Assembly: GCF_007746795.1 (NCBI RefSeq)
Contig: NZ_CP036343.1
Location: 2,159,869-2,223,868, forward strand
Direction of reading: 5' to 3'
Origin: Gimesia algae
GTDB taxonomy: Bacteria; Planctomycetota; Planctomycetia; Planctomycetales; Planctomycetaceae
DNA length: 64,000 nt
The first letter of the stretch is position 1. Each line of letters starts with the position of its first letter. The notes under the pieces were generated by a model. It was not told the origin of the DNA. It ran no database searches and saw only the letters and a list, made by a program, of their open reading frames with translations. Of the stretch, positions 1 to 64,000 are shown piece by piece. The translations under genes and the position numbers were made by a program.

Positions 1-2
1 AG

Positions 3-3000
3 TTGCTGATCGATGCCTCATCTCAGATTGTCTGGATGACCGATGCGGCAGGCATCGTCGTCGAAGACTCCCCCAGTTGGCGTGAATTCACGGGACAGAC
101 ATACGAGGAATGGAAAGGTACCGGCTGGTTGAACGTCGTCCACCAGGATGACCAGCAGGCGACAATCCAAGCATGGCAAAGCGCTGTTGCAAATGTAGAG
201 ACGTTCTCTGTGGAATATCGACTCTGGAATCGGGAGGGTGAATGGCGGTGGGTGCATGCCCGAGGGGTGCCCCAGAAAAACCGTGATGGATCGATTGTAC
301 GCTGGGTCGGAATGAATAACGATATCACCGAACAAAAAGAGGCCCAACGCGAAATACAGGAGTCCCGCCGTCAACTGCAACTGGGAGTGGAAATCGCAAA
401 CCTGGGACTGGGTCGCGTTGATTACGCCAGTGACAGAATTACGTTGACTCCGGAAGCAGCTGCCATCTATGGTCTGGGATATCAGGAAATCTTGATCACC
501 CGGAATGAAATGCTGGACCTTTACCATCCTGAGGATCGTCAGGCTGCAGCAGACCAGATCCAGGCATGCATTCAGGAATGTGGGGATGGCCGTTGCGATC
601 TGGAACATCGCCTGGTTCTGCCTTCGGGTGAAATCCGCTGGATCAGCGCACGTAAGCAAATTTATTTTGACCGCAGTCTCGACCCGGCTGTTCCCGTCTA
701 CGCAACGCTGGTCGCCCAGGACATCACCATCAGTAAGCGGGAAGAATTGAACCTGGCATTCCTGTCTGACCTGCAGACTCAACTGATTCCTCTCTCAAGT
801 GTCAAGGATCTGATGGAGGTTGCCACCCGAGAGACGGCAAAATATCTTGACTTATTTCGCTGTCTGATCGTGGAGTTCGATGAAAATGCCGACTATGCAG
901 ACATTCGGTTTGAGCACCATGTCAAGTCTGTCCCATCGATCGTGGGAAAACATCGGGTTCGCGATTTTCACACAGAAAACGAAAGACAGAAATTACTGGC
1001 CGGCCAGCAGTTCTTCCTTTCAGATACTGAGCACCAGATTCAGGATGCCCAGATCGCAGGTAAATTCCGGGAGATTGGAGTTGGTGCATACTGTAACTCA
1101 GCCTATGTGACTCCCCACGGGATCAAATTCGTTATTTCTGCGGTGAAGCGTGAAGCATATCAGTGGCGGCCGGATGAATTAAAGTTACTGCAGGAAATCA
1201 CCAATCGGCTCTGTATCCGATTTGAGCGAGCTCGCGCGGAAGCAGAACTGGTGGACCGGGAAGCCCATCTGCGGCGGGTCATCAATAACCAGTTGGGACT
1301 CGTCGGCGTCATAGACCGTGATGGCAGACTCCTCGAAGTCGACGATGATTCAATGAAGATCGCCGGTTTAACGCGCGAGGATGTCATCGGTAAGCATTTC
1401 GCTGAATGTGCCTGGTGGACATACGATGAAGCTGTGTCCCAGAAGATGCGCGAGTCGATGGCAAAAAGTTTTGCCGGTGAAGTCGTCCGCTATGATGTAC
1501 CTCTCTTCGCTGCCGGACTGGGAGGGCCAGAGCGAAGACTGATGATTGATTTTATGATGGCCCCCGTATTTGGGAAAAATGGGGAAGTTGAATATCTGAT
1601 TCCTTCTGGTGTCGACATCAGTGAGCGTGTGGAAGTTGAAAACCTGCATAAAGAGACAGCGGCACGCCTGGAGTCGATGTTCAATTCTGCCGTTGATGGA
1701 ATGATTACGATCAATACTGACGGAAACATAGCTTCGATAAATCCGGCTGCGCAGGAACTTTTTGGTTATGAGCTCGAAGAACTGCAGGGGCAAAATGTCA
1801 AGATGTTGATGCCGGAACCCTGGCGCTCCGCCCAGGACTCCTACCTCAACGCTTATCTGACGACAGGACAGGCGAAGATCATCGGGAGTAAAAAAGAATT
1901 CCGGGGGCTGCGTAAAGATGGCAGCACCTTTGCCATGGAACTGACCGTGAGTGAAGCATTGATGCACGGCGAAGTCATGTTCGTCGGAACCGTGCGTGAC
2001 ATTTCCGAACGTAAACAGCGCGAGCTCAACCTGGCTTTCATTGATGAACTGCAACAGCTGCTGGGAACCCCATTAATTACTGAAGAAATCATGCAACAGA
2101 CCTGTGCCAGGATCGCAGATTTCCTGGGCTTATCACGCTGCCTCTTAATTGAGTTAGATGAAGAAGCAGAGATCGCCAGCGTCGTCTACGAATTTCATGA
2201 GTCGGGCTTGTCCAGTATCTCAGGAAGACACACCATCACCAATTTTCTGGGCGAGGAAGAACGGGAGCCTTTACTGGCAGGTCAGCCGATACTGATTAAT
2301 AACACTCAGAATCAGGACAGGAAATCAAAGACAGCAAAAAACTTTGCCTCGATTCAAACAGGAGCAATCCTCTCCATTCCCTTTGTCAGTGACAAGCGTT
2401 TGAAATTTGCACTCTCCATTTGCAAACAACAGCCATATCACTGGCAGACCGGCGAGATTGATCTGTTACAGGAACTCGCGCCACGAATCTTTGTCCGCCT
2501 GGAACGTGCGCGTGCGGAAGCAGCATTACGAGAAAGCGAATCTCGTTTTCGTGACCTGGCCGATAACATGTCCCAGTTTGCCTGGATGGCAGACGAGAAA
2601 GGTTTTATTTTCTGGTACAACCAACGCTGGTTCGAATACACGGGGACAACACTGGAAGAGATGCAGGGCTGGGGCTGGAAAAAAGTGCATCACCCTGAGC
2701 ATGTGGATCGAGTTGTGAAACGCATTCAGCATTCCTGGGATACGGGTGAAGTCTGGGAAGACACCTTCCCCCTTCGTTCCAAAGAGGGAGAATACCGCTG
2801 GTTCCTTTCCCGCGCCGTACCTATTCGTGATGCGACAGGTAAAATCCTGAGGTGGTTTGGAACCAATACAGACATTACCAGTACCAGAGAACAGGATCAG
2901 CGGGTCCGCGCCAGTGAAGCACGACTGCGTCTGGCTATGCAGGCAGCAAATTTGTCATTGTGGCAATGGGACGTTGTGAAAGATATTATTTTCTGGTCGT

Positions 3001-4871
3001 ATGACAATCAGAATTTATCGAGTATACATCCGGAGGATTCAGAGAATGGACTGCAACAGTTCCTGAATCTGGTCCATCGTAGTGATCGCGAGAGTGTCGA
3101 AAACAACCTGCGCAACTGCCTGTCGACCGGAAAACCGTTTCGCGCGGAATTCCGTACCAGACAGGCGGAGAATTCTTACGCCTGGGTACTCTCAACCGCT
3201 TACCTGACGACAGACTCCTCTGATAATTCCACCCTCATGGTGGGTGTGAATCTGGATATCACAGAACGTAAAAAATCAGAACTGGCAATCAAACTCAGTG
3301 AAGAACGATTACGAAATGCAGCTGAGTCTGCAGGTTTCGGCATGTTGCACATCGATCTGATAGAAGAAACAACAGCGTACTCTCCTGAAATGAAACGTAT
3401 GCTGGGGCTTCCTGAAAAGACCGATAAAAAACTGAAATTCGGCGAAGTACCCGACTGGATTCATCCCAAAGATCGTAGCGCCTATCTGAGGCATCTACAG
3501 GAAGCAGCAGTGCTTCCGGAAGGTGGTAACCAGAGTCTGGACCACCGCATTATTCGCCCTGAAGGAGAGATTCGCTGGGTGCGTCTGCATGCGAGACCCG
3601 TTTTCACAGGCAAAGGTTCGCGACGCAAGCCAACGCAGCTGATCGGCACACTGCTCGACATCACCAGCCAGCGACAGTTCGAACAGTCACTGAAAGAAGC
3701 CCGCCAGATGGCAGAGGCGGCCAATGAATCCAAGAGTGCATTCCTGGCGAACATGAGTCATGAAATACGCACCCCCATGACTGCCATCATGGGTTATATC
3801 GATCTGATAGATGATTTAATTGACCACAAAATCGCAACCGCTTATCTTAGTACGGTGCGTCGCAATGGTGAATTTCTTCTGGATATCATCAATGATATTC
3901 TGGATCTTTCAAAGATTGAGGCGGGTAAACTGGATATCATCCGTGAACGATTTTCGCCGCATCAACTTCTGGAAGATGTCTGCTCAATCATGGATGTCCG
4001 GGCAGCTGAGAACCGTCTGGAACTGGAAATCTTCTACCAGGGCATGATCCCTGCAGAGATTGAGTCAGATCCCAAACGACTGAAACAGATTCTGATTAAT
4101 CTGGTCGGGAATGCCATCAAGTTCACGATGGAAGGGAGCGTCAACATCTTCGTTTCCTGTCAAAATCACCAGTTGCAATTTGTAATCGTCGATACCGGGA
4201 TCGGCATTACCAGCCGTCAACAGAAACGATTGTTTCGCCCTTTTTCACAGGGTGACCACACAGTCAACCGTGAGTTCGGCGGTACCGGACTGGGACTGGC
4301 CATCAGCCAGCGTCTCGCTAACATGCTCGGTGGAGAAATCTGCGTAGAAAGCGAGAAAGGCAAAGGCAGTAAATTTACTGTGACCATCGCCACGGGTGAC
4401 ATTTCCGGGGTTAAAATGATTCAACCCCTGACTACGGGGGAAGCCAAAGAAACACCGAAAGAGGAAACGGAAATCGTTCTTGACTGCCATGTCCTGGTTG
4501 TCGACGACCGACGTGACATTCGCTTTCTCAGCAAACGATTTCTGACACTCGCCGGTGCAACCGTAACCGAGGCCGTCGATGGAGAACAAGCCATCGCTGT
4601 CGTTACGGCGGCCATGCAGAAAGGCCAGCTGTTCGATCTGATTCTGCTCGACATGCAAATGCCAAAACTGGATGGCTATGAAACAGCCAGACTACTCCGC
4701 AAACTGGGTTTTACTGCCCCCATTATTGCTTTGACCGCCGATGCCATGCAGGGAGATATGTCCCGCTGCATTGAGTGTGGCTGTAACGACTATTTAAGTA
4801 AACCGATTGATAAGAATCTTTTACTCCAGACGATCAAACGCTATATCGGTCCTGATGAAAACGTCACTTAA
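3..4871 (+). CDS. Multi-PAS/GAF hybrid sensor histidine kinase with receiver domain (5' end outside window)
   Basis: Sensory hybrid kinase, open from the window edge, so the true start and probably more sensor domains lie upstream (the first in-window start is a TTG). Visible order: about seven PAS domains (roughly residues 1-115, 125-250, 425-545, 560-680, 845-965, 975-1090, 1100-1225), most ending in a DIT/DIS-E-R-type PAC motif; two GAF-like segments (about 265-410 and 685-830) that resemble each other; a HisKA dimerisation domain with phospho-acceptor H1253 in SHEIRTPM; an HATPase domain with N-box N1370, DTGIG and GGTGLGLAI; and a C-terminal receiver with phospho-acceptor D1550 in LLLDMQMPK. 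No membrane segment is visible in this part, so the visible portion looks cytoplasmic. A phosphorelay through an external HPt protein is expected for this family, but none is encoded nearby. The ligand is unknown. Confidence 0.93.
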   Translation: MLIDASSQIVWMTDAAGIVVEDSPSWREFTGQTYEEWKGTGWLNVVHQDDQQATIQAWQSAVANVETFSVEYRLWNREGEWRWVHARGVPQKNRDGSIVRWVGMNNDITEQKEAQREIQESRRQLQLGVEIANLGLGRVDYASDRITLTPEAAAIYGLGYQEILITRNEMLDLYHPEDRQAAADQIQACIQECGDGRCDLEHRLVLPSGEIRWISARKQIYFDRSLDPAVPVYATLVAQDITISKREELNLAFLSDLQTQLIPLSSVKDLMEVATRETAKYLDLFRCLIVEFDENADYADIRFEHHVKSVPSIVGKHRVRDFHTENERQKLLAGQQFFLSDTEHQIQDAQIAGKFREIGVGAYCNSAYVTPHGIKFVISAVKREAYQWRPDELKLLQEITNRLCIRFERARAEAELVDREAHLRRVINNQLGLVGVIDRDGRLLEVDDDSMKIAGLTREDVIGKHFAECAWWTYDEAVSQKMRESMAKSFAGEVVRYDVPLFAAGLGGPERRLMIDFMMAPVFGKNGEVEYLIPSGVDISERVEVENLHKETAARLESMFNSAVDGMITINTDGNIASINPAAQELFGYELEELQGQNVKMLMPEPWRSAQDSYLNAYLTTGQAKIIGSKKEFRGLRKDGSTFAMELTVSEALMHGEVMFVGTVRDISERKQRELNLAFIDELQQLLGTPLITEEIMQQTCARIADFLGLSRCLLIELDEEAEIASVVYEFHESGLSSISGRHTITNFLGEEEREPLLAGQPILINNTQNQDRKSKTAKNFASIQTGAILSIPFVSDKRLKFALSICKQQPYHWQTGEIDLLQELAPRIFVRLERARAEAALRESESRFRDLADNMSQFAWMADEKGFIFWYNQRWFEYTGTTLEEMQGWGWKKVHHPEHVDRVVKRIQHSWDTGEVWEDTFPLRSKEGEYRWFLSRAVPIRDATGKILRWFGTNTDITSTREQDQRVRASEARLRLAMQAANLSLWQWDVVKDIIFWSYDNQNLSSIHPEDSENGLQQFLNLVHRSDRESVENNLRNCLSTGKPFRAEFRTRQAENSYAWVLSTAYLTTDSSDNSTLMVGVNLDITERKKSELAIKLSEERLRNAAESAGFGMLHIDLIEETTAYSPEMKRMLGLPEKTDKKLKFGEVPDWIHPKDRSAYLRHLQEAAVLPEGGNQSLDHRIIRPEGEIRWVRLHARPVFTGKGSRRKPTQLIGTLLDITSQRQFEQSLKEARQMAEAANESKSAFLANMSHEIRTPMTAIMGYIDLIDDLIDHKIATAYLSTVRRNGEFLLDIINDILDLSKIEAGKLDIIRERFSPHQLLEDVCSIMDVRAAENRLELEIFYQGMIPAEIESDPKRLKQILINLVGNAIKFTMEGSVNIFVSCQNHQLQFVIVDTGIGITSRQQKRLFRPFSQGDHTVNREFGGTGLGLAISQRLANMLGGEICVESEKGKGSKFTVTIATGDISGVKMIQPLTTGEAKETPKEETEIVLDCHVLVVDDRRDIRFLSKRFLTLAGATVTEAVDGEQAIAVVTAAMQKGQLFDLILLDMQMPKLDGYETARLLRKLGFTAPIIALTADAMQGDMSRCIECGCNDYLSKPIDKNLLLQTIKRYIGPDENVT

Positions 4872-4951
4872 GTCATCTCTTTTCCAGCTTTAAAATGACG
4901 ATGTCGCCCTGCTCAAATGAGCCTGCCGCGACTGACCGAATATCAACTCGA

Positions 4952-6409
4952 TCAGGCAAAGAGTTCCTGGACCGCCTCTCCTTTGGCATCTTTTGTGACA
5001 TAGAACGGGCGGCCTTCAATATCGAAGCCGGTTTTCGGGCTGATGCCCATCGCGGTCATTATGGTGGCATGCAGATTTTCAATGGAGACAGGGTTTTCAA
5101 TCGCCATCAATGGTCGTTCATCGGCTGTTTTTCCATACACGAATCCGCGTTTCATTCCCCCGCCGAACATCACCACACTCGTGCCACCGGTGAAATGACG
5201 ATGCAGGCCATAATGCTTCATCTCTGAAACCTGATCTACTTTCTCGCGTGCCTGATCGTTGGCATTGGATCCCGGCTGTCCCTCCATCAACGCATCCCGG
5301 CTGAACTCGGACGCGATAATGACCAGAGTCCTGTCGAGCAATCCGCGTTCTTCGAGATCGAGAATTAACTGAGTCACCGGCGCATCGATTTCCTTGTGCA
5401 TCCGGTCCACTGTGGTATGCCCCTCGGCATGAGTATCCCAATGCAGAAAGGGAACGTACTCAGTCGTGACTTCCACGAAGCGAGCTCCTGATTCCACCAG
5501 TCGCCGCGCCAGCAGACAGCCGCGTCCGAATCGACCGGTGTCATATTTCTGGCGTTTCTCTTCCCGCTCTAATGTAATGTCGAATGCATCCCGTTCTTTG
5601 GAATTGAGCAGCCGATAGGCCTTGTCCATCGACCGCAGCATTGATTCCTGCTGATAGTCACTCATCAGTTCGCGCTGCGGGCTTTGATCAATCAAACGGC
5701 GATACAGTTTATTTCGGTTGACGAATCGTTCTCCCGTCATGCCCTGTGGCGGTCGCACCGAGCGGGCCGCTTCCTCAGGATAAGGGAGGTTCAGTGGCCC
5801 ATATTCGCTGCCGAAAAAACCGGCTGTGGTGAACGCCTTGAGTTCTTCACTTTCCCCGACTCCTTCCAGCCGTTGACCAATATTGATGAAGGCCGGCATC
5901 ACCGGATTACGGGGGCCAGCCACCCGCGCCATCCAGGCGCCCAGATGCGGGGTGGCCACGGTCTGAGGCGGCACATAACCGGTATGCCAGTGATATTGAT
6001 GTCGAGAATGCAGGATGCTGCCGAGATCCGGTTGCACTGCAGACCGGATCAGGGTGGCACGATCCATCACCGAGGCAATTCCTTCCAGCCCTTCGCAGAT
6101 CTGCAGACCGTCGACAGCAGTCGGAATCGCGGGAAAGGTACTCAGCATGTCAGATACTTTGAGCCCTTTCTTAAACGGTAGATAGCGTTTCGGATCGAAC
6201 GTATCCGGCGCCGCCATCCCTCCTCCCATCCAGAGCAGAATGCAACTGTCAGCGGTCGCCTGCGGATGCTTCACATGCCCGGGTGCACTGGCTTGTAGTA
6301 AACGCGGTGTTCCCGCCATTAAAGCGGCTGCTCCGGCTGCACTCAACTGTCTGAGAAAATCACGTCGGACAATCTGTGCTGGAGCATCGGGATCGAATTC
6401 AAATGTCAT
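4952..6409 (-). CDS. DUF1501 family secreted protein
   Basis: DUF1501 protein of 485 residues, a family distantly related to sulfatases/alkaline phosphatases and greatly expanded in planctomycetes; the biochemical activity is not established. The N-terminus has an arginine pair followed by a hydrophobic run (IVRRDFLRQLSAAGAAALM), a Tat-like export signal. Family landmarks include the ILLWMGGGMAAPDTFDPK segment, the RARxLVESGARFVEVT block, the WDTHAEGH segment and the IIASEFSR block. I chose the ATG at 6409 over an upstream in-frame GTG (6454) because it has a purine-rich GAGAAAG upstream and keeps the signal near the N-terminus. It lies 64 bp (from this start) downstream of the PSD1-type gene at 6474-8894 on the same strand, the usual pairing of these families, so the two are probably co-transcribed. 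Confidence 0.9.
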   Translation of the reverse strand: MTFEFDPDAPAQIVRRDFLRQLSAAGAAALMAGTPRLLQASAPGHVKHPQATADSCILLWMGGGMAAPDTFDPKRYLPFKKGLKVSDMLSTFPAIPTAVDGLQICEGLEGIASVMDRATLIRSAVQPDLGSILHSRHQYHWHTGYVPPQTVATPHLGAWMARVAGPRNPVMPAFINIGQRLEGVGESEELKAFTTAGFFGSEYGPLNLPYPEEAARSVRPPQGMTGERFVNRNKLYRRLIDQSPQRELMSDYQQESMLRSMDKAYRLLNSKERDAFDITLEREEKRQKYDTGRFGRGCLLARRLVESGARFVEVTTEYVPFLHWDTHAEGHTTVDRMHKEIDAPVTQLILDLEERGLLDRTLVIIASEFSRDALMEGQPGSNANDQAREKVDQVSEMKHYGLHRHFTGGTSVVMFGGGMKRGFVYGKTADERPLMAIENPVSIENLHATIMTAMGISPKTGFDIEGRPFYVTKDAKGEAVQELFA

Positions 6410-6473
6410 TAGTCTTTCTCGCAGTCTAAGAAATTTGTGTCCTGGTGATTTCACTCATCTATTATACCACAGA

Positions 6474-8894
6474 TCAGCGTATCAGAAAAAACTCGGGCAA
6501 CATGCAGACTGACCATAACAGGTCTTCCACCTCCGCAGGCTGTGGTGTTTCTCCCAGCATCTGACCAATCAGTTTCGATTCTTCTGGCGTCGGTGTACGC
6601 GACAAAGCATACAGAAACAGGTACTCTGTCAGGCGTTTCGGATCACCGTCCGCTTGCGCGATCAGTCGTTTTGCTCCCTCGGCAAAGGCCTCCGCCAGTG
6701 AGGCTTCATTGGAGAGATCAATCGCTTCCAGTGTCGTCAGCTGGCTGGGGCGCATGGAGACAATCTGCTCGCGCATCGGACGCCCCAGCGATTTCATTAA
6801 AGCCGTATTCTTCAACAACGACGCCCTGACCATCTGCTGCTTCCCCTCAGCAGCAACAGCGAGTAAACTTTTTGCCTGCGCATCAACCGCCTTGGTCCAG
6901 CTGCCAACCGGTTTGACGATAGTCACCGGCTTCCATTTTCCTTGTATGCCTCCCAGTCGCCCCTCGCGTGTGGCAGGCGCATGGGGATTCCACTCCCACG
7001 ATTCATCAGAGGCGAAAGAAATCTGCTCGCCGTTTTCCAGTTCCAGCCGGGCTTCAAAAAAGAATCCCGCAGCATTCGGACTTTTCCCACCATTCTTCAC
7101 GAGCGCAGTAATATCATTTTTACCCGGTTTTAATAAAGTATGCAGCGGCAGGGTTCGCACCTGGGACCAGTTCTTTCCCACGTCAACTTCCCGCCGGTTG
7201 ATAAACAGAATGTGTGAATTATCGCAGGTCAGAACCGCACCACCCCGCTTCACCGCAGACGGCAGTTCGACGATTTTTCTGACGACAATCGTCTCGTCAG
7301 CCGGTGGTGTTCCTTTCGCGGAATCACCCCAGATCCACTGTGCTTTGAGATCGAATTCCGGTGCCCCTCCCTGCTCGATTTTTGTTCGGAAGATCGGGGC
7401 ATCAAACTTGCCTGGCGCGGCGCCCGTCATCTGCCAGACACCATCCAGAAACTGCTCTGCCGTCAACCGACGGGAACGAGGCCCGCGGTACAGATAGTCT
7501 GAACCGTCTGCTCCTTCGACGACTTCCACTTGAGACTGATACGCTTCTGACGTGGTGATCAGTTCCAGCAGTTGCTTCAAATCGTACTTGTGATCACTTA
7601 AAGAAACAGCAAGATAGTCCAGCAGATCTTCATCCCAGGGTTTGGTCTGCATTGCATCCAGCGGATGCACAATCCCCCGCCCCAGCAGGCGATGCCAGAG
7701 TCGATTCACGATCGTCCGCGTAAAACGTCCATTCTCGGGATGCGTCATTAGCGCCGCCAGTTGCTGCAAGCGGACTTCCCGTGAGGCACTGGCGTCAATT
7801 TTACCGATCTCCGGAAACAACCAGTTCGCTTGCGCTGTCTTGCCGATCGGTTTATCGCAACGGTGAATCTCCAGTTCACGTTCCGAGTAAATCGCTGCCA
7901 GTCCGTATGACTCATCCAGTGTCCAGCGGTCAATAAAACTGTCGTGGCATGAGGCACACTTCAGATTGATTCCCAGAAACGCCTGGCCCAGGCTCTGCGC
8001 GAATTGAATCTCAACAGTCTGGCCGGCGGACACATTGCCCCTCCATTTGATCCCGTCAATAAAACCGCGGCTGGCTTCCGAAGGGGGCGCAATCAATTCC
8101 CGGGTCAGCTGATCGAATGGCTTGTTGTATAACAGCGATTCATACAACCAGCCGGAAACCTGTTTTCGCCCACCGGTAATGAAGCCGGTCCCACTATAAT
8201 CGTTTCTTAACAGATCGTTAAAGAATGACAGCCAGTGATCGGCATAAGCCGTATCCTCTGCGAGTAACTCCTGAATTTTCAACGCCCGCTTATCAGATGA
8301 AGTGTCAGCCAGAAAGTCTTTTAACTCTTCGGGAGTTGGTAACAGCCCCACCAGGTCGAGATGTACCCGTCGCAGAAAAGTCGCATCATCAACAGGACCG
8401 GGTCGCGGTAGTTTATGCTTTGACAGATATTGATCGATCAACCGGTCAATCGGATGATTGCGGTCTCCCTCAGCCGGCGGAAGTGCGGGACGACGTGGTT
8501 TCAACGGTGGTTCGTAAGCGACTTTGCCAAAAGAAAAACCGGCTTCCCAGGGCAGGTCATCGGAGATCCACTGTTTAAGGGTCGCCACTTCTTTGGCTGA
8601 AAGTCGTGGCTTACCTTTGGGAGGCATCTGCATTTCAGGATCGCTGGAAGTGACCAGCTCGAGCACATAGGAAGCCTCGACGTCCTGCGGATCAACAAAG
8701 CCGGACTTCAGCCACAATTCGCGGGTGTTCAGGGAAAACGATCCCTTCGCCTCGCGGCCGCCGTGACAGGCAACGCAATGCTTCTTCAGAATCGGCACCA
8801 CCTCGTGTGCAAAGTCAATCGGGCCCGCCTGGACGGGTGAAACAATGTCGACCAGCAAAACAATCAGGATGGGTAAATTGTAGCGTGAAATCAT
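6474..8894 (-). CDS. PSCyt1/DUF1549-DUF1553 (PSD1) cytochrome c-like protein
   Basis: Large secreted protein of 806 residues with the planctomycete PSCyt1-DUF1549-DUF1553 layout. A signal peptide (about residues 1-23) is followed by a haem-binding CxxCH motif (C40-V-A-C43-H44) in a cytochrome-c-like domain with an MPPKGKP segment that may supply the distal methionine. DUF1549 starts near NHPIDRLIDQYL and contains a second CxxCH in LKCASCHDSFIDRWT; DUF1553 follows with NRLWHRLLGRGIVHPLD. A beta-sandwich-like insertion with a LamG/discoidin look (roughly residues 510-650) lies within the C-terminal half. It sits upstream of, and on the same strand as, the DUF1501 gene at 4952-6409, a pair repeated at 58-62.7 kb. 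Role unknown; often proposed to be linked with complex polysaccharide use. Confidence 0.9.
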   Translation of the reverse strand: MISRYNLPILIVLLVDIVSPVQAGPIDFAHEVVPILKKHCVACHGGREAKGSFSLNTRELWLKSGFVDPQDVEASYVLELVTSSDPEMQMPPKGKPRLSAKEVATLKQWISDDLPWEAGFSFGKVAYEPPLKPRRPALPPAEGDRNHPIDRLIDQYLSKHKLPRPGPVDDATFLRRVHLDLVGLLPTPEELKDFLADTSSDKRALKIQELLAEDTAYADHWLSFFNDLLRNDYSGTGFITGGRKQVSGWLYESLLYNKPFDQLTRELIAPPSEASRGFIDGIKWRGNVSAGQTVEIQFAQSLGQAFLGINLKCASCHDSFIDRWTLDESYGLAAIYSERELEIHRCDKPIGKTAQANWLFPEIGKIDASASREVRLQQLAALMTHPENGRFTRTIVNRLWHRLLGRGIVHPLDAMQTKPWDEDLLDYLAVSLSDHKYDLKQLLELITTSEAYQSQVEVVEGADGSDYLYRGPRSRRLTAEQFLDGVWQMTGAAPGKFDAPIFRTKIEQGGAPEFDLKAQWIWGDSAKGTPPADETIVVRKIVELPSAVKRGGAVLTCDNSHILFINRREVDVGKNWSQVRTLPLHTLLKPGKNDITALVKNGGKSPNAAGFFFEARLELENGEQISFASDESWEWNPHAPATREGRLGGIQGKWKPVTIVKPVGSWTKAVDAQAKSLLAVAAEGKQQMVRASLLKNTALMKSLGRPMREQIVSMRPSQLTTLEAIDLSNEASLAEAFAEGAKRLIAQADGDPKRLTEYLFLYALSRTPTPEESKLIGQMLGETPQPAEVEDLLWSVCMLPEFFLIR

Positions 8895-9462
8895 GAGGCG
8901 AGTCTGTTACAGGGTTTTGAACAGGTTATGAACATCATTTCGGTAAGTCACTTATGATATCACATCACAACCGGCAATCGCAAATTGCTTTTCACTGTTC
9001 TTTAAAGAGATCCAGGCTACTCCAAACTGTTCGAAACAATCACCAAAAGCAGGAAAGTACATCTTAATATAGATAAAAGGAGACAGCCTCCGCATGACCT
9101 GTCAGAACTACCTGAGGCAGGATATCTTCAGGTCGGTCAACTTGTCACACCGGGCTTACATTCCAGAAAATCGATCCTTCCTGACTGCTGCGAGACCAGC
9201 CTGCTCGACCAGCGACCTCTCCACTGGTCGCTTTCGATACAACAAAGGCGGAGTTCAGCCTCCGATTTATTCAATCACCTCTACCACACATTACAGAACG
9301 TTGTCCATGTGCAGGGAAATCCCCGTACATTTCTGTCCCTGAAATCTGTCATTTTTGCGCAGTGAATCGATCATCTTTGGTACAGCAAATGCAAAACTGC
9401 GTGGTCTCACCATTCTGATTCAGGTGCTTTATTTTTCCCTCAATTTGATCCAGGACTATCCC
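8895..9462. other. Intergenic region with hairpin, no supported gene
   Basis: This 568-bp gap separates the divergent PSD1 gene and the BON-like gene. It contains a perfect 7-bp hairpin (AGCGACC 9211-9217 with GGTCGCT 9226-9232) and a sigma-54-type site at 9378-9393. An 82-codon plus-strand ORF at 9094-9342 is open, but its composition is not protein-like and I do not call it. Confidence 0.5.
9378..9393 (+). promoter_or_regulatory. Candidate sigma-54 (-24/-12) promoter
   Basis: TGGTACAGCAAATGCA has GG and GC exactly 10 nt apart and matches the TGGCAC-N5-TTGCA consensus at 14 of 16 positions (T for C at position 4, A for T at position 12). It lies 69 bp upstream of the BON-like gene start at 9463. 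Similar sites precede the Rnk-like gene and the 48-residue membrane protein elsewhere in the window. Confidence 0.55.
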
Positions 9463-9726
9463 ATGCAGAAATTGCAAGAACCTACCTTGCCGAACGATTT
9501 TATTAATCGTCGAATCGAAAGTTCCATTCATCAGATAGGCTACCCCCAGTTGAAAACGATACGCTGCGAATCAAACGGTTCCACCCTGATCCTCAGGGGA
9601 GAACTGCCCTCTTATTATCAGATGCAACTGGCTTTGAAAATTGCAGTCAAAGAACCCTGGATCGACCAGATAGACAATCACATCAGAATTGTTCCCAACA
9701 ATCTTGACCAGCATCCGGTCTACTGA
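9463..9726 (+). CDS. Small BON-like domain protein
   Basis: An 87-residue protein without signal peptide. The pattern of a short helix (NRRIESSIHQIGYPQL), a strand, LILRGELPSYYQMQLALKIAV and a final IRIVP strand follows the BON domain, in which a conserved glycine ends the LxGxV strand before a helix. BON domains usually bind membranes or small ligands; here the role is unknown. The ATG at 9463 is chosen over the longer in-frame ORF (from 9355) because AGGA precedes it at a normal distance and the BON pattern starts just after it. The protein resembles the one at 22511-22813, especially around LRGxxxSYYxxQ. A sigma-54-type promoter lies upstream. No neighbour is close enough to be in the same operon. 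Confidence 0.72.
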   Translation: MQKLQEPTLPNDFINRRIESSIHQIGYPQLKTIRCESNGSTLILRGELPSYYQMQLALKIAVKEPWIDQIDNHIRIVPNNLDQHPVY

Positions 9727-10832
9727 TAGTACCGGTCTACTGACCATGGTTATCATTTTAATGATATCGTGAGTCAACTCCCCTTTGGATTTTTAGAATG
9801 GGTTCACCCATTCAATTACACCTCCTGTCCATTTTCGACTTGACCCCGCCGCGCCAACAGCGATAAACGTTGTTCTGTGTCGCGCGCGTGGCCAGTTTAC
9901 AGTGCACTGAAACACGCGACAGTGGTTCGGAATCATCACTGGAATACAGCCCGATTTTTCCAGATCTTCACTGCCCGCATCCACACCGGTTCGTAATGTA
10001 TGCCTGCGGGTCGCCGCACTTCGTTGCCCATCACCCCGGCACCGCCCTGGTACCGCCCTGCATCGCGCCTGTATCGATTCATATCGCCACCCGATTCTGT
10101 CCATCCCCATTGACGCCCCCGCGCCCTTCTCCAGAATAAGCACCATCAGATGCATCATTACCAGGCCATCAATCGCAGAATAAAACATGAAATCAAATCC
10201 CTTAAATATCTGTAATTCAATTGGGTGGGCCCGAATGCAATTCGGGCCGAGCGTAGCGAGCAAGAGGTTTCACTCAAAGCGAACAAAGTAAGAGAAGATT
10301 TCCAACTCATGACCCTTCATGCAAGGCCGCGCCGGCTGCCATCTGTAATTAAAAATGGATGAGCCCGAATGAAAACTGTCAGATCGACTCACACAAAAGA
10401 AGACCAGCAGCACTCCAGATCCTACCCGAAGTCCCGATCCCACCCCCAAATGAACAATCTGCATAATAGTGATCATACAATCACATTCGACCTGGCTTCC
10501 TGCGATCACACAGCCAAATCGAGCCCTCAATCATGCAGATATCCAGATCTTTTGATTTATTTCCACATTAGACCGGTAAATGACTCTTTCGCCATACGTT
10601 TACTAAATGATGGGTTAAACCCATTTACACATGAACATTAGATCTATCCCATTTTCATTGGCGACTGAATAGCCGCTGCAATTTTTCGCGCAGCAGATCA
10701 GAAACTGCTGCAGATACCAGTTCGAATGGAGCCCTCTTGCGGCGTAGCGTGTGTGGTCACACTGTGATCCCTCTCAACTTATTTCCATTCATATTACCTG
10801 ATTTATTTCATTTATTAGAAAGTGTGAAAATC
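9727..10832. other. 1.1-kb gene-poor region rich in palindromes
   Basis: No ORF here looks like a real protein. The region holds several perfect inverted repeats: TATCATT/AATGATA (9751-9766), GAATGGGT/ACCCATTC (9796-9813), GGCCCGAAT/ATTCGGGCC (10228-10248) and ATGGGTT/AACCCAT (10609-10623). A degenerate direct repeat starting ATCTGTAATT and ending GCCCGAATG occurs at 10208-10237 and 10341-10371. The 156-codon minus-strand ORF at 9793-10263 crosses three of these features and is probably not a gene; the area may be decayed sequence. Confidence 0.5.
10208..10371. repeat. Pair of degenerate 30-bp direct repeats, one with a 9-bp palindrome
   Basis: The copies at 10208-10237 and 10341-10371 share ATCTGTAATT at one end and GCCCGAATG at the other, with a 1-bp length difference. 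In the first copy the motif is completed to a perfect 9-3-9 palindrome (10228-10248) followed by GAGCGTAGCGAGC. The second copy has lost the right arm. Confidence 0.5.
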
Positions 10833-11846
10833 ATGACAGCCAGGTCGCGCTCACTTCGTCCTCGGGGCTTTACCCTGATTGAACTGCTCGTCGTCATCGC
10901 CATCATTGCGATTCTGATTGCCCTGCTCCTCCCGGCGGTCCAGCAGGCGCGGGAAGCAGCCCGTCGCAGCAGTTGCAAAAACAACCTCAAGCAGATCGGC
11001 CTGGCCGTTCACAATTACAATTCCACGTTCGGCATGCTGCCTCCCGTTTATGTGATCGACCCCAATGTCGGCGATGACGAAGGACACTGGACCTGGTCCG
11101 CTTTCATCGCACCCTACGTCGAACTGGGCACGGTCTACAACAGTTTTGATGTCGGCAACACCCCCGCCAGCTATGCCTTCGGTCGGAACATTTCCGCCAT
11201 GCAGCAGACCTACGCCGTCTTCCGCTGCCCGTCCGATACCGGCCCTCAGAAGCACACCGACGCCGGTTACACGATTGACTACTTCGATTCCTCAGGAGGC
11301 AGAACCTCCAACGTCGGCGTCGCCCTCACCAACTATGTCGCCTCCAACAACAATGCCTACCATCGCGCCAACAAAGCCAGCAACTACAAGGATGGCACGA
11401 CCGGCGGCACTGGCGCATTCTGGGGCAACAGCAACTGCCGCATTCGCGATATCACCGACGGCCTGAGTAACACCATTCTCATGGGGGAACGGGCCTACCA
11501 GATCCCCGGCAACAAAATGATTGCCGGCATGTTGTTCGCCGTCAGAGACAATCTCGGACAGGGCCCCAGCTGTGCCAACTGCACAGGCAACACCGCAGCG
11601 AACCAGGGACTCCTGAGCGTTTCCGGCACTACCCATTTTGGAATCAACCCCACCTCCACCTCAGACCAGGCCAACGGCGGCTACAGCAGTCTGCATACCG
11701 GGGGTGCCCAGTTCTTAATGGGTGACGGTCGCGTGCAGTTCCTCAGTGAAAACATCGACAACAGCATCGCTGTCGGCGGTGTGGTCGACAGTACCTTCGA
11801 ACGCCTCGCCTCCATCCAGGACGGCGACGTGATCGGCGAGTATTAA
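10833..11846 (+). CDS. DUF1559 pseudopilin-like protein
   Basis: A 337-residue protein with a type-IV-pilin/type-II-secretion-like N-terminus: a short basic leader ([12 protein letters not shown]), then [20 protein letters not shown] with the glutamate at +5 after the glycine, the prepilin peptidase signature. This is followed by [13 protein letters not shown] and [15 protein letters not shown], typical of planctomycete DUF1559 proteins. The C-terminus ends with the family motif [22 protein letters not shown]. Members are probably surface or secretion-apparatus components, but function is not shown. The longer ORF begins at 10737; I chose the ATG at 10833 because it places the prepilin leader correctly. 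The carboxypeptidase-regulatory-like lipoprotein at 11994-12425 follows on the same strand after 147 bp, a common pairing for this family, also seen at 56-58 kb. Confidence 0.92.
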
Positions 11847-11993
11847 ACTACGTCAGCAGCTCCCCGCGATTCCCTTCTACCCCGAATCGCGGCGGAGATC
11901 TGTTGATCTCACGCACACTGACACAGCAGATCCAGGTTCTGTTCAGTCTGAACCGTTTCACCCATTCCCACATAGATCCCGGAAAGCAGATCG

Positions 11994-12425
11994 ATGAAAC
12001 CCGCAGCGATGTTAAACATGTCTCTTCTCAGCCTCTCCCTGCTGTTCCTGTCAGCCTGCGGCGGAGGCAGCGACACGCCCCCCCTGGGCACCGTCTCCGG
12101 CGTCGTAACCCTGGATGACAAACCACTGGCAGACGCGGAAGTCACCTTCCAGCCCGAAAAGGGACGTCCTTCCCTGGGAAAAACCGACAGCCAGGGAAAT
12201 TATACACTGGCCTACACCGTGAATGAAAACGGCGCCCTGATCGGCCCGCACCAGGTCATCATCACGACCGCCGTCGAAGCCTTCTCCGACGAAACCGGCG
12301 GCGGCCAGGATAGAGAAGCCCGCCCGGAAATCCTCCCCCCCAAATACAACGCCCAGACCACCCTCACCGCAGAAGTCAAACCGGGCTCGAACACAATTGA
12401 CTTCCCGCTGAAGTCGAAAGAGTGA
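11994..12425 (+). CDS. Carboxypeptidase-regulatory-like (transthyretin-fold) lipoprotein
   Basis: A 143-residue lipoprotein. The signal peptide ends in a lipobox (LFLSAC), so the cysteine should be lipidated and the protein anchored in a membrane. The mature part has one beta-sandwich domain of the carboxypeptidase regulatory type: [26 protein letters not shown], then [11 protein letters not shown] and the VIITT strand. Such small lipoproteins accompany DUF1559 genes throughout planctomycetes; their role is unknown. The ATG at 11994 is used; an in-frame ATG at 12009 would give an equally good signal peptide. A strong terminator follows at 12486-12529. The second gene of this kind in the window is at 56384-56860. 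Confidence 0.87.
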
Positions 12426-12485
12426 AGCAGATACACATTCGCCACTCTGCTTGTTGCGAATGACAAAACAGCAAACCATAAAACA

Positions 12486-12529
12486 AAAACGCCTGAGCCC
12501 TCAAGCAAGAGGACTCAGGCGTTTTTTTT
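12486..12529. terminator. Bidirectional Rho-independent terminator
   Basis: The stem AACGCCTGAG-CCTC pairs with GAGG-CTCAGGCGTT with one mismatch and a short loop. It is flanked by an A-rich run on the left and eight T on the right, so it can terminate both the plus-strand lipoprotein gene (ends 12425) and the minus-strand 59-residue gene (ends 12588). Confidence 0.85.
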
Positions 12530-12587
12530 AGTAGTCTCTGGTGAGAGTTGAATCAGCGGTAATAGAATTCAAGTTTCGAGCCGTAGA

Positions 12588-12767
12588 TTATGATTCCGCA
12601 GTACAATGACCGACGAGATACAAAGAGGCGACAATTACAATCACCAGTAATGGCAAATAAAGGTAAGATGGAACCTGCAGGCCCACCAACGGCCCTCCCC
12701 ACAATATCGCACTCGCTAATAAAAGCGTTCCGCCGACAACGATACCTTTAAACTGCAAGCGTGCCAT
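12588..12767 (-). CDS. Small two-helix membrane protein
   Basis: A 59-residue ORF with two hydrophobic segments (about residues 9-28, VVGGTLLLASAILWG, and 34-53, YLYLPLLVIVIVASLYLV) separated by a short turn, and a polar tail. I do not recognise a family. The start is the ATG at 12767, not the in-frame TTG at 12770; AAAGG stands about nine bases upstream, a reasonable ribosome binding site. It lies between a shared terminator and the PQQ-type protein gene on the same strand, 76 bp away, so it could be the last gene of that unit. Short length makes it uncertain, but the membrane pattern and ribosome site favour a real gene. Confidence 0.6.
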   Translation of the reverse strand: MARLQFKGIVVGGTLLLASAILWGGPLVGLQVPSYLYLPLLVIVIVASLYLVGHCTAES

Positions 12768-12843
12768 CAATCGAGACCTTTCATTGATTACCGTTTCAGT
12801 CAGTGTAGAAAAGGGATCAGATCACTCCACCAACCAACCCCAT

Positions 12844-14211
12844 TCACCGACCTGCATCAATACAATACAGGTTGTCGACGGTGCGGATGAAGATGCTGCC
12901 GTCGGCGATGGCGGGGGTGCCCCAGGCTTGCTGGTCGAGTTTGTTGACGGCGACCACGTTCAATTCGTCACCGGCGGCGATGACATGGGTGTTGCCGTTG
13001 GAATCCAGCGCGAAAAGGTGTTTGCCGTCGGTCCAGGGAGACGCCCAGAACGCGCGGGCTCCCGGAACGCGGCTCTCGTATTCCAGACGCCCCGTATCCA
13101 TATCGACACAACGAATGATGCCCCGGCGGCGTTCGAAGAAATACAGGTTGCCAGCTAAATAAGTAGGCGACGCCATTTGAATGCCGGAACCGTCTATCCG
13201 CCACTCCACGAACGTTCCCTGCCTGACGTCACCCGGCGGAGTAATATCACCCGCGCCACCCGGTTTGATGGAGTAAAGCCGCCCGCCTCCGTCGTCATCG
13301 CCGCCACGATTACGCAGTTCATTGCCGATGAACAGCCGATCGCCGACGGCAACAGGGGTCGCCGACGAACGCCCTTTGTTCATATCCAGCGTCCAGAGTA
13401 ACTTTCCGGTCGCGGGATGATAGGAACGATAGACCGTGCCCCCCACGATCAGTTCGTTCCGCAGTGAATTCATCCAGATCATGGGGCTGCTGTATTGCGA
13501 CTTTTCATCACGGTTGACCTTCCAGATTTCCTCTCCGGTTTTCGTATCCAGGGCCACGAGAAACGACTGCTCCTGGTTATCAACCTGAATGAACACCCGA
13601 TCTTCGAACAGCACCGGTGAACTCGACGTGCCCCAGCCGGCCCGCATCTCATACACGCCCAGATCTTTCTGCCACAACACGTCGCCGTTCAGGTCGAGAC
13701 AATAAACGCCGTTCATGCCGAAGTACGCGTATATGCGCTTCCCGTCTGTGACCGGCGTTTCCGTGGCATAGGTGTTGGTGTTGTGCCGCTTCAACGGCGG
13801 CTTACCTTCTTTCACTGTCTTCTTCCAGATCGTCTTGCCACTGGCGGCATCCAGACAGACGACCTGGTATTGATACAACACGTTGACCAGATCGTTACGA
13901 TCGCGGCTGTAGTCACCTCTATTGGATTCCGGCCGGGCACTGTTTTTCTTTACTGGATGGGAGGGCACCGCAGCCGTCATGTAAACGCGATTGTCCCAGA
14001 CTATGGGCTGAGACCAGCCTTCGCCCTCAAGGGGCTTCTTCCAGCGAATATTGGTTTGTTCTCCTGCCTCATCCGACCAGTTGACAGGCAGCGGCGTGGC
14101 AGAGACGGCATTGGAATGCGCGCCCCGGAACTGAGGATAGTTTTCGGCCAGGCAGGTTTGCCCCACGGCCAGCACGACGAACAGCACGGTCAATTGATAA
14201 GTGAAATGCAT
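12844..14211 (-). CDS. Secreted PQQ-binding-like beta-propeller protein
   Basis: A 455-residue exported protein with a signal peptide (MHFTYQLTVLFVVLAVGQTCLA) followed by ENYPQFRGAHSNAVS, the usual opening of planctomycete outer-membrane-assembly-like/PQQ-like repeat proteins. Repeated blades carry the pattern VVCLDAASGKTIWKK, VYCLDLNGDVLWQK, LVALDTKTGEEIWKV and GKLLWTLD, which build an eight-bladed PQQ-type propeller. No dehydrogenase catalytic cysteine pair is evident, so it is probably a binding or scaffold protein and not an enzyme. I chose the ATG at 14211 because AGGAAGAGG precedes it and the signal peptide starts there; the ORF itself extends to 14256. Next to the 59-residue membrane protein on the same strand. 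Confidence 0.88.
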   Translation of the reverse strand: MHFTYQLTVLFVVLAVGQTCLAENYPQFRGAHSNAVSATPLPVNWSDEAGEQTNIRWKKPLEGEGWSQPIVWDNRVYMTAAVPSHPVKKNSARPESNRGDYSRDRNDLVNVLYQYQVVCLDAASGKTIWKKTVKEGKPPLKRHNTNTYATETPVTDGKRIYAYFGMNGVYCLDLNGDVLWQKDLGVYEMRAGWGTSSSPVLFEDRVFIQVDNQEQSFLVALDTKTGEEIWKVNRDEKSQYSSPMIWMNSLRNELIVGGTVYRSYHPATGKLLWTLDMNKGRSSATPVAVGDRLFIGNELRNRGGDDDGGGRLYSIKPGGAGDITPPGDVRQGTFVEWRIDGSGIQMASPTYLAGNLYFFERRRGIIRCVDMDTGRLEYESRVPGARAFWASPWTDGKHLFALDSNGNTHVIAAGDELNVVAVNKLDQQAWGTPAIADGSIFIRTVDNLYCIDAGR

Positions 14212-14734
14212 AACCTCTTCCTGACATCCATAACACACGGTGATACGATGATTCATTGAGAACCATACGAAAAATAATCTGACTCACTAATAGATAGTGT
14301 AAGGGCTGCGAACAAGAATGAAACAGCAATTCTGTGTGAGAGCAAAATCAGTGTCAGGTGCAGGAATCGTTCCATTTTCCGAGGTCTGTCCTGGAGTTTG
14401 ATCGCGGCCCGCAGGGCAGGATGTTGCACCGTTTATTCGCTCTACTCCTCCTCTCCGAAGGGATACCGCGGTGGTAGACGCAGAAACGGAGAGCCGTATA
14501 AAAACGCCTGATGAGAGGCTCCACCAGCGACAACAGGATTCGAGCACTCATCCTCAGGTGATAGACAACCCTGAAATTCAGAACATACGTATACACGCAC
14601 TCTGTCCAGTATCGCGAACAGGTCCTTAATGCACAATAATGCCGTAAATAAAGCTTTGTTTAAATCAATGATTTCAGTAGAGTAGCTATACGTAACCCAT
14701 TTGTTCAGTTCACTTTCGTGCTAGTGCGCCAGCG
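14212..14734. other. Intergenic region without supported gene
   Basis: About 520 bp between the divergent PQQ-like gene and the giant kinase gene. Three overlapping minus-strand ORFs of 64-86 codons are present in different frames, none with a recognisable protein pattern or ribosome site. They could be remains of a decayed gene. No clear promoter is visible before the kinase start. Confidence 0.4.
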
Positions 14735-17700
14735 ATGTCGATAACCCTGGAAAAATTTATATCTCAGTTGGATGAAAGTGGTGTTATCTCCGCTGTGGAG
14801 ATCACTGCCTTTCAACAGTCGCAATCTCCTGCAGCGGAGTCTGCCGAAGACCTGGGCAAGCTGCTGGTGAAACACAAAAAAGTCACCAAGCTACAAGCCC
14901 AGCTGGTTTATCAGGGCAAAGGCGACCGGCTGCTGCTGGGCAATTATCTCATTCTGGATAAAATCGGTGCTGGCGGAATGGGGGACGTCTACCTGGCTGA
15001 ACACCGTCGTATGGAAAGGCAAGTCGCCCTCAAAACTCTGCCCGCTGCGATGACCAGAGATACACAGTCTATCCTGCGATTCCATCGTGAGGTCAAAGCA
15101 GCCGCCAAGCTGACCCATCCCAACATCGTTGCCGCATATGATGCCGATGAAGCCAATGGCGTGCATTACTTTGTGATGGAGTATGTGGAAGGGATTGACC
15201 TTTCAGCGGTTGTGAAAAAACAGGGTGTGCTGGAGGTTGATGTCGCCGTCGATTATATTCTGCAGGCGGCGAAGGGCCTGGAGTTCGCCCACAACAAAGG
15301 CGTCATTCACCGTGATATCAAACCCGCCAATCTGTTGCTGGACAATGATGGGTGTGTCAAAATTCTGGACATGGGCCTGGCTCGGATCGAAGATGAAGCC
15401 CACGAGATTCCAGCCACGCAATTGACTCAAGATGGCTCCGTGATGGGCACCGTCGATTACATGGCACCGGAACAGGCCAAAGACACGCACACTGCCGATG
15501 CCCGTTCCGATATCTACAGTTTAGGGTGTTCGCTGTATTACCTGCTCACAGGGGAATCGGTTTACCGTGGAAGCACCATGGTCAACCGAATCATGGCTCA
15601 TCAGAACGATCCCATTCCTTCCCTGACAGGCAAGCACATCCTCATTTCTCAGGATGTGGATGCCGTGTTTCAGAAGATGGTTGCCAAGAAGCCGGAAGAT
15701 CGATTTCAGTCGATGAGCGAAGTCATTGTCGCCATTGACAATTGTATTCAGATGAAGTCTTCCTCGACTGTTGCAACAGAGCCGTCCGAACCAGAGTTAC
15801 ACAAGTTTCTGCAATCACAGCGTATGGCATCCAGTCAGACTGTTGTCATGTCAGCGGATGCCATGACGGCAGAGAAACCGTTGACGGATACTCAAAATGA
15901 AAGCCTCACTTCTGGCTTTTTGAATCACACGCTGGGCGGCACCAGCTATCAACCGTTAGCAAAGCGAAAGCAGTCCATCGGAAAACGGGGTGGAATTATT
16001 GCGGGTGTTGTGCTGGCTTCGCTCATTTTAATAGCGGGAATCGTACTGAAAGTAGACACTGCGGCAGGGACCATCATTCTGGAAGTCGACCAGCCCGAAT
16101 TGGCGGGGGCTGTGGTTTCCGTTGATGAGCAACAGAAAATCACCATCAAGACGGGTAAAGGTACAGAGCCGATTGAAGTGGTGGCGGATGAGAAGACACA
16201 TACATTACAAGTGACCAAAGGCGGATTCGAAACATTCACAAAACAGTTCATTGTAAAAGCGGGTGGCAAAGAGACGATCAAGGTTCGGTTGGAACCGTTG
16301 AAGGTGGCTGAGAAGAAGGTGCCACCTGCGGGTACGCCAGCGAAATCGCATTATGCACTACGGTTCAAAAACGATTCCGATTGTGTGACTTTACCTCTGA
16401 AACATGAAACAGCAGGCGACTTGACAGTCGAAGCATGGGTCACCATTGATGAGAATTCTTTAAAACCACAAAATTTCATTGCAATTAAATCCAGTTTGAT
16501 TAGCTTCTTTATCGGTAATTCAACAATTCAGGGAAAAGAAATGCAATGGAATACGACTGTTATGAATGATGGTCAATTCTATAAGTTGAAAGTCAACTCC
16601 AAAGTCGAATTTGGGAAAAGAACCAATATCGTAGTCACTTACAAGGGGAACGTTGCTCAAATTTATGTGAATGGTCACAAAAAAGGAGAAATGAATTTCA
16701 AAAGATCAGAACTTCGTAATGGATACCTCACTACAATTGGATGGAAGGATAACCTGAATTTCAAAGGCTCCATCGATGAAGTTCGCTTCTCCAACGTCGC
16801 CCGTTACACCGAGGACTTCACCCCAGACAATCACTTTAAAAACGACGAACACACAATGGCCCTCTACCACTTCGATGAAGGCAGCGGCGATGTGCTGAAA
16901 GACTCTTCTGGCAACGGACATCATGGCAAGATTGTCGGTGCGAAGTGGGTGAAGGTAGATGATGAGTTGCAGGGTAGTATGGTTCCGTTGGCAGTGGCTG
17001 AGAAGAAGATGCCATCTGCGGGTACCCCAGCGAAATCGCATTCTGCAATACGGTTCCAAAACGATTCCGATCGTGTCGTTTTACCTCTGAAACATGAAAC
17101 AGCGGGCGACTTGACAGTCGAAGCATGGGTCACCATTGATGAGAATTCTAATAGACCACTAAGGATTATTGCAAATGGATCCAGTTTGACCAGCTTCGGT
17201 ATCGGTTATTCAAAAGCTGAGGGAAAAGAAAAAGAATGGTCTACGAGTGTTTCGAATAATGGTCAATTCCAAGTGCTGCAAACCGATTCCAAAGTCGAAT
17301 TTGGGAAAAGAACCAATATCGCAGTCACTTACAAAGGGAATGTTGCACAAATTTATGTGAATGGCCACAAAAAAGGAGAAATGAATTTCAATGGATCAAA
17401 TATTCATACAGATGAGTTCATTACCATTGGAAATCGGTATAAAGGCCCTCCAATCAAAGGTTCCATCGATGAAGTACGTTTTTCCAACACCGCACGCTAC
17501 TCCGAAGACTTCACACCAACGGACCACTTTGAAAACGACAAAAACACACTGGCTCTCTACCACTTCGATGAAGGCACAGGTGATGTGCTGAAAGACTCTT
17601 CCGGCAACGGACATGATGGCAAGATTGTTGGTGCTAAATGGGTGGAGGTGGAAGATGAATTGCAGGTTGTTAAGCCAGCCACGACAGGCGACACCCCCAT

Positions 17701-19471
17701 GACTGACCGTGAGGTTGCTGAGTGGGTGATTGGAATGGGCGGGTGGGTAAACACCGGCGGTAAGAGTATCACCAAGATCGAACAGTTGCCAACCGAACCG
17801 TTTGTCATCAACTTTTTAGACCTAAAAGGTACGAGCGTGAAAGACGACGATCTGAAACGCCTGGCTGGATTGAAAACCCTACCGAAATTGAATCTTGAAA
17901 ATACTCTCATTAGTGACACGGGACTTCAATATCTGAAAGACATCCCGTTAAACTATATTAGTTTAATCGGTACACAAATTACTGATAAGGGGTTCGGTTA
18001 CCTCTCGAACATGCCAAGCCTGACAACTCTTTATGTTGGCAGCACCGCAATTTCCAATTCTGGTGTAGAGCAATTGAAAGACATGAAACAGCTTGAGAAG
18101 TTATCTTTCACTAATACACAAATCGACGGTGTGGGCCTTGGGCATCTCAAAGACTTGAAGGATTTAAAGATATTGGGTTTAGAATCAACGTCAATCAGTG
18201 ATGTGGACCTGCAACATCTTCACGGTCTAAAGATATTGATTGTACTCGGTCTCAGTAACTGCAAGATAGCTGATTCCGGCCTTGCGTATCTCAAAGACTT
18301 GAAGAATCTAAAGGTATTGAGTTTAGATTCAACGCCAATCACTGATGAAGGCTTGAAACATCTTTCCGGCCTGAAGATGTTGCAGACTCTTGAACTCCAA
18401 AAGACAAAAGTCACCCCCCAAGGCATTGCCAGCCTGCAAAAAGCCCTGCCGAACTGCAAAATTGTCAGCGATTTCGAAACGAAGCCAATCATGACAAGCG
18501 ACTCACCCATGACTGACCGTGAGATTGCTGAGTGGGTGATTGGAATGGGTGGAGGCATTGGCATCGGCTTTAAATTAAATTACAAGATCGAAGAGTTGCC
18601 AACCGAGCCTGTAATATTTAATTCTGTAAGCCTGAAGAATGCGAGTTTCGAAGACCACGATCTGCAACGTCTGGCAAAGCTGAAAACTCTCAAGTACTTA
18701 TTTCTTGAGTCTACATCAATCAGTGATACAGGATTTCAATATCTCAAGCAGATGCAAAATTTAGAAGAAATATTTCTGGATTACACAAAGATCACAGATG
18801 AGGGACTTTTACATCTCAGGGGGCTCCAGAATTTAAGAGTTTTACGTTTGTCAAAAACTAAGATCACAGGGGAAGGACTTGGTCACCTCAAGGATCTGCC
18901 GAGATTGCATACCATTGATGTGAACCGTGCGGCCATTACCAATTCGGGTATGAAAGCCATGGGGGATTTGAAACAGTTGACCTCACTAAATATATCTTTC
19001 AATTCACAAGTCGATGAAACAGGTCTGGGATACATTGAAGGTCTGACAAAACTGGAGAAACTTTTTGCTCATCTTGTCCCCAAAATTACGGACGAGGGAT
19101 TGAAACACCTGCAAGGCATGAAGCAATTAGAAACTCTCACATTATCAAGCACAGGAATCACGACTACAGGGCTGGAACAACTTACTAAGCATGAGAGCCT
19201 CAGCAAACTGGATCTTACCAACTGCAAGATCACTGACTCGGGGCTTGAGCATCTGCAGGACTTAAAGAATCTCCGGGATTTGAGACTTGATTTAACGCCC
19301 GTATCCGATGCCGGTTTGCAACACCTTTATGGTTTGAAGAAGTTGGAGAATCTCGATCTCCGAGAAACCAAAGTCACCCCCCAGGGCATTGCCGACCTGC
19401 AGAAAGTCCTGCCGAACTGCAAAATTGAAAGCGATTTCGGAACGAAACCACCGGCAACTAAAGCCCCGTAG
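14735..19471 (+). CDS. Giant membrane Ser/Thr protein kinase with LamG and leucine-rich repeats
   Basis: A 1578-residue Hanks-type kinase. The kinase domain (about 71-338) has the glycine loop GAGGMG (78-83), lysine K100 in VALK, HRDIKPAN with catalytic D194, DMG (212-214) in place of DFG, and APE (244-246). A single membrane helix follows (about 419-440), then a PEGA-like beta domain (about 445-525), so the rest is extracytoplasmic. Outside are two LamG/concanavalin-like domains (about 540-745 and 770-975) that are a recent tandem duplication, then two blocks of about 24-residue repeats of the LxxLxxLxLxxTxITDxGL type (about 1000-1245 and 1250-1565), each opened by PMTDREhAEWVIGMGG. The layout suggests a receptor kinase that binds an extracellular glycan or protein. 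The substrates are unknown. The ATG at 14735 has only a weak ribosome site. Confidence 0.93.
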   Translation: MSITLEKFISQLDESGVISAVEITAFQQSQSPAAESAEDLGKLLVKHKKVTKLQAQLVYQGKGDRLLLGNYLILDKIGAGGMGDVYLAEHRRMERQVALKTLPAAMTRDTQSILRFHREVKAAAKLTHPNIVAAYDADEANGVHYFVMEYVEGIDLSAVVKKQGVLEVDVAVDYILQAAKGLEFAHNKGVIHRDIKPANLLLDNDGCVKILDMGLARIEDEAHEIPATQLTQDGSVMGTVDYMAPEQAKDTHTADARSDIYSLGCSLYYLLTGESVYRGSTMVNRIMAHQNDPIPSLTGKHILISQDVDAVFQKMVAKKPEDRFQSMSEVIVAIDNCIQMKSSSTVATEPSEPELHKFLQSQRMASSQTVVMSADAMTAEKPLTDTQNESLTSGFLNHTLGGTSYQPLAKRKQSIGKRGGIIAGVVLASLILIAGIVLKVDTAAGTIILEVDQPELAGAVVSVDEQQKITIKTGKGTEPIEVVADEKTHTLQVTKGGFETFTKQFIVKAGGKETIKVRLEPLKVAEKKVPPAGTPAKSHYALRFKNDSDCVTLPLKHETAGDLTVEAWVTIDENSLKPQNFIAIKSSLISFFIGNSTIQGKEMQWNTTVMNDGQFYKLKVNSKVEFGKRTNIVVTYKGNVAQIYVNGHKKGEMNFKRSELRNGYLTTIGWKDNLNFKGSIDEVRFSNVARYTEDFTPDNHFKNDEHTMALYHFDEGSGDVLKDSSGNGHHGKIVGAKWVKVDDELQGSMVPLAVAEKKMPSAGTPAKSHSAIRFQNDSDRVVLPLKHETAGDLTVEAWVTIDENSNRPLRIIANGSSLTSFGIGYSKAEGKEKEWSTSVSNNGQFQVLQTDSKVEFGKRTNIAVTYKGNVAQIYVNGHKKGEMNFNGSNIHTDEFITIGNRYKGPPIKGSIDEVRFSNTARYSEDFTPTDHFENDKNTLALYHFDEGTGDVLKDSSGNGHDGKIVGAKWVEVEDELQVVKPATTGDTPMTDREVAEWVIGMGGWVNTGGKSITKIEQLPTEPFVINFLDLKGTSVKDDDLKRLAGLKTLPKLNLENTLISDTGLQYLKDIPLNYISLIGTQITDKGFGYLSNMPSLTTLYVGSTAISNSGVEQLKDMKQLEKLSFTNTQIDGVGLGHLKDLKDLKILGLESTSISDVDLQHLHGLKILIVLGLSNCKIADSGLAYLKDLKNLKVLSLDSTPITDEGLKHLSGLKMLQTLELQKTKVTPQGIASLQKALPNCKIVSDFETKPIMTSDSPMTDREIAEWVIGMGGGIGIGFKLNYKIEELPTEPVIFNSVSLKNASFEDHDLQRLAKLKTLKYLFLESTSISDTGFQYLKQMQNLEEIFLDYTKITDEGLLHLRGLQNLRVLRLSKTKITGEGLGHLKDLPRLHTIDVNRAAITNSGMKAMGDLKQLTSLNISFNSQVDETGLGYIEGLTKLEKLFAHLVPKITDEGLKHLQGMKQLETLTLSSTGITTTGLEQLTKHESLSKLDLTNCKITDSGLEHLQDLKNLRDLRLDLTPVSDAGLQHLYGLKKLENLDLRETKVTPQGIADLQKVLPNCKIESDFGTKPPATKAP
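16285..17665 (+). repeat. Tandem duplication of about 690 bp encoding the two LamG domains
   Basis: The units 16285-16974 and 16975-17665 are direct repeats offset by 690 bp. Long stretches are identical or nearly so, for example the segments around GTGGCTGAGAAGAAG, the HETAGDLTVEAWVTIDEN coding block and the AQIYVNGHKKGEMNF coding block. The middle of the unit has diverged most. Confidence 0.85.
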
Positions 19472-20191
19472 CTTCGTTCAGCAGCAACTCTACTTTAACC
19501 CAGAGAACGCAGGCGTTTTTGATTGGCAGTGCCTGGTGATTCATTAGCAAACGATGCTCCCTCCCACCCCATAAAACCACTGCTTCAGCATCACACCAGC
19601 AGGTCACATCCCGTCGTTGCTTGCTGAAATCAATCACGTTCATCCTGCACACGGCTCCCACCAGTGAACTTGATGCCACGCATCTCGCCCCTTCGACAGC
19701 CGATCTTTAAGTTATTTTGAATAAAATAAGAATTTATCGGTAAGTAACATCATTTCCGTACGATTTTATTTGTAGCAGGCGAGTTAAACTCTTGCCAGAC
19801 ATATACTTAAAGACACATATTATTGAACGGCTCTTTGATTGCCAATGCGATTTCTCGCACTGCCTCGCTGGGAACAGCGACCGATTCAGGGCGAAGTCTG
19901 CAATCCACAGTAAGCAACCTCCAGAACCAGTTCCGCCAATCTGCTCATCCAGTTGGCTGGTTCGACCTGGCGGGGAGACCCCAGCTTGAGGTCGCTTAGG
20001 ATCAATTCCATCAGCCGCACAGAGCATGCATGAATATCTAAAGAAGTTCAATTCATTTCTATTATGCCTATCCGGGGCACATCATCAGCACGACTGATGA
20101 TTCATCCCCGCTTTTTCTACTCTTCAAAGCACAGTTTGAGCACTTGGGTTGTGCTTTCTAACCTCTATTTTTAAAGGAACGTGTACTTATT
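19472..20191. other. 720-bp intergenic region without supported gene
   Basis: Between the kinase gene and the second DUF1559 gene. Minus-strand ORFs of 73 codons (19458-19679) and 105 codons (19734-20051) exist, but I recognise neither, and neither has a good ribosome site. The first overlaps the end of the kinase gene. I see no terminator, RNA gene or repeat. Confidence 0.4.
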
Positions 20192-21109
20192 ATGAGAATG
20201 ACTCAACGCAACGAGAAACGCGGCTTTACTTTGATCGAACTTCTAGTTGTGATCGCCATTATTGCTATCCTCATCGCATTACTTCTTCCCGCCGTTCAGC
20301 AGGCCCGCGAAGCAGCACGTCGCAGTACCTGCAAGAATAACCTGAAACAGATCGGCCTGGCGCTGCATAACTACCATGATACGCATCGTGTCTTCCCCCT
20401 CATGTACCAGGGACTTTCCAGTGGTGCACCCAATCTCGGTGCGACCAATGGACTGGGTATTGCCTGGGGAACTTATATTCTCCCGTTCATGGACCAGGCC
20501 AATTTATACGAAAGCATTTCCACACGGATGTTTGGCGCCACGGGCAACGGGGCCGGTATTCACTGGTTGAACGACACCACCGCAACAGTGGGCACAACCA
20601 CCCTGGCAAAGACCATTCTGCCCGCCTTCATCTGTCCTTCCGACCCGATGGGAGGCATCAATACCGACCGTGGTTCGTACGGGAAATCAAACTACCTGGC
20701 AGTCGTAGGTACCGACTGGGATGGCGATGGCCCTATCTCTGGTACAACAACGCCCACCTACAAAGGTGCCTTCTATGGAAACTCTGCTAATCGAATGCGT
20801 GATTTTATAGACGGTACCAGCAACACATTTCTGGCAGGAGAACGCACTACCGAAGGAGCCGCCAATGGTGGCATCTGGATTGGCGCCCGAGGAACCCGTT
20901 CGGACAACGGTCTGCGAACTTCCGCTAATGGCAACTTCCTGATCAATAACGCAGGCGCGACCGATGGAGCCGCCAGCAGTACACACGTCGGCGGTTGTCA
21001 CTTCCTTTTCGGTGATGGACGCATCAGCTTTCTGAGCGAAAACATCAGTTCAGAAACCTACGAGTACCTGGGATTGATCAATGACGGAAAAGTCATTGGC
21101 GAATATTAA
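20192..21109 (+). CDS. DUF1559 pseudopilin-like protein
   Basis: A 305-residue DUF1559 protein. The basic leader MRMTQRNEKRG is followed by [20 protein letters not shown] with E at +5, [13 protein letters not shown] and [17 protein letters not shown]; the C-terminus has HVGGCHFLFGDGRISFLSEN. Processing by a prepilin peptidase and a surface or periplasmic location are expected from the signature. AAAGGAA lies upstream of the ATG at 20192, and ATG at 20198 is an alternative. Unlike the other two DUF1559 genes here it has no lipoprotein partner downstream; instead copy A of the dispersed 94-bp repeat starts 5 bp after its stop and a terminator follows at 21245-21277. Confidence 0.92.
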   Translation: MRMTQRNEKRGFTLIELLVVIAIIAILIALLLPAVQQAREAARRSTCKNNLKQIGLALHNYHDTHRVFPLMYQGLSSGAPNLGATNGLGIAWGTYILPFMDQANLYESISTRMFGATGNGAGIHWLNDTTATVGTTTLAKTILPAFICPSDPMGGINTDRGSYGKSNYLAVVGTDWDGDGPISGTTTPTYKGAFYGNSANRMRDFIDGTSNTFLAGERTTEGAANGGIWIGARGTRSDNGLRTSANGNFLINNAGATDGAASSTHVGGCHFLFGDGRISFLSENISSETYEYLGLINDGKVIGEY

Positions 21110-21113
21110 ACAA

Positions 21114-21208
21114 TAGACTGTGTCCAGTTTTACTGTAGCGTCTCCAGGGCCATTTGGACCGAGTATAATAGATTGGGAGACGCTATGGTTAAATGTGATG
21201 CGCTCTAG
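21114..21208 (-). repeat. Dispersed 94-bp repeat, copy A
   Basis: Runs from TAGACTGTGTCCAG to GATGCGCTCTAG; read on the minus strand it starts CTAGAGCGCATCAC and ends GGACACAGTCTA, like copies B-D. The inner arms GCGTCTCC and GGAGACGC are fully complementary, enclosing an A/T-rich segment and a GGTCC/GGCCC mini-stem. It begins 5 bp after the DUF1559 stop codon. Confidence 0.85.
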
Positions 21209-21244
21209 TGAATCCGGTTCGTCGAACCTGATTCCAGCAATTCA

Positions 21245-21277
21245 AAAACGGTTGTTCCTGCGAACAGCCGTTTTTTT
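21245..21277 (+). terminator. Rho-independent terminator
   Basis: AAACGGTTGTTC and GAACAGCCGTTT form a 12-bp stem with one mismatch and a CTGC loop, followed by seven T. It should end the DUF1559 transcript after passing through repeat copy A. Confidence 0.8.
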
Positions 21278-21337
21278 ATGCGCCCTGTAGAAAATCATTG
21301 TGATTCAGCAATGCTGATTTGAATCAAGCAGCAGTCA

Positions 21338-21375
21338 TAAAAAAAGTGCGTCAGCCCTTTACAGACTGACGCACC
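21338..21375 (-). terminator. Rho-independent terminator of the hibernation-factor-like gene
   Basis: On the minus strand GTGCGTCAG pairs with CTGACGCAC around an 11-base loop and is followed by seven T (A-run at 21339-21345 on the plus strand). It lies 31 bp beyond the stop of the gene at 21407-21781. Confidence 0.82.
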
Positions 21376-21406
21376 CTATTAATAGATTCTATTGTTGAAA
21401 TACGGA

Positions 21407-21781
21407 TTAAATTTCCGCTTCGACTTCTGGTAACGGTTCGGTAATCGAATGCAGAGGCTGACGTTTTTTATTACGTTTTTTAGCCACCTGTCGTTTGAGC
21501 GTATGCGCGGCTCGTTTGATGGCATGCGTGATCGCCGTGGAAATCCGCTCCTGGGTATCTTGGACAATCACGGGCGCACCGGATTGCGTATGCACGACGA
21601 TTCGACAACGTTTACTGATTCCGCCGCGCGGGCCGTTGATATCGGTTAGATAAATGCTGACAGTACGAATCCAGTTATCAATCCGATCGATTGCCTGGTC
21701 CCACTGAGTTTCGACAAATTCTTTCGTTTGAGCACTGCAGTCGGTCTGCAACGCAACACATTCGAAGTCATAGTTTCGCAT
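21407..21781 (-). CDS. HPF/RaiA-family ribosome hibernation factor-like protein
   Basis: A 124-residue cytoplasmic protein resembling the short sigma-54-modulation/S30EA (HPF, RaiA) family, which binds the small ribosomal subunit and inactivates ribosomes in stationary phase or starvation. The pattern fits: VSIYLTDINGPRGGISKRCRIVVHTQ as the two central strands, then QDTQERISTAITHAIKRAAHTLKRQV as the second long helix and a lysine/arginine-rich tail. The first strand (YDFECVALQTDC) is less typical, so the assignment is by fold and not strong identity. AGAGGAGAG stands upstream of the ATG. It has its own terminator (21338-21375), and copy B of the dispersed repeat lies 37 bp upstream of its start. 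Neighbouring genes suggest a starvation or oxygen-stress role. Confidence 0.75.
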   Translation of the reverse strand: MRNYDFECVALQTDCSAQTKEFVETQWDQAIDRIDNWIRTVSIYLTDINGPRGGISKRCRIVVHTQSGAPVIVQDTQERISTAITHAIKRAAHTLKRQVAKKRNKKRQPLHSITEPLPEVEAEI

Positions 21782-21818
21782 CTAACTCTCCTCTGTGAAA
21801 AATAAAGTCACTCGGATA

Positions 21819-21912
21819 CTAGAGCATGTCGTAATTCACCATAACGTCTCTCGATAGATTTTTTCGGTCCGAAGGGACAGGGAGACGTGACAGTAATACC
21901 GGACACAGTCTA
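21819..21912 (+). repeat. Dispersed 94-bp repeat, copy B
   Basis: Starts CTAGAGCATGTC and ends GGACACAGTCTA. The inner arms are ACGTCTC and GAGACGT, so both halves of the outer pair differ from copy A (G-C there, A-T here), a compensatory change. The inner mini-stem is GTCC/GGAC. It sits in the leader region of the hibernation-factor-like gene, in the opposite orientation to copy A. Confidence 0.8.
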
Positions 21913-22016
21913 AGTCCATTTTATCTAACGCTGATTGGCAGACAATAAGATAATTAGAAATAACACCCGCTGGGAATATTCTTATAATTTTCTGTTCACT
22001 TCCCCTATAAACCGGT

Positions 22017-22514
22017 TTACTGATCAGTCGAAATCAGCGGTCGCTGCTGTTTCTGCTGCTCAGAGCAGACTCTGACCATCAGATCAAACTCTGCTGATTC
22101 GTGTTCCTGAAATGCACGATAGAAGTCTCTAAACAGATCAACTTGTCTGGTATAGGCCTCTTCATCCATGTGCGGATAGAGCATCTCCTCGGCTTGCTCT
22201 GCGATGGAACAGATTTGCAGATACAGTTCCTCGTGCTGAGCATGCAGCCGCTGTGCTTCGGCTGAGAGCAGCGGATCGGAACTCACCGGTTTTTCGAAAT
22301 ATCCAAACGCATTTTCCAGCGCAAAATGCATGGCAATCTGATCGCGCAGATCGCTGATGAGCCTACTGAACCATTCCGGCCGGAACACATCGGGACTATT
22401 CACCAGCCAGCAGGCACGAAGATGATCCAGCAGTCCATACAGCCGGAGATTGTCATCCTTGATCTCCTGCAAAAAGGCAGCATTGATTGTCAGTTTCGGG
22501 TTGACGCTGATCAT
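22017..22514 (-). CDS. Hemerythrin-like HHE-domain protein
   Basis: A 165-residue, mainly helical cytoplasmic protein with candidate iron ligands in the order of a hemerythrin HHE domain: LLDHLRA (first helix), HFALENAFGYFE (second), RLHAQHEELYLQI (third) and FQEHESAEFDLM (fourth). Hemerythrin-like proteins bind a di-iron centre and sense or store oxygen, or bind nitric oxide; which applies here is unknown. Its ATG overlaps the stop of the BON-like gene upstream by 4 bp (ATGA), so both are translated from one message. The neighbouring two-component pair and hibernation factor suggest a stress role. Confidence 0.82.
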   Translation of the reverse strand: MISVNPKLTINAAFLQEIKDDNLRLYGLLDHLRACWLVNSPDVFRPEWFSRLISDLRDQIAMHFALENAFGYFEKPVSSDPLLSAEAQRLHAQHEELYLQICSIAEQAEEMLYPHMDEEAYTRQVDLFRDFYRAFQEHESAEFDLMVRVCSEQQKQQRPLISTDQ

Positions 22515-22813
22515 GATCTTGTTTCTTCCCTTTGCTTGAAGTGGGCTTCGAACAGCCTCTGTTCTTTACCAACCTGAATCCAGATGTGAACGGGACAGGT
22601 CGTTCTGCTGTCCCGCGCCGCAAATATTTGTCGCACGATGCTTAACAATCTTTGTAAAGCGTAATAGGAGGCTGTGCTGCCACGCACACACAATCGCCCT
22701 CCCTCCATGTCCAGCTTCAGCTCATGGAACAGCATTCTGTAGTTCGTTGATACAATTCGAGAAATGAAATACTTGAAAAAATCTGGATGCTGGTTCAGAG
22801 TGATCTTCGACAT
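22511..22813 (-). CDS. Small BON-like domain protein
   Basis: A 100-residue protein with no signal peptide. FFKYFISRIVSTNYRMLFHEL is a helix-strand unit, and GGRLCVRGSTASYYALQRLLSIVRQIF matches the central G and following helix of a BON domain, as does the corresponding segment (LILRGELPSYYQMQLAL) of the protein at 9463-9726. Function is unknown; BON domains usually interact with membranes or ligands. It is the first gene of a two-gene operon with the hemerythrin-like gene (4-bp overlap). A sigma-54-like site lies about 190 bp upstream (23002-23017). Confidence 0.7.
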   Translation of the reverse strand: MSKITLNQHPDFFKYFISRIVSTNYRMLFHELKLDMEGGRLCVRGSTASYYALQRLLSIVRQIFAARDSRTTCPVHIWIQVGKEQRLFEAHFKQREETRS

Positions 22814-23001
22814 GAGAACATTGCCCCTCTATGAGCTGAAATCGATTCCTGATGTGCTGCCCTCTACTGTCAACCGGGGTTGACGGTCTTCGCACAGGGC
22901 AGGCAATTCACGTTGACACCCTGCTTGAAGGCAATCTGATGTTTCTGTCGTCGTTCTGCTGAAAAAAACAGTAATCGCTGCCGACAGGACCAACAGGCTC
23001 C

Positions 23002-23017
23002 TGCAAACAGAGCTCCC
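23002..23017 (-). promoter_or_regulatory. Weak candidate sigma-54 promoter
   Basis: On the minus strand GGGAGCTCTGTTTGCA has GG and GC ten bases apart and the full TTGCA half, but two mismatches in the TGGCAC part beyond the first base. It would serve the BON-like/hemerythrin operon (start 22813). Confidence 0.35.
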
Positions 23018-23175
23018 TGATCTCACCGTAATCAGACTCCATGACTGGATTCGCAAACCCTGTGCCGAACTGGCTTATCAACCACAGCGACAGTTCTGAT
23101 CGTCCGTGCGGACAGCAGACGCTGCAGCACGCAACACCGTTTCAGAAACAGGAAGGCGGCCAAACCGCAGGCGAG

Positions 23176-23191
23176 TGGCACACCGATTGCA
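23176..23191 (+). promoter_or_regulatory. Perfect-consensus sigma-54 promoter
   Basis: TGGCACACCGATTGCA matches TGGCAC-N5-TTGCA at every defined position. The expected transcript start is near 23203, giving a leader of roughly 125 nt before the ATG of the 48-residue membrane protein at 23330. An NtrC-type activator is encoded 1.6 kb downstream. Confidence 0.75.
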
Positions 23192-23329
23192 TCATGATCC
23201 CTCGACCTCGATTCGCTGCAGCTTCCTGCGAATTGACTGAGGAGTAAGATGCTGCAGGACTCGGGGGGACAGGCGGTACGCATTTCAGCGGGGATACCAG
23301 AATCAATCGCTTTAGAAAGGACCCCAGCA

Positions 23330-23476
23330 ATGTCACACAAACCTCACTTCTCGTTCAGGCCAGATCAGCACCGTGAACCAGTCATCAACCTCATGACCAG
23401 CCGGGAAATTCTGCTGGGACAATTCATTCTCATGCTGGTGACGCTCATCGCGATTTTATTGCGATATCTGAACTGA
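23330..23476 (+). CDS. 48-residue single-helix membrane protein
   Basis: Short ORF starting at the ATG at 23330, with AGAAAGGA eight bases upstream. The first half is polar and histidine/arginine-rich (MSHKPHFSFRPDQHREPV); the second half is one membrane helix (about residues 29-46, LLGQFILMLVTLIAILLR). No family is recognised. It is framed by a perfect sigma-54 promoter (23176-23191) and a 12-bp stem terminator-like structure (23490-23539), so it looks like a complete single-gene unit. The role may be in membrane stress, judging by the neighbours and by sigma-54 control; this is inference only. Confidence 0.6.
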   Translation: MSHKPHFSFRPDQHREPVINLMTSREILLGQFILMLVTLIAILLRYLN

Positions 23477-23489
23477 AACACGTTCCGAG

Positions 23490-23539
23490 CAGTCTGCAGT
23501 CCGGAAAATTGATCTGACTGCAGACTGACTTACTTTTTT
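23490..23539 (+). terminator. Terminator-like stem-loop
   Basis: CAGTCTGCAGTC (23490-23501) and GACTGCAGACTG (23516-23527) are perfectly complementary around a 14-base loop; six T follow at 23534-23539 after a short spacer. It lies 13 bp after the stop of the 48-residue ORF. Confidence 0.65.
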
Positions 23540-23575
23540 CCTGTTGAATTCTATCAGTTACGATGTGGAACAGCG

Positions 23576-23581
23576 TATAAT
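23576..23581 (+). promoter_or_regulatory. Candidate -10 element giving a leaderless kinase transcript
   Basis: TATAAT ends seven bases before the A of the ATG at 23589, so initiation at the usual distance would start the message at the start codon. No good -35 element is visible (ATCAGT at 17-bp spacing), and there is no ribosome site before the ATG. Confidence 0.35.
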
Positions 23582-23588
23582 CAAAATT

Positions 23589-24764
23589 ATGAAAACGACT
23601 CTTCCCACCGATGATGTGTTCAACAACGACTGCTTTCGTGCAATTGCCAATTGTACGTATGACTGGGAAAGCTGGCATACCAGTGCTGGCCGCCTGTTAT
23701 GGGTGAATGCTGCGGTAGAACGGATGACCGGCTACTCTCCGCAAGAATGCCTGACGATGAGCGATTACCCTCTGCCGATCGTAGCGCCGGAAGATCGGGA
23801 TAAGATTGCTGCAGTTCTGAAACAGGCACAGGCGGATGAAATTGGAAACGATGTGGAGTTTCGCGCCATCCACCGTGAAGGGCATGAACTCTGGATGGCC
23901 GTTTCCTGGCAGCCGATGATTCACGAGAATGGAAAGCATCTGGGCTTTCGAACCAGTATTCGCGATATTACCGAACGCAATCAACTGCGCGAGCAGTTGC
24001 GACTGCACGCAGCGCATCTGGAACAGCTGGTGCAGGAACGGACCGCACAGATTACGCAGCTGGAAAAGAACCGTCGCAAAATGGAAAAGCTGGCAGCACT
24101 CGGACAACTGGCAGCTGGCGTCGCGCATGAAGTCAATAATCCCCTGGCAGGAATTCGCAACGCATTCGCCCTGTTCAAAGCAGACGTACCAGCGGAGCAC
24201 GAACACTTCGAACTGCTGGAACTGATCGATCGGGAGATTGAAAGAATCAGTTCGATTACGCATCTGATGTATCAGCTGTATCGTCCGAGTGCCCAACGCT
24301 CCACATCTTTCATGATCGGCAACATCGTGGAAGATGTCATTCGCCTGCTGGAACCAGCGGCGCGCAAGGCACAGGTTGAGGTGGAACGGGAAGCCGCTGC
24401 AACCGACATCCAGGTCACATTACCTGAAGGAGAAGTCAAACAGATCCTGCTGAATCTGATTCAAAATGCGATCCAGGCCTCAGCGCCCGGCGATACCGTT
24501 TCCATCCACGTCAGTAGCTTGAACGAAACAGTCAGAGTTGAGGTAGCAGATCAGGGTTCGGGGATCACAGAAGAGAATCTGCCCCGCATTTTTGACCCGT
24601 TTTTCAGCACCAAACCCAGTATGCCTCGCCAGGGAATGGGGTTGGGGCTCTCTGTTTCGCGCAGTCTGATCGAAGCGTTGGGCGGGAGTATTGATGTCGT
24701 AAGTGCTCCCGGATCGGGGGCCCGCTTTACAGCCAGTTTTCCCATATCGACCCAGCAATCCTGA
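23589..24764 (+). CDS. PAS-domain sensor histidine kinase (NtrB-like)
   Basis: A 391-residue kinase without membrane segments. One PAS domain (about 15-125, ending [14 protein letters not shown]), a coiled-coil linker, and a HisKA domain with phospho-acceptor H180 in [12 protein letters not shown], a motif of NtrB/AtoS/ZraS-type kinases that pair with sigma-54 regulators. The HATPase domain has N-box [16 protein letters not shown] and [12 protein letters not shown]. The ATG at 23589 is chosen over an upstream in-frame TTG (23544). It is followed after 27 bp by the sigma-54-type regulator at 24792, clearly its partner. The signal sensed is unknown; the cytosolic PAS could sense redox or oxygen state. 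Confidence 0.92.
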
Positions 24765-24791
24765 GGCACTTTCAACAATAGCAGAACGATC

Positions 24792-26189
24792 ATGACGAAC
24801 ACTCCCGCACACCGTATTTTAATCGCCGATGATGAACCGCTTTACTTGAGAACCACGGGCGAACTCCTGCGCAAATCAGGTTACGAATGCGTCTGCGTTC
24901 CCAATGCGCAACAGGCACTCGAAGCGCTGCAGACCCAGCCATTCGATCTGATTCTCTCGGATCTGAACATGCCCGGAAATTTCAAGCTCGAATTGCTTCG
25001 AGCAGGGCGACGCAACTGGTCTCACATCCCCCTGATTGTGGTAACCGGCGTCCCTTCCATCCCCTCTGCCATTGAGAGTATCCGCCTGGGCATTACCGAC
25101 TACCTGCTGAAGCCTGTCAAATTTGAAGATTTACTCAGCAGTGTCCGCCGCGCGATCGCCAGCACTGAGAAGGCTGCACACACACCTGCGACTGAGGTTC
25201 CGGAACAACGTGAACTGTCAGATCGATACCCCGAGATCATCGGCCGCAGTGCTCCTGTCATGGAATTGCTGGAAATCATCGATCGCCTGGCAGAAAGTGA
25301 TGCCAACGTCCTGATCACGGGGGAAAGCGGAACAGGGAAAGAAGTGGTGGCCCGCGCCATTCACCTGCACAGTCATCGGCAGAAACACAACTTCCAGGTG
25401 ATCGACTGCACGGCGATTCCCGAATCTCTGTTCGAGTCGGTCCTGTACGGCCATGTCAAAGGATCGTTCACCGGCGCGGTGAAAGATCAGGCTGGCTTGC
25501 TCAGTCTCTGTCATCAGGGAACCGCTTTTTTTGACGAGCTGGGAGAATTACCGCTGACCTCTCAGGCCAAACTCCTGCGTGCCATTCAGGAATCAAAGTT
25601 TACCCCCGTCGGAAACAACACACAGATCGAAGTCGATACCCGCTTCATCAGCGCCACCAATCGTGATCTGGAAATGGAAGTTAAAGAGAGACGATTTCGC
25701 GAAGACCTGTTTTATCGACTGGGAGTGATTCATGTTGAACTCCCCCCCCTACGTGATCGTGGAACTGACATCCTGCTGCTGGCAGAACACTTTCTCCCCG
25801 AACTCAAGCCGGCAAAGTCACCGGTAAGTGGTTTCTCTGCTGAGACGCTGGAATGCTTTCAACAGTACGGCTGGCCTGGAAACATCCGCGAGTTGCGAAA
25901 TGTCATTGAACGTGCAGCCACTTTGTCGCGTTCCGATTGCATTGAACTCACCGATCTGCCAGAACAACTCAGGCGGAATGTAACTGACGGGGAATCCGCG
26001 TCCATCGATTTACAACATGCCTCGCGAAATGAAGCAGTCGAAACGGCCGAGCACTCTTACCTCGCTTCACTCTTGGAAAAACATGCCGGCAATATTTCAC
26101 AGGCAGCCCAGCAGGCCGGCCTCTCCCGCCAGGGAATGCACAAGCTGTTAAAAAAACATGGGCTGTCTGCCGCCGACTATCGCAACTGA
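24792..26189 (+). CDS. NtrC-family sigma-54-dependent response regulator
   Basis: A 465-residue enhancer-binding protein. The receiver domain (1-125) has the acidic pocket DDE (13-15), phospho-acceptor D57 in [10 protein letters not shown] and the conserved K of YLLKPVK. The AAA+ domain has Walker A GESGTGKE, the sigma-54 contact loop in the variant form GSFTGA (usually GAFTGA), Walker [11 protein letters not shown], and [15 protein letters not shown]. The Fis-type helix-turn-helix at the C-terminus is [23 protein letters not shown]. It should activate sigma-54 promoters after phosphorylation by the kinase encoded just upstream. The nearby sigma-54-type sites at 23176 and 26344 are natural candidate targets. 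Confidence 0.95.
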
Positions 26190-26257
26190 CACCCTCTGTT
26201 TCCAGTGACTGTCAACGGCAGTTCACACATACGGTTCAGTACGCCGATATTGTCACA

Positions 26258-26287
26258 GCCTTTCTTAAAAGAGGCAGTCTTTTTTAT
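26258..26287 (+). terminator. Weak terminator-like hairpin
   Basis: GCCTTTCTT pairs imperfectly with AAAGAGGC, and a run of six T follows a few bases later. It would end the kinase/regulator transcript. Imperfect stem, so low confidence. Confidence 0.35.
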
Positions 26288-26343
26288 TACTCTCAATAGC
26301 ATATTCCCGTATCGCTGAAATATTCTGGAGACTTTTTCACGAC

Positions 26344-26359
26344 TGGTCTGTTTTTTGCA
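26344..26359 (+). promoter_or_regulatory. Candidate sigma-54 promoter
   Basis: TGGTCTGTTTTTTGCA has GG and GC exactly ten bases apart and the complete TTGCA half; the -24 half is TGGTCT in place of TGGCAC. It lies 85 bp upstream of the Rnk-like gene start at 26445, directly downstream of the sigma-54 regulator gene. Confidence 0.5.
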
Positions 26360-26444
26360 ATTAAAGACTTCTGTTGATCCGGACTGTTCCCAATCACCCG
26401 AAGCACTTCAATTCGACGATCCACGACATGAGAGGAAACCAGCG

Positions 26445-26858
26445 ATGAATCAGCAGAAGATATTCATCACCAAAACCGATTACCAGCGGCTGCATAATCT
26501 GCTACGCAGCGATTTCACGCAGGCAATCGGCAATAAACCTTATTTGAGCGGACTTCATGCCGAACTTGCTGTGGCGCAAATTGTAGAATCAGACGAGATT
26601 CCCCCAGATGTGGTCACCATGAACTCAACCGTGCGACTGCGTGATCTGGAGACTGACGAACTGGAAACTTATACGCTCGTGTATCCGCAGGATGCGAATA
26701 TTAAAGTAGGAAAACTCTCGATTCTCACGCCCATCGGCACCGCGATCCTCGGTTACCGCATCGGCGATCAGTTACGCAGTCGGGCTTTAGCTGGCGGCGG
26801 TAAAATTCGAGTTGAAGAAATTTTATTCCAGCCGGAACGGGCGGGACTGACAATTTAG
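26445..26858 (+). CDS. rnk: Rnk/GreA-C-terminal-type protein
   Basis: A 137-residue cytoplasmic protein matching regulators of nucleoside diphosphate kinase (Rnk): an N-terminal helical part (ITKTDYQRLHNLLRS) and a GreA/GreB C-terminal FKBP-like domain with VTMNSTVRLRDLETDELETYTLVYPQDAN, KLSILTPIGTAILGYRIGDQ. Rnk binds RNA polymerase and influences nucleotide pools and polysaccharide production in Pseudomonas and E. coli. GAGAGGAAACC precedes the ATG at 26445, chosen over the longer ORF from 26355. A sigma-54-type site lies 85 bp upstream. Its TAG stop codon is the first three bases of repeat copy E. Confidence 0.85.
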   Translation: MNQQKIFITKTDYQRLHNLLRSDFTQAIGNKPYLSGLHAELAVAQIVESDEIPPDVVTMNSTVRLRDLETDELETYTLVYPQDANIKVGKLSILTPIGTAILGYRIGDQLRSRALAGGGKIRVEEILFQPERAGLTI

Positions 26859-26935
26859 ACGGTGTCCCGTTTGACTGTCGCGTCTCCTGTGGTATTTGCT
26901 TCACTGAGGCATCGGGGAGACCAGGCGTTCGACTA
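26856..26935 (-). repeat. Dispersed 94-bp repeat, diverged copy E
   Basis: The first 32 bases follow copy A closely (TAGAC-GTGTCC-GTTT-ACTGT-GCGTCTCC); the middle has diverged and the GGGAGAC arm is kept. Both flanking convergent genes stop inside it: TAG of the Rnk-like gene at 26856-26858 and TAG of the flavin reductase at 26935-26933. Confidence 0.6.
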
Positions 26936-27535
26936 TTGCGGTCGTTCCATTTCGAATCGATCTGTCGTGCGACAGTACCAGCTGGGCCGGGCCATTCTGC
27001 CAATCAGCCGCAGTTCTTCCGACCGGATGCGCATGGTATCCGCTTCCCAGTACTGATCCTGAATATGCACCCGCTTGACCAGCCCGATCACCAGCCGGTT
27101 ATCGCCGATCTGCAGCGTCCCCCATTCCGCACACTCCAGACTCGCCGGTGCAGCCGCGAGTCGGGGAGGTTTGACAGTCGAAGACGGCAACACTTCCATC
27201 CCTGCCGCTTCGACTTCACTCACGCCAAAAGGCAGACTGGCTGCCGTCTGATTCATCTGCTCTGCCAGCGATTCATCCACCAGGTTAACCACGAACTCAT
27301 GCAGCTTACGCACATTGATCGCGGTATCTTTCGGCGTACCATCTTCGCGATTCCCCGGACAGAACCCGACGATCGGCGGATGCGCGCCCAGCACATTGAA
27401 AAAACTGAAAGGCGCCGCATTCACGACGCCCGCCTCATCCAGTGATGTCACCCACGCGATCGGACGAGGAGTCACCAGTGACGATAATACGGCGTAAGCA
27501 CGATCCAGATCCGCACCTTCAAAATCAAGTTCCAT
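26933..27535 (-). CDS. Flavin reductase family (FMN-binding split-barrel) protein
   Basis: A 200-residue cytoplasmic protein of the flavin reductase-like family: LTPRPIAWVTSLDEAGVVNAAPFSFFN is the typical flavin-binding opening, followed by PPIVGFCPG, KDTAINVRKLHEFVVNLV and LECAEWGTLQIGDNRLVIGLV. These proteins bind FMN and reduce flavins or act on unknown substrates with NAD(P)H. It converges on the Rnk-like gene, with repeat copy E in the 75-bp gap. No neighbour on the same strand is close, so it is probably transcribed alone. Confidence 0.88.
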   Translation of the reverse strand: MELDFEGADLDRAYAVLSSLVTPRPIAWVTSLDEAGVVNAAPFSFFNVLGAHPPIVGFCPGNREDGTPKDTAINVRKLHEFVVNLVDESLAEQMNQTAASLPFGVSEVEAAGMEVLPSSTVKPPRLAAAPASLECAEWGTLQIGDNRLVIGLVKRVHIQDQYWEADTMRIRSEELRLIGRMARPSWYCRTTDRFEMERPQ

Positions 27536-27632
27536 GGGTAGCCAAATCTAGAAAAAATGAGGGGATGATATCAGATACAGCAATTCTATTCTCTCACATC
27601 ACTTTCAACACACAACCGGTTTGAATGCTATC

Positions 27633-28016
27633 TTACATTTCGTCTCTGCAATTAAGTCCGTGTTCGTCCATCAAGCGACGCAGATCATGCCATTCATCCT
27701 GAAACGATCCGTGAGATCTTCCAGCCATACTGGTTAGAAAACCAGTGCGCTCAATATTCCAGTAATACTCTAATAGTTCGGGAGAGTAGTTTTGGAGGAT
27801 GGCAGGCAGATTGTGAATGTGATCTGCTTCCGTTTCACACTCCTCAGCATGTCCTTCACTGCCTGATTTCCTTATTCGCAACAGGGCCACACTGAGAATA
27901 CGCAACAAGACATCAGCAATTTCATCGGGACACAGCATACATTTCTCTTGTGAATAAAAACAAAAAACTGCATCTTCCACGCTGCCATCAGATGTGGCAG
28001 CGGGAAGGAGATCCAC
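27633..28016 (-). CDS. Hypothetical protein
   Basis: A 127-residue ORF with no recognised family. It reads like real protein: mixed charged and aromatic residues (for example ADHIHNLPAILQNYSPELLEYYWN) and a cysteine-containing middle (CMLCPDEIADVLL). The start given is a GTG seven bases after the dienelactone hydrolase stop, without a ribosome site. An in-frame ATG at 27938 (giving 102 residues) has AAGAGAAA upstream and may be the true start. It follows the hydrolase on the same strand and may be translated from the same message. Confidence 0.5.
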   Translation of the reverse strand: MDLLPAATSDGSVEDAVFCFYSQEKCMLCPDEIADVLLRILSVALLRIRKSGSEGHAEECETEADHIHNLPAILQNYSPELLEYYWNIERTGFLTSMAGRSHGSFQDEWHDLRRLMDEHGLNCRDEM

Positions 28017-28022
28017 TGCAGG

Positions 28023-28919
28023 TTAGTCGTTTTCTGCCAGGTTCTTTTTGAAGAAGGCCACTGTCCGCTCCCATGCTTTTTTCGCGGCGGCATCGTCGTA
28101 GCGGGGAGTCGTGTCATTGTGAAAGCCGTGATTGGCCCCTTCATACACGAAAGCCTCGAATGTTTTACCATTCTTTTTGAGCGCCGCTTCAAACGGCCCG
28201 GCTCCGGCCATGATGCGTTTGTCGAGCGAAGCGTTCTGAATCATCAGCGGTGCCTTGATCTTCGACACATCTTCCAGGTCAGGTTGCCGACCATAGAAGG
28301 GAACTCCTGCGTCGACCACATCGGGAAGTTTAGCGGCAAGTTCATACACCACACCGCCCCCATAACAGAAACCGACAGCGCCGACTTTACCGGTCGACTT
28401 CGGATTGGTATCCAGGAACTTGGCCGCGGCGATAAAGTCTTCGGTCATCTTAGCTTTATCGCGTTTGGCCTGCATCGCACGACCGTCATCGTCATTGCCC
28501 GGATAACCACCCAGCGGGGTCAATGCATCGGGGGCAAACGCCAGAAAGCCATCGACGGCCAGCCGCCGCGCGACGTCTGCGATATACGGATTCAAACCGC
28601 GATTCTCATGAATCACCAGCACGGCCGGAAACTTCTTCCCCTTCGCCGGCCAGGCGAGCAGGCCTTTCATTTCGCCCGCCCCTTCAGGCGACTTATAGGT
28701 GACCGTCTCGGTCTTGATGCGTGGATCATCAGGTTTGACCTGCTCTGCCCAGGCATAGTTGGGGCTCAGGCTGGCCATCAGAGCTTCCGCCGTCATCCCC
28801 CCCACAGCAAACATCCCGAGCTTTTTAATATAATCACGGCGGTTGAGTCGTCCATGAGCATAGTCGTCATACAAATCCAGAACTTCCTGATCAAACTCTG
28901 ATGTTTCTTTACGTTCCAT
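28023..28919 (-). CDS. Dienelactone hydrolase family protein
   Basis: A 298-residue alpha/beta hydrolase of the dienelactone hydrolase family. An N-terminal extension (about 1-60) carries [15 protein letters not shown] and a hydrophobic run, a possible Tat-type signal. The catalytic triad is visible: nucleophile C185 in GFCYGGG, D233 in NASLDKRI and H264 in GANHGFHND, with the conserved E105 in IHENRGL that holds the cysteine in place. Members hydrolyse lactones in chloroaromatic degradation, but many act on unknown esters. The hypothetical gene at 27633-28016 follows 6 bp downstream. Confidence 0.9.
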
Positions 28920-29378
28920 AAGTATTCTCTTTCCTGTTGCGATTGAATTTAGCTGGCCTCACTCTCTGATTTGGGGAATCGACCAGAGCCGCTATCGATT
29001 CAAATTTCCCCAGAGGCGGTCCGGTTTATTATAAAGTTCGAACCAGTGGGGTGAAACGATTTTTCAGAGAAAGCTCTGCCACATTTCCACCAGTGACAAC
29101 AGTGTTCCCGAAAATGTGGATCGATCAGGATCAGATCGAGACAACATGATCTGCTCAGCCTGAGGGGAAGTGGACACTCTGGTTGTCGAGATTCATATTA
29201 TTCAGAACCTCAGTTGTGCTTAGTAGTTTACATGAAGCACACTTCGAATTCTTCATAGAGAGTTTTGTTATCAATCCAGGAGTGCAATCGTCATGAATCT
29301 GCAGAAAGAACGCCAACGAAAGCATTCTGGCTGATCAGAAAGACGCAGTTGAAGCCCCAGGCTTATCCTTGATCACTC
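28920..29378. other. Intergenic region with a cluster of GATC sites
   Basis: 459 bp with no supported gene. Five GATC tetramers lie within 33 bp (29119-29151), including an imperfect inverted arrangement CGATC...GATCG. I see no DnaA boxes or AT-rich unwinding region beside it, so an origin is not supported. Confidence 0.4.
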
Positions 29379-31400
29379 TTATTTCTCGACAGTTTCAGCG
29401 GGAACCAGCAATTCCCCGGGGGTCAGCGCCAGCACGGCCGGGATACCGACGAGCTGCACGTAATGGTCTTCAAAGCCCCCCTCTGTGGGACGGTCCAGCA
29501 CCAGTCGCCACATTTCTCCCGCTGGATTCTGCTTGTGGAGTCCTGTGTACAATTTGGGCTTCACGATATTCTGTTCCGACCAGACCTGCTGGCCGGACGA
29601 ATCATACAGTCTCGCACTGACCCGTTCTCCCACACCGCCACCAAACACACCCACCGACCACTTTTCAACTCCAGCAGGAACCCAGAAGTAGAAGTCACCA
29701 GTCGCCGCCATCAGTCGAATCGGTGCCCCTTCCGAAGTCAGGCAGAGACGATGCGTTGACTGATCGACCGTGACAAAGTTCGCTCCCGGATCACAGTTGA
29801 TACGATACACGCCCGTTTCCGGAGCCTTGAATTCACAGGTCGCAGTCTCCTTAAAAGGAACCGCGGGCACGGGAATCACCTTACCGGAAGGAGCAATCAC
29901 CGTCACAGGCAGCTTGACTCCCGTATAACGGACCAGTTGATGATAGGTCAATTGAACAGAGACCTTGTCTCCCTGCTTTGCATATAGCAGATATCGAGAC
30001 AACGCACGTTGACGCACCATGCGTCGCGGCGTTGTCTTGATTGTAGCGTTCGAATCCAGAGGCTGAAGCTGGCTGATATCAATCTGATAAGGCGTGATAT
30101 TGCCCGCTTCGCTGGGCGGCATCCACTGATTAATCAACGCGGCATTCAACCGGTAGTTATCTTTCTGATCCCCCTGTTGAACCTGCAATGTTCCCGTCAC
30201 ATTGGCCACGGAACCAATATACGAAGCATCATAGAACGACATCACCGGATGTCCGGCAGCAGATTTGACTACACATTGATCAAAAGTCACGCCACCAATC
30301 TTACCGACGACTCCGGCGCGCGCGGTAAACTGGATGACCGGCAGTGCGGCATCATCATTCTCCGGGCCGATGATCGTACATTTTTTAAGAGTGATCGGAC
30401 AGACATCTGCCGGCTTGTCGAGAAACTGAACGGGGCTCTGATCGGTACTTTCAAAAGTACAGTTCTCAAAATCGATCGATCCCGTCACGCTGCCCGGTGT
30501 GTTATTTCTGGTCGTACAGGAGAGGGCCCTCCCCTTGCCTGTACTGCGACAGTTCTCAAACCGAATGGAGACCGGTTTTGAATCCCGGGTTAAATTCGGC
30601 AGATACAGTAGATAACCGGGACCCTGATTATTTTCCGAAACACAATTTCGCAGCACACAGTTAACCAGGCATTCATCAGCGTGGTTGGGTTCAAAATCAA
30701 CCCCCGCCATCGGCGCCGTGCCGGCCGTTTCTTTAAACACGGTGTTTTCGATCAGCAAATCCGCGGCACTGATAATGCTGATTCCCTGGCGATAATTGCG
30801 TTCAAAAACCACATCCCTGATCGTTATCTTCCGGTTGGTCACACCCCGTTTAGACACGCCCAGATACACTCCATCGCCGCCGGTTTCGCGAATCACCAGC
30901 CCGGAAACAGTGACATTACTGCAACTCCGGATGCTGATGCCGTTCCGCCACTCCGCTTTGGTATAGGGAGCCGCATCGTAATCGGCTCTCCGCATCTGCA
31001 GAATGGCTCCTGCACCCGTCAGTTTAATATTCTTCTTCAGTGACGCGTTAAACAACGAAGCGGTAGCAGCCTTGAATTCCCCTTTTTTCGCCTGAACTAC
31101 AACACCTTCTTCAAACACAATTTCCTGATCACTGGCCAGTTGGATCGGCTTCACAATCCATGCTGCCTCCCTCTTCTCAATAATCACTTTTTTTGCACCG
31201 GAATGAATCGCCGCCTGTAACGCTGCTGTCGCATCTTCCCGATCGAAGCCCCACCAGGACGCATACGCTACATCGGTCTTTCCTGCCTTCAGGCTATCAA
31301 TTGCCCGCTGATTGATGCCTGGGTTCCCGCCTGCTTCGACGGCAGTGATCATCAGGAAACAGAAGAATACAACCAGGACCCGGGAACACAATAAAGACAT
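29379..31400 (-). CDS. Secreted right-handed beta-helix (pectate-lyase-like) protein
   Basis: A 673-residue exported protein. Signal peptide MSLLCSRVLVVFFCFLMITAVEA, then a parallel beta-helix region (about 25-440) with repeated short strands such as NVTVSGLVIRETGGDGVYLG, ITIRDVVFERNYRQGISII and LIENTVFKETAG, as in polysaccharide lyases and GH28-type glycosidases. The C-terminal part (about 470-670) is a beta-sandwich-like region of unknown type. Substrate not predictable, but polysaccharides fit the nearby sulfatases. GAAAGGT precedes the ATG at 31400, so I prefer this to the longer ORF (31442). It is divergent from the DUF1501 gene at 31756. Confidence 0.82.
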   Translation of the reverse strand: MSLLCSRVLVVFFCFLMITAVEAGGNPGINQRAIDSLKAGKTDVAYASWWGFDREDATAALQAAIHSGAKKVIIEKREAAWIVKPIQLASDQEIVFEEGVVVQAKKGEFKAATASLFNASLKKNIKLTGAGAILQMRRADYDAAPYTKAEWRNGISIRSCSNVTVSGLVIRETGGDGVYLGVSKRGVTNRKITIRDVVFERNYRQGISIISAADLLIENTVFKETAGTAPMAGVDFEPNHADECLVNCVLRNCVSENNQGPGYLLYLPNLTRDSKPVSIRFENCRSTGKGRALSCTTRNNTPGSVTGSIDFENCTFESTDQSPVQFLDKPADVCPITLKKCTIIGPENDDAALPVIQFTARAGVVGKIGGVTFDQCVVKSAAGHPVMSFYDASYIGSVANVTGTLQVQQGDQKDNYRLNAALINQWMPPSEAGNITPYQIDISQLQPLDSNATIKTTPRRMVRQRALSRYLLYAKQGDKVSVQLTYHQLVRYTGVKLPVTVIAPSGKVIPVPAVPFKETATCEFKAPETGVYRINCDPGANFVTVDQSTHRLCLTSEGAPIRLMAATGDFYFWVPAGVEKWSVGVFGGGVGERVSARLYDSSGQQVWSEQNIVKPKLYTGLHKQNPAGEMWRLVLDRPTEGGFEDHYVQLVGIPAVLALTPGELLVPAETVEK

Positions 31401-31755
31401 GAAATACCTTTCATAAGCAGCAGGAGTCTGCGTGACAATCATAGAGTTACTGAAGAATTTTCCGGTTCATCTGACTGCTCCGGCGGGGATTCACGGAAGA
31501 TTTTCCTCAAAACAGGCCACAGAAATGGACGATGCAAGGAGAACAGACAGCGATCCGCTCCCCCCACTGAAACTACCAGTTATTCCAATAGTAACGACCT
31601 GAACAATTCCCGACAGCATTCAAAGGTCGTGCTGGACTTAAATTGGAAAGAATGTTAACATAAGCATCAACAGATATGAGACGCAACCTGTTTACATTGC
31701 ACATGATACCATTGAGTCTATACCGGACTCCTGCTTCATAACAGAGGAACGAGAT
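31401..31755. other. Intergenic region between divergent genes
   Basis: 355 bp with no gene that I can support; presumably holds the divergent promoters of the beta-helix and DUF1501 genes. No clear -10/-35 or sigma-54 element was found. The 218-codon minus-strand ORF covering part of it is a shadow of the DUF1501 gene. Confidence 0.4.
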
Positions 31756-33159
31756 ATGCAACGACGGCAATTTCTGGTGGCATCGGGAGTCGGCTTTGCC
31801 GGTATGACGTTCGGAAAACCGACCGCTGTTAAGTCTGCTCCTCAGAACAAAACGGCCCCCGGGCGCAAAACTGCCAAATCCACCATTCTGTTCTTTCTGT
31901 GTGGCGGTGCTTCGCATCTCGACATGTGGGATATGAAACCCCAGGCGCCTTCCAACTATCGGGGGATGTTTTCTCCCATTCAGACTTCCGCACCAGGAGT
32001 TCAACTCTGCGAGCATCTGCCGATGCTCTCCAAACAGGCACATCACCTGGCCGTGATCAATTCCGTTGGTGCAACCGTCAACACAAACGACCATCACGCC
32101 GGCTACTATTACAATCTGACCGGACACATTCCCGATCAGTCCTTTATCACACTCGGAAACAACCGCACTCCCATGCCGGACGACTGGCCTTACATGGGCT
32201 CGGTTGTAGCCTCGCGACGCCCCACACACAAGAGTCTGCCGAACGCGATTTCTCTACCCCACATGCCCAGCCGCGCCCCTTACACGCGACCCGGTCAATT
32301 CGCCGCCCGCATCGGTGTTGAACACGACCCCATGTACATTCAGGGAACCCGCGAAGAACCGCTCAAGCTCCGCGGCCCTGCCATGTCGCTCGAAGGCGAT
32401 GTCACCGCAGATCGACTGACAGAACGCATGTCACTTCTAAAACAGCTTGACACCGCCCGCCGTAACTTCGATGGCTTTGCCGAAATTTCCACCATGAACC
32501 GGCATCAGGAACGCGCTTTGTCGCTGTTGCTTTCCTCTGATTCCACCTCCGCATTCGATCTGGAGCAGGAATCCCAGGCTACCATGGAGCGGTATGGAAA
32601 AACGATCAACGGCATGAGCCTGCTGGTTGCCCGACGACTGGTGGAAGCGGAAGTCCCCTTCATCACCGTCTTCTGGAAAGGGGACCTCAACAAACTCGGC
32701 AAAAAATGTAAGAGTGCCGGCAGCTGGGATACACACGGTAACAATTTCAATTGCCTCAAAGAAAATCTGCTCCCCGAATTCGACCGCGCCTATTCCGCTT
32801 TGATTGAAGATCTCAACGACCGTGGTCTGCTCGATGAAACACTGGTCATGGTCACCAGCGAAATGGGCCGTAAGCCCAAAATCGGCGACCCCCGTTCTGG
32901 CGGAATATCAGGCGCCGGACGCGATCACTGGACACACTGCCTGACAGACGTGCTCGCTGGCGGAGGAATCAAAGGCGGACAGACCTTCGGTGCCAGCGAC
33001 CGCTACGGCGAATACCCGCTCAACAGCCCGGTCACCCCCGCTGACGTCACCCACACCGTCTACCACGCCATGGGCATCGACGACCTCATCGCTTACGACA
33101 AACTGGAACGCCCCTACCATCTGCTTGATGACTCAAAGCCTTTGACGTCGCTGTTCTAG
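31756..33159 (+). CDS. DUF1501 family secreted protein
   Basis: A 467-residue DUF1501 protein with a Tat-like start (MQRRQFLVASGVGFAGMTFG) and the family landmarks LFFLCGGASHLDMWDMKPQAPSNYRG, HTNDHHAGYYYNLTGH-type metal-site region, RRLVEAEVPFITVFW, WDTHGNNF, VMVTSEMGRKPKIG, GRDHWTHCLTDVLAGGGIKGG and YHAMGID. AGAGGAAC precedes the ATG. Unlike the other two DUF1501 genes in the window it has no PSD1 neighbour. Its TAG stop codon lies inside the first bases of repeat copy C (CTAGAGC), so the repeat defines the C-terminus. Confidence 0.9.
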   Translation: MQRRQFLVASGVGFAGMTFGKPTAVKSAPQNKTAPGRKTAKSTILFFLCGGASHLDMWDMKPQAPSNYRGMFSPIQTSAPGVQLCEHLPMLSKQAHHLAVINSVGATVNTNDHHAGYYYNLTGHIPDQSFITLGNNRTPMPDDWPYMGSVVASRRPTHKSLPNAISLPHMPSRAPYTRPGQFAARIGVEHDPMYIQGTREEPLKLRGPAMSLEGDVTADRLTERMSLLKQLDTARRNFDGFAEISTMNRHQERALSLLLSSDSTSAFDLEQESQATMERYGKTINGMSLLVARRLVEAEVPFITVFWKGDLNKLGKKCKSAGSWDTHGNNFNCLKENLLPEFDRAYSALIEDLNDRGLLDETLVMVTSEMGRKPKIGDPRSGGISGAGRDHWTHCLTDVLAGGGIKGGQTFGASDRYGEYPLNSPVTPADVTHTVYHAMGIDDLIAYDKLERPYHLLDDSKPLTSLF

Positions 33160-33250
33160 AGCGCATCACATTGAACCATAGCGTCTCTCAATCTATGATA
33201 CTCGGTCCAAATGGACCTGGAAACGCGACAGTAAAACTGGACACAGTCTG
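33156..33250 (+). repeat. Dispersed 94-bp repeat, copy C
   Basis: Starts CTAGAGCGCATCAC and ends GGACACAGTCT. The inner mini-hairpin GGTCC-AAAT-GGACC (33204-33217) is perfect; the outer arms are GCGTCTC and GAAACGC. The TAG at its start is the stop codon of the DUF1501 gene. Confidence 0.85.
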
Positions 33251-33261
33251 AACCGTATGAG

Positions 33262-33816
33262 ATGCGACGTGAAGCCATGATTCCTTCCGACAACAGTTGG
33301 CAACCACCTCCCGTCGCAGACATTCAATCAACTCTTGGTGACTGCAACAGTTGGGTCCTGTGCGGCGGATGCTCCATTGACTGGCTGCTCGGAAAGACAA
33401 CCCGAGAACATGCTGATACTGATATCGGCCTCTTTCGATCAGACCTCATAACCTGTTTGAACTCCATCGAACAATCACGTGTCTTTCTCTGTGATCCACC
33501 CGGTCAGCTCCTCGCCTGGAATGGTCTTGAGGTTCCTGCACACGTACACGATATCTGGATTACCAGCAAAGACAGAAATCACTGGGCTCTGCAATTAATG
33601 GTCTATGATGACAGCGCTGACACGGTCATCTATCGCCGCGACCCTCGCATCACCTGGCCCAAAAGCCGACATGCAATTTCGATACGCGGAATTAGAGTTC
33701 TAAATCCAGTCGTGACGCTCCTGTTTAAACTGCATCGACAGGAATTACAGGACAAAGATTGCCAGGATATTTCCACGCTGATTAATGCCGCGATTACATT
33801 TTCCAATGACGAATAA
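33262..33816 (+). CDS. Nucleotidyltransferase-like protein (ANT(2'')-type fold)
   Basis: A 184-residue cytoplasmic protein resembling the aminoglycoside 2''-adenylyltransferase/lincosamide-type nucleotidyltransferase superfamily: LCGGCSIDWLLGKTTREHADTDIGLF holds the GG..(I)D motif (35-40), R48-E-H and the metal-binding pair D52-x-D54. WALQLMVYDD, ITWPKSRHAISIRGIRVLNPVVTLLFKLHRQELQDKDCQDI match the remainder of the fold. Family members transfer a nucleotide to small molecules; antibiotic modification is only one possibility and is not shown here. The gene is bracketed by direct repeat copies C and D, 12 bp upstream and 14 bp downstream, as a compact cassette. Confidence 0.75.
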   Translation: MRREAMIPSDNSWQPPPVADIQSTLGDCNSWVLCGGCSIDWLLGKTTREHADTDIGLFRSDLITCLNSIEQSRVFLCDPPGQLLAWNGLEVPAHVHDIWITSKDRNHWALQLMVYDDSADTVIYRRDPRITWPKSRHAISIRGIRVLNPVVTLLFKLHRQELQDKDCQDISTLINAAITFSNDE

Positions 33817-33830
33817 CCCAGACGAAGGAC

Positions 33831-33923
33831 CAGAGCGCATCACCTTTCACCATCGCGTCTCTCAGTCTGGGATACTCGGTCCAAATGGCTCTGGAGAGTC
33901 TACAGTAAAACGGGACACAGTCC
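33831..33923 (+). repeat. Dispersed 94-bp repeat, copy D
   Basis: Starts CAGAGCGCATCAC and ends GGACACAGTCC, in the same orientation as copy C, 14 bp after the nucleotidyltransferase stop. The outer arm pairing is partly lost (GCGTCTC against GAGAGTC). Confidence 0.82.
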
Positions 33924-34161
33924 AGGTTGAGATTTGACTACAAACGGAGATCAAGGTGAGCTACGCCCCTCTCAAACTCAGCTGCAAACCAGGACGAATC
34001 CAATCTCAGCGAACTTTTGATTTCTCCTGATTGAAACGTGATCCGACCGCCCTCATCCGGTATCATGAAAACCGTCGATTGAGAGAATGATTTCAATACC
34101 ACTGAATTTCATCCGTTCATAAAACGACCATCGCAGCCTCTGTTCAACAAAGCACACCCCA
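33924..34161. other. Short intergenic region before the sulfatase
   Basis: Together with copy D this is a 345-bp gap between the nucleotidyltransferase and sulfatase genes. No gene or clear promoter is seen in it. Confidence 0.4.
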
Positions 34162-35979
34162 ATGAAATATACATTAGCCCTGGGTCTACTGGTCGGAATT
34201 CTGAACGGCAACCTCTCTGAAGCAGAAAACAAAAACGCACCCGCAAAGAAATCTCAAAGCAGATCGGCATCAGAGACCACCGCGCATCCCAACATCGTGA
34301 TATTCCTGGCCGACGATCAGGGCTGGGGGGATTTGAGTCACAACGGCAATACCAACCTGCACACGCCTAACGTCGACTCACTGGCAAAAGAAGGCGTGAA
34401 GTTCAACCGCTTCTACGTGGGCGCAGTCTGTGCACCGACCCGCGCTGCATTCCTGACGGGGCGCTACCATGCCCGCACCGGAACCACAGGAGTCTCCACC
34501 GGACAGGAACGCTTCAATTCCGACGAATACACCATCGCCCAGGCATTCAAAGCCGCCGGCTATGCCACCGGTGCCTTTGGGAAATGGCACAACGGCACAC
34601 AGTATCCGAACCATCCCAATGCGAAAGGTTTTGATGAGTACTATGGCTTCACCTCCGGCCACTGGGGACACTATTTCAGCCCCATGCTGGATCATAATGG
34701 TACCTTCGTAAAAGGCAACGGCTACATTACGGATGACCTGACGACAAAAGCGATGGCTTTCATCCAACAGCAGGTTCAGAACGACAAACCGTTTTTCGCT
34801 TACATCCCCTACTGCACACCCCACTCTCCCATGCAGGTACCCGATCAATACTGGGATCGTTTTAAAGACAAACAACTCAAGCTGCATAACCGGGAACCAG
34901 ACAGAGAACAGCCTGATCACCTGCGTGCCGCCCTTGCCATGTGCGAGAATGTTGACTGGAATGTAGGACGCGTGCTGGAAAAACTAAACAGCCTCGGAAT
35001 TACCGACGATACCATCGTGATCTATTTCTCCGACAATGGCCCGAACGGGGTCCGCTGGAACGGCGATATGAAAGGCAAAAAGGGCTCGCTCGATGAAGGC
35101 GGCGTCCGCTCCCCCTTCGTCATCCGCTGGCCCGGTCACCTGCCCGCCGGACGCGAGGTTAATCAGATCGCCGGTGCCATTGACCTGCTTCCCACACTCA
35201 CTGATCTGGCAGGCATCCAGCGGCCTGAACCCAAACCCATCGATGGCGTCAGCCTCAAACCGTTGATGCTGAACTCAAGAGCAGACTGGCCGGAGCGCAT
35301 GATTTTCTCCAGCCTGCGGAATCGCGTCAGCGTTCGCACCGATCAATATCGTCTGTCTCGCAAAGGCGAGCTATATGACATGCACGCCGATCCCGGTCAG
35401 CGAAAAAACATCGCCAAACAGAAACCGGAGATCACGGCAAAGCTGCAGCAGGCAGTCGCAGACTGGAGACAGTCAGTCTGGCCGAACGGTTATCCTGAAG
35501 ATAAGCGACCGTTTTTAATCGGCTATGATGGTGCACGCTCCACACAACTGCCGGTCCGCGACGCCGTCTCGCACGGCGAAATCAAACGCTCCTCCCGGCA
35601 TCCCAACTGCTCCTACTTTTATCACTGGACCAGTACCAGCGACAGCATCACCTGGAATGCAGAAGTCGATGCAGCCGGTGTGTACGAAGCGATCCTGTAC
35701 TATACCTGTCCCCAGGCAGACATCGGATCGACCGTGGAACTGAGTTTTAATGGCAGCAAACTGCAGGGACAGATCACCCAGCCCCACGATCCGCCCCTGG
35801 TAGGCGAAGCACAGGACCGCGCCGTTCGATCTGAGTCGTTCGTCAAAGAATTCATCCCGATGACTCTAGGCAAGATCACCTTATCCAAAGGAACCGGCCC
35901 GCTCACTCTGCGGGCACTGGAAATCCCCGGTAGTCAGGTCATGGACTTTCGACTGCTGATTCTCAACCGGATCAAATAA
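34162..35979 (+). CDS. Secreted formylglycine sulfatase
   Basis: A 605-residue sulfatase. Signal peptide (about 1-20), then the metal-binding start IVIFLADDQGWGDLS with D51-D52, and the sulfatase motif C90-A-P-T-R, where the cysteine is converted to formylglycine by a maturation enzyme not encoded here. K141 and H143 in GKWHNG and the DNGPNG block complete the active site. The C-terminal 100 residues (about 505-605) form an extra beta-sandwich domain resembling a carbohydrate-binding module. It hydrolyses sulfate esters, probably of sulfated polysaccharides, a known planctomycete speciality; the precise substrate is not predictable. It is followed after 366 bp by a DUF1080 fusion. Confidence 0.93.
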   Translation: MKYTLALGLLVGILNGNLSEAENKNAPAKKSQSRSASETTAHPNIVIFLADDQGWGDLSHNGNTNLHTPNVDSLAKEGVKFNRFYVGAVCAPTRAAFLTGRYHARTGTTGVSTGQERFNSDEYTIAQAFKAAGYATGAFGKWHNGTQYPNHPNAKGFDEYYGFTSGHWGHYFSPMLDHNGTFVKGNGYITDDLTTKAMAFIQQQVQNDKPFFAYIPYCTPHSPMQVPDQYWDRFKDKQLKLHNREPDREQPDHLRAALAMCENVDWNVGRVLEKLNSLGITDDTIVIYFSDNGPNGVRWNGDMKGKKGSLDEGGVRSPFVIRWPGHLPAGREVNQIAGAIDLLPTLTDLAGIQRPEPKPIDGVSLKPLMLNSRADWPERMIFSSLRNRVSVRTDQYRLSRKGELYDMHADPGQRKNIAKQKPEITAKLQQAVADWRQSVWPNGYPEDKRPFLIGYDGARSTQLPVRDAVSHGEIKRSSRHPNCSYFYHWTSTSDSITWNAEVDAAGVYEAILYYTCPQADIGSTVELSFNGSKLQGQITQPHDPPLVGEAQDRAVRSESFVKEFIPMTLGKITLSKGTGPLTLRALEIPGSQVMDFRLLILNRIK

Positions 35980-36345
35980 ACGTCAGAACCTCTGCTTCGC
36001 GTCACAGTTCGTTCTCCTCAGATTTCGATAACATAACGCACTCAACCCCTATTTATTAACTCAATTCAGTAACTTACTGAACAGCCAGAGAACCAGATGA
36101 AAACGGTCTGTTTTGACTGGTATCATCCTCACAGTGTGGTCATAATGGACTGTGATTATCGATTTTCTGATGTTTCAGTGTCACTGTTTCTCATCAGGAA
36201 TGGTGTTATTTGTCTCAAACACAAATGATTGAGAAGAACCGCGATGATCGACCCCACGATAGTCCTCGATTCCTGCACTGTCTGGCAGCTCAATGATGTG
36301 AATTGCCAGTCACCTTTTTATTCCTGATAACCCGATGGATACGTT
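35980..36345. other. Intergenic region without supported gene
   Basis: 366 bp between the sulfatase and DUF1080 fusion genes, moderately A/T-rich. I see no terminator, repeat or clear promoter element. Confidence 0.4.
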
Positions 36346-39300
36346 ATGAAACGACTCTCTACTCTCTCTGCGATCTGCCTCGCATTGCTGTTTACCGTAA
36401 CCACACATGCCGACGAAAAAGGCTTTACCCCTCTGTTCAACGGCAAAAATCTCGATGGCTGGGTCCAGCATGGCGGAAAAGCAAAATACGATATTGTTGA
36501 TGATACCATCGTAGGCACTTCAGTCCCTAAAACTCCTAACAGTTTTCTCTGCACCAAAAAGAAGTACGACGATTTCGAACTGCAGGTCGATTTCAAAGTC
36601 GACCCGCTGTTAAACTCGGGTATCCAGATCCGCAGCAATGTTTTTGATCAAGACAAAACCCTCGAAACCAAAGACGCGGACGGCAAAGATAAGAAAATCA
36701 AAATCGCCGCCGGTCGCGTACACGGTTACCAGGTCGAAATTGATCCCTCCGATCGCGCCTGGTCGGGTGGCATTTACGATGAAGGCAGACGTGGCTGGTT
36801 GAATAACCTCGCTGACAATAAAGCCGCTCAGAAAGCCTTCAAGCAGAACGAGTGGAATCATTACCGCATCGTCTGCCGTGGTGACAAAATCAAAACCTGG
36901 ATCAACGGTGTCCCCGCTGCAGACCTCAAAGATGATCTGACTTCCAAAGGCTTCATCGCCCTGCAGGTGCACGGCGTAGGCAACCATCCTGAAAAAGTCG
37001 GCAAACAGGTCAGCTGGCGCAATGTTAAAATCAAAGAGCTGAATCCAAAAAAAAAAGTAAAGAACAAAAAACCGGCTCCTAAAAAAGAAGTCGGCGCAGC
37101 CATTGGTGGCAACAAAGCCACACCAATCGACCGCATCTCAGCCGCCAAAGGGTTCAAGGTAGAACTGCTCTACTCCGTTCCCGGTCAGGATCAGGGCTCG
37201 TGGGTCAACCTCTGCACAGACGATAAAGGACGCCTGCTGGTCAGCGATCAGTACGGCGGCCTGTATCGCATCACGCTCCCTCCTGCGGGAGAAGAAGTGA
37301 AAGCAGAAGACGTGGAAAAAGTTCCCGCCGGAATCCGAGGCGTCAATGGCATGCTCTGGTCCAACGGCGCACTCTATGTTGGCGTCAACGACTACGAACG
37401 CAAAATCGCTTCAGGCCTGTATCGTCTTTCCGACAGTAACGGCGATGACCAGCTGGATCAGGTCGAACTGCTGCAGGAAGTCGAATCACACAGTGATCAC
37501 GGCGTACACGCTCTCATGCCCACTCCCGATGGCGAAGACTTCTATCTGGTTACCGGAAACAACACCATCCCCCCCGCACTGGCCGACAGTTCGCCCGTGC
37601 GACAGGTCTGGGGTGAAGATCACCTGCTGCCCAGCATGCCCGATGGCCGAGGCCATAACCGCGGCGTACTGGCCCCCGGCGGAATCATCTATCGTGTTTC
37701 TCCCGATGGTCAGAAATTCGAAGCCTATGCTTCGGGATTCCGGAATATTTTCGATGCTGCTGTCAACCGCGATGGTGAACTCTTTACCTACGATGCCGAC
37801 ATGGAATACGATTTCAACACTCCCTGGTACCGTCCCACCCGTATCTGTCACGTCACCAGTGGTGCAGAATTCGGCTGGCGCAACGGAGCGGGAAAACGCC
37901 CTCCCTTTTATGCAGACAACCTGCCAGGTGTCCTGGATATCGGACCTGGTTCTCCGACCGGCATGACGTTCGGCTACGGTGCGAAATTCCCTGCGAAATA
38001 CCAGAACGCTTTATATGCACTCGACTGGAGTTGGGGGAAACTCTATGCCATTCACCTCAAGCCGGAAGGTTCCTCTTATACCGCTACCAAAGAAGAATTC
38101 GTGACCGGCGCCCCCCTGCCGATTACCGACGCGATTATTCGTCCGCAGGATGGCGCCATGTATTTCACCATCGGCGGACGTCGGGTGCAGTCTGGTTTAT
38201 ACCGCGTCACTTATGTGGGTGACGAATCGACTGAACCTGTCGAAGCAACACCCACCGAAAATCAAGCACGTAACACCCGACATGCCCTGGAAGCCTTTCA
38301 CGGCAAACAGGATCCTGAAGCCATCGAAGTCGCCTGGCCTTACCTCGCCGACAAAGACCGCTTCATCCGATTTGCCGCACGCACCGCCGTTGAGCATCAG
38401 CCCACAGATACATGGGCAGAGAAAGCACTCACCGAATCTGACCCTGCAAAACAGGTCGAAGCCTTACTGGCATTGGCTCGCGTCACAGGCGTCTGTCCTC
38501 AACATCGTGATGATCAGACTCCCGAAATCGACACCGCCATGCGGGACAAACTGTTGTCCGCTGTCATCAACATCGATGACGCCAGCCTCGACCTGTCACA
38601 GCAGTTGACGCTGCAACGTGCCTTACAGGTTATCCTGAACCGTTTTGGTCGCCCCGATGACGCAACGGTAGCAAAACTCATTGAAAAATTCGATCCGCAG
38701 TTTCCTGCAAAATCCCCTGAAATGAACTGGCTGTTATGCGAAACACTCGCCTGGCTGCAATCCCCGACCGTCGCAGAAAAAACGATCGCGCTGATGCAGT
38801 CTGCACCAACCCAGGAAGAGCAGATGCAATACGCACGCTCCATTCGCATGCTGCAGGCCGGCTGGACTCCCGAACTTCACAAAGCCTACTTCGAATGGTT
38901 CCTGAAAGCCGCCAACTACAAAGGGGGCGCAAGTTTTGATAAATTCATCGAGTTCATTCGAACCGATGCGGCCGCTTCACTCAATGAAGAACAAAAAACC
39001 GAACTGGCTGAAATTCTGGCACAGAAACCGGAAAAGAAATCCGCCCTCGAAAATCTGGGCGAAGTCTTCGCCGGTCGTCCCACAACCAAATGGACGCTCG
39101 AAGAACTTTCCGCAGCTGCCAATCAATCAATGAAGAAACGCAACTTCGTCAATGGACAGAAAATGTTCGCTGCAACAGGCTGTTATGCCTGTCATCGGTT
39201 CGGCAATCAAGGTGGTATGACAGGCCCCGATCTGACTTCAGCCGGACGACGATACTCTCCCCACGATCTGCTGGATCAAGTGATCAACCCCAGCAAAGTC

Positions 39301-39585
39301 ATCAACGAACAGTTCTCTGCGATCTCAGTCGTGACGGTAGACGGCAAAGTACATACCGGCGTCGTCGTGAACCTGAGTGGTGACAACATGACCTTGAATA
39401 CGGATCTGACCGATCCCAACAAACGGGTCAACATTGACCGCAAGACGATTGACGAACTGGTGGTTTCAAAAACCTCACCCATGCCCGCCGATCTGTTCGC
39501 CCGCATGACCAAAGACGAAATCCTCGACCTGATCGCCTACCTGATCAGCGCGGGCGATGCACAGCATCCCTTCTTCCAGGATTAA
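36346..39585 (+). CDS. DUF1080/PQQ-like dehydrogenase/cytochrome c fusion protein
   Basis: A 1079-residue secreted protein with four parts. Signal peptide (about 1-22); DUF1080/3-keto-disaccharide hydrolase-like LamG fold (about 25-225, opening [13 protein letters not shown]); a six-bladed propeller of the PVC membrane-bound dehydrogenase type (about 255-650, with [17 protein letters not shown] and [20 protein letters not shown]); a helical HEAT-like stretch (about 660-910); and a C-terminal cytochrome c domain with haem motif C946-Y-A-C949-H950, followed by [20 protein letters not shown] and the PADLFARM distal methionine region. It probably oxidises a sugar or alcohol and passes electrons to its own haem. 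A strong terminator follows at 39618-39660. Confidence 0.9.
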
Positions 39586-39953
39586 GTCTTTAAAAAGAAA
39601 ATGAGACAATCATTCCCAGACAGGCTGCTTACTCACAACAGTAAGCAGCCTGTCTTTTTGTAACAAAATTAAGATACGCTGAGTTCTACTGATTCGATCT
39701 CTTTACTAAATCGAAACATCTCAGCCCTGCATAAGAGTTGATCGATTCTTCTTTCAATTTTAATTGGAATTCCTCTCAAAAAGCTGCTAGCATCGATTTT
39801 AATCAAATTGTTTTCGAAAAAAGCCAGCTTTCCTGAATTCTCAAATTTGATCTATTTCAAAATTATCACCTCTCACTAAAACTACATCGGGCCAGATTGT
39901 AATTTTCAGACCATCCAGGTCTGTCCGCCAATTCTGTATCTGAGGAACCTCAC
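39586..39953. other. Intergenic region with terminator
   Basis: 368 bp; a terminator occupies 39618-39660 and the rest is A/T-rich without a gene or a convincing promoter motif. Confidence 0.5.
39618..39660 (+). terminator. Strong Rho-independent terminator
   Basis: AGACAGGCTGCTTACT and AGTAAGCAGCCTGTCT form a perfect 16-bp stem around the loop CACAAC, followed by five T. It ends the DUF1080 fusion transcript. Confidence 0.9.
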
Positions 39954-41531
39954 ATGAAAACCAGCACACTCAAGTTGCCGGCGTGCATCATGCTACTGGC
40001 ATTATGCTGCACATCCACTCTGTCCGCTGCCGACAAGCCCAATATACTCGTCATCTGGGGTGATGACATTGGCACCTGGAATATCAGCCACAATAATCGT
40101 GGCATGATGGGCTATCAGACGCCCAATATCGACCGGATTGCCAAAGAAGGAATCTCCTTCACCGATTACTACGGACAGCAAAGCTGTACCGCTGGGCGCG
40201 CTGCTTTTATTGGAGGAAATGTACCTGTCCGCACCGGTATGACCAAAGTCGGTCTGCCCGGCGCCAAAGAAGGCTGGCAGAAAACCGATGTCACCATGGC
40301 CACAGTCTTAAAGAGCAACGGTTATGCCACCGGCCAGTTCGGTAAAAATCATCAGGGAGACCGCGACGAACACCTCCCGACAGCACATGGTTTTGATGAA
40401 TTCCTGGGAAATCTGTATCACCTGAATGCAGAAGAGGAACCCGAACACGAAGACTATCCGGCTGATCTGGTATTGCCTAACGGTAAAACATTCAAGGAAC
40501 AGTATGGCCCCCGGGGCGTCATCCACTCCTGGGCAAATGGAGATGGAACCCAGAAAATTGAAGATACCGGTCCACTGACCAAAAAACGCATGGAAACCAT
40601 CGACGAAGAAACTGTCGCTGCTGCCAAAAAATTCATCACAGAGCAGAACGCAGCCGGAAAACCTTTCTTCTGCTGGTGGAATGGAACGCGCATGCACTTC
40701 CGCACGCATGTCAAAAAAGAACATCGCGGCCTGAGTGGTCCCAGTGGTGATGAATATCATGACGGGATGGTAGAACACGACATGCAGGTTGGTGAACTCC
40801 TGCAACTGCTGGATGACCTGGGCATCGCCGACAATACGCTGGTGATGTATTCCACCGATAACGGGCCACACTACAATACATGGCCTGATGCCGGAACCAC
40901 ACCCTTCCGCAATGAAAAGAATTCCAACTGGGAAGGCGCCTATCGTGTACCAGCATTTGTCCGCTGGCCCGGTCATTTTCCCGCCGACAAAACACTGAAT
41001 GGGGTTGTCGCTCACGAAGACTGGCTGCCGACATTTGCGGCTGTTGCCGGCGACACAAAAATAAAAGACAAACTGAAAGCAGGCGTTGAGCTCAACGGTC
41101 GAAAGTATCACAATTATATCGACGGCTATAATCAACTCGATTACCTCACGGGAAAAACGGAAGACCCGCCACGTAAAGAGTTCATGTACGTCAACGATGA
41201 CGGCCAAATCGTCGCGATCCGGGCTGGAGACTGGAAAGCTGTCTTCCTGGAAAACCGCGGGATGGCGTTTGAAGTCTGGCGCGAACCGTTTACCGAGTTG
41301 CGTGTGCCTCTCCTGTTTCATCTCAGAAGAGATCCATTTGAAAAAGCACAACACAACGCAACCACTTACAACGACTGGTTCCTGTCTCGCGTGTATGTCA
41401 TCGTACCAATGCAGCAGATTGCAGCAAATTTCCTGCAGACCATGCAGGAGTATCCGCCCAGCCAGTCTCCCGGTTCGTTCAACCTGGAAAAAATCAAAAA
41501 GACGATTGAGGACGCTGCCAGCGGCAGATGA
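39954..41531 (+). CDS. Secreted arylsulfatase
   Basis: A 525-residue formylglycine sulfatase with signal peptide (MKTSTLKLPACIMLLALCCTSTLSA). Metal ligands are in ILVIWGDDIGTWNIS (D37-D38), and the sulfatase motif is C78-T-A-G-R, the CxAxR-type variant. GKNHQGD, FFCWWNGTRMHFRTH and MYSTDNGPHYNTW form the remaining active-site blocks. It is distinct in class from the sulfatase at 34162, which has CAPTR, so the two probably act on different sulfate esters. Expressed alone or with the HAD phosphatase downstream, but a 13-bp stem terminator (41556-41598) separates them. Confidence 0.93.
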   Translation: MKTSTLKLPACIMLLALCCTSTLSAADKPNILVIWGDDIGTWNISHNNRGMMGYQTPNIDRIAKEGISFTDYYGQQSCTAGRAAFIGGNVPVRTGMTKVGLPGAKEGWQKTDVTMATVLKSNGYATGQFGKNHQGDRDEHLPTAHGFDEFLGNLYHLNAEEEPEHEDYPADLVLPNGKTFKEQYGPRGVIHSWANGDGTQKIEDTGPLTKKRMETIDEETVAAAKKFITEQNAAGKPFFCWWNGTRMHFRTHVKKEHRGLSGPSGDEYHDGMVEHDMQVGELLQLLDDLGIADNTLVMYSTDNGPHYNTWPDAGTTPFRNEKNSNWEGAYRVPAFVRWPGHFPADKTLNGVVAHEDWLPTFAAVAGDTKIKDKLKAGVELNGRKYHNYIDGYNQLDYLTGKTEDPPRKEFMYVNDDGQIVAIRAGDWKAVFLENRGMAFEVWREPFTELRVPLLFHLRRDPFEKAQHNATTYNDWFLSRVYVIVPMQQIAANFLQTMQEYPPSQSPGSFNLEKIKKTIEDAASGR

Positions 41532-41555
41532 CCCAGCAGTTCGTAATAAAAAAGA

Positions 41556-41598
41556 CAGACGGTTGAATTGCGAATCCTATTCAACCGTCTGTTCTTTT
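41556..41598 (+). terminator. Rho-independent terminator
   Basis: CAGACGGTTGAAT and ATTCAACCGTCTG form a perfect 13-bp stem with a 10-base loop; TTCTTTT follows. It also overlaps the start of the 5' leader of the HAD gene. Confidence 0.85.
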
Positions 41599-41636
41599 AT
41601 CACGGCAATTCCAATTCCCGGCGAGGGGTTCCTGAC

Positions 41637-42605
41637 ATGCGATACTTATTTCTTTTACTGTTGCTATTTGTAACTCAAGTTGTTTCTGCAGCAGACCCCC
41701 TCCCTTCCTGGAACGACGGACCTGCTAAAGATGCGATTATCAACTTTGTGAAATGCGCGACCAATGATGGTTGTCCGCTCTATGTCCCGCCACAGGATCG
41801 AATTGCCGTCTTCGACAATGATGGCACCCTCTGGTCTGAACAACCCGCTTATTTTCAACTGCTGTTTGCCCTGGATCGGGTGAAAGCGCTGGCGGATCAG
41901 CATCCGGAATGGAAAACCGAACAACCTTTCAAAGCCATTCTGGAAAATGATCTCAAAGCAGCAGCGGCATCCGGCAAAGATGGTCTACTCAAAATCATGG
42001 CAGTCACACACAGTGGGATGACCACCGACGAATTTGAGGAGACCGTGCGTGACTGGATTAAAACCGCCCGTCATCCTGAAAAATATTTGCCCTACACAGA
42101 ATTAGTCTACCAGCCTATGCTGGAAGTACTCAAGTTTCTGCGTGCAAATGGCTTCAAAACCTATATCGTCTCTGGCGGGGGAGTCGACTTCCTCCGGGTC
42201 TGGGCTGAAGACGTTTATGGCATCCCCCCCGAGCAGGTCATCGGCAGTAGTATCAAAGTGAAACTGGAAGAACGTGATGGCAAACCCGTCCTTCTCCGAC
42301 TGGCGGAGATTGACTTCATTGATGACAAAGAGGGTAAACCGGTCGGCATCCATCGCTTCATCGGGCGCGCTCCTGTAATCGCGTTCGGCAACTCCGACGG
42401 TGATCTGCAGATGCTGCAGTGGACGGATCGTAAGCCGAATACCTTTAAAGCCCTCGTCCACCACACCGATGCGAAACGGGAATACGCCTACGACCGCAAC
42501 TCGCACATCGGCCAACTCAATAAGGCCCTTGACGAGGGAACGGAGAAAGGCTGGACCGTGATTGATATGCGGAAAGACTGGAACCGCATCTATCCCACGC
42601 CTTAA
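41637..42605 (+). CDS. Secreted HAD-superfamily phosphatase
   Basis: A 322-residue exported HAD hydrolase. Signal peptide MRYLFLLLLLFVTQVVSAA; motif I is D60-N-D62-G-T in IAVFDNDGTLW; motif II is the S of IVSGGGVDFL; motif IV is GNSDGD. HAD enzymes use the first aspartate as nucleophile to hydrolyse phosphomonoesters. It resembles phosphoserine-phosphatase-like haloacid dehalogenases that occur in the periplasm. GAGGGG precedes the ATG at 41637, which fits the signal peptide; the longer ORF from 41568 is rejected. The porin gene follows on the same strand after 151 bp, possibly to import or release phosphate compounds; that link is inference. Confidence 0.88.
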   Translation: MRYLFLLLLLFVTQVVSAADPLPSWNDGPAKDAIINFVKCATNDGCPLYVPPQDRIAVFDNDGTLWSEQPAYFQLLFALDRVKALADQHPEWKTEQPFKAILENDLKAAAASGKDGLLKIMAVTHSGMTTDEFEETVRDWIKTARHPEKYLPYTELVYQPMLEVLKFLRANGFKTYIVSGGGVDFLRVWAEDVYGIPPEQVIGSSIKVKLEERDGKPVLLRLAEIDFIDDKEGKPVGIHRFIGRAPVIAFGNSDGDLQMLQWTDRKPNTFKALVHHTDAKREYAYDRNSHIGQLNKALDEGTEKGWTVIDMRKDWNRIYPTP

Positions 42606-42756
42606 TTGAACGAAATTCATTCACTAACCGGAATAATCGTTAAGATCGTTTTTCTTTTGTTCTGATTGAATGGATAATTCATTCAGTAGATGGAGCCTCG
42701 CGACGAAAAATACCGAAAGGACCAGCTTTTTCACAGGATCCCTTTCGAGATATTCT

Positions 42757-44139
42757 ATGCCCACAGGTTTGATCAAAAAACGCCACAACCTGCGAACCAG
42801 TCTGATTTTCAAATCGGTCTGTTACTCGATCTGCATTGCCAGTCTTGTCGTTTCCACACGCAGCACGTTTGCTGACGACGCATTACCTGAGTCACTGATA
42901 GAAGAGCCTCTGACAGAGGAACCCGCTTATGATCAGGCGTGTTCCAGCTGTCAATGCAGTAGCCCTGATTTCTGGAGTCAAACCACGCTCACGGAAAACC
43001 TGTTTCAACGGCGGCCCTGCCTGGCCGAGCAAGGCATCACCTTTGATGCGGACGTCTCCCAGTTTTATATGGGGGTCGCCTCAGGAGGAGCCGAACAGGA
43101 ATTCCGTTACGCCGGGCATGGCGACTATGTGATGAATATCGATTCGGGCAAGCTCGGCGGACCGCAGGGACTGTTTGTAAAACTCCGCGCAGAACATCGC
43201 TTCGGTGAAAGCATCAACAACGCCACAGGCGCCATCATCCCGGCCAACATACTGCCTGACCTCCCGGTCGCAGACAGAGATCAACTCTATCTGACCAATG
43301 TTTTGTTTACGCAGATGTTTTCCGAATCGTTTGGAGTCTTCGCCGGTAAAATGGATACGCTTGATGGAGACATGAATGCGTTTGCACACGGTCGAGGTAA
43401 AACACAATTCTCCAATGCCGCCTTTGTCGCCACTCCCATTGGTCTGCGTACCATTGTTTACTCTTCGCTGGGCGCCGGGTTTCTGATTATGCAGGAAGGT
43501 GAGCCGATCTTCACCTTCACCGTGATCAACTCCACCGATACTTCCCGGACCAGTGGCTTTGATGAGCTGTTTGCCAACGGTGCATCCGTCATTCCGGAAC
43601 TGCGCCTTCCCACAAATCTCTTTGGCCGCCCCGGGCATTTTCTGTTTGGCGCCAGTTGGAGCAGTCGAGATTATGCAGCGCTCGAACAGGACCCGTTTAT
43701 CGTTCTGCCCGATATTCCCATCAGCCGTAAAACCGATTCCTGGTCACTCTATTGGAACTTCGATCAATATCTGTTCGTTGATCCCTGCGATGCTACGCGA
43801 GGCTGGGGAATCTTCGGACGAGCCGGTATTGCAGATGCCGAAACCAACCCGATTGAATGGTTTCTCAGTTTCGGCGTGGGAGGCAACAGCCCGATCTCCA
43901 GCCGCGAAGCAGACACGTTTGGCGTGGGCTGGTATTATTCTGCCACCAGCGACCGGCTGTCTCCCTTTATCAATACCATTCTGGGAGGCGTGGGAGATGG
44001 ACATGGCGTAGAATTGTTCTACAACATTGAAGTCACAAAATGGTTCCACCTGACCGCTGATATGCAGGTACTCAGACCGGTTCGCCAGACCATCGACACC
44101 GCCCTCTTAGTCGGCTTAAGAGCCGTCATTGACCTGTAA
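42757..44139 (+). CDS. OprB-family carbohydrate-selective porin
   Basis: A 460-residue outer-membrane protein. Signal peptide (about 1-41, ending STRSTFA), a cysteine-containing linker (CSSCQCS), then a beta-barrel region with alternating hydrophobic strands such as GITFDADVSQFYMG, GLFVKLRAEHRFG, LTNVLFTQMFSESFGVFAGK and the final TIDTALLVGLRAVIDL, ending in hydrophobic residues as outer-membrane proteins do. This matches the carbohydrate porin OprB family, which lets sugars diffuse in. The ATG at 42757 gives a clean signal peptide; the ORF itself extends to 42670. Ends 15 bp before the convergent YegP-like gene. Its presence supports a diderm envelope. Confidence 0.85.
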   Translation: MPTGLIKKRHNLRTSLIFKSVCYSICIASLVVSTRSTFADDALPESLIEEPLTEEPAYDQACSSCQCSSPDFWSQTTLTENLFQRRPCLAEQGITFDADVSQFYMGVASGGAEQEFRYAGHGDYVMNIDSGKLGGPQGLFVKLRAEHRFGESINNATGAIIPANILPDLPVADRDQLYLTNVLFTQMFSESFGVFAGKMDTLDGDMNAFAHGRGKTQFSNAAFVATPIGLRTIVYSSLGAGFLIMQEGEPIFTFTVINSTDTSRTSGFDELFANGASVIPELRLPTNLFGRPGHFLFGASWSSRDYAALEQDPFIVLPDIPISRKTDSWSLYWNFDQYLFVDPCDATRGWGIFGRAGIADAETNPIEWFLSFGVGGNSPISSREADTFGVGWYYSATSDRLSPFINTILGGVGDGHGVELFYNIEVTKWFHLTADMQVLRPVRQTIDTALLVGLRAVIDL

Positions 44140-44154
44140 AGCAGAAGCAGAAAA

Positions 44155-44496
44155 TCAGACTTTGACGATAATATCTTCCGTAATCGCTTTCGGCGCATTC
44201 CGGGAAACAGACTTAATTCCACTCTTCATCCCGGTCGAATTAGCGTACCCTTCGCTGGTCCCGATGACCTGAGAATTCTTCGCCTTCAGCACAAAATAAT
44301 GTTCGCCCGCTTTATTGACCAGTGCTTCATAGCGGCTGGAATCAGTGGCGTTTGTCTGCACCGAGAGAATCCCCTTCTTCGCCGACGCTTTGGAAGCATA
44401 CATCTGGCTGGCGAGGATAATCTCACCGTTGTTCGCCAGCAGGTGAAAGTAGTACTTACCGTTTCGCCCCTGTTGAATCTGAAATCGGGCTGCCAT
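44155..44496 (-). CDS. yegP: YegP/DUF1508 family protein
   Basis: A 113-residue protein built of two repeated DUF1508 units: FQIQQGRNGKYYFHLLANNGEIILASQ and YEALVNKAGEHYFVLKAKNSQVIGTSEGY, each followed by a G-I-x-S-V helix part (KKGILSVQTNA and KSGIKSVSRNA). YegP-like proteins are small cytoplasmic proteins of unknown function that appear under stress. Upstream is a 17-bp palindrome GAATTAT-GGT-ATAATTC (44539-44555), which may be an operator or promoter part. The convergent porin gene ends 15 bp away; no terminator is seen between them. Confidence 0.9.
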   Translation of the reverse strand: MAARFQIQQGRNGKYYFHLLANNGEIILASQMYASKASAKKGILSVQTNATDSSRYEALVNKAGEHYFVLKAKNSQVIGTSEGYANSTGMKSGIKSVSRNAPKAITEDIIVKV

Positions 44497-44538
44497 GCTC
44501 GTCCCTTTCTGAAAGATGAGGAAACATCAGTATCTGTA

Positions 44539-44555
44539 GAATTATGGTATAATTC
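44539..44555. promoter_or_regulatory. 17-bp palindrome upstream of YegP-like gene
   Basis: GAATTAT-GGT-ATAATTC is a perfect 7-3-7 inverted repeat 43 bp before the YegP-like start. It overlaps a possible -10 on the minus strand (TATACC), with TTGCAT 15 bp upstream. Confidence 0.35.
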
Positions 44556-44626
44556 CCTTTCGTCACATGCAAGACGATTTCGCTATCTACCGGTTCAATC
44601 TTCTGACTGGTATTCAGGTAATGGGT

Positions 44627-45352
44627 TCATTCCTGTGTTGACTTGGCGTAAATTTTCACATCATCCACAACGGCGTTTCCGGGAACAGCCAGTCGCAACA
44701 GACGCTTGGTCGGATGTGCCATCCCTGCGGAGGAAAATGAACCGATGGTTTTGCCATCAATTTTGACGGTCAGCTGATCACCGCTGACTGTCACCAGCAG
44801 CGTGTACCACTTACCGGTTTCCAGTTTAACCGGGAAGCGTTTTCTTTTGGCTTTTAACTTTTCCTGTAGTTCAGCTGGCAGTTTTTTAGCAAGCCGCAGT
44901 TCGCGAGTTTTCAAATCCATGTTCCCGGTTTTGAGGTCGGTTAACTCGACAAATCGCGGGCTGACTTTCGCCATAAAAAGATGGCCCGCGTGCACTTTTT
45001 TATATTTCAGATCGGCAAAATTGAGCCCCAGGCTGTCCTTTTCATTTTCCAGCATGAATCGCAGCTCGACGGAACCATCCTGGAATTCGGCAGGATGCGT
45101 GACTGAGACAGCATGGTCCGCAACTTTATGCATGTAGATATACATCGCCCCATTTTTCAGGTCGACCTGCTTATTACCAGCAGCCCGTGTCCGGCTGTTC
45201 GTGCCCCAGCCTTTACCGATTTCATCTTTTGTTTCCTGCGATTCATTGCGTTCAAAATCGTCTTCAAAAATCAGTTTCCCACGGTCTTCAGCAAGAACAG
45301 GCACGGTCAGACAGAGTACAAGAGCGCAGGCAGAGAGGAATTGTGGTTTCAC
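44627..45352 (-). CDS. Secreted LamG/DUF1080-like beta-sandwich protein
   Basis: A 241-residue exported protein with signal peptide MKPQFLSACALVLCLTVPVLA. The mature part looks like a concanavalin-type beta sandwich: LIFEDDFERNES, AMYIYMHKVADHAVSVTHPAEFQDGSVELRF, KLETGKWYTLLVTVSGDQLTVKIDGKTIGSF and a C-terminal AVVDDVKIYAKS. This fold occurs in planctomycete DUF1080-type and glycan-binding proteins. It lies just upstream of the RND permease stop on the same strand, 75 bp apart, but probably has a separate role. Function unknown. Confidence 0.78.
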   Translation of the reverse strand: MKPQFLSACALVLCLTVPVLAEDRGKLIFEDDFERNESQETKDEIGKGWGTNSRTRAAGNKQVDLKNGAMYIYMHKVADHAVSVTHPAEFQDGSVELRFMLENEKDSLGLNFADLKYKKVHAGHLFMAKVSPRFVELTDLKTGNMDLKTRELRLAKKLPAELQEKLKAKRKRFPVKLETGKWYTLLVTVSGDQLTVKIDGKTIGSFSSAGMAHPTKRLLRLAVPGNAVVDDVKIYAKSTQE

Positions 45353-45427
45353 GGGTAGAGACCTTTACAACAGGAGAAGCGCAGAAATCAGGCACCGCAT
45401 GCCAGACATTAATCAATCGCTATTATT

Positions 45428-48400
45428 TTAACGAACGAGATTCTCTTTTTGCATCGCATGCGCTTCTTTTTTCGCAGGCTCAAGAACAGCCTGCTCTCCG
45501 TCGACTGTTTTCGGTCCCGTGAAAAATGCCGACAGATCATCAAAAAACGTGTAGAGCACAGGAATCGCCAGCAGTGTCAACAGCAGTGACAGCGTCTGTC
45601 CACCGACCGCCAGCACAGCGATAGAGCGACGTTCTTCGGCCCCTGGACCAGTGGCAATCAACAACGGAATCAGCCCAGCCACAAATGAAAGCGTCGTCAT
45701 CAGAATCGGCCGCAGGCGATCCCGATTCGCCTGGAGAATGGCCTGATAGCGGGGAAAGCCCTGCAGCTGCAGCGCATTGGTATGGTCGATCTGCAGAATG
45801 GCGGCTTTTTTCACCACTCCGAATAAAACCAGAATCCCCAGCGCCGAATACAGATTGAGGGTCTCGCCCCCCCAGTGCAGACTCAATAAACCAAAAGGCA
45901 CTGCCAGCGGTAATGAAAGCAGAATCACCAGCGGGTGAACCAGATTCTCAAACTGTGCCGCCAATACGATGTACATGAAGATAAAGGACAGAACCATCGT
46001 CCAGCCAAAGTCTCCCAGCGTTCGCTCCAGTTCGCGACCACCACCCAACACCATTGTGTTATAGCCATCCGGGACCCCAATCTCCTCTGCAGCGGCATTC
46101 ATAGAAGTGATCCCGTCCCCCAGTGCGTACCCGGAAGCCATATTCGCCCGCACCGAGATCATGCGTTGTCGATTCAGACGGTCAATTCGAGATGCAGCAG
46201 TATTGAATTCGAAGTCCACGACATTATCAATTCTCGAGAGCCGGTTCCCAGGTATTGAGTCAGTCGAATCTGCGCTCGCCTGGGGAGACGTGCGGACGTA
46301 TAACTGCGAGATTGATTGAATATCACCTCGATCCAGACCAACCAGACGCAGTTCCACATCGTAGGCATCATCCACGGTCCGGTCTCGATAACGGGAAACC
46401 CGATCATCTCCTCCCACTGCAACCCGTAGCGTGTCGGCGATTTCCTGGACATCAATTCCCAAAGCAGCCGCCCGTTCCCGATCAATGCGTGCCAGCAGTT
46501 CCGGATTATCAATTTGTAGCGTGGAATACACGTCGACGATACCGGGAATCGTTTTCACTTTTTCACGTAATTTGTTACTGAAATCCAACAGTCCGTCAAT
46601 GTCAGGTCCCGTGATCGAGAAGTCGATATCCACGGGTGCCCCCTGCCGCAATGACGTCAGGTTACGTACGGAAATTCGCATATCCGGAATCGTTTTGAGC
46701 TTCTTTCTGACCTCTGCCATCTTTTCACGCTGGGTGAAGTTACCGCGAAACGCGGCATTGAAATCACCATGTAACAAACCACCGAAAAAACGACCGAAGG
46801 AAAAAGTACGTTGCTCGCTATCGGTGAGACGCACGAAGATACTCGCTCGGTTCACATCTCCAAATCCACCAGAACCCACAGTCAACAAAAGCGTTTCCAC
46901 CCCTTCAGTATTGATCAGCTCTTCCTCTGCCCGATCAATGACCTGATTCATCGACTGCAGCGTAGCGCCCTGGCGGGCTTCGAGACGAACTTCAAATTCC
47001 GATTCGTCCACATTCAGCGGAATATAATCCTGCTTCACCAGTTGATACAACGGGTAGTTACTCAGAATCACACCCACTGAAATCAGAAGTACCAGCCAGC
47101 GAAATCGTAGCGATAGTTTCAGAATCCAGAGATAGGACGATTCGATAATATGGTAAAAACCCGAGCGTGAGCCAGGACCATCCGGACTGGGTGTTTCCGG
47201 GCGCAGCAGCTTACTGCACATCATGGGGGTTAAACTAAAACTCACGAGCATCGAAACCAGAATCGCGACTGTCGCTGTCACACCAAACTGAAACAGCAGT
47301 CGACCAGTCACACTCGATAGAAACGAAACGGGCAGGAAGACGATCACCAGCGAGATCGTCGTTGCCAGAACCGCCAGCCCGATTTCTTTCGTCCCGATAA
47401 CTGCGGCTTCGCGCGGCGACATCCCTTTTTCTTCGATGCAGTGAAATACATTTTCCAGTACGACAATCGCATCGTCGATGACGACCCCCACCATCAGTAC
47501 CAGAGCCAGCATGGTCACATTATTCAGCGTGAAACCGAACAGCTTCATAAAGGCGAATGTAGAAATGATCGAAGCGGGAATCGCTACCGATGCAATAATA
47601 GTCGAACGCCACGAACGCATGAAAATCAAAACGGTAATACAGGCTAAGATACTACCCGAGATCAAATGCTGCTCCAGTTCATGCAGCGCAGTAACAATAT
47701 AACGCGACTGATCCTGAACAATACTGACTTTCACATCATCGGGCAGCAGATCCTGGCTGCGGGGTAGCATACTCTTAATGCCTTCCACAACCGCCACGGT
47801 ATTTTCACCCGATTGCTTCTGGATTTCCAACACGACAGCTGGTTTCTGATTCAGTCGCGCAATCGTGCGGACTTCTTTTGTATCATCAATGACGGTCCCC
47901 AGGTCCGCCAGTCGGACTGGAGTCCCATTCACGGTCTCCACCACCAGGTTAGGAAACTGATCCGAGTCGGCAACGCGGCCCATCGTTCGCAGCGACCGTT
48001 CACGGAATCCCTGATCCAGTCTCCCGCCGGGCACTTCGGTATTTTGTCTGACTAACGCATCGCGTACCTGTAAGATCGACATCTGATAGGCGGCCAGTCG
48101 ATCGGCATCAATGTCCACCTTCACCGCCCGGTCTGCTGCACCGGCGATCTGAACTTCGCCCACACCGGGTGACGACTCGATTACATTTTTGACATACCGG
48201 TCTGCAAACAGAAACAGTTCCCGCGACGTACGCGGCCCTGAGACCGCCAGCGTCATGATCGGCGAGGATTCCAGATCCCGTTTCTGCACAATGGGGGGAT
48301 CAATATTCGGCGGGAGTAAATTCATTGCCCCCGAGACGGCATCACGCACATCCTGAGTTGCGGCATCCACATTGCGATTCAGGTTGAACGTGATGATTAC

Positions 48401-48673
48401 AAACGAACGGCCGTCGCGTGAAATGGAGCGCAGCTCATCAATGCCGGCTACCGTCGCCACCGCGTCTTCAATGACCGCGCTGACTTCCGATTCAACCTCC
48501 TGCGATGCCGCACCAGGGTAATTGGTTCGTACATAAATCGAAGGCATATCCATGTTCGGAAACCGGTCGACTCCCAGTTCGGGAAACGCAACCAGACCCG
48601 CCACCACTAATGCCATGATGAGCATTAAGGCGAAGACAGGCCTTTTGACACAGATTTCCGCTAACCCGTACAA
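45428..48673 (-). CDS. RND efflux transporter inner-membrane permease (HAE1/AcrB type)
   Basis: A 1081-residue RND permease with the standard two-fold repeat: N-terminal helix (RPVFALMLIMALVVAGL), large periplasmic loop (from about residue 30 to 330), TM helices 2-6, second large loop, and TM helices 8-12. The proton-relay aspartate pair is in GVVIDDAIVVLEN; IDHTNALQLQGFPRYQA belongs to the C-terminal half. It pumps drugs, dyes or other toxic compounds out using the proton gradient with the adaptor encoded upstream (48721-49962, 47-bp gap) and an outer-membrane channel not seen here. Same-strand order adaptor then permease is the usual operon form. Confidence 0.93.
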   Translation of the reverse strand: MYGLAEICVKRPVFALMLIMALVVAGLVAFPELGVDRFPNMDMPSIYVRTNYPGAASQEVESEVSAVIEDAVATVAGIDELRSISRDGRSFVIITFNLNRNVDAATQDVRDAVSGAMNLLPPNIDPPIVQKRDLESSPIMTLAVSGPRTSRELFLFADRYVKNVIESSPGVGEVQIAGAADRAVKVDIDADRLAAYQMSILQVRDALVRQNTEVPGGRLDQGFRERSLRTMGRVADSDQFPNLVVETVNGTPVRLADLGTVIDDTKEVRTIARLNQKPAVVLEIQKQSGENTVAVVEGIKSMLPRSQDLLPDDVKVSIVQDQSRYIVTALHELEQHLISGSILACITVLIFMRSWRSTIIASVAIPASIISTFAFMKLFGFTLNNVTMLALVLMVGVVIDDAIVVLENVFHCIEEKGMSPREAAVIGTKEIGLAVLATTISLVIVFLPVSFLSSVTGRLLFQFGVTATVAILVSMLVSFSLTPMMCSKLLRPETPSPDGPGSRSGFYHIIESSYLWILKLSLRFRWLVLLISVGVILSNYPLYQLVKQDYIPLNVDESEFEVRLEARQGATLQSMNQVIDRAEEELINTEGVETLLLTVGSGGFGDVNRASIFVRLTDSEQRTFSFGRFFGGLLHGDFNAAFRGNFTQREKMAEVRKKLKTIPDMRISVRNLTSLRQGAPVDIDFSITGPDIDGLLDFSNKLREKVKTIPGIVDVYSTLQIDNPELLARIDRERAAALGIDVQEIADTLRVAVGGDDRVSRYRDRTVDDAYDVELRLVGLDRGDIQSISQLYVRTSPQASADSTDSIPGNRLSRIDNVVDFEFNTAASRIDRLNRQRMISVRANMASGYALGDGITSMNAAAEEIGVPDGYNTMVLGGGRELERTLGDFGWTMVLSFIFMYIVLAAQFENLVHPLVILLSLPLAVPFGLLSLHWGGETLNLYSALGILVLFGVVKKAAILQIDHTNALQLQGFPRYQAILQANRDRLRPILMTTLSFVAGLIPLLIATGPGAEERRSIAVLAVGGQTLSLLLTLLAIPVLYTFFDDLSAFFTGPKTVDGEQAVLEPAKKEAHAMQKENLVR

Positions 48674-48720
48674 CGTCGATTCCCTTTATGCGAAAGCAGA
48701 ATACAATTTTCAGAATGAGC

Positions 48721-49962
48721 TTATATTTGTGTTTTCTGTACTTCAGTCGGCAGTGGTTTCGAATCCGCCAGAATCCCGGGACGCCCTTCCCGGGCATTCA
48801 ATAAGATGCGATCTCCCGGCTGCAGGCCTTCTAAAATGCGAATATATTCGCCTCGCTGCTCGCCCAGTAAGACCTCCTGCATCTTCACCTTACCGCCCTC
48901 GACTTTCCAGACCTTCTCTGTTCCGGCGAACTGCACCACGGCTGACATGGGAACCACGATGGCTTTTTGATCTGGATCGACAATGATCTGCCCTTCCGCA
49001 AACAAACCGGCTCGTAAGGCACGTTGGGAGTTATCAACGACGGATTCAAACAACAGGGCGCGACTCATCTGATCAAGAAAGGGACTGATACGTGTTACTT
49101 TTGACTGCTTCAGCGGGAGTGATTCGATCTTCAATTCGACTGGCTGACCAACCTTCAGTTGAGTCGATAAACGTTCGGGAACACTTCCCCGATAACGTAA
49201 TTGATCAATCCGCACTAACACCAGCAGCGGGTCACCCATTTTGATATAACTGCCGGGGGCAACCAGTCGTTTTTGCACTACAGCAGTATAGGAGGCTGTC
49301 AGGACTGTATTGTTCAAGTCCTCCTGTGCTAAATCCAGATGCGACTGCTGCACGGTGATATTCGCCATCTTTTCACGCACACCATTTAACGCAGAATCGT
49401 AACGGGCGGCTGCCACTCGTTCGAGCGATACGATTTGATCGTATTCGGCCTGTCCCATCACCTTCTTGTTAAACAGGACACGGGCACGTTCCAGGTTGGC
49501 TTTCGCTTCGTCCCACTCCGCCTGTTGTTCTTTCGCAGGAGGTGATTTTTCAGGAACCAGATTTTCAACTAAATCACCGGGCTTCAGCCCTACCGCCGAG
49601 CGGGCCTGCGACAACTGTGCTTCTGCCTGCTTGACTCTTAACTTGAAGTCATCCTGGTAGACGGTAACCAGGGGATCGCCTGGTTGTACGACATCTCCCA
49701 GGTCGACGTGTACCTTGAAAACGCGACCTTCCACTTTAATCCCCAGTGTGGCTTCTTCATCAGGATACAGACTTCCCTGACTCCGGATAATGCGCGGCCA
49801 GTTTTCTTCTGCGACTTCCAGGGTCTGCACATTCAAGACCGGTAGCGTCTCATCTGTTTTAGAAACAGGAGCGGAATCACTACGTTCACATCCCGCAAAA
49901 AAGAGAGTTAACAGGAGGCTGAACAGGCAGGCATTTGGAGGGCGATAGCAACAATCGTTCAT
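48721..49962 (-). CDS. RND efflux periplasmic adaptor lipoprotein (MFP)
   Basis: A 413-residue membrane-fusion protein. The N-terminus has a lipoprotein signal with lipobox LFFAGC, so the protein is anchored in the membrane. It then shows the usual adaptor layout: biotinyl-lipoyl-like half (EGRVFKVHVDLGDVVQPGDPLVTVYQ), a coiled-coil helical hairpin (about residues 95-200, KQAEAQLSQARSAVG to VQQSHLDLAQEDL), a second lipoyl half (TVLTASYTAVVQKRLVAPGSYIKMGDPLL), a beta-barrel and a membrane-proximal domain. It bridges the RND permease (next gene) to an outer-membrane channel. First gene of the two-gene unit. Confidence 0.92.
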   Translation of the reverse strand: MNDCCYRPPNACLFSLLLTLFFAGCERSDSAPVSKTDETLPVLNVQTLEVAEENWPRIIRSQGSLYPDEEATLGIKVEGRVFKVHVDLGDVVQPGDPLVTVYQDDFKLRVKQAEAQLSQARSAVGLKPGDLVENLVPEKSPPAKEQQAEWDEAKANLERARVLFNKKVMGQAEYDQIVSLERVAAARYDSALNGVREKMANITVQQSHLDLAQEDLNNTVLTASYTAVVQKRLVAPGSYIKMGDPLLVLVRIDQLRYRGSVPERLSTQLKVGQPVELKIESLPLKQSKVTRISPFLDQMSRALLFESVVDNSQRALRAGLFAEGQIIVDPDQKAIVVPMSAVVQFAGTEKVWKVEGGKVKMQEVLLGEQRGEYIRILEGLQPGDRILLNAREGRPGILADSKPLPTEVQKTQI

Positions 49963-50064
49963 GGTGTCATTGTATCTGTGGATGAGCTAATGTCGAGCGA
50001 TTTCCCTGCCGTGTCAGAAAAAATAATTTGCTTTTGACAGCTCCATAATTCAACTACGAACTCC

Positions 50065-50811
50065 TTATCTTCGCTGGCCTGCGAGAACATAAGGAGTTCC
50101 CTGTAATACGCCATAGTTCGGATTCTGTTTTTCATGTTCTTCTCTCGCAGCGAGCACTGATTTCATCGGCAGATTGCGAATATTCCGTAATCCTGCTGCT
50201 TCCATTACAACCCGAACCATTCCATCTGTGTGACTGCGGAATGGCAACTGTTCCAGTGCGTTGCGATATGCTTCATCCGGTTCCCAGCCGGGAGCCGGGC
50301 GATGCTGGCGTTTCAGCTTTTCCGGATCTGTGGGATTATTCTCGCCGATGAGCACCAGAGTCCCTCCCGGCTTCAGCAGTCGTATCCACTGCGCCACTGC
50401 ATAACCAGGGTGAGGTAGTGTGAACAATACTGCGCGACTGGAAATGACATCAAATGTGTTTTCGGGAAAAGGAGGCGCTTCCACATCTGCTTCGACAAAG
50501 TCCACAGTCAGGCCACGCTCTTTCGCAGCTTCTCGACCTGCGGAAATCATCGTGGCAGAAAAATCGACTCCCGTGATCGCATGTCCCAACTCTGCCCATA
50601 GTAACGCAATCGTTCCCGGTCCGGTCCCCATATCCAGAATCTTACAAGGGCTTTCACCAGGAACTGTTTGCCGCAGCACATCCAGCCAGGCGGAGCGCGA
50701 AGCAGCAAATCCAAATTCTCCCTTGATAAATCGCTCAACCCGATGTGAAACTACATTGGGATTGGTCCAGCCACTGTGAAATATCTGTTTGAGTTCTTCA
50801 TCCCGCATCAT
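50065..50811 (-). CDS. Class I SAM-dependent methyltransferase
   Basis: A 248-residue cytoplasmic methyltransferase of the UbiE/COQ5-like class: motif I ILDMGTGPGTIALLWAELG (58-76) binds SAM, ITGVDFSATMISAGREAA is motif II, DFVEADVEAPPFPENTFDVISSRAVLFTLPHPG motif III/IV, and LLKPGGTLVLIGEN motif post-III. The methyl acceptor is unknown. It is the last gene of a run that starts with PepSY and FecCD-type uptake genes, 73 bp after the MFS gene. Related methyltransferase genes sometimes accompany iron or corrinoid uptake operons, so it could modify the imported or exported compound; that is inference. Confidence 0.88.
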   Translation of the reverse strand: MMRDEELKQIFHSGWTNPNVVSHRVERFIKGEFGFAASRSAWLDVLRQTVPGESPCKILDMGTGPGTIALLWAELGHAITGVDFSATMISAGREAAKERGLTVDFVEADVEAPPFPENTFDVISSRAVLFTLPHPGYAVAQWIRLLKPGGTLVLIGENNPTDPEKLKRQHRPAPGWEPDEAYRNALEQLPFRSHTDGMVRVVMEAAGLRNIRNLPMKSVLAAREEHEKQNPNYGVLQGTPYVLAGQRR

Positions 50812-50884
50812 CTTTTACCAATCTCTCTTTGACTGTGGTTATGCTCAATGACTATGCTCCATCCTCAGTTCAATCCACCAGAAG

Positions 50885-52183
50885 TCAGTCTGGTAATTTA
50901 TTTTTTGAAACATCTTCATCGCGAATTTTAAACAGAAAACCAGATAACAATATCAATGTAGCCAATATCCAGACCGCCAGTAATCCAAACTGGTCAGCCG
51001 CCCAGCCAAACAGAGGCAGTAGTACCGCCACTGTCACTGCGCGGGAGACACTTTCCAGTGAAAGGACCGACGCCCGCTCTGTTTTCATCATCTCCGTATT
51101 CAAGGCACTCACAAAAACAGGACGTCTTAAATTCTGTAAGAGCGTCAATACCATCAAAAGAACCAGTCCGGGCAGCAGACCCCACTTGAGATTTACAGCG
51201 CATCCCGCCAGAAACAGAACGGCAAAAAATCCCCCAAAATAGATCCGATTCAAAGCATGACTTTGGCTGCCGGCCTGTAATTCAAACACGGAACTGAATC
51301 GTGCGCCCAGCGCCCCCAGACTGTCGCGCAGAAACTCATTCAATCCGACAAAGATTGCTCCTGCACTGGCGAATCCACTGACACCGACCGGAGCAATGAT
51401 AGGAATTCCGAACATCGCCAGCCCGTTCTTCAGAAATGGTTGTGTAAAATACTTAAGGATCATCTTCAGTTGACTCTCAAATACCACAGACTGAATAAAC
51501 AGCTTGCGAAAACTGGCTCGCTGCCACATCACTCGAAATGGCTGTTGCATGCTGACTACAGGCTTGTCAGATTTTGTTCGGCGGGCGCGATAAGCGTCCC
51601 CTTCCAGAGCGCGCGGGTATGTTAATAATAATAGAAACCCACAGACGGCGGCTCCCGCAGACAGGTAGAACAGCAATCTATAATCACGTGACCACGCCAG
51701 CAATACTCCCCCCGAAAGAGCGGCCAGGGCCGATGTAAATTTAGATACCGAACGCGTGCGCCCCAATAGTTGCGTCGCCAGATGCGATTGATCCATAGAG
51801 TCCAGATAATCAAGCATGATTGCCTTATGCGAGCCGGTTCGCAGCGCTTCGCCCAAAGCAAATAACGCCAGACAGCCTCCCAGCCAGAAAATCAGCGGTA
51901 GCTCTGTAATCTGACCAGTCATGCCAAACCCAGTGAAGGAGAGGCTGTAAAAAGCAAAACATAATGCGGTCGCCCGACGCCGTCCCCAGTGATCCGCGAA
52001 AATCCCCGAAGGAAACTCCAACAGAACGGTCACCAGATGCTGCAGTCCCAGCAACAGTCCGATTTCTGAATAGGACAAATCCAGTGCCAGAAAATACAGA
52101 ATCAGAAACGGATCGGCGAAGCGCAGATTCTTGAAAAAGGAATACAGGTAGAACCGCAGGACCATGTAATTTGTATTAAACAT
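50885..52183 (-). CDS. Major facilitator superfamily transporter
   Basis: A 432-residue membrane protein with about 12 helices. The start at ATG 52183 overlaps the ATPase stop by 8 bp (ATGTTTAA), a translational coupling signature; the longer ORF from 52225 is less likely. The MFS loop-2 region GIFADHWGRRRATALCF has the GxxxDRxGRR-type motif, with H-W in place of R. A second cytoplasmic loop lies after the sixth helix. In siderophore operons such MFS proteins export the siderophore or take up the loaded form, which fits its place between the ATPase and methyltransferase; substrate not shown. Confidence 0.87.
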   Translation of the reverse strand: MFNTNYMVLRFYLYSFFKNLRFADPFLILYFLALDLSYSEIGLLLGLQHLVTVLLEFPSGIFADHWGRRRATALCFAFYSLSFTGFGMTGQITELPLIFWLGGCLALFALGEALRTGSHKAIMLDYLDSMDQSHLATQLLGRTRSVSKFTSALAALSGGVLLAWSRDYRLLFYLSAGAAVCGFLLLLTYPRALEGDAYRARRTKSDKPVVSMQQPFRVMWQRASFRKLFIQSVVFESQLKMILKYFTQPFLKNGLAMFGIPIIAPVGVSGFASAGAIFVGLNEFLRDSLGALGARFSSVFELQAGSQSHALNRIYFGGFFAVLFLAGCAVNLKWGLLPGLVLLMVLTLLQNLRRPVFVSALNTEMMKTERASVLSLESVSRAVTVAVLLPLFGWAADQFGLLAVWILATLILLSGFLFKIRDEDVSKNKLPD

Positions 52184-52991
52184 CGTTTCCGGCACCCTGC
52201 CCTGATTCGGACTCCGCTGATTCAATGGTAACCGGCCCCAACACCGTAATCACCGGTCTCGCTTCCTGACTGTAAGTCACCAGCGTCTCCACTCCATAAA
52301 CGTCTGCAATCAAAGATTCAGTGAGTACGCTTTTCGGTTCTCCGGCACAACACATCTTACCATCCTGAATCACATAAACCCAATCTGCATATCTCGCAGC
52401 GAGATTTAAATCGTGTACCGCCAGCGCCGTACTGATTCCCCGCGAATCCGTCAGTCTTCGGATCAAATTACAGACTTCATACTGTCGCCGTAGATCCAGG
52501 TTCGACGTCGGTTCATCTAATAACAACACTGCTGGTTCGCGTGCCAGGGACTGAGCAAGAGCCACCAACTGCCTTTGCCCTCCACTTAATTCGTTGAGAA
52601 ATCGATCAGCGACATCACTAAGTTTCATCTCATTCAATAACTGATTTACGATTCTGGTATCATCGTCTGAGACGCGCCAGCCCAACTGATGCACACGTCC
52701 GAGCAGTACCGCTTCATATACAGTCAACACTGCTGTCGTACTGAAGTCCTGAGGTAGGAAACTTACCTGTTGTGTCAGTTGTTCGTATTTGAGAGACGAC
52801 AGCGCGATTCCATCCAGACGAACCTCCCCTTCGGGTCGCAGCAGGCCGCTCAAACACTTCAACAACGTCGATTTACCAGCGGCATTAGGGCCAATGATCG
52901 CAGTCATGCCGGGTTTCAGTTGCAGATTCACATCTGCGAGTACCCGGTGAGAACCATAGCTGAAGGAGATGCCTGCTGTTTCCAAAATCAC
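52176..52991 (-). CDS. FecE/FepC-type ABC transporter ATP-binding protein
   Basis: A 271-residue ATPase of the iron-siderophore/cobalamin/haem uptake class. Walker A GPNAAGKST (34-42), Q-loop SFLPQDF, signature LSGGQ (135-139), Walker B LLLDE (156-160) with PTSNLD D-loop, and H-loop AVHDLNLAARYAD. It drives import through the FecCD permease, whose stop overlaps its start by 4 bp. The C-terminal 40 residues after the ATPase core are an extension seen in FecE-type proteins. Member of the PepSY-to-methyltransferase run. Confidence 0.92.
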   Translation of the reverse strand: MILETAGISFSYGSHRVLADVNLQLKPGMTAIIGPNAAGKSTLLKCLSGLLRPEGEVRLDGIALSSLKYEQLTQQVSFLPQDFSTTAVLTVYEAVLLGRVHQLGWRVSDDDTRIVNQLLNEMKLSDVADRFLNELSGGQRQLVALAQSLAREPAVLLLDEPTSNLDLRRQYEVCNLIRRLTDSRGISTALAVHDLNLAARYADWVYVIQDGKMCCAGEPKSVLTESLIADVYGVETLVTYSQEARPVITVLGPVTIESAESESGQGAGNDV

Positions 52992-54046
52992 CAGTACGAC
53001 CTCCTTCTCAACAAGGCAATTGCCGCGAAGCAGGGTGCGCCGATGGCAGCTGTCGCAATTCCAATCGGAAAAATTGTCCCCGGAATCAGTAGTTTCGTAA
53101 CCAATGCGGCCACTGAGACCAGAAGTGCGCCACTCAATGCAGAAAGCGGGATGAAGTAACGCTGATCTTCACCGACAAGCATGCGCGCCAGATGCGGTGC
53201 CAACAAACCGACAAAGCCTATGGCACCAGTAAAGCAGACAGCCGTCGCCGTCAGGATGGAAACCAGAATCAGCGTCTGTAGCCGCAGGCGTTCCGTATTG
53301 ATTCCCAGACTGCGGGCATGGCTTTCCCCCAGTCGTAATGCAGTCAGTTGCCAGACACGGGACATTAATAAGCCCATCGTCACAACCATCACAACAACGA
53401 TGATTGCCAGTTTGTGCCAGCTCGCTCCCTGCAGCGTTCCAAAGATCCAGAAAACAATGGCTGCCAATGTATCTTCAGACGCCATGTACTGCAGGAATGC
53501 CACACCGGAACTGAAAATAAAATGCAACGCCACCCCACCCACGATGATCGTCTCTGTCGATGCACCTCTCAGACGACCAATGGCAAAGATCGCCAGGGAA
53601 CAGCACATCGCACACACAAATGCACTCGTTGGCACAAAGACTGTTGTCGTCCAGATCAGTGTTCCGGATCCCAGAACTAATGCCAATGCAGCACCGAAAC
53701 TGGCAGCCGCGGAAACCCCCAGCGTATAAGGACTGGCCAGTGGGTTGTTCAAAACCGTCTGCATTTCTGCGCCGGCGATACCCAAAGCTGCACCGACAAA
53801 TATCGCCATCAAAGCTGTCGGTATGCGGAAGGTCCACACGATCGTTCGATTCGCTTCGTTGACCGCCCCTGGCTGAAACAGGGTCGTCAAAACATCAGAC
53901 AGAGACAATGGTGCCGGCCCGGTAATCACATCCAGAAACAATGAGCCCGTGACCAGAATGACCAAAGTCATAATCACGGCTAACCGACGTCGGCCCAGAC
54001 GCTGATATGCCTGATTGAGATCGTTCGCTTTGGAACTCTGCATCAA
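52988..54046 (-). CDS. FecCD-family iron-siderophore/cobalamin ABC permease
   Basis: A 352-residue membrane protein with about ten helices of the FecCD/BtuC class. Landmarks are RIPTALMAIFVGAALGIAGAEMQTVLNNPLASPYTLGVSAAASFGA, GASTETIIVGGVALHFIFSSGVAF and the C-terminal FTGAIGFVGLLAPHLARMLVGEDQRYFIPLSALSGALLV. It forms the inner-membrane channel with the ATPase (52176-52991) and takes substrate from the binding lipoprotein upstream (4-bp overlap with its gene). Substrate is a chelated metal by family; the particular chelator is not predictable. Confidence 0.93.
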   Translation of the reverse strand: MMQSSKANDLNQAYQRLGRRRLAVIMTLVILVTGSLFLDVITGPAPLSLSDVLTTLFQPGAVNEANRTIVWTFRIPTALMAIFVGAALGIAGAEMQTVLNNPLASPYTLGVSAAASFGAALALVLGSGTLIWTTTVFVPTSAFVCAMCCSLAIFAIGRLRGASTETIIVGGVALHFIFSSGVAFLQYMASEDTLAAIVFWIFGTLQGASWHKLAIIVVVMVVTMGLLMSRVWQLTALRLGESHARSLGINTERLRLQTLILVSILTATAVCFTGAIGFVGLLAPHLARMLVGEDQRYFIPLSALSGALLVSVAALVTKLLIPGTIFPIGIATAAIGAPCFAAIALLRRRSYW

Positions 54047-55203
54047 TCACCATCCAGGCTGGCCATCCAGGTCCCACTCATTTCAACGGGCATGAACTTC
54101 TGGTGAAATTCGTGTAACCGCTCTTCTGGATCCAGTTCTTTAAACTCTTCCGGATACAGCCATTTTGCCAACTGTTGCGCCGCTGCAAAACTCATAATGT
54201 GACTGCCAAACCGTGTGTGAATCCCATGCACACGACGCTGCTTGACCGCACTCAATTCTGACCAGCCGGGCCGTTCCGTGAATGCAGCCAGTCGCTTTAC
54301 TGACTGATCCCGATCTGCATAATATCCCAGCTGCAGACTGTCAGGAAACGCGGTCCAATGCGCCCCCGTAATCACAATCACTTCCGGATCGGCGGTGATC
54401 AGGTACTCTGGTCGAATCACTCCCATGCCATATAGGCCGGAAATCGAACCGGCGGCGATATTTTGACACCGTAACTGTGCCAGCACACTTCCCCAGTTGA
54501 CTGTTTTTCCCTGCTGATTTTCCCCGAATGTATTTCCATATTTGTCCGGTCCCTGGGTACCTGCTTCCAGATATATGGTGGGAATCTTCCCTTGAATGGT
54601 TTCGATTTTACTGAAAACCAGCTGCAGTTCAGCATCAATCCAGTCTGCTGCCGCATTTGCCTCCGTTACTTTTCCCAGAACTTTACCCAGCAGTCGAATA
54701 CTCTTCTGTGGATCACGAAACGGATCTTCCGACTTCAAAAATAACAGAGGCACGCCCGCCTGTTGCAGTCGCTCCACTGTTTTCGAACCACGATTCAGCA
54801 TATACGTATTCATGAGAACCAGGTCGGGCTCTAAAGCCAATACCGCTTCGGCACTCACCGTGTCGCGCAGGATATCTCCCAGAATCGTCACTTCTTCCAG
54901 ACGTGGATACTGTGTTACAAACTTTTCATAGGTATCCAGATCGCCGGTTTTTAATGAGGAATCCCAGCCTGCCAGCTTCTCTTCGACTTCGTCTCCCAGC
55001 ACTGTCGCCAGTTCATAGAGTCCCAGGCTGCGCATCAGGATGATGCGTTCGATCGGTTGTTTGAGCGTCACTTCCCGTCCGGCCAGATCAGTAACTGTGA
55101 TCGTGGGGCTCTCTGCTGGAGTAGCAGGTACCGACAGCGTCTCCCGCTGACATCCGGCAGAAATCAAGACCAGTAAACTTAAAATGGCAGCCAGTATTTT
55201 CAT
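54043..55203 (-). CDS. Periplasmic metal-siderophore-binding lipoprotein (FecB/BtuF type)
   Basis: A 386-residue lipoprotein. Signal ends in lipobox LISAGC, so it is tethered. The mature part is a helical-backbone class-III binding protein: PTITVTDLAGREVTLKQPIERIILMRS opens the first lobe, AEAVLALEPDLVLMNTYML and GVPLLFLKSEDP are in the first half, and the second half ends with GSHIMSFAAAQQLAKWLYP. It delivers a loaded chelator or cofactor to the FecCD permease. Overlaps its neighbours by 4 bp on both sides (PepSY gene upstream, permease downstream). Confidence 0.9.
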   Translation of the reverse strand: MKILAAILSLLVLISAGCQRETLSVPATPAESPTITVTDLAGREVTLKQPIERIILMRSLGLYELATVLGDEVEEKLAGWDSSLKTGDLDTYEKFVTQYPRLEEVTILGDILRDTVSAEAVLALEPDLVLMNTYMLNRGSKTVERLQQAGVPLLFLKSEDPFRDPQKSIRLLGKVLGKVTEANAAADWIDAELQLVFSKIETIQGKIPTIYLEAGTQGPDKYGNTFGENQQGKTVNWGSVLAQLRCQNIAAGSISGLYGMGVIRPEYLITADPEVIVITGAHWTAFPDSLQLGYYADRDQSVKRLAAFTERPGWSELSAVKQRRVHGIHTRFGSHIMSFAAAQQLAKWLYPEEFKELDPEERLHEFHQKFMPVEMSGTWMASLDGD

Positions 55204-56348
55204 TTCGATTCTTGGAGCTCGAGTTGGGTGGGAGTATGCGATCTAAGTGATCGGCGTCTTCGCCACCAGACCAGTAAACCAGTCACATATAATACGGCAG
55301 GCAGTAATCCCGACACAAAGACAATCCAGCGACCAGCCAACCCAAACGCTTCTCCATTATGCAGCGGAAACTGCCAGGCGAAGAAAGCGTCAGCCGCTGA
55401 ACGCTGATTCCAGTCGCGCACCGCCAGCACTTCTCCGTTGAACTGATCAATCCAGACACGGCTGTTGCCCGAACTCTTTCTTACCTCCCCTTTCTGCCTC
55501 AGGCGAACCTCAAAAGAATCTTGCGGCTTTGAAGGAAGTTTGACGCGTTTAAACTCGGCGTCCGGAAAGAGGGACCGTGCAATCGCAGTCGCCTGGCTGA
55601 CTTCAATTCGTTTTCCGGTAATCACAGGCGTTGATTTTTTATTTTCAGTACGCGGTGTCTCTTCTTTTAATACCGCCAGGACGCAAGGTCTGATCCAGGC
55701 AGGAAAGATCATATACACGCCCGTAAAGGAAATGACGAGCAACAACACTGCGGCTATGACCCCCGTGCTTTTATGCAGGTCATATTGAAAGCGGCGGCCA
55801 CTGCGAATGGCAAATGCCGCCCGCCAGCTATGCCGCCATAAAGGCCACCAGAGATAAACGCCACTGGCAACTGACACCATCAGTATCAGACCACACATGC
55901 CAACAATAATTTCGCCTGGCCTGCCGGACAGCAGCTTGTAATGCAGACTGTAGAGCCACGTCATCAGGTATTCCCCCCAGACGCGCTGGCCCGTCACCTG
56001 TGCTGAGGAAGGATCGACATAAATCTGCGTAAAACCAGCTTCTTTATCGGCAGTATTTCGGAACCAGACCGTCCAGACACCGAGTGATGTGCGTGGCGGT
56101 TCTGCAAAAAACAGCTGCAGCCCCGGATCCGTGGCACTCAATTCTGCCGCTTCCAGAACTTCATCCACAGAGCGTATTGAATCACTTTCCTCTGTCAGTA
56201 GAATTTGCGGATTGAGCCATTCATCAATGGTGTGATGAAACACCAGCAGACTGCCCGTCAAACCAATAATGACAAACAGCAGACCCACGGTTAATCCGAG
56301 CCAGCGATGCGTGATCACCCAGAGCCTGCGCAGCCGATGGTTCAGCAT
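55200..56348 (-). CDS. PepSY-associated transmembrane protein
   Basis: A 382-residue membrane protein of the PepSY_TM family: first helix WLGLTVGLLFVIIGLTGSLLVFHHTIDEWLNP, a periplasmic PepSY-like region, a second helix pair around GEIIVGMCGLILMVSVASGVYLWWP and LHKSTGVIAAVLLLVISFTGVYMIFP, then a second PepSY-like domain (about 230-320) and a last helix GRWIVFVSGLLPAVLYVTGLLVWWRRRR. Such proteins are common beside siderophore or haem uptake genes, where some act as reductases that release the iron; the exact function is not settled. Start overlaps nothing upstream; 35 bp separate it from the lipoprotein gene at 56384-56860, so read-through is likely. Confidence 0.9.
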   Translation of the reverse strand: MLNHRLRRLWVITHRWLGLTVGLLFVIIGLTGSLLVFHHTIDEWLNPQILLTEESDSIRSVDEVLEAAELSATDPGLQLFFAEPPRTSLGVWTVWFRNTADKEAGFTQIYVDPSSAQVTGQRVWGEYLMTWLYSLHYKLLSGRPGEIIVGMCGLILMVSVASGVYLWWPLWRHSWRAAFAIRSGRRFQYDLHKSTGVIAAVLLLVISFTGVYMIFPAWIRPCVLAVLKEETPRTENKKSTPVITGKRIEVSQATAIARSLFPDAEFKRVKLPSKPQDSFEVRLRQKGEVRKSSGNSRVWIDQFNGEVLAVRDWNQRSAADAFFAWQFPLHNGEAFGLAGRWIVFVSGLLPAVLYVTGLLVWWRRRRSLRSHTPTQLELQESK

Positions 56349-56383
56349 AAATAAAACTCCCGGGAACCCTCAGGCTCAATGAC

Positions 56384-56860
56384 TCAATTGAGAGAAGAGC
56401 CTTTCAAGATCTTGACATTCTCCAGCACGATCGGCGCCATTTCATTCGCTCCCTCTTCCACTTTCATATGAATGGTCGATTTTTTGGGATCGGCATACAC
56501 GCCTTGCAATCGGTCAGGAGGCGGCGGAGGCATTCCCCCGTTCGGCGGTCGCCAGTTACGATCGGGCCATTCAATGGTCACCGTGTAAGCACCCGCTGGT
56601 GCACCGTCGGGCCCTTCATAAGTTGTCAGCTGATACACGCCTTCTGCATCGACCTTTCCACTGGGAAGCAGCGGGTATTTCGCTCCGGTCTGAGGCGATT
56701 CAGGGTGGAACCTGACCGTTGCCCCCGTCGCGGGTACCCCGTTTACAGTCAGACGACCGGTCACAGCGTTCGTCGTAATCTTATCGTACTCGGTTTCACT
56801 ACATCCGCTGCACACAGCAAGACACAATACAGCCAGCGAAATGGCCAGTTTCTGAAACAT
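56384..56860 (-). CDS. Carboxypeptidase-regulatory-like lipoprotein
   Basis: A 158-residue lipoprotein: MFQKLAISLAVLCLAVCSGC ends in a lipobox (AVCSGC), then TGRLTVNGVPATGATVRFHPESP, YQLTTYEGPDGAPAGAYTVTIEWP form a transthyretin-like domain and a glycine/proline-rich segment follows. It is the partner type of DUF1559 proteins. The ATG at 56860 is chosen because GAGGGAG is nine bases upstream; ATG at 56869 would sit directly on it. It follows the DUF1559 gene (95-bp gap) and precedes the PepSY gene (35-bp gap), so it may belong to the start of the iron operon. Confidence 0.83.
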   Translation of the reverse strand: MFQKLAISLAVLCLAVCSGCSETEYDKITTNAVTGRLTVNGVPATGATVRFHPESPQTGAKYPLLPSGKVDAEGVYQLTTYEGPDGAPAGAYTVTIEWPDRNWRPPNGGMPPPPPDRLQGVYADPKKSTIHMKVEEGANEMAPIVLENVKILKGSSLN

Positions 56861-56955
56861 CAAAAACATCTCCCTCAATTCTCTGAACGCATCGTTTCTT
56901 CAGCAGTCATGTCTCTGAAGAAACGATCGAAGTAGCCTCAAATGAACTTCTTCAC

Positions 56956-57942
56956 TTAGAACTCGCCTACAACCTGACCATCCTGCTTACCAATCAGAGA
57001 ACGAAACGTTCCCTTGTCGATATTGGCACTCAGAAATCGGACGGAGCCATCTCCCAGGCTGGCATGCATGCCACCGGTATGATAGGAAAACGCACCACCC
57101 CAGTCGTTCGTGCAATTGATTACACACGGACCGTAATACTGCAATCCATCATGGGTCCAGCTGCGAATGCGATCGTGCTGAGTTGACGCCCACCAGCCCT
57201 GGAAGTTGGTATCAACCACTGAAGGATAGACATAATCAGCAGGATCCTTTGGGACACTTCCTTTTCGTAGAATATTGGGAAAGTTACTGCGTTCGAAACA
57301 GAAGATGGTATTCGTCAAACCATCGGTGATGCTGTTCATTCTGGATCCACACTGTGTCCAGTTCACGCCGCCACTGATGTCACCGTTAAATAATGCGCCA
57401 GTAATCTCCTGGGGCGTAAAAGCGGGATCACGGAAACTGCGGGCGATGAAATAGTCACCGCTGCCTGCTCTCAAATTCGTATTGAAGCTGGAAGTGTCGT
57501 CTTCCTGCTCGATTACTCCCTGGATCGGACTGCTCCGTGGAGTAGAAGGACAATTAAATACGGCCAGTTGTGTCTGAATGACTGCCTGATTTGACTGATC
57601 TGAAACACCATTCGGTGCATTCTGATTAAACAGGTTATAAGCGGGTGCCTGATCCAGATAAGGTAATAACGAAATCCCCCAACTGGTGGTCCAATGTGAT
57701 GTTGTCGCGTATGAAATACCGACGTCAGGTACCGGCAACATGTTGAATACGTCATTATAATTATGCATCGCCAGACCGAGTTGCTTCAGATTATTTTTAC
57801 ACTGAGAGCGGCGGGCAGCTTCGCGAGCCTGCTGGACTGCAGGCAGCAACAAGGCAATCAGGATTGCGATAATGGCAATCACCACGAGCAATTCAATTAA
57901 CGTGAACCCACTTCTGGACGCACGGATACGCTTAAACGACAT
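56956..57942 (-). CDS. DUF1559 pseudopilin-like protein
   Basis: A 328-residue DUF1559 protein: leader [12 protein letters not shown], then [20 protein letters not shown] with E at +5, [13 protein letters not shown] and [15 protein letters not shown]; the C-terminus has [28 protein letters not shown] lies seven bases before the ATG at 57942, chosen over the ORF start 57960. A candidate sigma-70-type promoter lies about 100 bp upstream (58038-58065). With the lipoprotein downstream it forms the usual planctomycete pair, here placed in front of the metal-uptake genes. Confidence 0.92.
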
Positions 57943-58037
57943 TTGGGAACTCCAGTTCAATCAGGCGGGAGAGTTGCGGCTTTGAAGAATGCAAGCGGCG
58001 GCAAGCAGTGAGACTGAGTTTCAATCTCCACCCATAT

Positions 58038-58065
58038 AATAATGGGACTGCGAGAGATTTCAACC
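58038..58065 (-). promoter_or_regulatory. Candidate sigma-70 promoter of the DUF1559/uptake run
   Basis: On the minus strand TTGAAA (58065-58060), 16 bp spacing and TATTAT (58043-58038). The -10 lies within the imperfect palindrome CCCAT...ATGGG. Confidence 0.45.
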
Positions 58066-58108
58066 CTCGACTCCAGATAATGCACAGTAATGAGCTACAA
58101 GTGAGTAG

Positions 58109-58122
58109 AATTGTGCACAATT
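58109..58122. promoter_or_regulatory. 14-bp perfect palindrome, possible operator
   Basis: AATTGTGCACAATT is fully self-complementary and lies 43 bp upstream of the candidate -35 element of the DUF1559/uptake run. It resembles the symmetric sites bound by dimeric repressors. Confidence 0.35.
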
Positions 58123-58250
58123 GATGCGAATCGGACGAATCTCTACCGGCTTTCGATCACAGAAGCCAAAGACAGAGTCAGAACTTACAACATGAGCAGC
58201 ATGACTTTCAGCACACATGTTCTAAACAAAGAATCAGTAAACCTGAAATA

Positions 58251-59123
58251 TCAGGCGATGATCTCCTGAATCAAATCGCCGCCCAGATCGGTCAGACGAT
58301 AATCGCGACCGTTAAAGCGGTAGGTCAGTTTCATATGGTCAATCCCCATCAGATGCAGCAGCGTGGCATGCAGATCGTTCACGCCCACGCGATTATGGAC
58401 TGCTTTATAACCGAAGTCATCGCTGGCACCGTACTGCACGCCTCCTTTGATGCCACCTCCCGCCATCCACATCGTGAAGGCATTCGGATTATGATCGCGG
58501 CCCTGACTTCCCTGTGAGTCAGAGGTTCTGCCGAATTCGCCGCCCCAGACCACCAGGGTCGAATCGAGCAGACCGCGGGCTTTCAGGTCAGCCAGCAGCG
58601 CACCAATGGGCTGATCCACCGATTTCGCAGCGATGCGATGATTCAGGCCAATATCACTATGACCGTCCCAGGGAACATCCGCAACTCCTCCGCCTCCTCC
58701 ATTCGTACCCGCGTAGATTTGAATAAACCGCACGCCCCGTTCCACCATACGTCGCGCGGTGATACACTGTCGCGCAACTAATTCCGTCTCTTTCTGATCC
58801 ACTCCATACAGTTTCTGTATGGTCTCTGATTCCTCTTTGACATCCAGTGCTTCCGGAGCTGCGGTCTGCATGCGGTAAGCCAGTTCAAACGATTCCAGCC
58901 GCGCCGCCAGATCCGCTTCGTGGGGGCGCAGCTTCTGATGGCTGGCGTTTAACTCATTCAACAGATCCAGTTGGCTCCGCTGCTGCTGATCGTTCATCGA
59001 AGTGAGTCGCGACAGATTGGAAATCGGCTGTTGGCTGCGACCATCGATGGCGGTTGGCTGATAAACCTTAGGCAGGAAGCCGGGAGCCCAGATCGGGTTT
59101 CCCCCCGCGAGGCATGGCACCAT
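58251..59123 (-). pseudogene. DUF1501 protein, C-terminal part (frameshifted)
   Basis: Second half of a DUF1501 gene, in a different frame from the first half (59068-59718). The protein sequence continues exactly where the first half breaks off: MPRGG|NPIWAPGFLPKVYQP, then RRMVERGVRFIQIYAGTNGGGGG, WDGHSDIG, LVVWGGEFGRTSDSQ, GRDHNPNAFTMWMAGGGIKGGVQYG and LLHLMGIDHMKLTYRF. The only lesion is one base: a run of six C at 59101-59106 on the plus strand (six G on the coding strand), where five would keep the frame. No ribosome site is present in front of the second frame. Either a real inactivating frameshift, an error in the assembly, or slippage on the G run. Confidence 0.8.
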
Positions 59124-59718
59124 GCATCACCACAAAACCCGGCAGGTTCTGATTTTCCGTGCCCAATCCATAAGTCACCCAGGACCCCATACAGGGACGG
59201 CCTTGCAGAAATGCCCCCGAGTTCATTTCCAGCATCGCTGGAGTATGATTGTTCGATCGGGAAAAACAGGAATAGAGAAACGACATATCATCCACATGTC
59301 GGGAAACATGGGGAAAGATTTCAGAGACCCACGCCCCCGATTCTCCATGCTGCTGAAACTTGAAAGGTGATTTCAGTAACTTTCCGCTCGTCGTGAAGAA
59401 GCCGGTTTTGGGATCTGCGCCGGCCAGTTTCTCACCATCCTTTTTCTGCAGCATCGGCTTATAATCAAACGTATCGACCTGGGACGGACTGCCTGGCATA
59501 AACAACCAGATAATCGATTTTGCTTTGGGAACAAAATGCGGTTTGCGCGCTTCCAGACCTTCCTCTTCTTCTGCCCCTGCCGACTTGAGAATCCCCTGCT
59601 CTGACAGCAGCCCTGTCAACGCCAGGCTGCCAAATCCGGAACCGGCATTCTTCAGAAATGCTCTGCGTGCTTCAAAATGAAACGCGCTGCCTGACGGGAA
59701 TTTATTTTTTCGTCTCAT
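59068..59718 (-). pseudogene. DUF1501 protein, N-terminal part (frameshifted)
   Basis: First half of a DUF1501 gene: MRRKNKFPSGSAFHFEARRAFLKNAGSG carries a Tat-like signal (ARRAFLKNAG), then IIWLFMPGSPSQVDTFDYKP, FSRSNNHTPAMLEMNSGAFLQGRPCMGSWVTYGLG. It ends with a stop shortly after the G-run at 59101-59106, where the frame shifts into the remainder at 58251-59123. Its start is 46 bp downstream of the stop of the PSCyt/DUF1549 gene on the same strand, the standard pair for this family. If the frameshift is real, the truncated product lacks the metal-binding C-terminal half. Confidence 0.8.
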
Positions 59719-59763
59719 AGCGTTATATTTCCTGTGTATCGATTAAGGATAAATCTTTCAGGA

Positions 59764-62715
59764 TCAGTCAACAAAGATAAATTCATTCATACAGAATATC
59801 AGCTGACAGAAATCAGCCATCGCCAGCGCAGTTGCCTCTGGATTCTTGCCATACGATTCGGTCTGGTAGTGAATGAATTCCAGCATTTTCTGCTGTTCTT
59901 CCGCACGTGGTTTTCGGGACAACGCAATCACATAGACTTCGTCAACGAGCTGCTCAAGTTTTTTGGTATCATCCTGACGAACCCGTTTAGCAAAATCTTC
60001 TGCCAGCTTCCGAATAAAGGGTGAGTTCATCATCGCCAGCGCCTGCGGAGGCACAGTCGTCACATTGCGTTTGCCGATGCTCTGGATTGCATCCGGTGCA
60101 TCAAACAGTTGCAGGATCGGAATCAGTTTGTCGCGTTTGACAGTCAGATAAACACTCCGCCGCTTGTCTTCCTGCTTCAATGTTCCCGGTCCGAACATTT
60201 TAGGGTCAAGCGTGCCACTCACGGCCAGCAGGTGATCACGAATCACTTCCGCGTCCATCCGCAGCGCCGGTCGTCTCCACCACAGATGATTTTCCGGATC
60301 ATGCTCCATTCCACTGGCATTGGTTGCCCCCGATTCACGATACACGGAACTCTGCATCATCAGCTTGTGAATCGGCTTCAGATTCCAGTTGTTCTCGACC
60401 AACTGAGTTGCCAGGTAATCCAGCAGTGCGGGATGAGTAGGCCGAAAACCCTGGGTGCCAAAATCACTGGGTGTCTCGACAATGCCACGACCAAAATGAT
60501 GATGCCACATCCGATTGACCATCACGCGTGCCAGTAGATGTCCTGCGCCATGACTGGTATCGGTCAGCCAGTCTGCAAAAGCAACCCGAGGATGAATTGG
60601 TTTTTCTTTTTGGTCATCCGCAAACAACCACTGTTTTTCCTGCGCTTCACCGGTCATCAGCACCTGTAGAAATCCAGGTTCCGCCAGACCATCCTTGCGG
60701 TTGGAATTTCCCCGCACCAGATAATACACCTTGCGTGTATCGGAACCGAAATTATAAGTTGCCCCCCCTTTACGTGCCGCAAAGACCGGCATCAGATCCC
60801 GTTTGGGATGCTGCTGCATATTTTCCTGCTCGGCGTCATTCAGCTCAGCCCAACCTTCATCATAAGGCGCATACCACTTCAGCAACACCTGCTGCTGTTT
60901 TTCGTTACGCTCAGCTGCCGGCAGTGCCAGGATTTTCTGAACGTTGTCCGGGGGAGTCGTCTCCCTGGCTTTGAAATAAAATCCGGAAGGCCCCGTCGCA
61001 TTCACAATTTTGACCAGCAGTTCATTCTTACCGGCTTTGAGCGCCAGCTTGACCTTGTCCTGATCCGCGGCGGCTGCCCCCATCACTTTTTTCGATAGAA
61101 CCGACTTGCCATTCAGCCAGACCTGAATCGCATCGTCGCGGCCCAGTGAAATATCCAGAGGACCAGCCGTCGGTACTTCAATCGTTCGAAACAGATAATT
61201 CGCAGAGTTCTCGCCCGTCAGCGTATTGTGAACAACGCCATCCTTCCATTCCGGCTGGTGTATCCACTTCAACTTTCCTTTCAAATAAGTCTGAGTCAGA
61301 TCAACTTTCTTTTCGAGCGCATTTTTTTTACTGAATGCCTGATTGAAGTTGTCAGCGGAAAATGGACCAATGACATGCCAGTCACTGAGCTCAGGTTGAA
61401 TGGTCTCAGTCGGTCGATTCTCCAACCAGACTGCCAGTTGGGCCGGCAATTTTTCTTTCTCGTATTTTAAACGCGCATCAATAAACGGCTGATGCTTTAT
61501 ATCAAAAGCCGCTTTCTCTTTCTGATATTTTTCAGGATGCAGGTCATGCTGATAATCCTGGAACCCGGTTTCCGCAAACGCAGCGACCATCCGGTAATAG
61601 TCGTGACTGGAGATCGGATCGAATTTATGATCGTGGCAACGCGCACATCCAAACGTTAACCCCAATGTCGTCGTACCTACTGTGTGGATAATATCGTCCA
61701 GCTGTTCGTAGCGACTGCGTTCCCGTTCTTTTTGAGTCTGTTGTGAAGTGAACGGCCCTGCTGCCAGAAAGCCGGTCGCCGCCTGAGACATATAATCTAT
61801 CGGCCCCAGTTGATCACCGGCAATCTGCAGCCGGACGAAATGATCATAGGGCATATCTTCGTTAAGTGCTTTGATTACGAAATCGCGAAAGTGATACGCT
61901 GCAGGTCGATCTCGATCAAAGGCATATCCGTTACTCTCAGCAAACCGGGCCAGATCCAGCCAGTGCCGGGCCCAACGTTCCCCATAATGCGGGCCAGCCA
62001 GCAGACGGTCTATCAGCTTCTCATACGCATCGGGAGCCGGATCGTTCACGAACGATTCCACATCCGCAGGTTCGGGAGGCAGTCCCCACAGATCGAAGAA
62101 GACGCGGCGGATTAAGGTTTCTCGACCTGCCATTTTGTTGGGAGTAATTCCCGCGGCTTCCTGCTTCGCCAGAATATACTGATCGATCGGATTCGTTCCC
62201 CAGGTTTTGTTCTGGGGAACCGGAGGGGGCGACTGATTGAGCGGTTGAAATGACCAGAACTGACGCCCTTGTTCAATATCAATCTTCTCAGTTTTTAATT
62301 CAGGTACCTTGCCATCGCGGGGATCGGGTGCCCCCATCTGAATCCATTTCTCAAAGTCGGCGATTACCTGGTCCGACAATTTGTTTTTCGGAGGCATCTC
62401 AAACGATTCATGCCGAATCGCCGCCATCAAGAGACTCTGTTTAGGATCACCGGGAACGATTGAGGCACCGGTGTCGCCCCCTTTCAGCATCGCCGGACCC
62501 GAATCCAGCAGCAGTTTACCTTCCAGCTTATTATTCTTCTTTGCGTCCAGGGAATGACATTCATAACACTCATTCACCAAGACCGGTCTGATTTTGGATT
62601 CGAAAAACTGAATCCCTTCCCGACTCGGTTCTGCAGGCTTGATGGCTTCAACAGCAAACGCAGGTTGAAACAGAGTGATGATTCCCAGGAGTGAGAGCAG
62701 ACAATAGCGAATCAT
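59764..62715 (-). CDS. PSCyt1/DUF1549-DUF1553 (PSD1) cytochrome c-like protein
   Basis: A 983-residue secreted protein. Signal peptide (MIRYCLLSLLGIITLFQPAFA), then a cytochrome-like domain with C50-Y-E-C53-H54 and an MPPKNKLSD segment, DUF1549 (NPIDQYILAKQEAAGITPN, with a second CxxCH in FGCARCHDHKFDPI), a LamG-like middle (about 500-620: SDWHVIGPFSADNFNQ and VQVWLNGKSVLSK-type strands), and DUF1553 (NRMWHHHFGRGIVETPSDFG, YLTVKRDKLIPILQLFDAPD). The ATG at 62715 is chosen because GGGA is eight bases upstream; an ATG at 62724 is the alternative. It is followed by the frameshifted DUF1501 gene, 46 bp away. Same architecture as the gene at 6474-8894 but with a longer middle. Confidence 0.9.
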   Translation of the reverse strand: MIRYCLLSLLGIITLFQPAFAVEAIKPAEPSREGIQFFESKIRPVLVNECYECHSLDAKKNNKLEGKLLLDSGPAMLKGGDTGASIVPGDPKQSLLMAAIRHESFEMPPKNKLSDQVIADFEKWIQMGAPDPRDGKVPELKTEKIDIEQGRQFWSFQPLNQSPPPVPQNKTWGTNPIDQYILAKQEAAGITPNKMAGRETLIRRVFFDLWGLPPEPADVESFVNDPAPDAYEKLIDRLLAGPHYGERWARHWLDLARFAESNGYAFDRDRPAAYHFRDFVIKALNEDMPYDHFVRLQIAGDQLGPIDYMSQAATGFLAAGPFTSQQTQKERERSRYEQLDDIIHTVGTTTLGLTFGCARCHDHKFDPISSHDYYRMVAAFAETGFQDYQHDLHPEKYQKEKAAFDIKHQPFIDARLKYEKEKLPAQLAVWLENRPTETIQPELSDWHVIGPFSADNFNQAFSKKNALEKKVDLTQTYLKGKLKWIHQPEWKDGVVHNTLTGENSANYLFRTIEVPTAGPLDISLGRDDAIQVWLNGKSVLSKKVMGAAAADQDKVKLALKAGKNELLVKIVNATGPSGFYFKARETTPPDNVQKILALPAAERNEKQQQVLLKWYAPYDEGWAELNDAEQENMQQHPKRDLMPVFAARKGGATYNFGSDTRKVYYLVRGNSNRKDGLAEPGFLQVLMTGEAQEKQWLFADDQKEKPIHPRVAFADWLTDTSHGAGHLLARVMVNRMWHHHFGRGIVETPSDFGTQGFRPTHPALLDYLATQLVENNWNLKPIHKLMMQSSVYRESGATNASGMEHDPENHLWWRRPALRMDAEVIRDHLLAVSGTLDPKMFGPGTLKQEDKRRSVYLTVKRDKLIPILQLFDAPDAIQSIGKRNVTTVPPQALAMMNSPFIRKLAEDFAKRVRQDDTKKLEQLVDEVYVIALSRKPRAEEQQKMLEFIHYQTESYGKNPEATALAMADFCQLIFCMNEFIFVD

Positions 62716-62991
62716 TAATATCATCCCTAATCAGCAAGGCGGGAAAGTGTGGAGAGAATATCAGGCAGAATCATTTTTTGACTATGATGGGATAGTCGGG
62801 TAGCCCCTTCATTTATACATGCAGACACATAAAGCAATACTTAATTGTACAAGGATCCAGACGCTTCGCAAGGATTATCGTTGCCACACCTGACGCCAGT
62901 TCTCGTCACATGAAACCGGACTTTCAGCTCTGAAAAGGCACGACTCTGCAGTAAAACAGGTAAATACACGCATCCGGAATGATTGACCACA

Positions 62992-63999
62992 TTAAAAAGA
63001 AATGACAGTACCCGTCCGGGCAGACTCGGTTGCCGCTGCCATCCAGGCGACAGCGGCTTGAGATTCCCGGGGAGTAATCCGCGCGGGAGGTTCCCCTGTC
63101 CGTACACAATCCGCGAAATACCGCAGCTCTTCCTGCAGCACTCCCAGATAGCGGCCGAACGGACGAGGCCAGTACATCGTGTCAGGCATCTTCACTCCTT
63201 CCGCATCATGAATCGTCAAGCCCGCTTCGCCACAGTTGATATAGATCGCACCTTGCGTGCCAATGATTTCCATCCGCGCGTCGATCGTATAAGGCGTCGA
63301 TTCCGGCAGATGCCAGACCGACTCGACCACGGCGACAGCACCGTTATCAAGTCTTGCAATCGACCAGCCTCCATCGGGATATTTATTTTTACCGGGATGG
63401 ACTTCCTGCGCATACACAGTGGAAACGTTCGCATCACTGAACCAGAGCATCAGATCCGCATCATGAATTCCATCCCCCATCAAAGCGGAAATGTCATCGA
63501 GCACTGTCTCACCGATCGCTTTCGACAGATTCCGCCGCGCATGCATGGAGATAATGTCACCGATTCGTCCTTCTTCAATCGCCTGTTTCGCCAGTGTCAC
63601 GCGCGGATCAAAGCGACAGATATGCCCCACCATGAAAAATCCAGCAGCGTCTTTGGCTGCAGCAACAATCTGTTCACAGTCAGCCACCGTCGGCGCCATC
63701 GGTTTTTCCAGCAGAACATGTTTCCCGCTGCGGAGTGCTTCAATGGCAATCTCGCGATGATCGTTAATGTGAGTGGTGATACTGACCACATCGACTTCAG
63801 GATCAGCCAGCAGTTCACGATAGTCAGTATACCGCCGCTTGACTTCCAGTCGATCCCCTATTTCAGTCAGGCGTTCAGGACGTCGGGTACACAACCCCGC
63901 CAGTTCAATTCCCGGCATCTCCGACAGGTTGTCAGCATGAACTTCGCCAAACCACCCCAGACCAATTACTCCCCAGCGAACTGTTTTTGACGAACTCAA
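62992..63999 (-). CDS. Gfo/Idh/MocA-family NAD(P)-dependent oxidoreductase (5' end at window edge)
   Basis: A 335-residue cytoplasmic oxidoreductase with the Rossmann opening WGVIGLGWFGEVHADNL, the Idh/MocA catalytic motif EKPMAPTVADCEQIV (K in EKP), and the C-terminal alpha/beta domain with GDISMHARRNLSK and GDGIHDADLMLWF containing the catalytic histidine/aspartate region. The family oxidises sugars, inositols or related compounds. The first in-window start is a TTG at the very edge (63999), so the true start probably lies beyond the window. Sits upstream of the PSCyt gene on the same strand, 276 bp away. Confidence 0.87.
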   Translation of the reverse strand: MSSSKTVRWGVIGLGWFGEVHADNLSEMPGIELAGLCTRRPERLTEIGDRLEVKRRYTDYRELLADPEVDVVSITTHINDHREIAIEALRSGKHVLLEKPMAPTVADCEQIVAAAKDAAGFFMVGHICRFDPRVTLAKQAIEEGRIGDIISMHARRNLSKAIGETVLDDISALMGDGIHDADLMLWFSDANVSTVYAQEVHPGKNKYPDGGWSIARLDNGAVAVVESVWHLPESTPYTIDARMEIIGTQGAIYINCGEAGLTIHDAEGVKMPDTMYWPRPFGRYLGVLQEELRYFADCVRTGEPPARITPRESQAAVAWMAAATESARTGTVISF

Positions 64000-64000
64000 C

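Follow-up and report, generated by a model that had tools for sequence, protein, structure and literature searches.

To establish what kind of element lies behind the hairpin-forming repeats dispersed across a part of the window (the whole stretch of Gimesia DNA analysed, 64,000 nt), we examined their structure, their distribution and their insertion sites. A search with model R1 showed that the dispersed family is real, with copies A to D full-length and copy E decayed, and placed A to D within 1-2 bases of the coordinates of the original prediction. As had also been proposed, the copies occupy gene-end or intergenic positions, all five lying outside open reading frames (ORFs) or at the very ends of ORFs. 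Copy A, whose sequence is identical to that of the copy at G000:C1:6997616-6997710, lies just downstream of a DUF1559 gene; copy B is found upstream of a ribosomal S30AE-type gene; the DUF1501 gene at 31756-33159 has the left TAG of copy C as its stop codon; and the end of copy E holds the TAG stop of a GreA/GreB-like ORF (26355-26858). In copy E, nhmmer recognised only the right 43 model positions, the clear part being the right end only. The inner inverted pair described for the family (GCGTCTC/GAGACGC) was perfect in copy A, but copy C carries one mismatch (GAAACGC) and in copy D the arm is broken (GAGAGTC).

Table 1. Repeat copies in the window and terminal repeats of copy A.
Feature	Position	Strand	Description
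Copy A	21114-21208	-	full-length MITE, 125.6 bits (model R1)
Copy B	21819-21912	+	old full-length copy, 80.6 bits (model R1)
Copy C	33156-33250	+	full-length, 113.5 bits (model R1)
Copy D	33830-33924	+	full-length, partly decayed, inner arm broken, 93.2 bits (model R1)
Copy E	26856-26946	-	decayed remnant, 21.7 bits, E 0.0028 (model R1, weak placement)
Right terminal repeat of copy A	21114-21144	-	TAGACTGTGTCCAGTTTTACTGTAGCGTCTC as read on the + strand
Left terminal repeat of copy A	21177-21207	-	end matching the 28-base termini of IS630 elements

The repeats are, with high confidence, a miniature inverted-repeat transposable element (MITE) of ~92 bases that contains no gene, has IS630-like ends and inserts at TA; the family is a new one of an ordinary kind. 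The element has imperfect terminal inverted repeats (TIRs) of ~31 bases, the left being TAGAGCGCATCACATTTAACCATAGCGTCTC and the right, read inward, TAGACTGTGTCCAGTTTTACTGTAGCGTCTC, around a middle of ~30 bases, and it matches its own reverse complement along most of its length, with the two ends aligning imperfectly. Reading frames within it reach at most ~30 codons, leaving no room for a transposase. The mobile unit would be ~90 bp plus the duplicated TA, and the hairpin would be a by-product of the inverted repeats.

The window's genome (G000) contains about two hundred copies of the family. The genome-wide copy search proposed in the original prediction revealed abundant further copies, with 235 matches (128 + 107) to the 23-base right end at ≤3 mismatches, an estimate by one end only that includes fragments, compared with 0 + 0 for the reversed control, a number well in excess of chance. 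With a 95-position profile, all of the 150 candidates scored, out of 2186, matched; in a DNA search of copies 40 of 299 candidates were scored. Among 160 full copies, 64 agree with the consensus to 94% or more. The copies avoid ORFs: 5 of 153 lay inside one, compared with 260 of 388 random windows, in a count that used a crude ORF caller and from which 7 of the 160 copies were dropped for their short flanks. Where copies stand in tandem they share their TA, with a period of 92. Right-end matches were also found in G136 (128), G151 (113), G141 (17) and G150 (1); the same 31-base left half occurs in four named Gimesia loci, one of them from a Gimesia sp. MAG, and copies in two further genera (G035 and G051) retain the right terminus as TAAAACT(A/G)GAC...GTCTA.

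The sites occupied by the element share a clear preference. The base before the left TA was C in 89% of the 160 full copies, compared with 15% of all TA sites in the DNA examined, and the base after the right TA was A or G in 92%, compared with 43% of all TA sites. Three orthologous empty sites were found in two relatives, those of copies A and C in G151 and that of the L039 copy in G155. The empty sites are shorter than the filled ones by 91, 92 and 92 bases, respectively (93 for L039 if measured to the farther anchor past a T-run), at one dinucleotide, and in the element's orientation C precedes this dinucleotide at all three (counted by hand). TA stands at both element ends, while the dinucleotide in the relatives is CA at site A (+ strand), TG at site C and AG at L039; because these are not TA, the view that TA is duplicated rather than carried is an inference, and the duplication could be of 2-4 bases where both ends read CTAG. 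At empty site C, the stop of the DUF1501 gene in G151 is TGA. At the site of copy B, orthologous copies occupy the same place in G136 and, in diverged form, in G151. No alignable empty site was found for copy D in G151; in G136, site A is without the copy, but its flank has drifted, and no alignment was obtained past the stop at site C. The pair L119/L033 was rejected as an empty site, a decayed right end being retained in G000.

Two elements from genomes of the same genus, L204 (G141) and L205 (G150), point to the source of the termini. Both are 1025-bp IS630-family elements with HTH and DDE_3 ORFs, which match HTH_Tnp_IS630, DDE_3 (1.8e-33) and the NCBIfam IS630 model (2.4e-42), and their termini read TAGAGCGCATCACATTTTAG(T/C)ATAGC and TAGAGCGCATCACAGTTAA(G/C)CGTAGC, with CTAG at both borders. 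The left end of the MITE agrees with the 28-base termini at 25 (L204) or 26 (L205) of 28 positions, at both IS ends, and gives alignment scores of 44-48, compared with 19-22 for its right end, which matches poorly. This link to an IS630 subgroup, together with the empty sites, supports the part of the original prediction that described a MITE-type mobile hairpin. Transposases of the L204/L205 type were matched in 4 of 17 genomes of the genus. The window's genome yielded no such match at E ≤ 1e-10, and its copies therefore look orphaned; they are probably stranded at present. The two genomes with an intact IS copy hold few MITEs (1 in G150 and 17 in G141, compared with 235 in G000). As for candidates within the window's genome, the IS630 remnant L061 was rejected as partner; another element, judged by eye to be IS5-like, interrupts it, its relatives L206, L208 and L212 end in TAGTAACTCCGC, and a search for family ends on it found none. 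L062 was likewise rejected, scoring below the PF13358 cut-off and appearing by eye to encode an integrase-type transposase.

Since the right terminus matches L204 and L205 poorly and the nearest IS end of its type that was seen is one end of L262, from another genus, the MITE's actual partner could be another IS630 member. A more specific version, in which that member has the right end TAGACTGTGTCC and the MITE is perhaps a chimaera of two elements, is possible though doubtful: the right terminus differs from that of L204/L205, is conserved in G035 and G051 and has its counterpart on L262, yet none of the 29 + 30 loci examined (the 30 drawn from 47 genomes positive for the transposase) contained an element with both MITE ends.

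Two readings that do without an IS630 enzyme fared less well. Shuffled alignments speak against a conserved structured RNA or cis-regulatory hairpin whose fold is kept by selection. In the alignment of 59 copies, 85.6% of cells are paired, which exceeds the 24.9-49.2% obtained when the structure is slid by 1-3 columns but equals the shuffled mean of 85.6%; pairs with a double change numbered 4, compared with 2.8 in the shuffles, and covariation was 0.073, compared with 0.075. Thus the count of covarying pairs that had been suggested as a check came out no better than the controls. The alignment comprised nhmmer hits scoring 59 bits or more, with identical sequences entered once, and left out the interrupted copy L043, the partial copy in L041 and copy E. 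Intact right ends are over-represented in it, since L031-L060 had been fetched by that end. RNAalifold retained 7 pairs at -2.87 kcal/mol and dropped the stem, and Rfam gave no match at E ≤ 1. Two young copies do fold at the inner pair (z -1.64 and -2.26), and copies lie mostly between genes, but copies B, D and E and the diverged L004 copy gave z from -0.83 to 1.01, and copies A and C are absent from a close relative (G151). The compensatory change claimed for copy B is present, with A-T where copy A has G-C; of the 59 sequences, however, one shows this double change at the pair, in an alignment showing nothing above shuffles. The structured-RNA reading is very unlikely and already largely refuted. 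That the repeats are a REP/REPIN family mobilised by a RAYT (an IS200/IS605-type tyrosine transposase), which takes up the REP part of the earlier reading, is extremely unlikely, even though this would accommodate some two hundred palindromic copies, the four Y1_Tnp matches in the genome and sites that could alternatively reflect insertion behind a fixed 5' CTA, with no duplication. The four Y1-transposase loci (about 3.3 kb each) held no family match at E ≤ 10, no GTAG tag was seen by eye beside the hairpin, and it is on IS630 DDE elements, at both of their ends, that the left terminus is found.

We return to the MITE with IS630-like ends, which an IS630-subgroup transposase would move in trans. 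The MITE ends are most likely bound by a DDE transposase from a single IS630 subgroup (elements of 1017-1040 bp), which would excise the MITE and reinsert it at the TA of C-TA-R sites with duplication of this TA. Such a transposase would once have been present in this lineage and then been lost. CTAG is scarce in the window's genome and is supplied by the MITE ends, a possible explanation for the tandem and nested copies. A bolder proposal, which we consider rather improbable, is a self-seeding MITE whose own ends are a notable store of the CTAG target; arrays of tandem and nested copies would form as this MITE and a second MITE family (II) insert into one another, its numbers being highest in genomes that yielded no intact partner transposase (235 in G000, 128 in G136 and 113 in G151); the enzyme might have been lost since, brought in transiently or supplied by another IS630 subgroup, and the unequal ends would persist across at least three genera.

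Overall, these results overturn nothing; they add a bacterial MITE together with its likely IS partner, and an aid to annotation in that a conspicuous Gimesia repeat is explained as an IS630-type MITE with its IS subgroup indicated. The pairs of empty and filled sites can be used to follow transposition across species, and the scarcity of CTAG together with its supply by MITE ends offers a small testable idea on array formation.

Among known systems, IS630/Tc1 elements are described as duplicating TA on cut-and-paste insertion (PMC2170065), and a title in the reference list of that paper names a preference of IS630 for CTAG. IS630/Tc1-mariner elements such as ISY100 and IS630 share insertion at TA and have a DDE transposase, whereas the present MITE has no transposase gene. 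Abundant short palindromes (REP/REPIN, GTAG- and CGTC-tagged) are reported also from Planctomycetes (PMC3733652); in contrast to these RAYT-associated families, the MITE gave no RAYT link and has a terminus in common with a DDE element. The closest system in design is RUP/IS630-Spn1 of the pneumococcus. RUP of Streptococcus pneumoniae, as described, is about 107 bp in some 108-110 copies and, like the present MITE, has TIRs resembling those of an IS630 element and TA in its target (PMC2229807, PMC3049150). The hosts differ, the two termini are clearly unequal in the present MITE, and the partner IS of RUP is common in its host, whereas nothing in the window's genome matched the partner transposase at E ≤ 1e-10; RUP is likened here by description only. 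Correia/NEMIS elements, compared in the same descriptive way, are likewise short and TIR-bearing, with TA at their termini (table in PMC2229807).

The positions originally predicted for five copies of a repeat, here family I, were borne out by the profile model R1, as shown in the table. Since B, C, D and L009, a copy identical to A, were among the 59 from which R1 was built, only copy E was scored independently, and it is recognisable in the right 43 model positions only. Searching the whole G. algae genome (one contig, 7,929,454 bases) with the 23-base right end, allowing up to 3 mismatches, gave 128 + 107 matches (control, 0 + 0). BLAST gave at least 44 matches from the best 40 of 299 candidates, and the profile search gave a match in 150 of 150 candidates scored, the best 150 of 2186 first-look candidates. 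In 704,718 bases of partly overlapping loci from this genome, 176 distinct matches were found, 160 of them full length.

Copies and other features, with R1 scores for family I
Feature	Position	Strand	R1 score
Copy A	21114-21208	-	125.6 bits
Copy B	21819-21912	+	80.6 bits
Copy C	33156-33250	+	113.5 bits
Copy D	33830-33924	+	93.2 bits
Copy E	26856-26946	-	21.7 bits (E 0.0028)
1578-aa ORF	14735-19471		
Family II example	L043, about 1350-1455		
Family II example	L055:1510-1622		
L289	G000:C1:2099253		
L290	G000:C1:3351216		
L061/L201	G000:C1:6788000-6800000		

Family I moves. The copy A site is empty in the related genome G151 (AAACAA-CA-GCGAGTT, compared with AAACAA-TA-element-TA-GTGAAT in G. algae) and 91 bases shorter, which implies a one-base difference in the flank. 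The copy C site is also empty in G151 (GTTC-TG-AGC, 92 shorter), as is the site of another copy (L039) in G155 (ATC-AG-GATTTG, 92 shorter locally and 93 to a farther anchor beyond a T-run). We read the non-TA dinucleotides of these relatives as drift. In element orientation, a C precedes the dinucleotide in all three empty sites, and this C therefore belongs to the target and not to the element. Among 160 full copies, the base before the left TA is C in 89% and the base after the right TA is A in 51% and G in 41%, compared with 15% C before and 43% A or G after at 14,451 background TA sites of the fetched loci. The target of the G. algae copies is asymmetric, with a strong C on one side and A or G (92%) on the other. 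Tandem copies have a TA in common and a period of 92 bases, and among 150 copies listed there are five such junctions in four arrays, all head-to-tail.

The family I consensus is CTAGAGCGCATCACATTTAACCATAGCGTCTCTCAATCTATTATACTCGGTCCAAATGGCCCTGGAGACGCTACAGTAAAACTGGACACAGTCTA. The left arm aligns imperfectly with the right arm's reverse complement over about 31 bases, so that the element matches its own reverse, and the predicted inner stem consists of the innermost part of these terminal repeats. The alternative of a conserved structured RNA was rejected on shuffled controls, RNAalifold and Rfam. Across the two stems in 59 copies, covariation did not exceed the shuffled controls: paired cells were 85.6% (shuffled, 85.6), pairs with a double change 4 (2.8 +/- 1.1) and the covariation score 0.073 (0.075). 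Sliding the stems by 1-3 columns lowered paired cells from 85.6% to 24.9-49.2%, an advantage that a palindrome would give. RNAalifold retained 7 pairs, the stem not among them, and Rfam gave no match at E <= 1 in window positions 20900-34200. The GGTCC/GGACC mini-stem is weak, its middle pair forming in just 9 of the 59 copies. The compensatory change reported for copy B is real, yet among the 59 sequences it is a single case at that pair. This copy is old: its position is occupied also in G136 and, diverged, in G151, where the arms (CGCATCTC / GCAGACGTG) now pair poorly by eye.

A crude ORF caller placed 5 of 153 copies inside an ORF, compared with 260 of 388 random windows from the same loci; 43 copies were between convergent, 32 between divergent and 69 between co-directional ORFs, with 4 at an edge, and an ORF stop fell within the element in 30 of 153. 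TAG is present at both outer ends of the element. At copy C the gene ends TTC-TAG, compared with TTC-TGA in G151, and its protein end is unchanged because the TAG stop replaces TGA after TTC. Elsewhere in the window, an ORF of 1578 aa encodes a repeat-built protein: it contains direct repeats 92-300 bases long, most of which are 77-85% alike.

CTAG occurs 8 times in the window, compared with about 248 expected from base composition, but this is 0.72 of the Markov expectation, because CTA and TAG are rare as well. Three of the 8 sit at copies A, B and C, and 101 of 229 in the fetched loci, which are centred on copies, lie at copies. Another MITE that targets CTAG, family II (about 110 bp, CTAGTGGAGTGTCA...TGACAAAGCACTAG, end motifs TAGTGGAGTGTCA/TAGTGCTTTGTCA), has 32 matches in G. 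algae and occurs in 12 of the 17 genomes of the genus. Eleven of the 32 adjoin one of the 150 family I copies listed, and one lies inside a family I copy that is uninterrupted in G136 (108-base difference). We read the tandem and nested arrays as insertion into MITE-borne CTAG. Separately, two G. algae stretches (L289, L290) are 99.9% identical across 2046 bases with a Y1_Tnp gene in each, and by this likeness are probably a recent duplication or mobile unit; L288 is an 85% relative.

R1 had matches in 14 of the 150 genomes sampled from the bacterial family, including all 11 genus members in that sample, and the right-end search was positive in 16 of 17 genus genomes: 235 matches in G. algae, 128 in G136, 113 in G151, 39 in G152, 35 in G126, 21 in G097, 17 in G141, 15 in G154, 12 in G155, 11 in G110, 3 each in G038, G076 and G131, 2 each in G119 and G146, 1 in G150 and 0 in G153 (control 0 throughout, except 1 in G110). 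Among copies in other genera, the unequal ends are kept in G035 and G051, and G018 has other ends. The exact 31-base left half was found among named records at four loci (one Gimesia sp. MAG, SAT87).

The partner search covered 29 PF13358 loci, 28 from the genus's 17 genomes plus L061. Two of the 29, L204 (G141) and L205 (G150), have inverted ends (TAGAGCGCATCACATTTTAG...) 1025 bp apart with CTAG bordering, and the family I left end agrees with their termini at 25/28 and 26/28 bases, respectively. Their first ORF (111 aa) matches HTH_23 (8.3e-9) and HTH_Tnp_IS630 (3.5e-5), and an overlapping second ORF (213 aa) matches DDE_3 (1.8e-33) and NCBIfam IS630 (2.4e-42); we infer a frameshift at an A-run between them. 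At E <= 1e-10, the 213-aa protein has relatives in 47 of the bacterial family's 170 genomes and in 4 of the genus's 17, with none in G. algae at that threshold. Thirty loci were fetched from positive genomes and searched for inverted ends at 18 of 28: L258/L259 are L204/L205 again, eleven further loci (L261-L265, L278, L279, L282, L285-L287) carry inverted ends that are bordered by TA and separated by 1017-1040 bp, and 17 of 30 showed none. Several of the eleven start TAGAGCG and reach TAGCG; others differ. These sequence comparisons give good support for the IS630 subgroup of the putative partner and weaker support for the exact partner, because the family I right end is unlike the L204/L205 ends; one end of L262 resembles this right end in style. 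Partner-transposase fragments in L275 (G119) and L276 (G151) show 93-94% protein identity over residues 5-131, and the fragments stop at an identical residue in G119, G150 and G151, which suggests one shared broken copy. L061/L201 is an IS630-type element of another subgroup, split in G. algae by a further element, IS5-like by eye; its relatives L206, L208 and L212 are about 1.5 kb with TAGTAACTCCGC ends.

In open-access literature on Planctomycetes/Gimesia MITEs, IS630 and CTAG/TA targets, with ISfinder and subscription papers outside the scope, family I appears in no title or abstract among the matches listed. Its chemistry is presumably that of ISY100, as far as excerpts of PMC2170065 describe it. 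The design of family I is that of the pneumococcal MITE RUP with its partner IS630-Spn1, as given in excerpts of PMC2229807 and PMC3049150.
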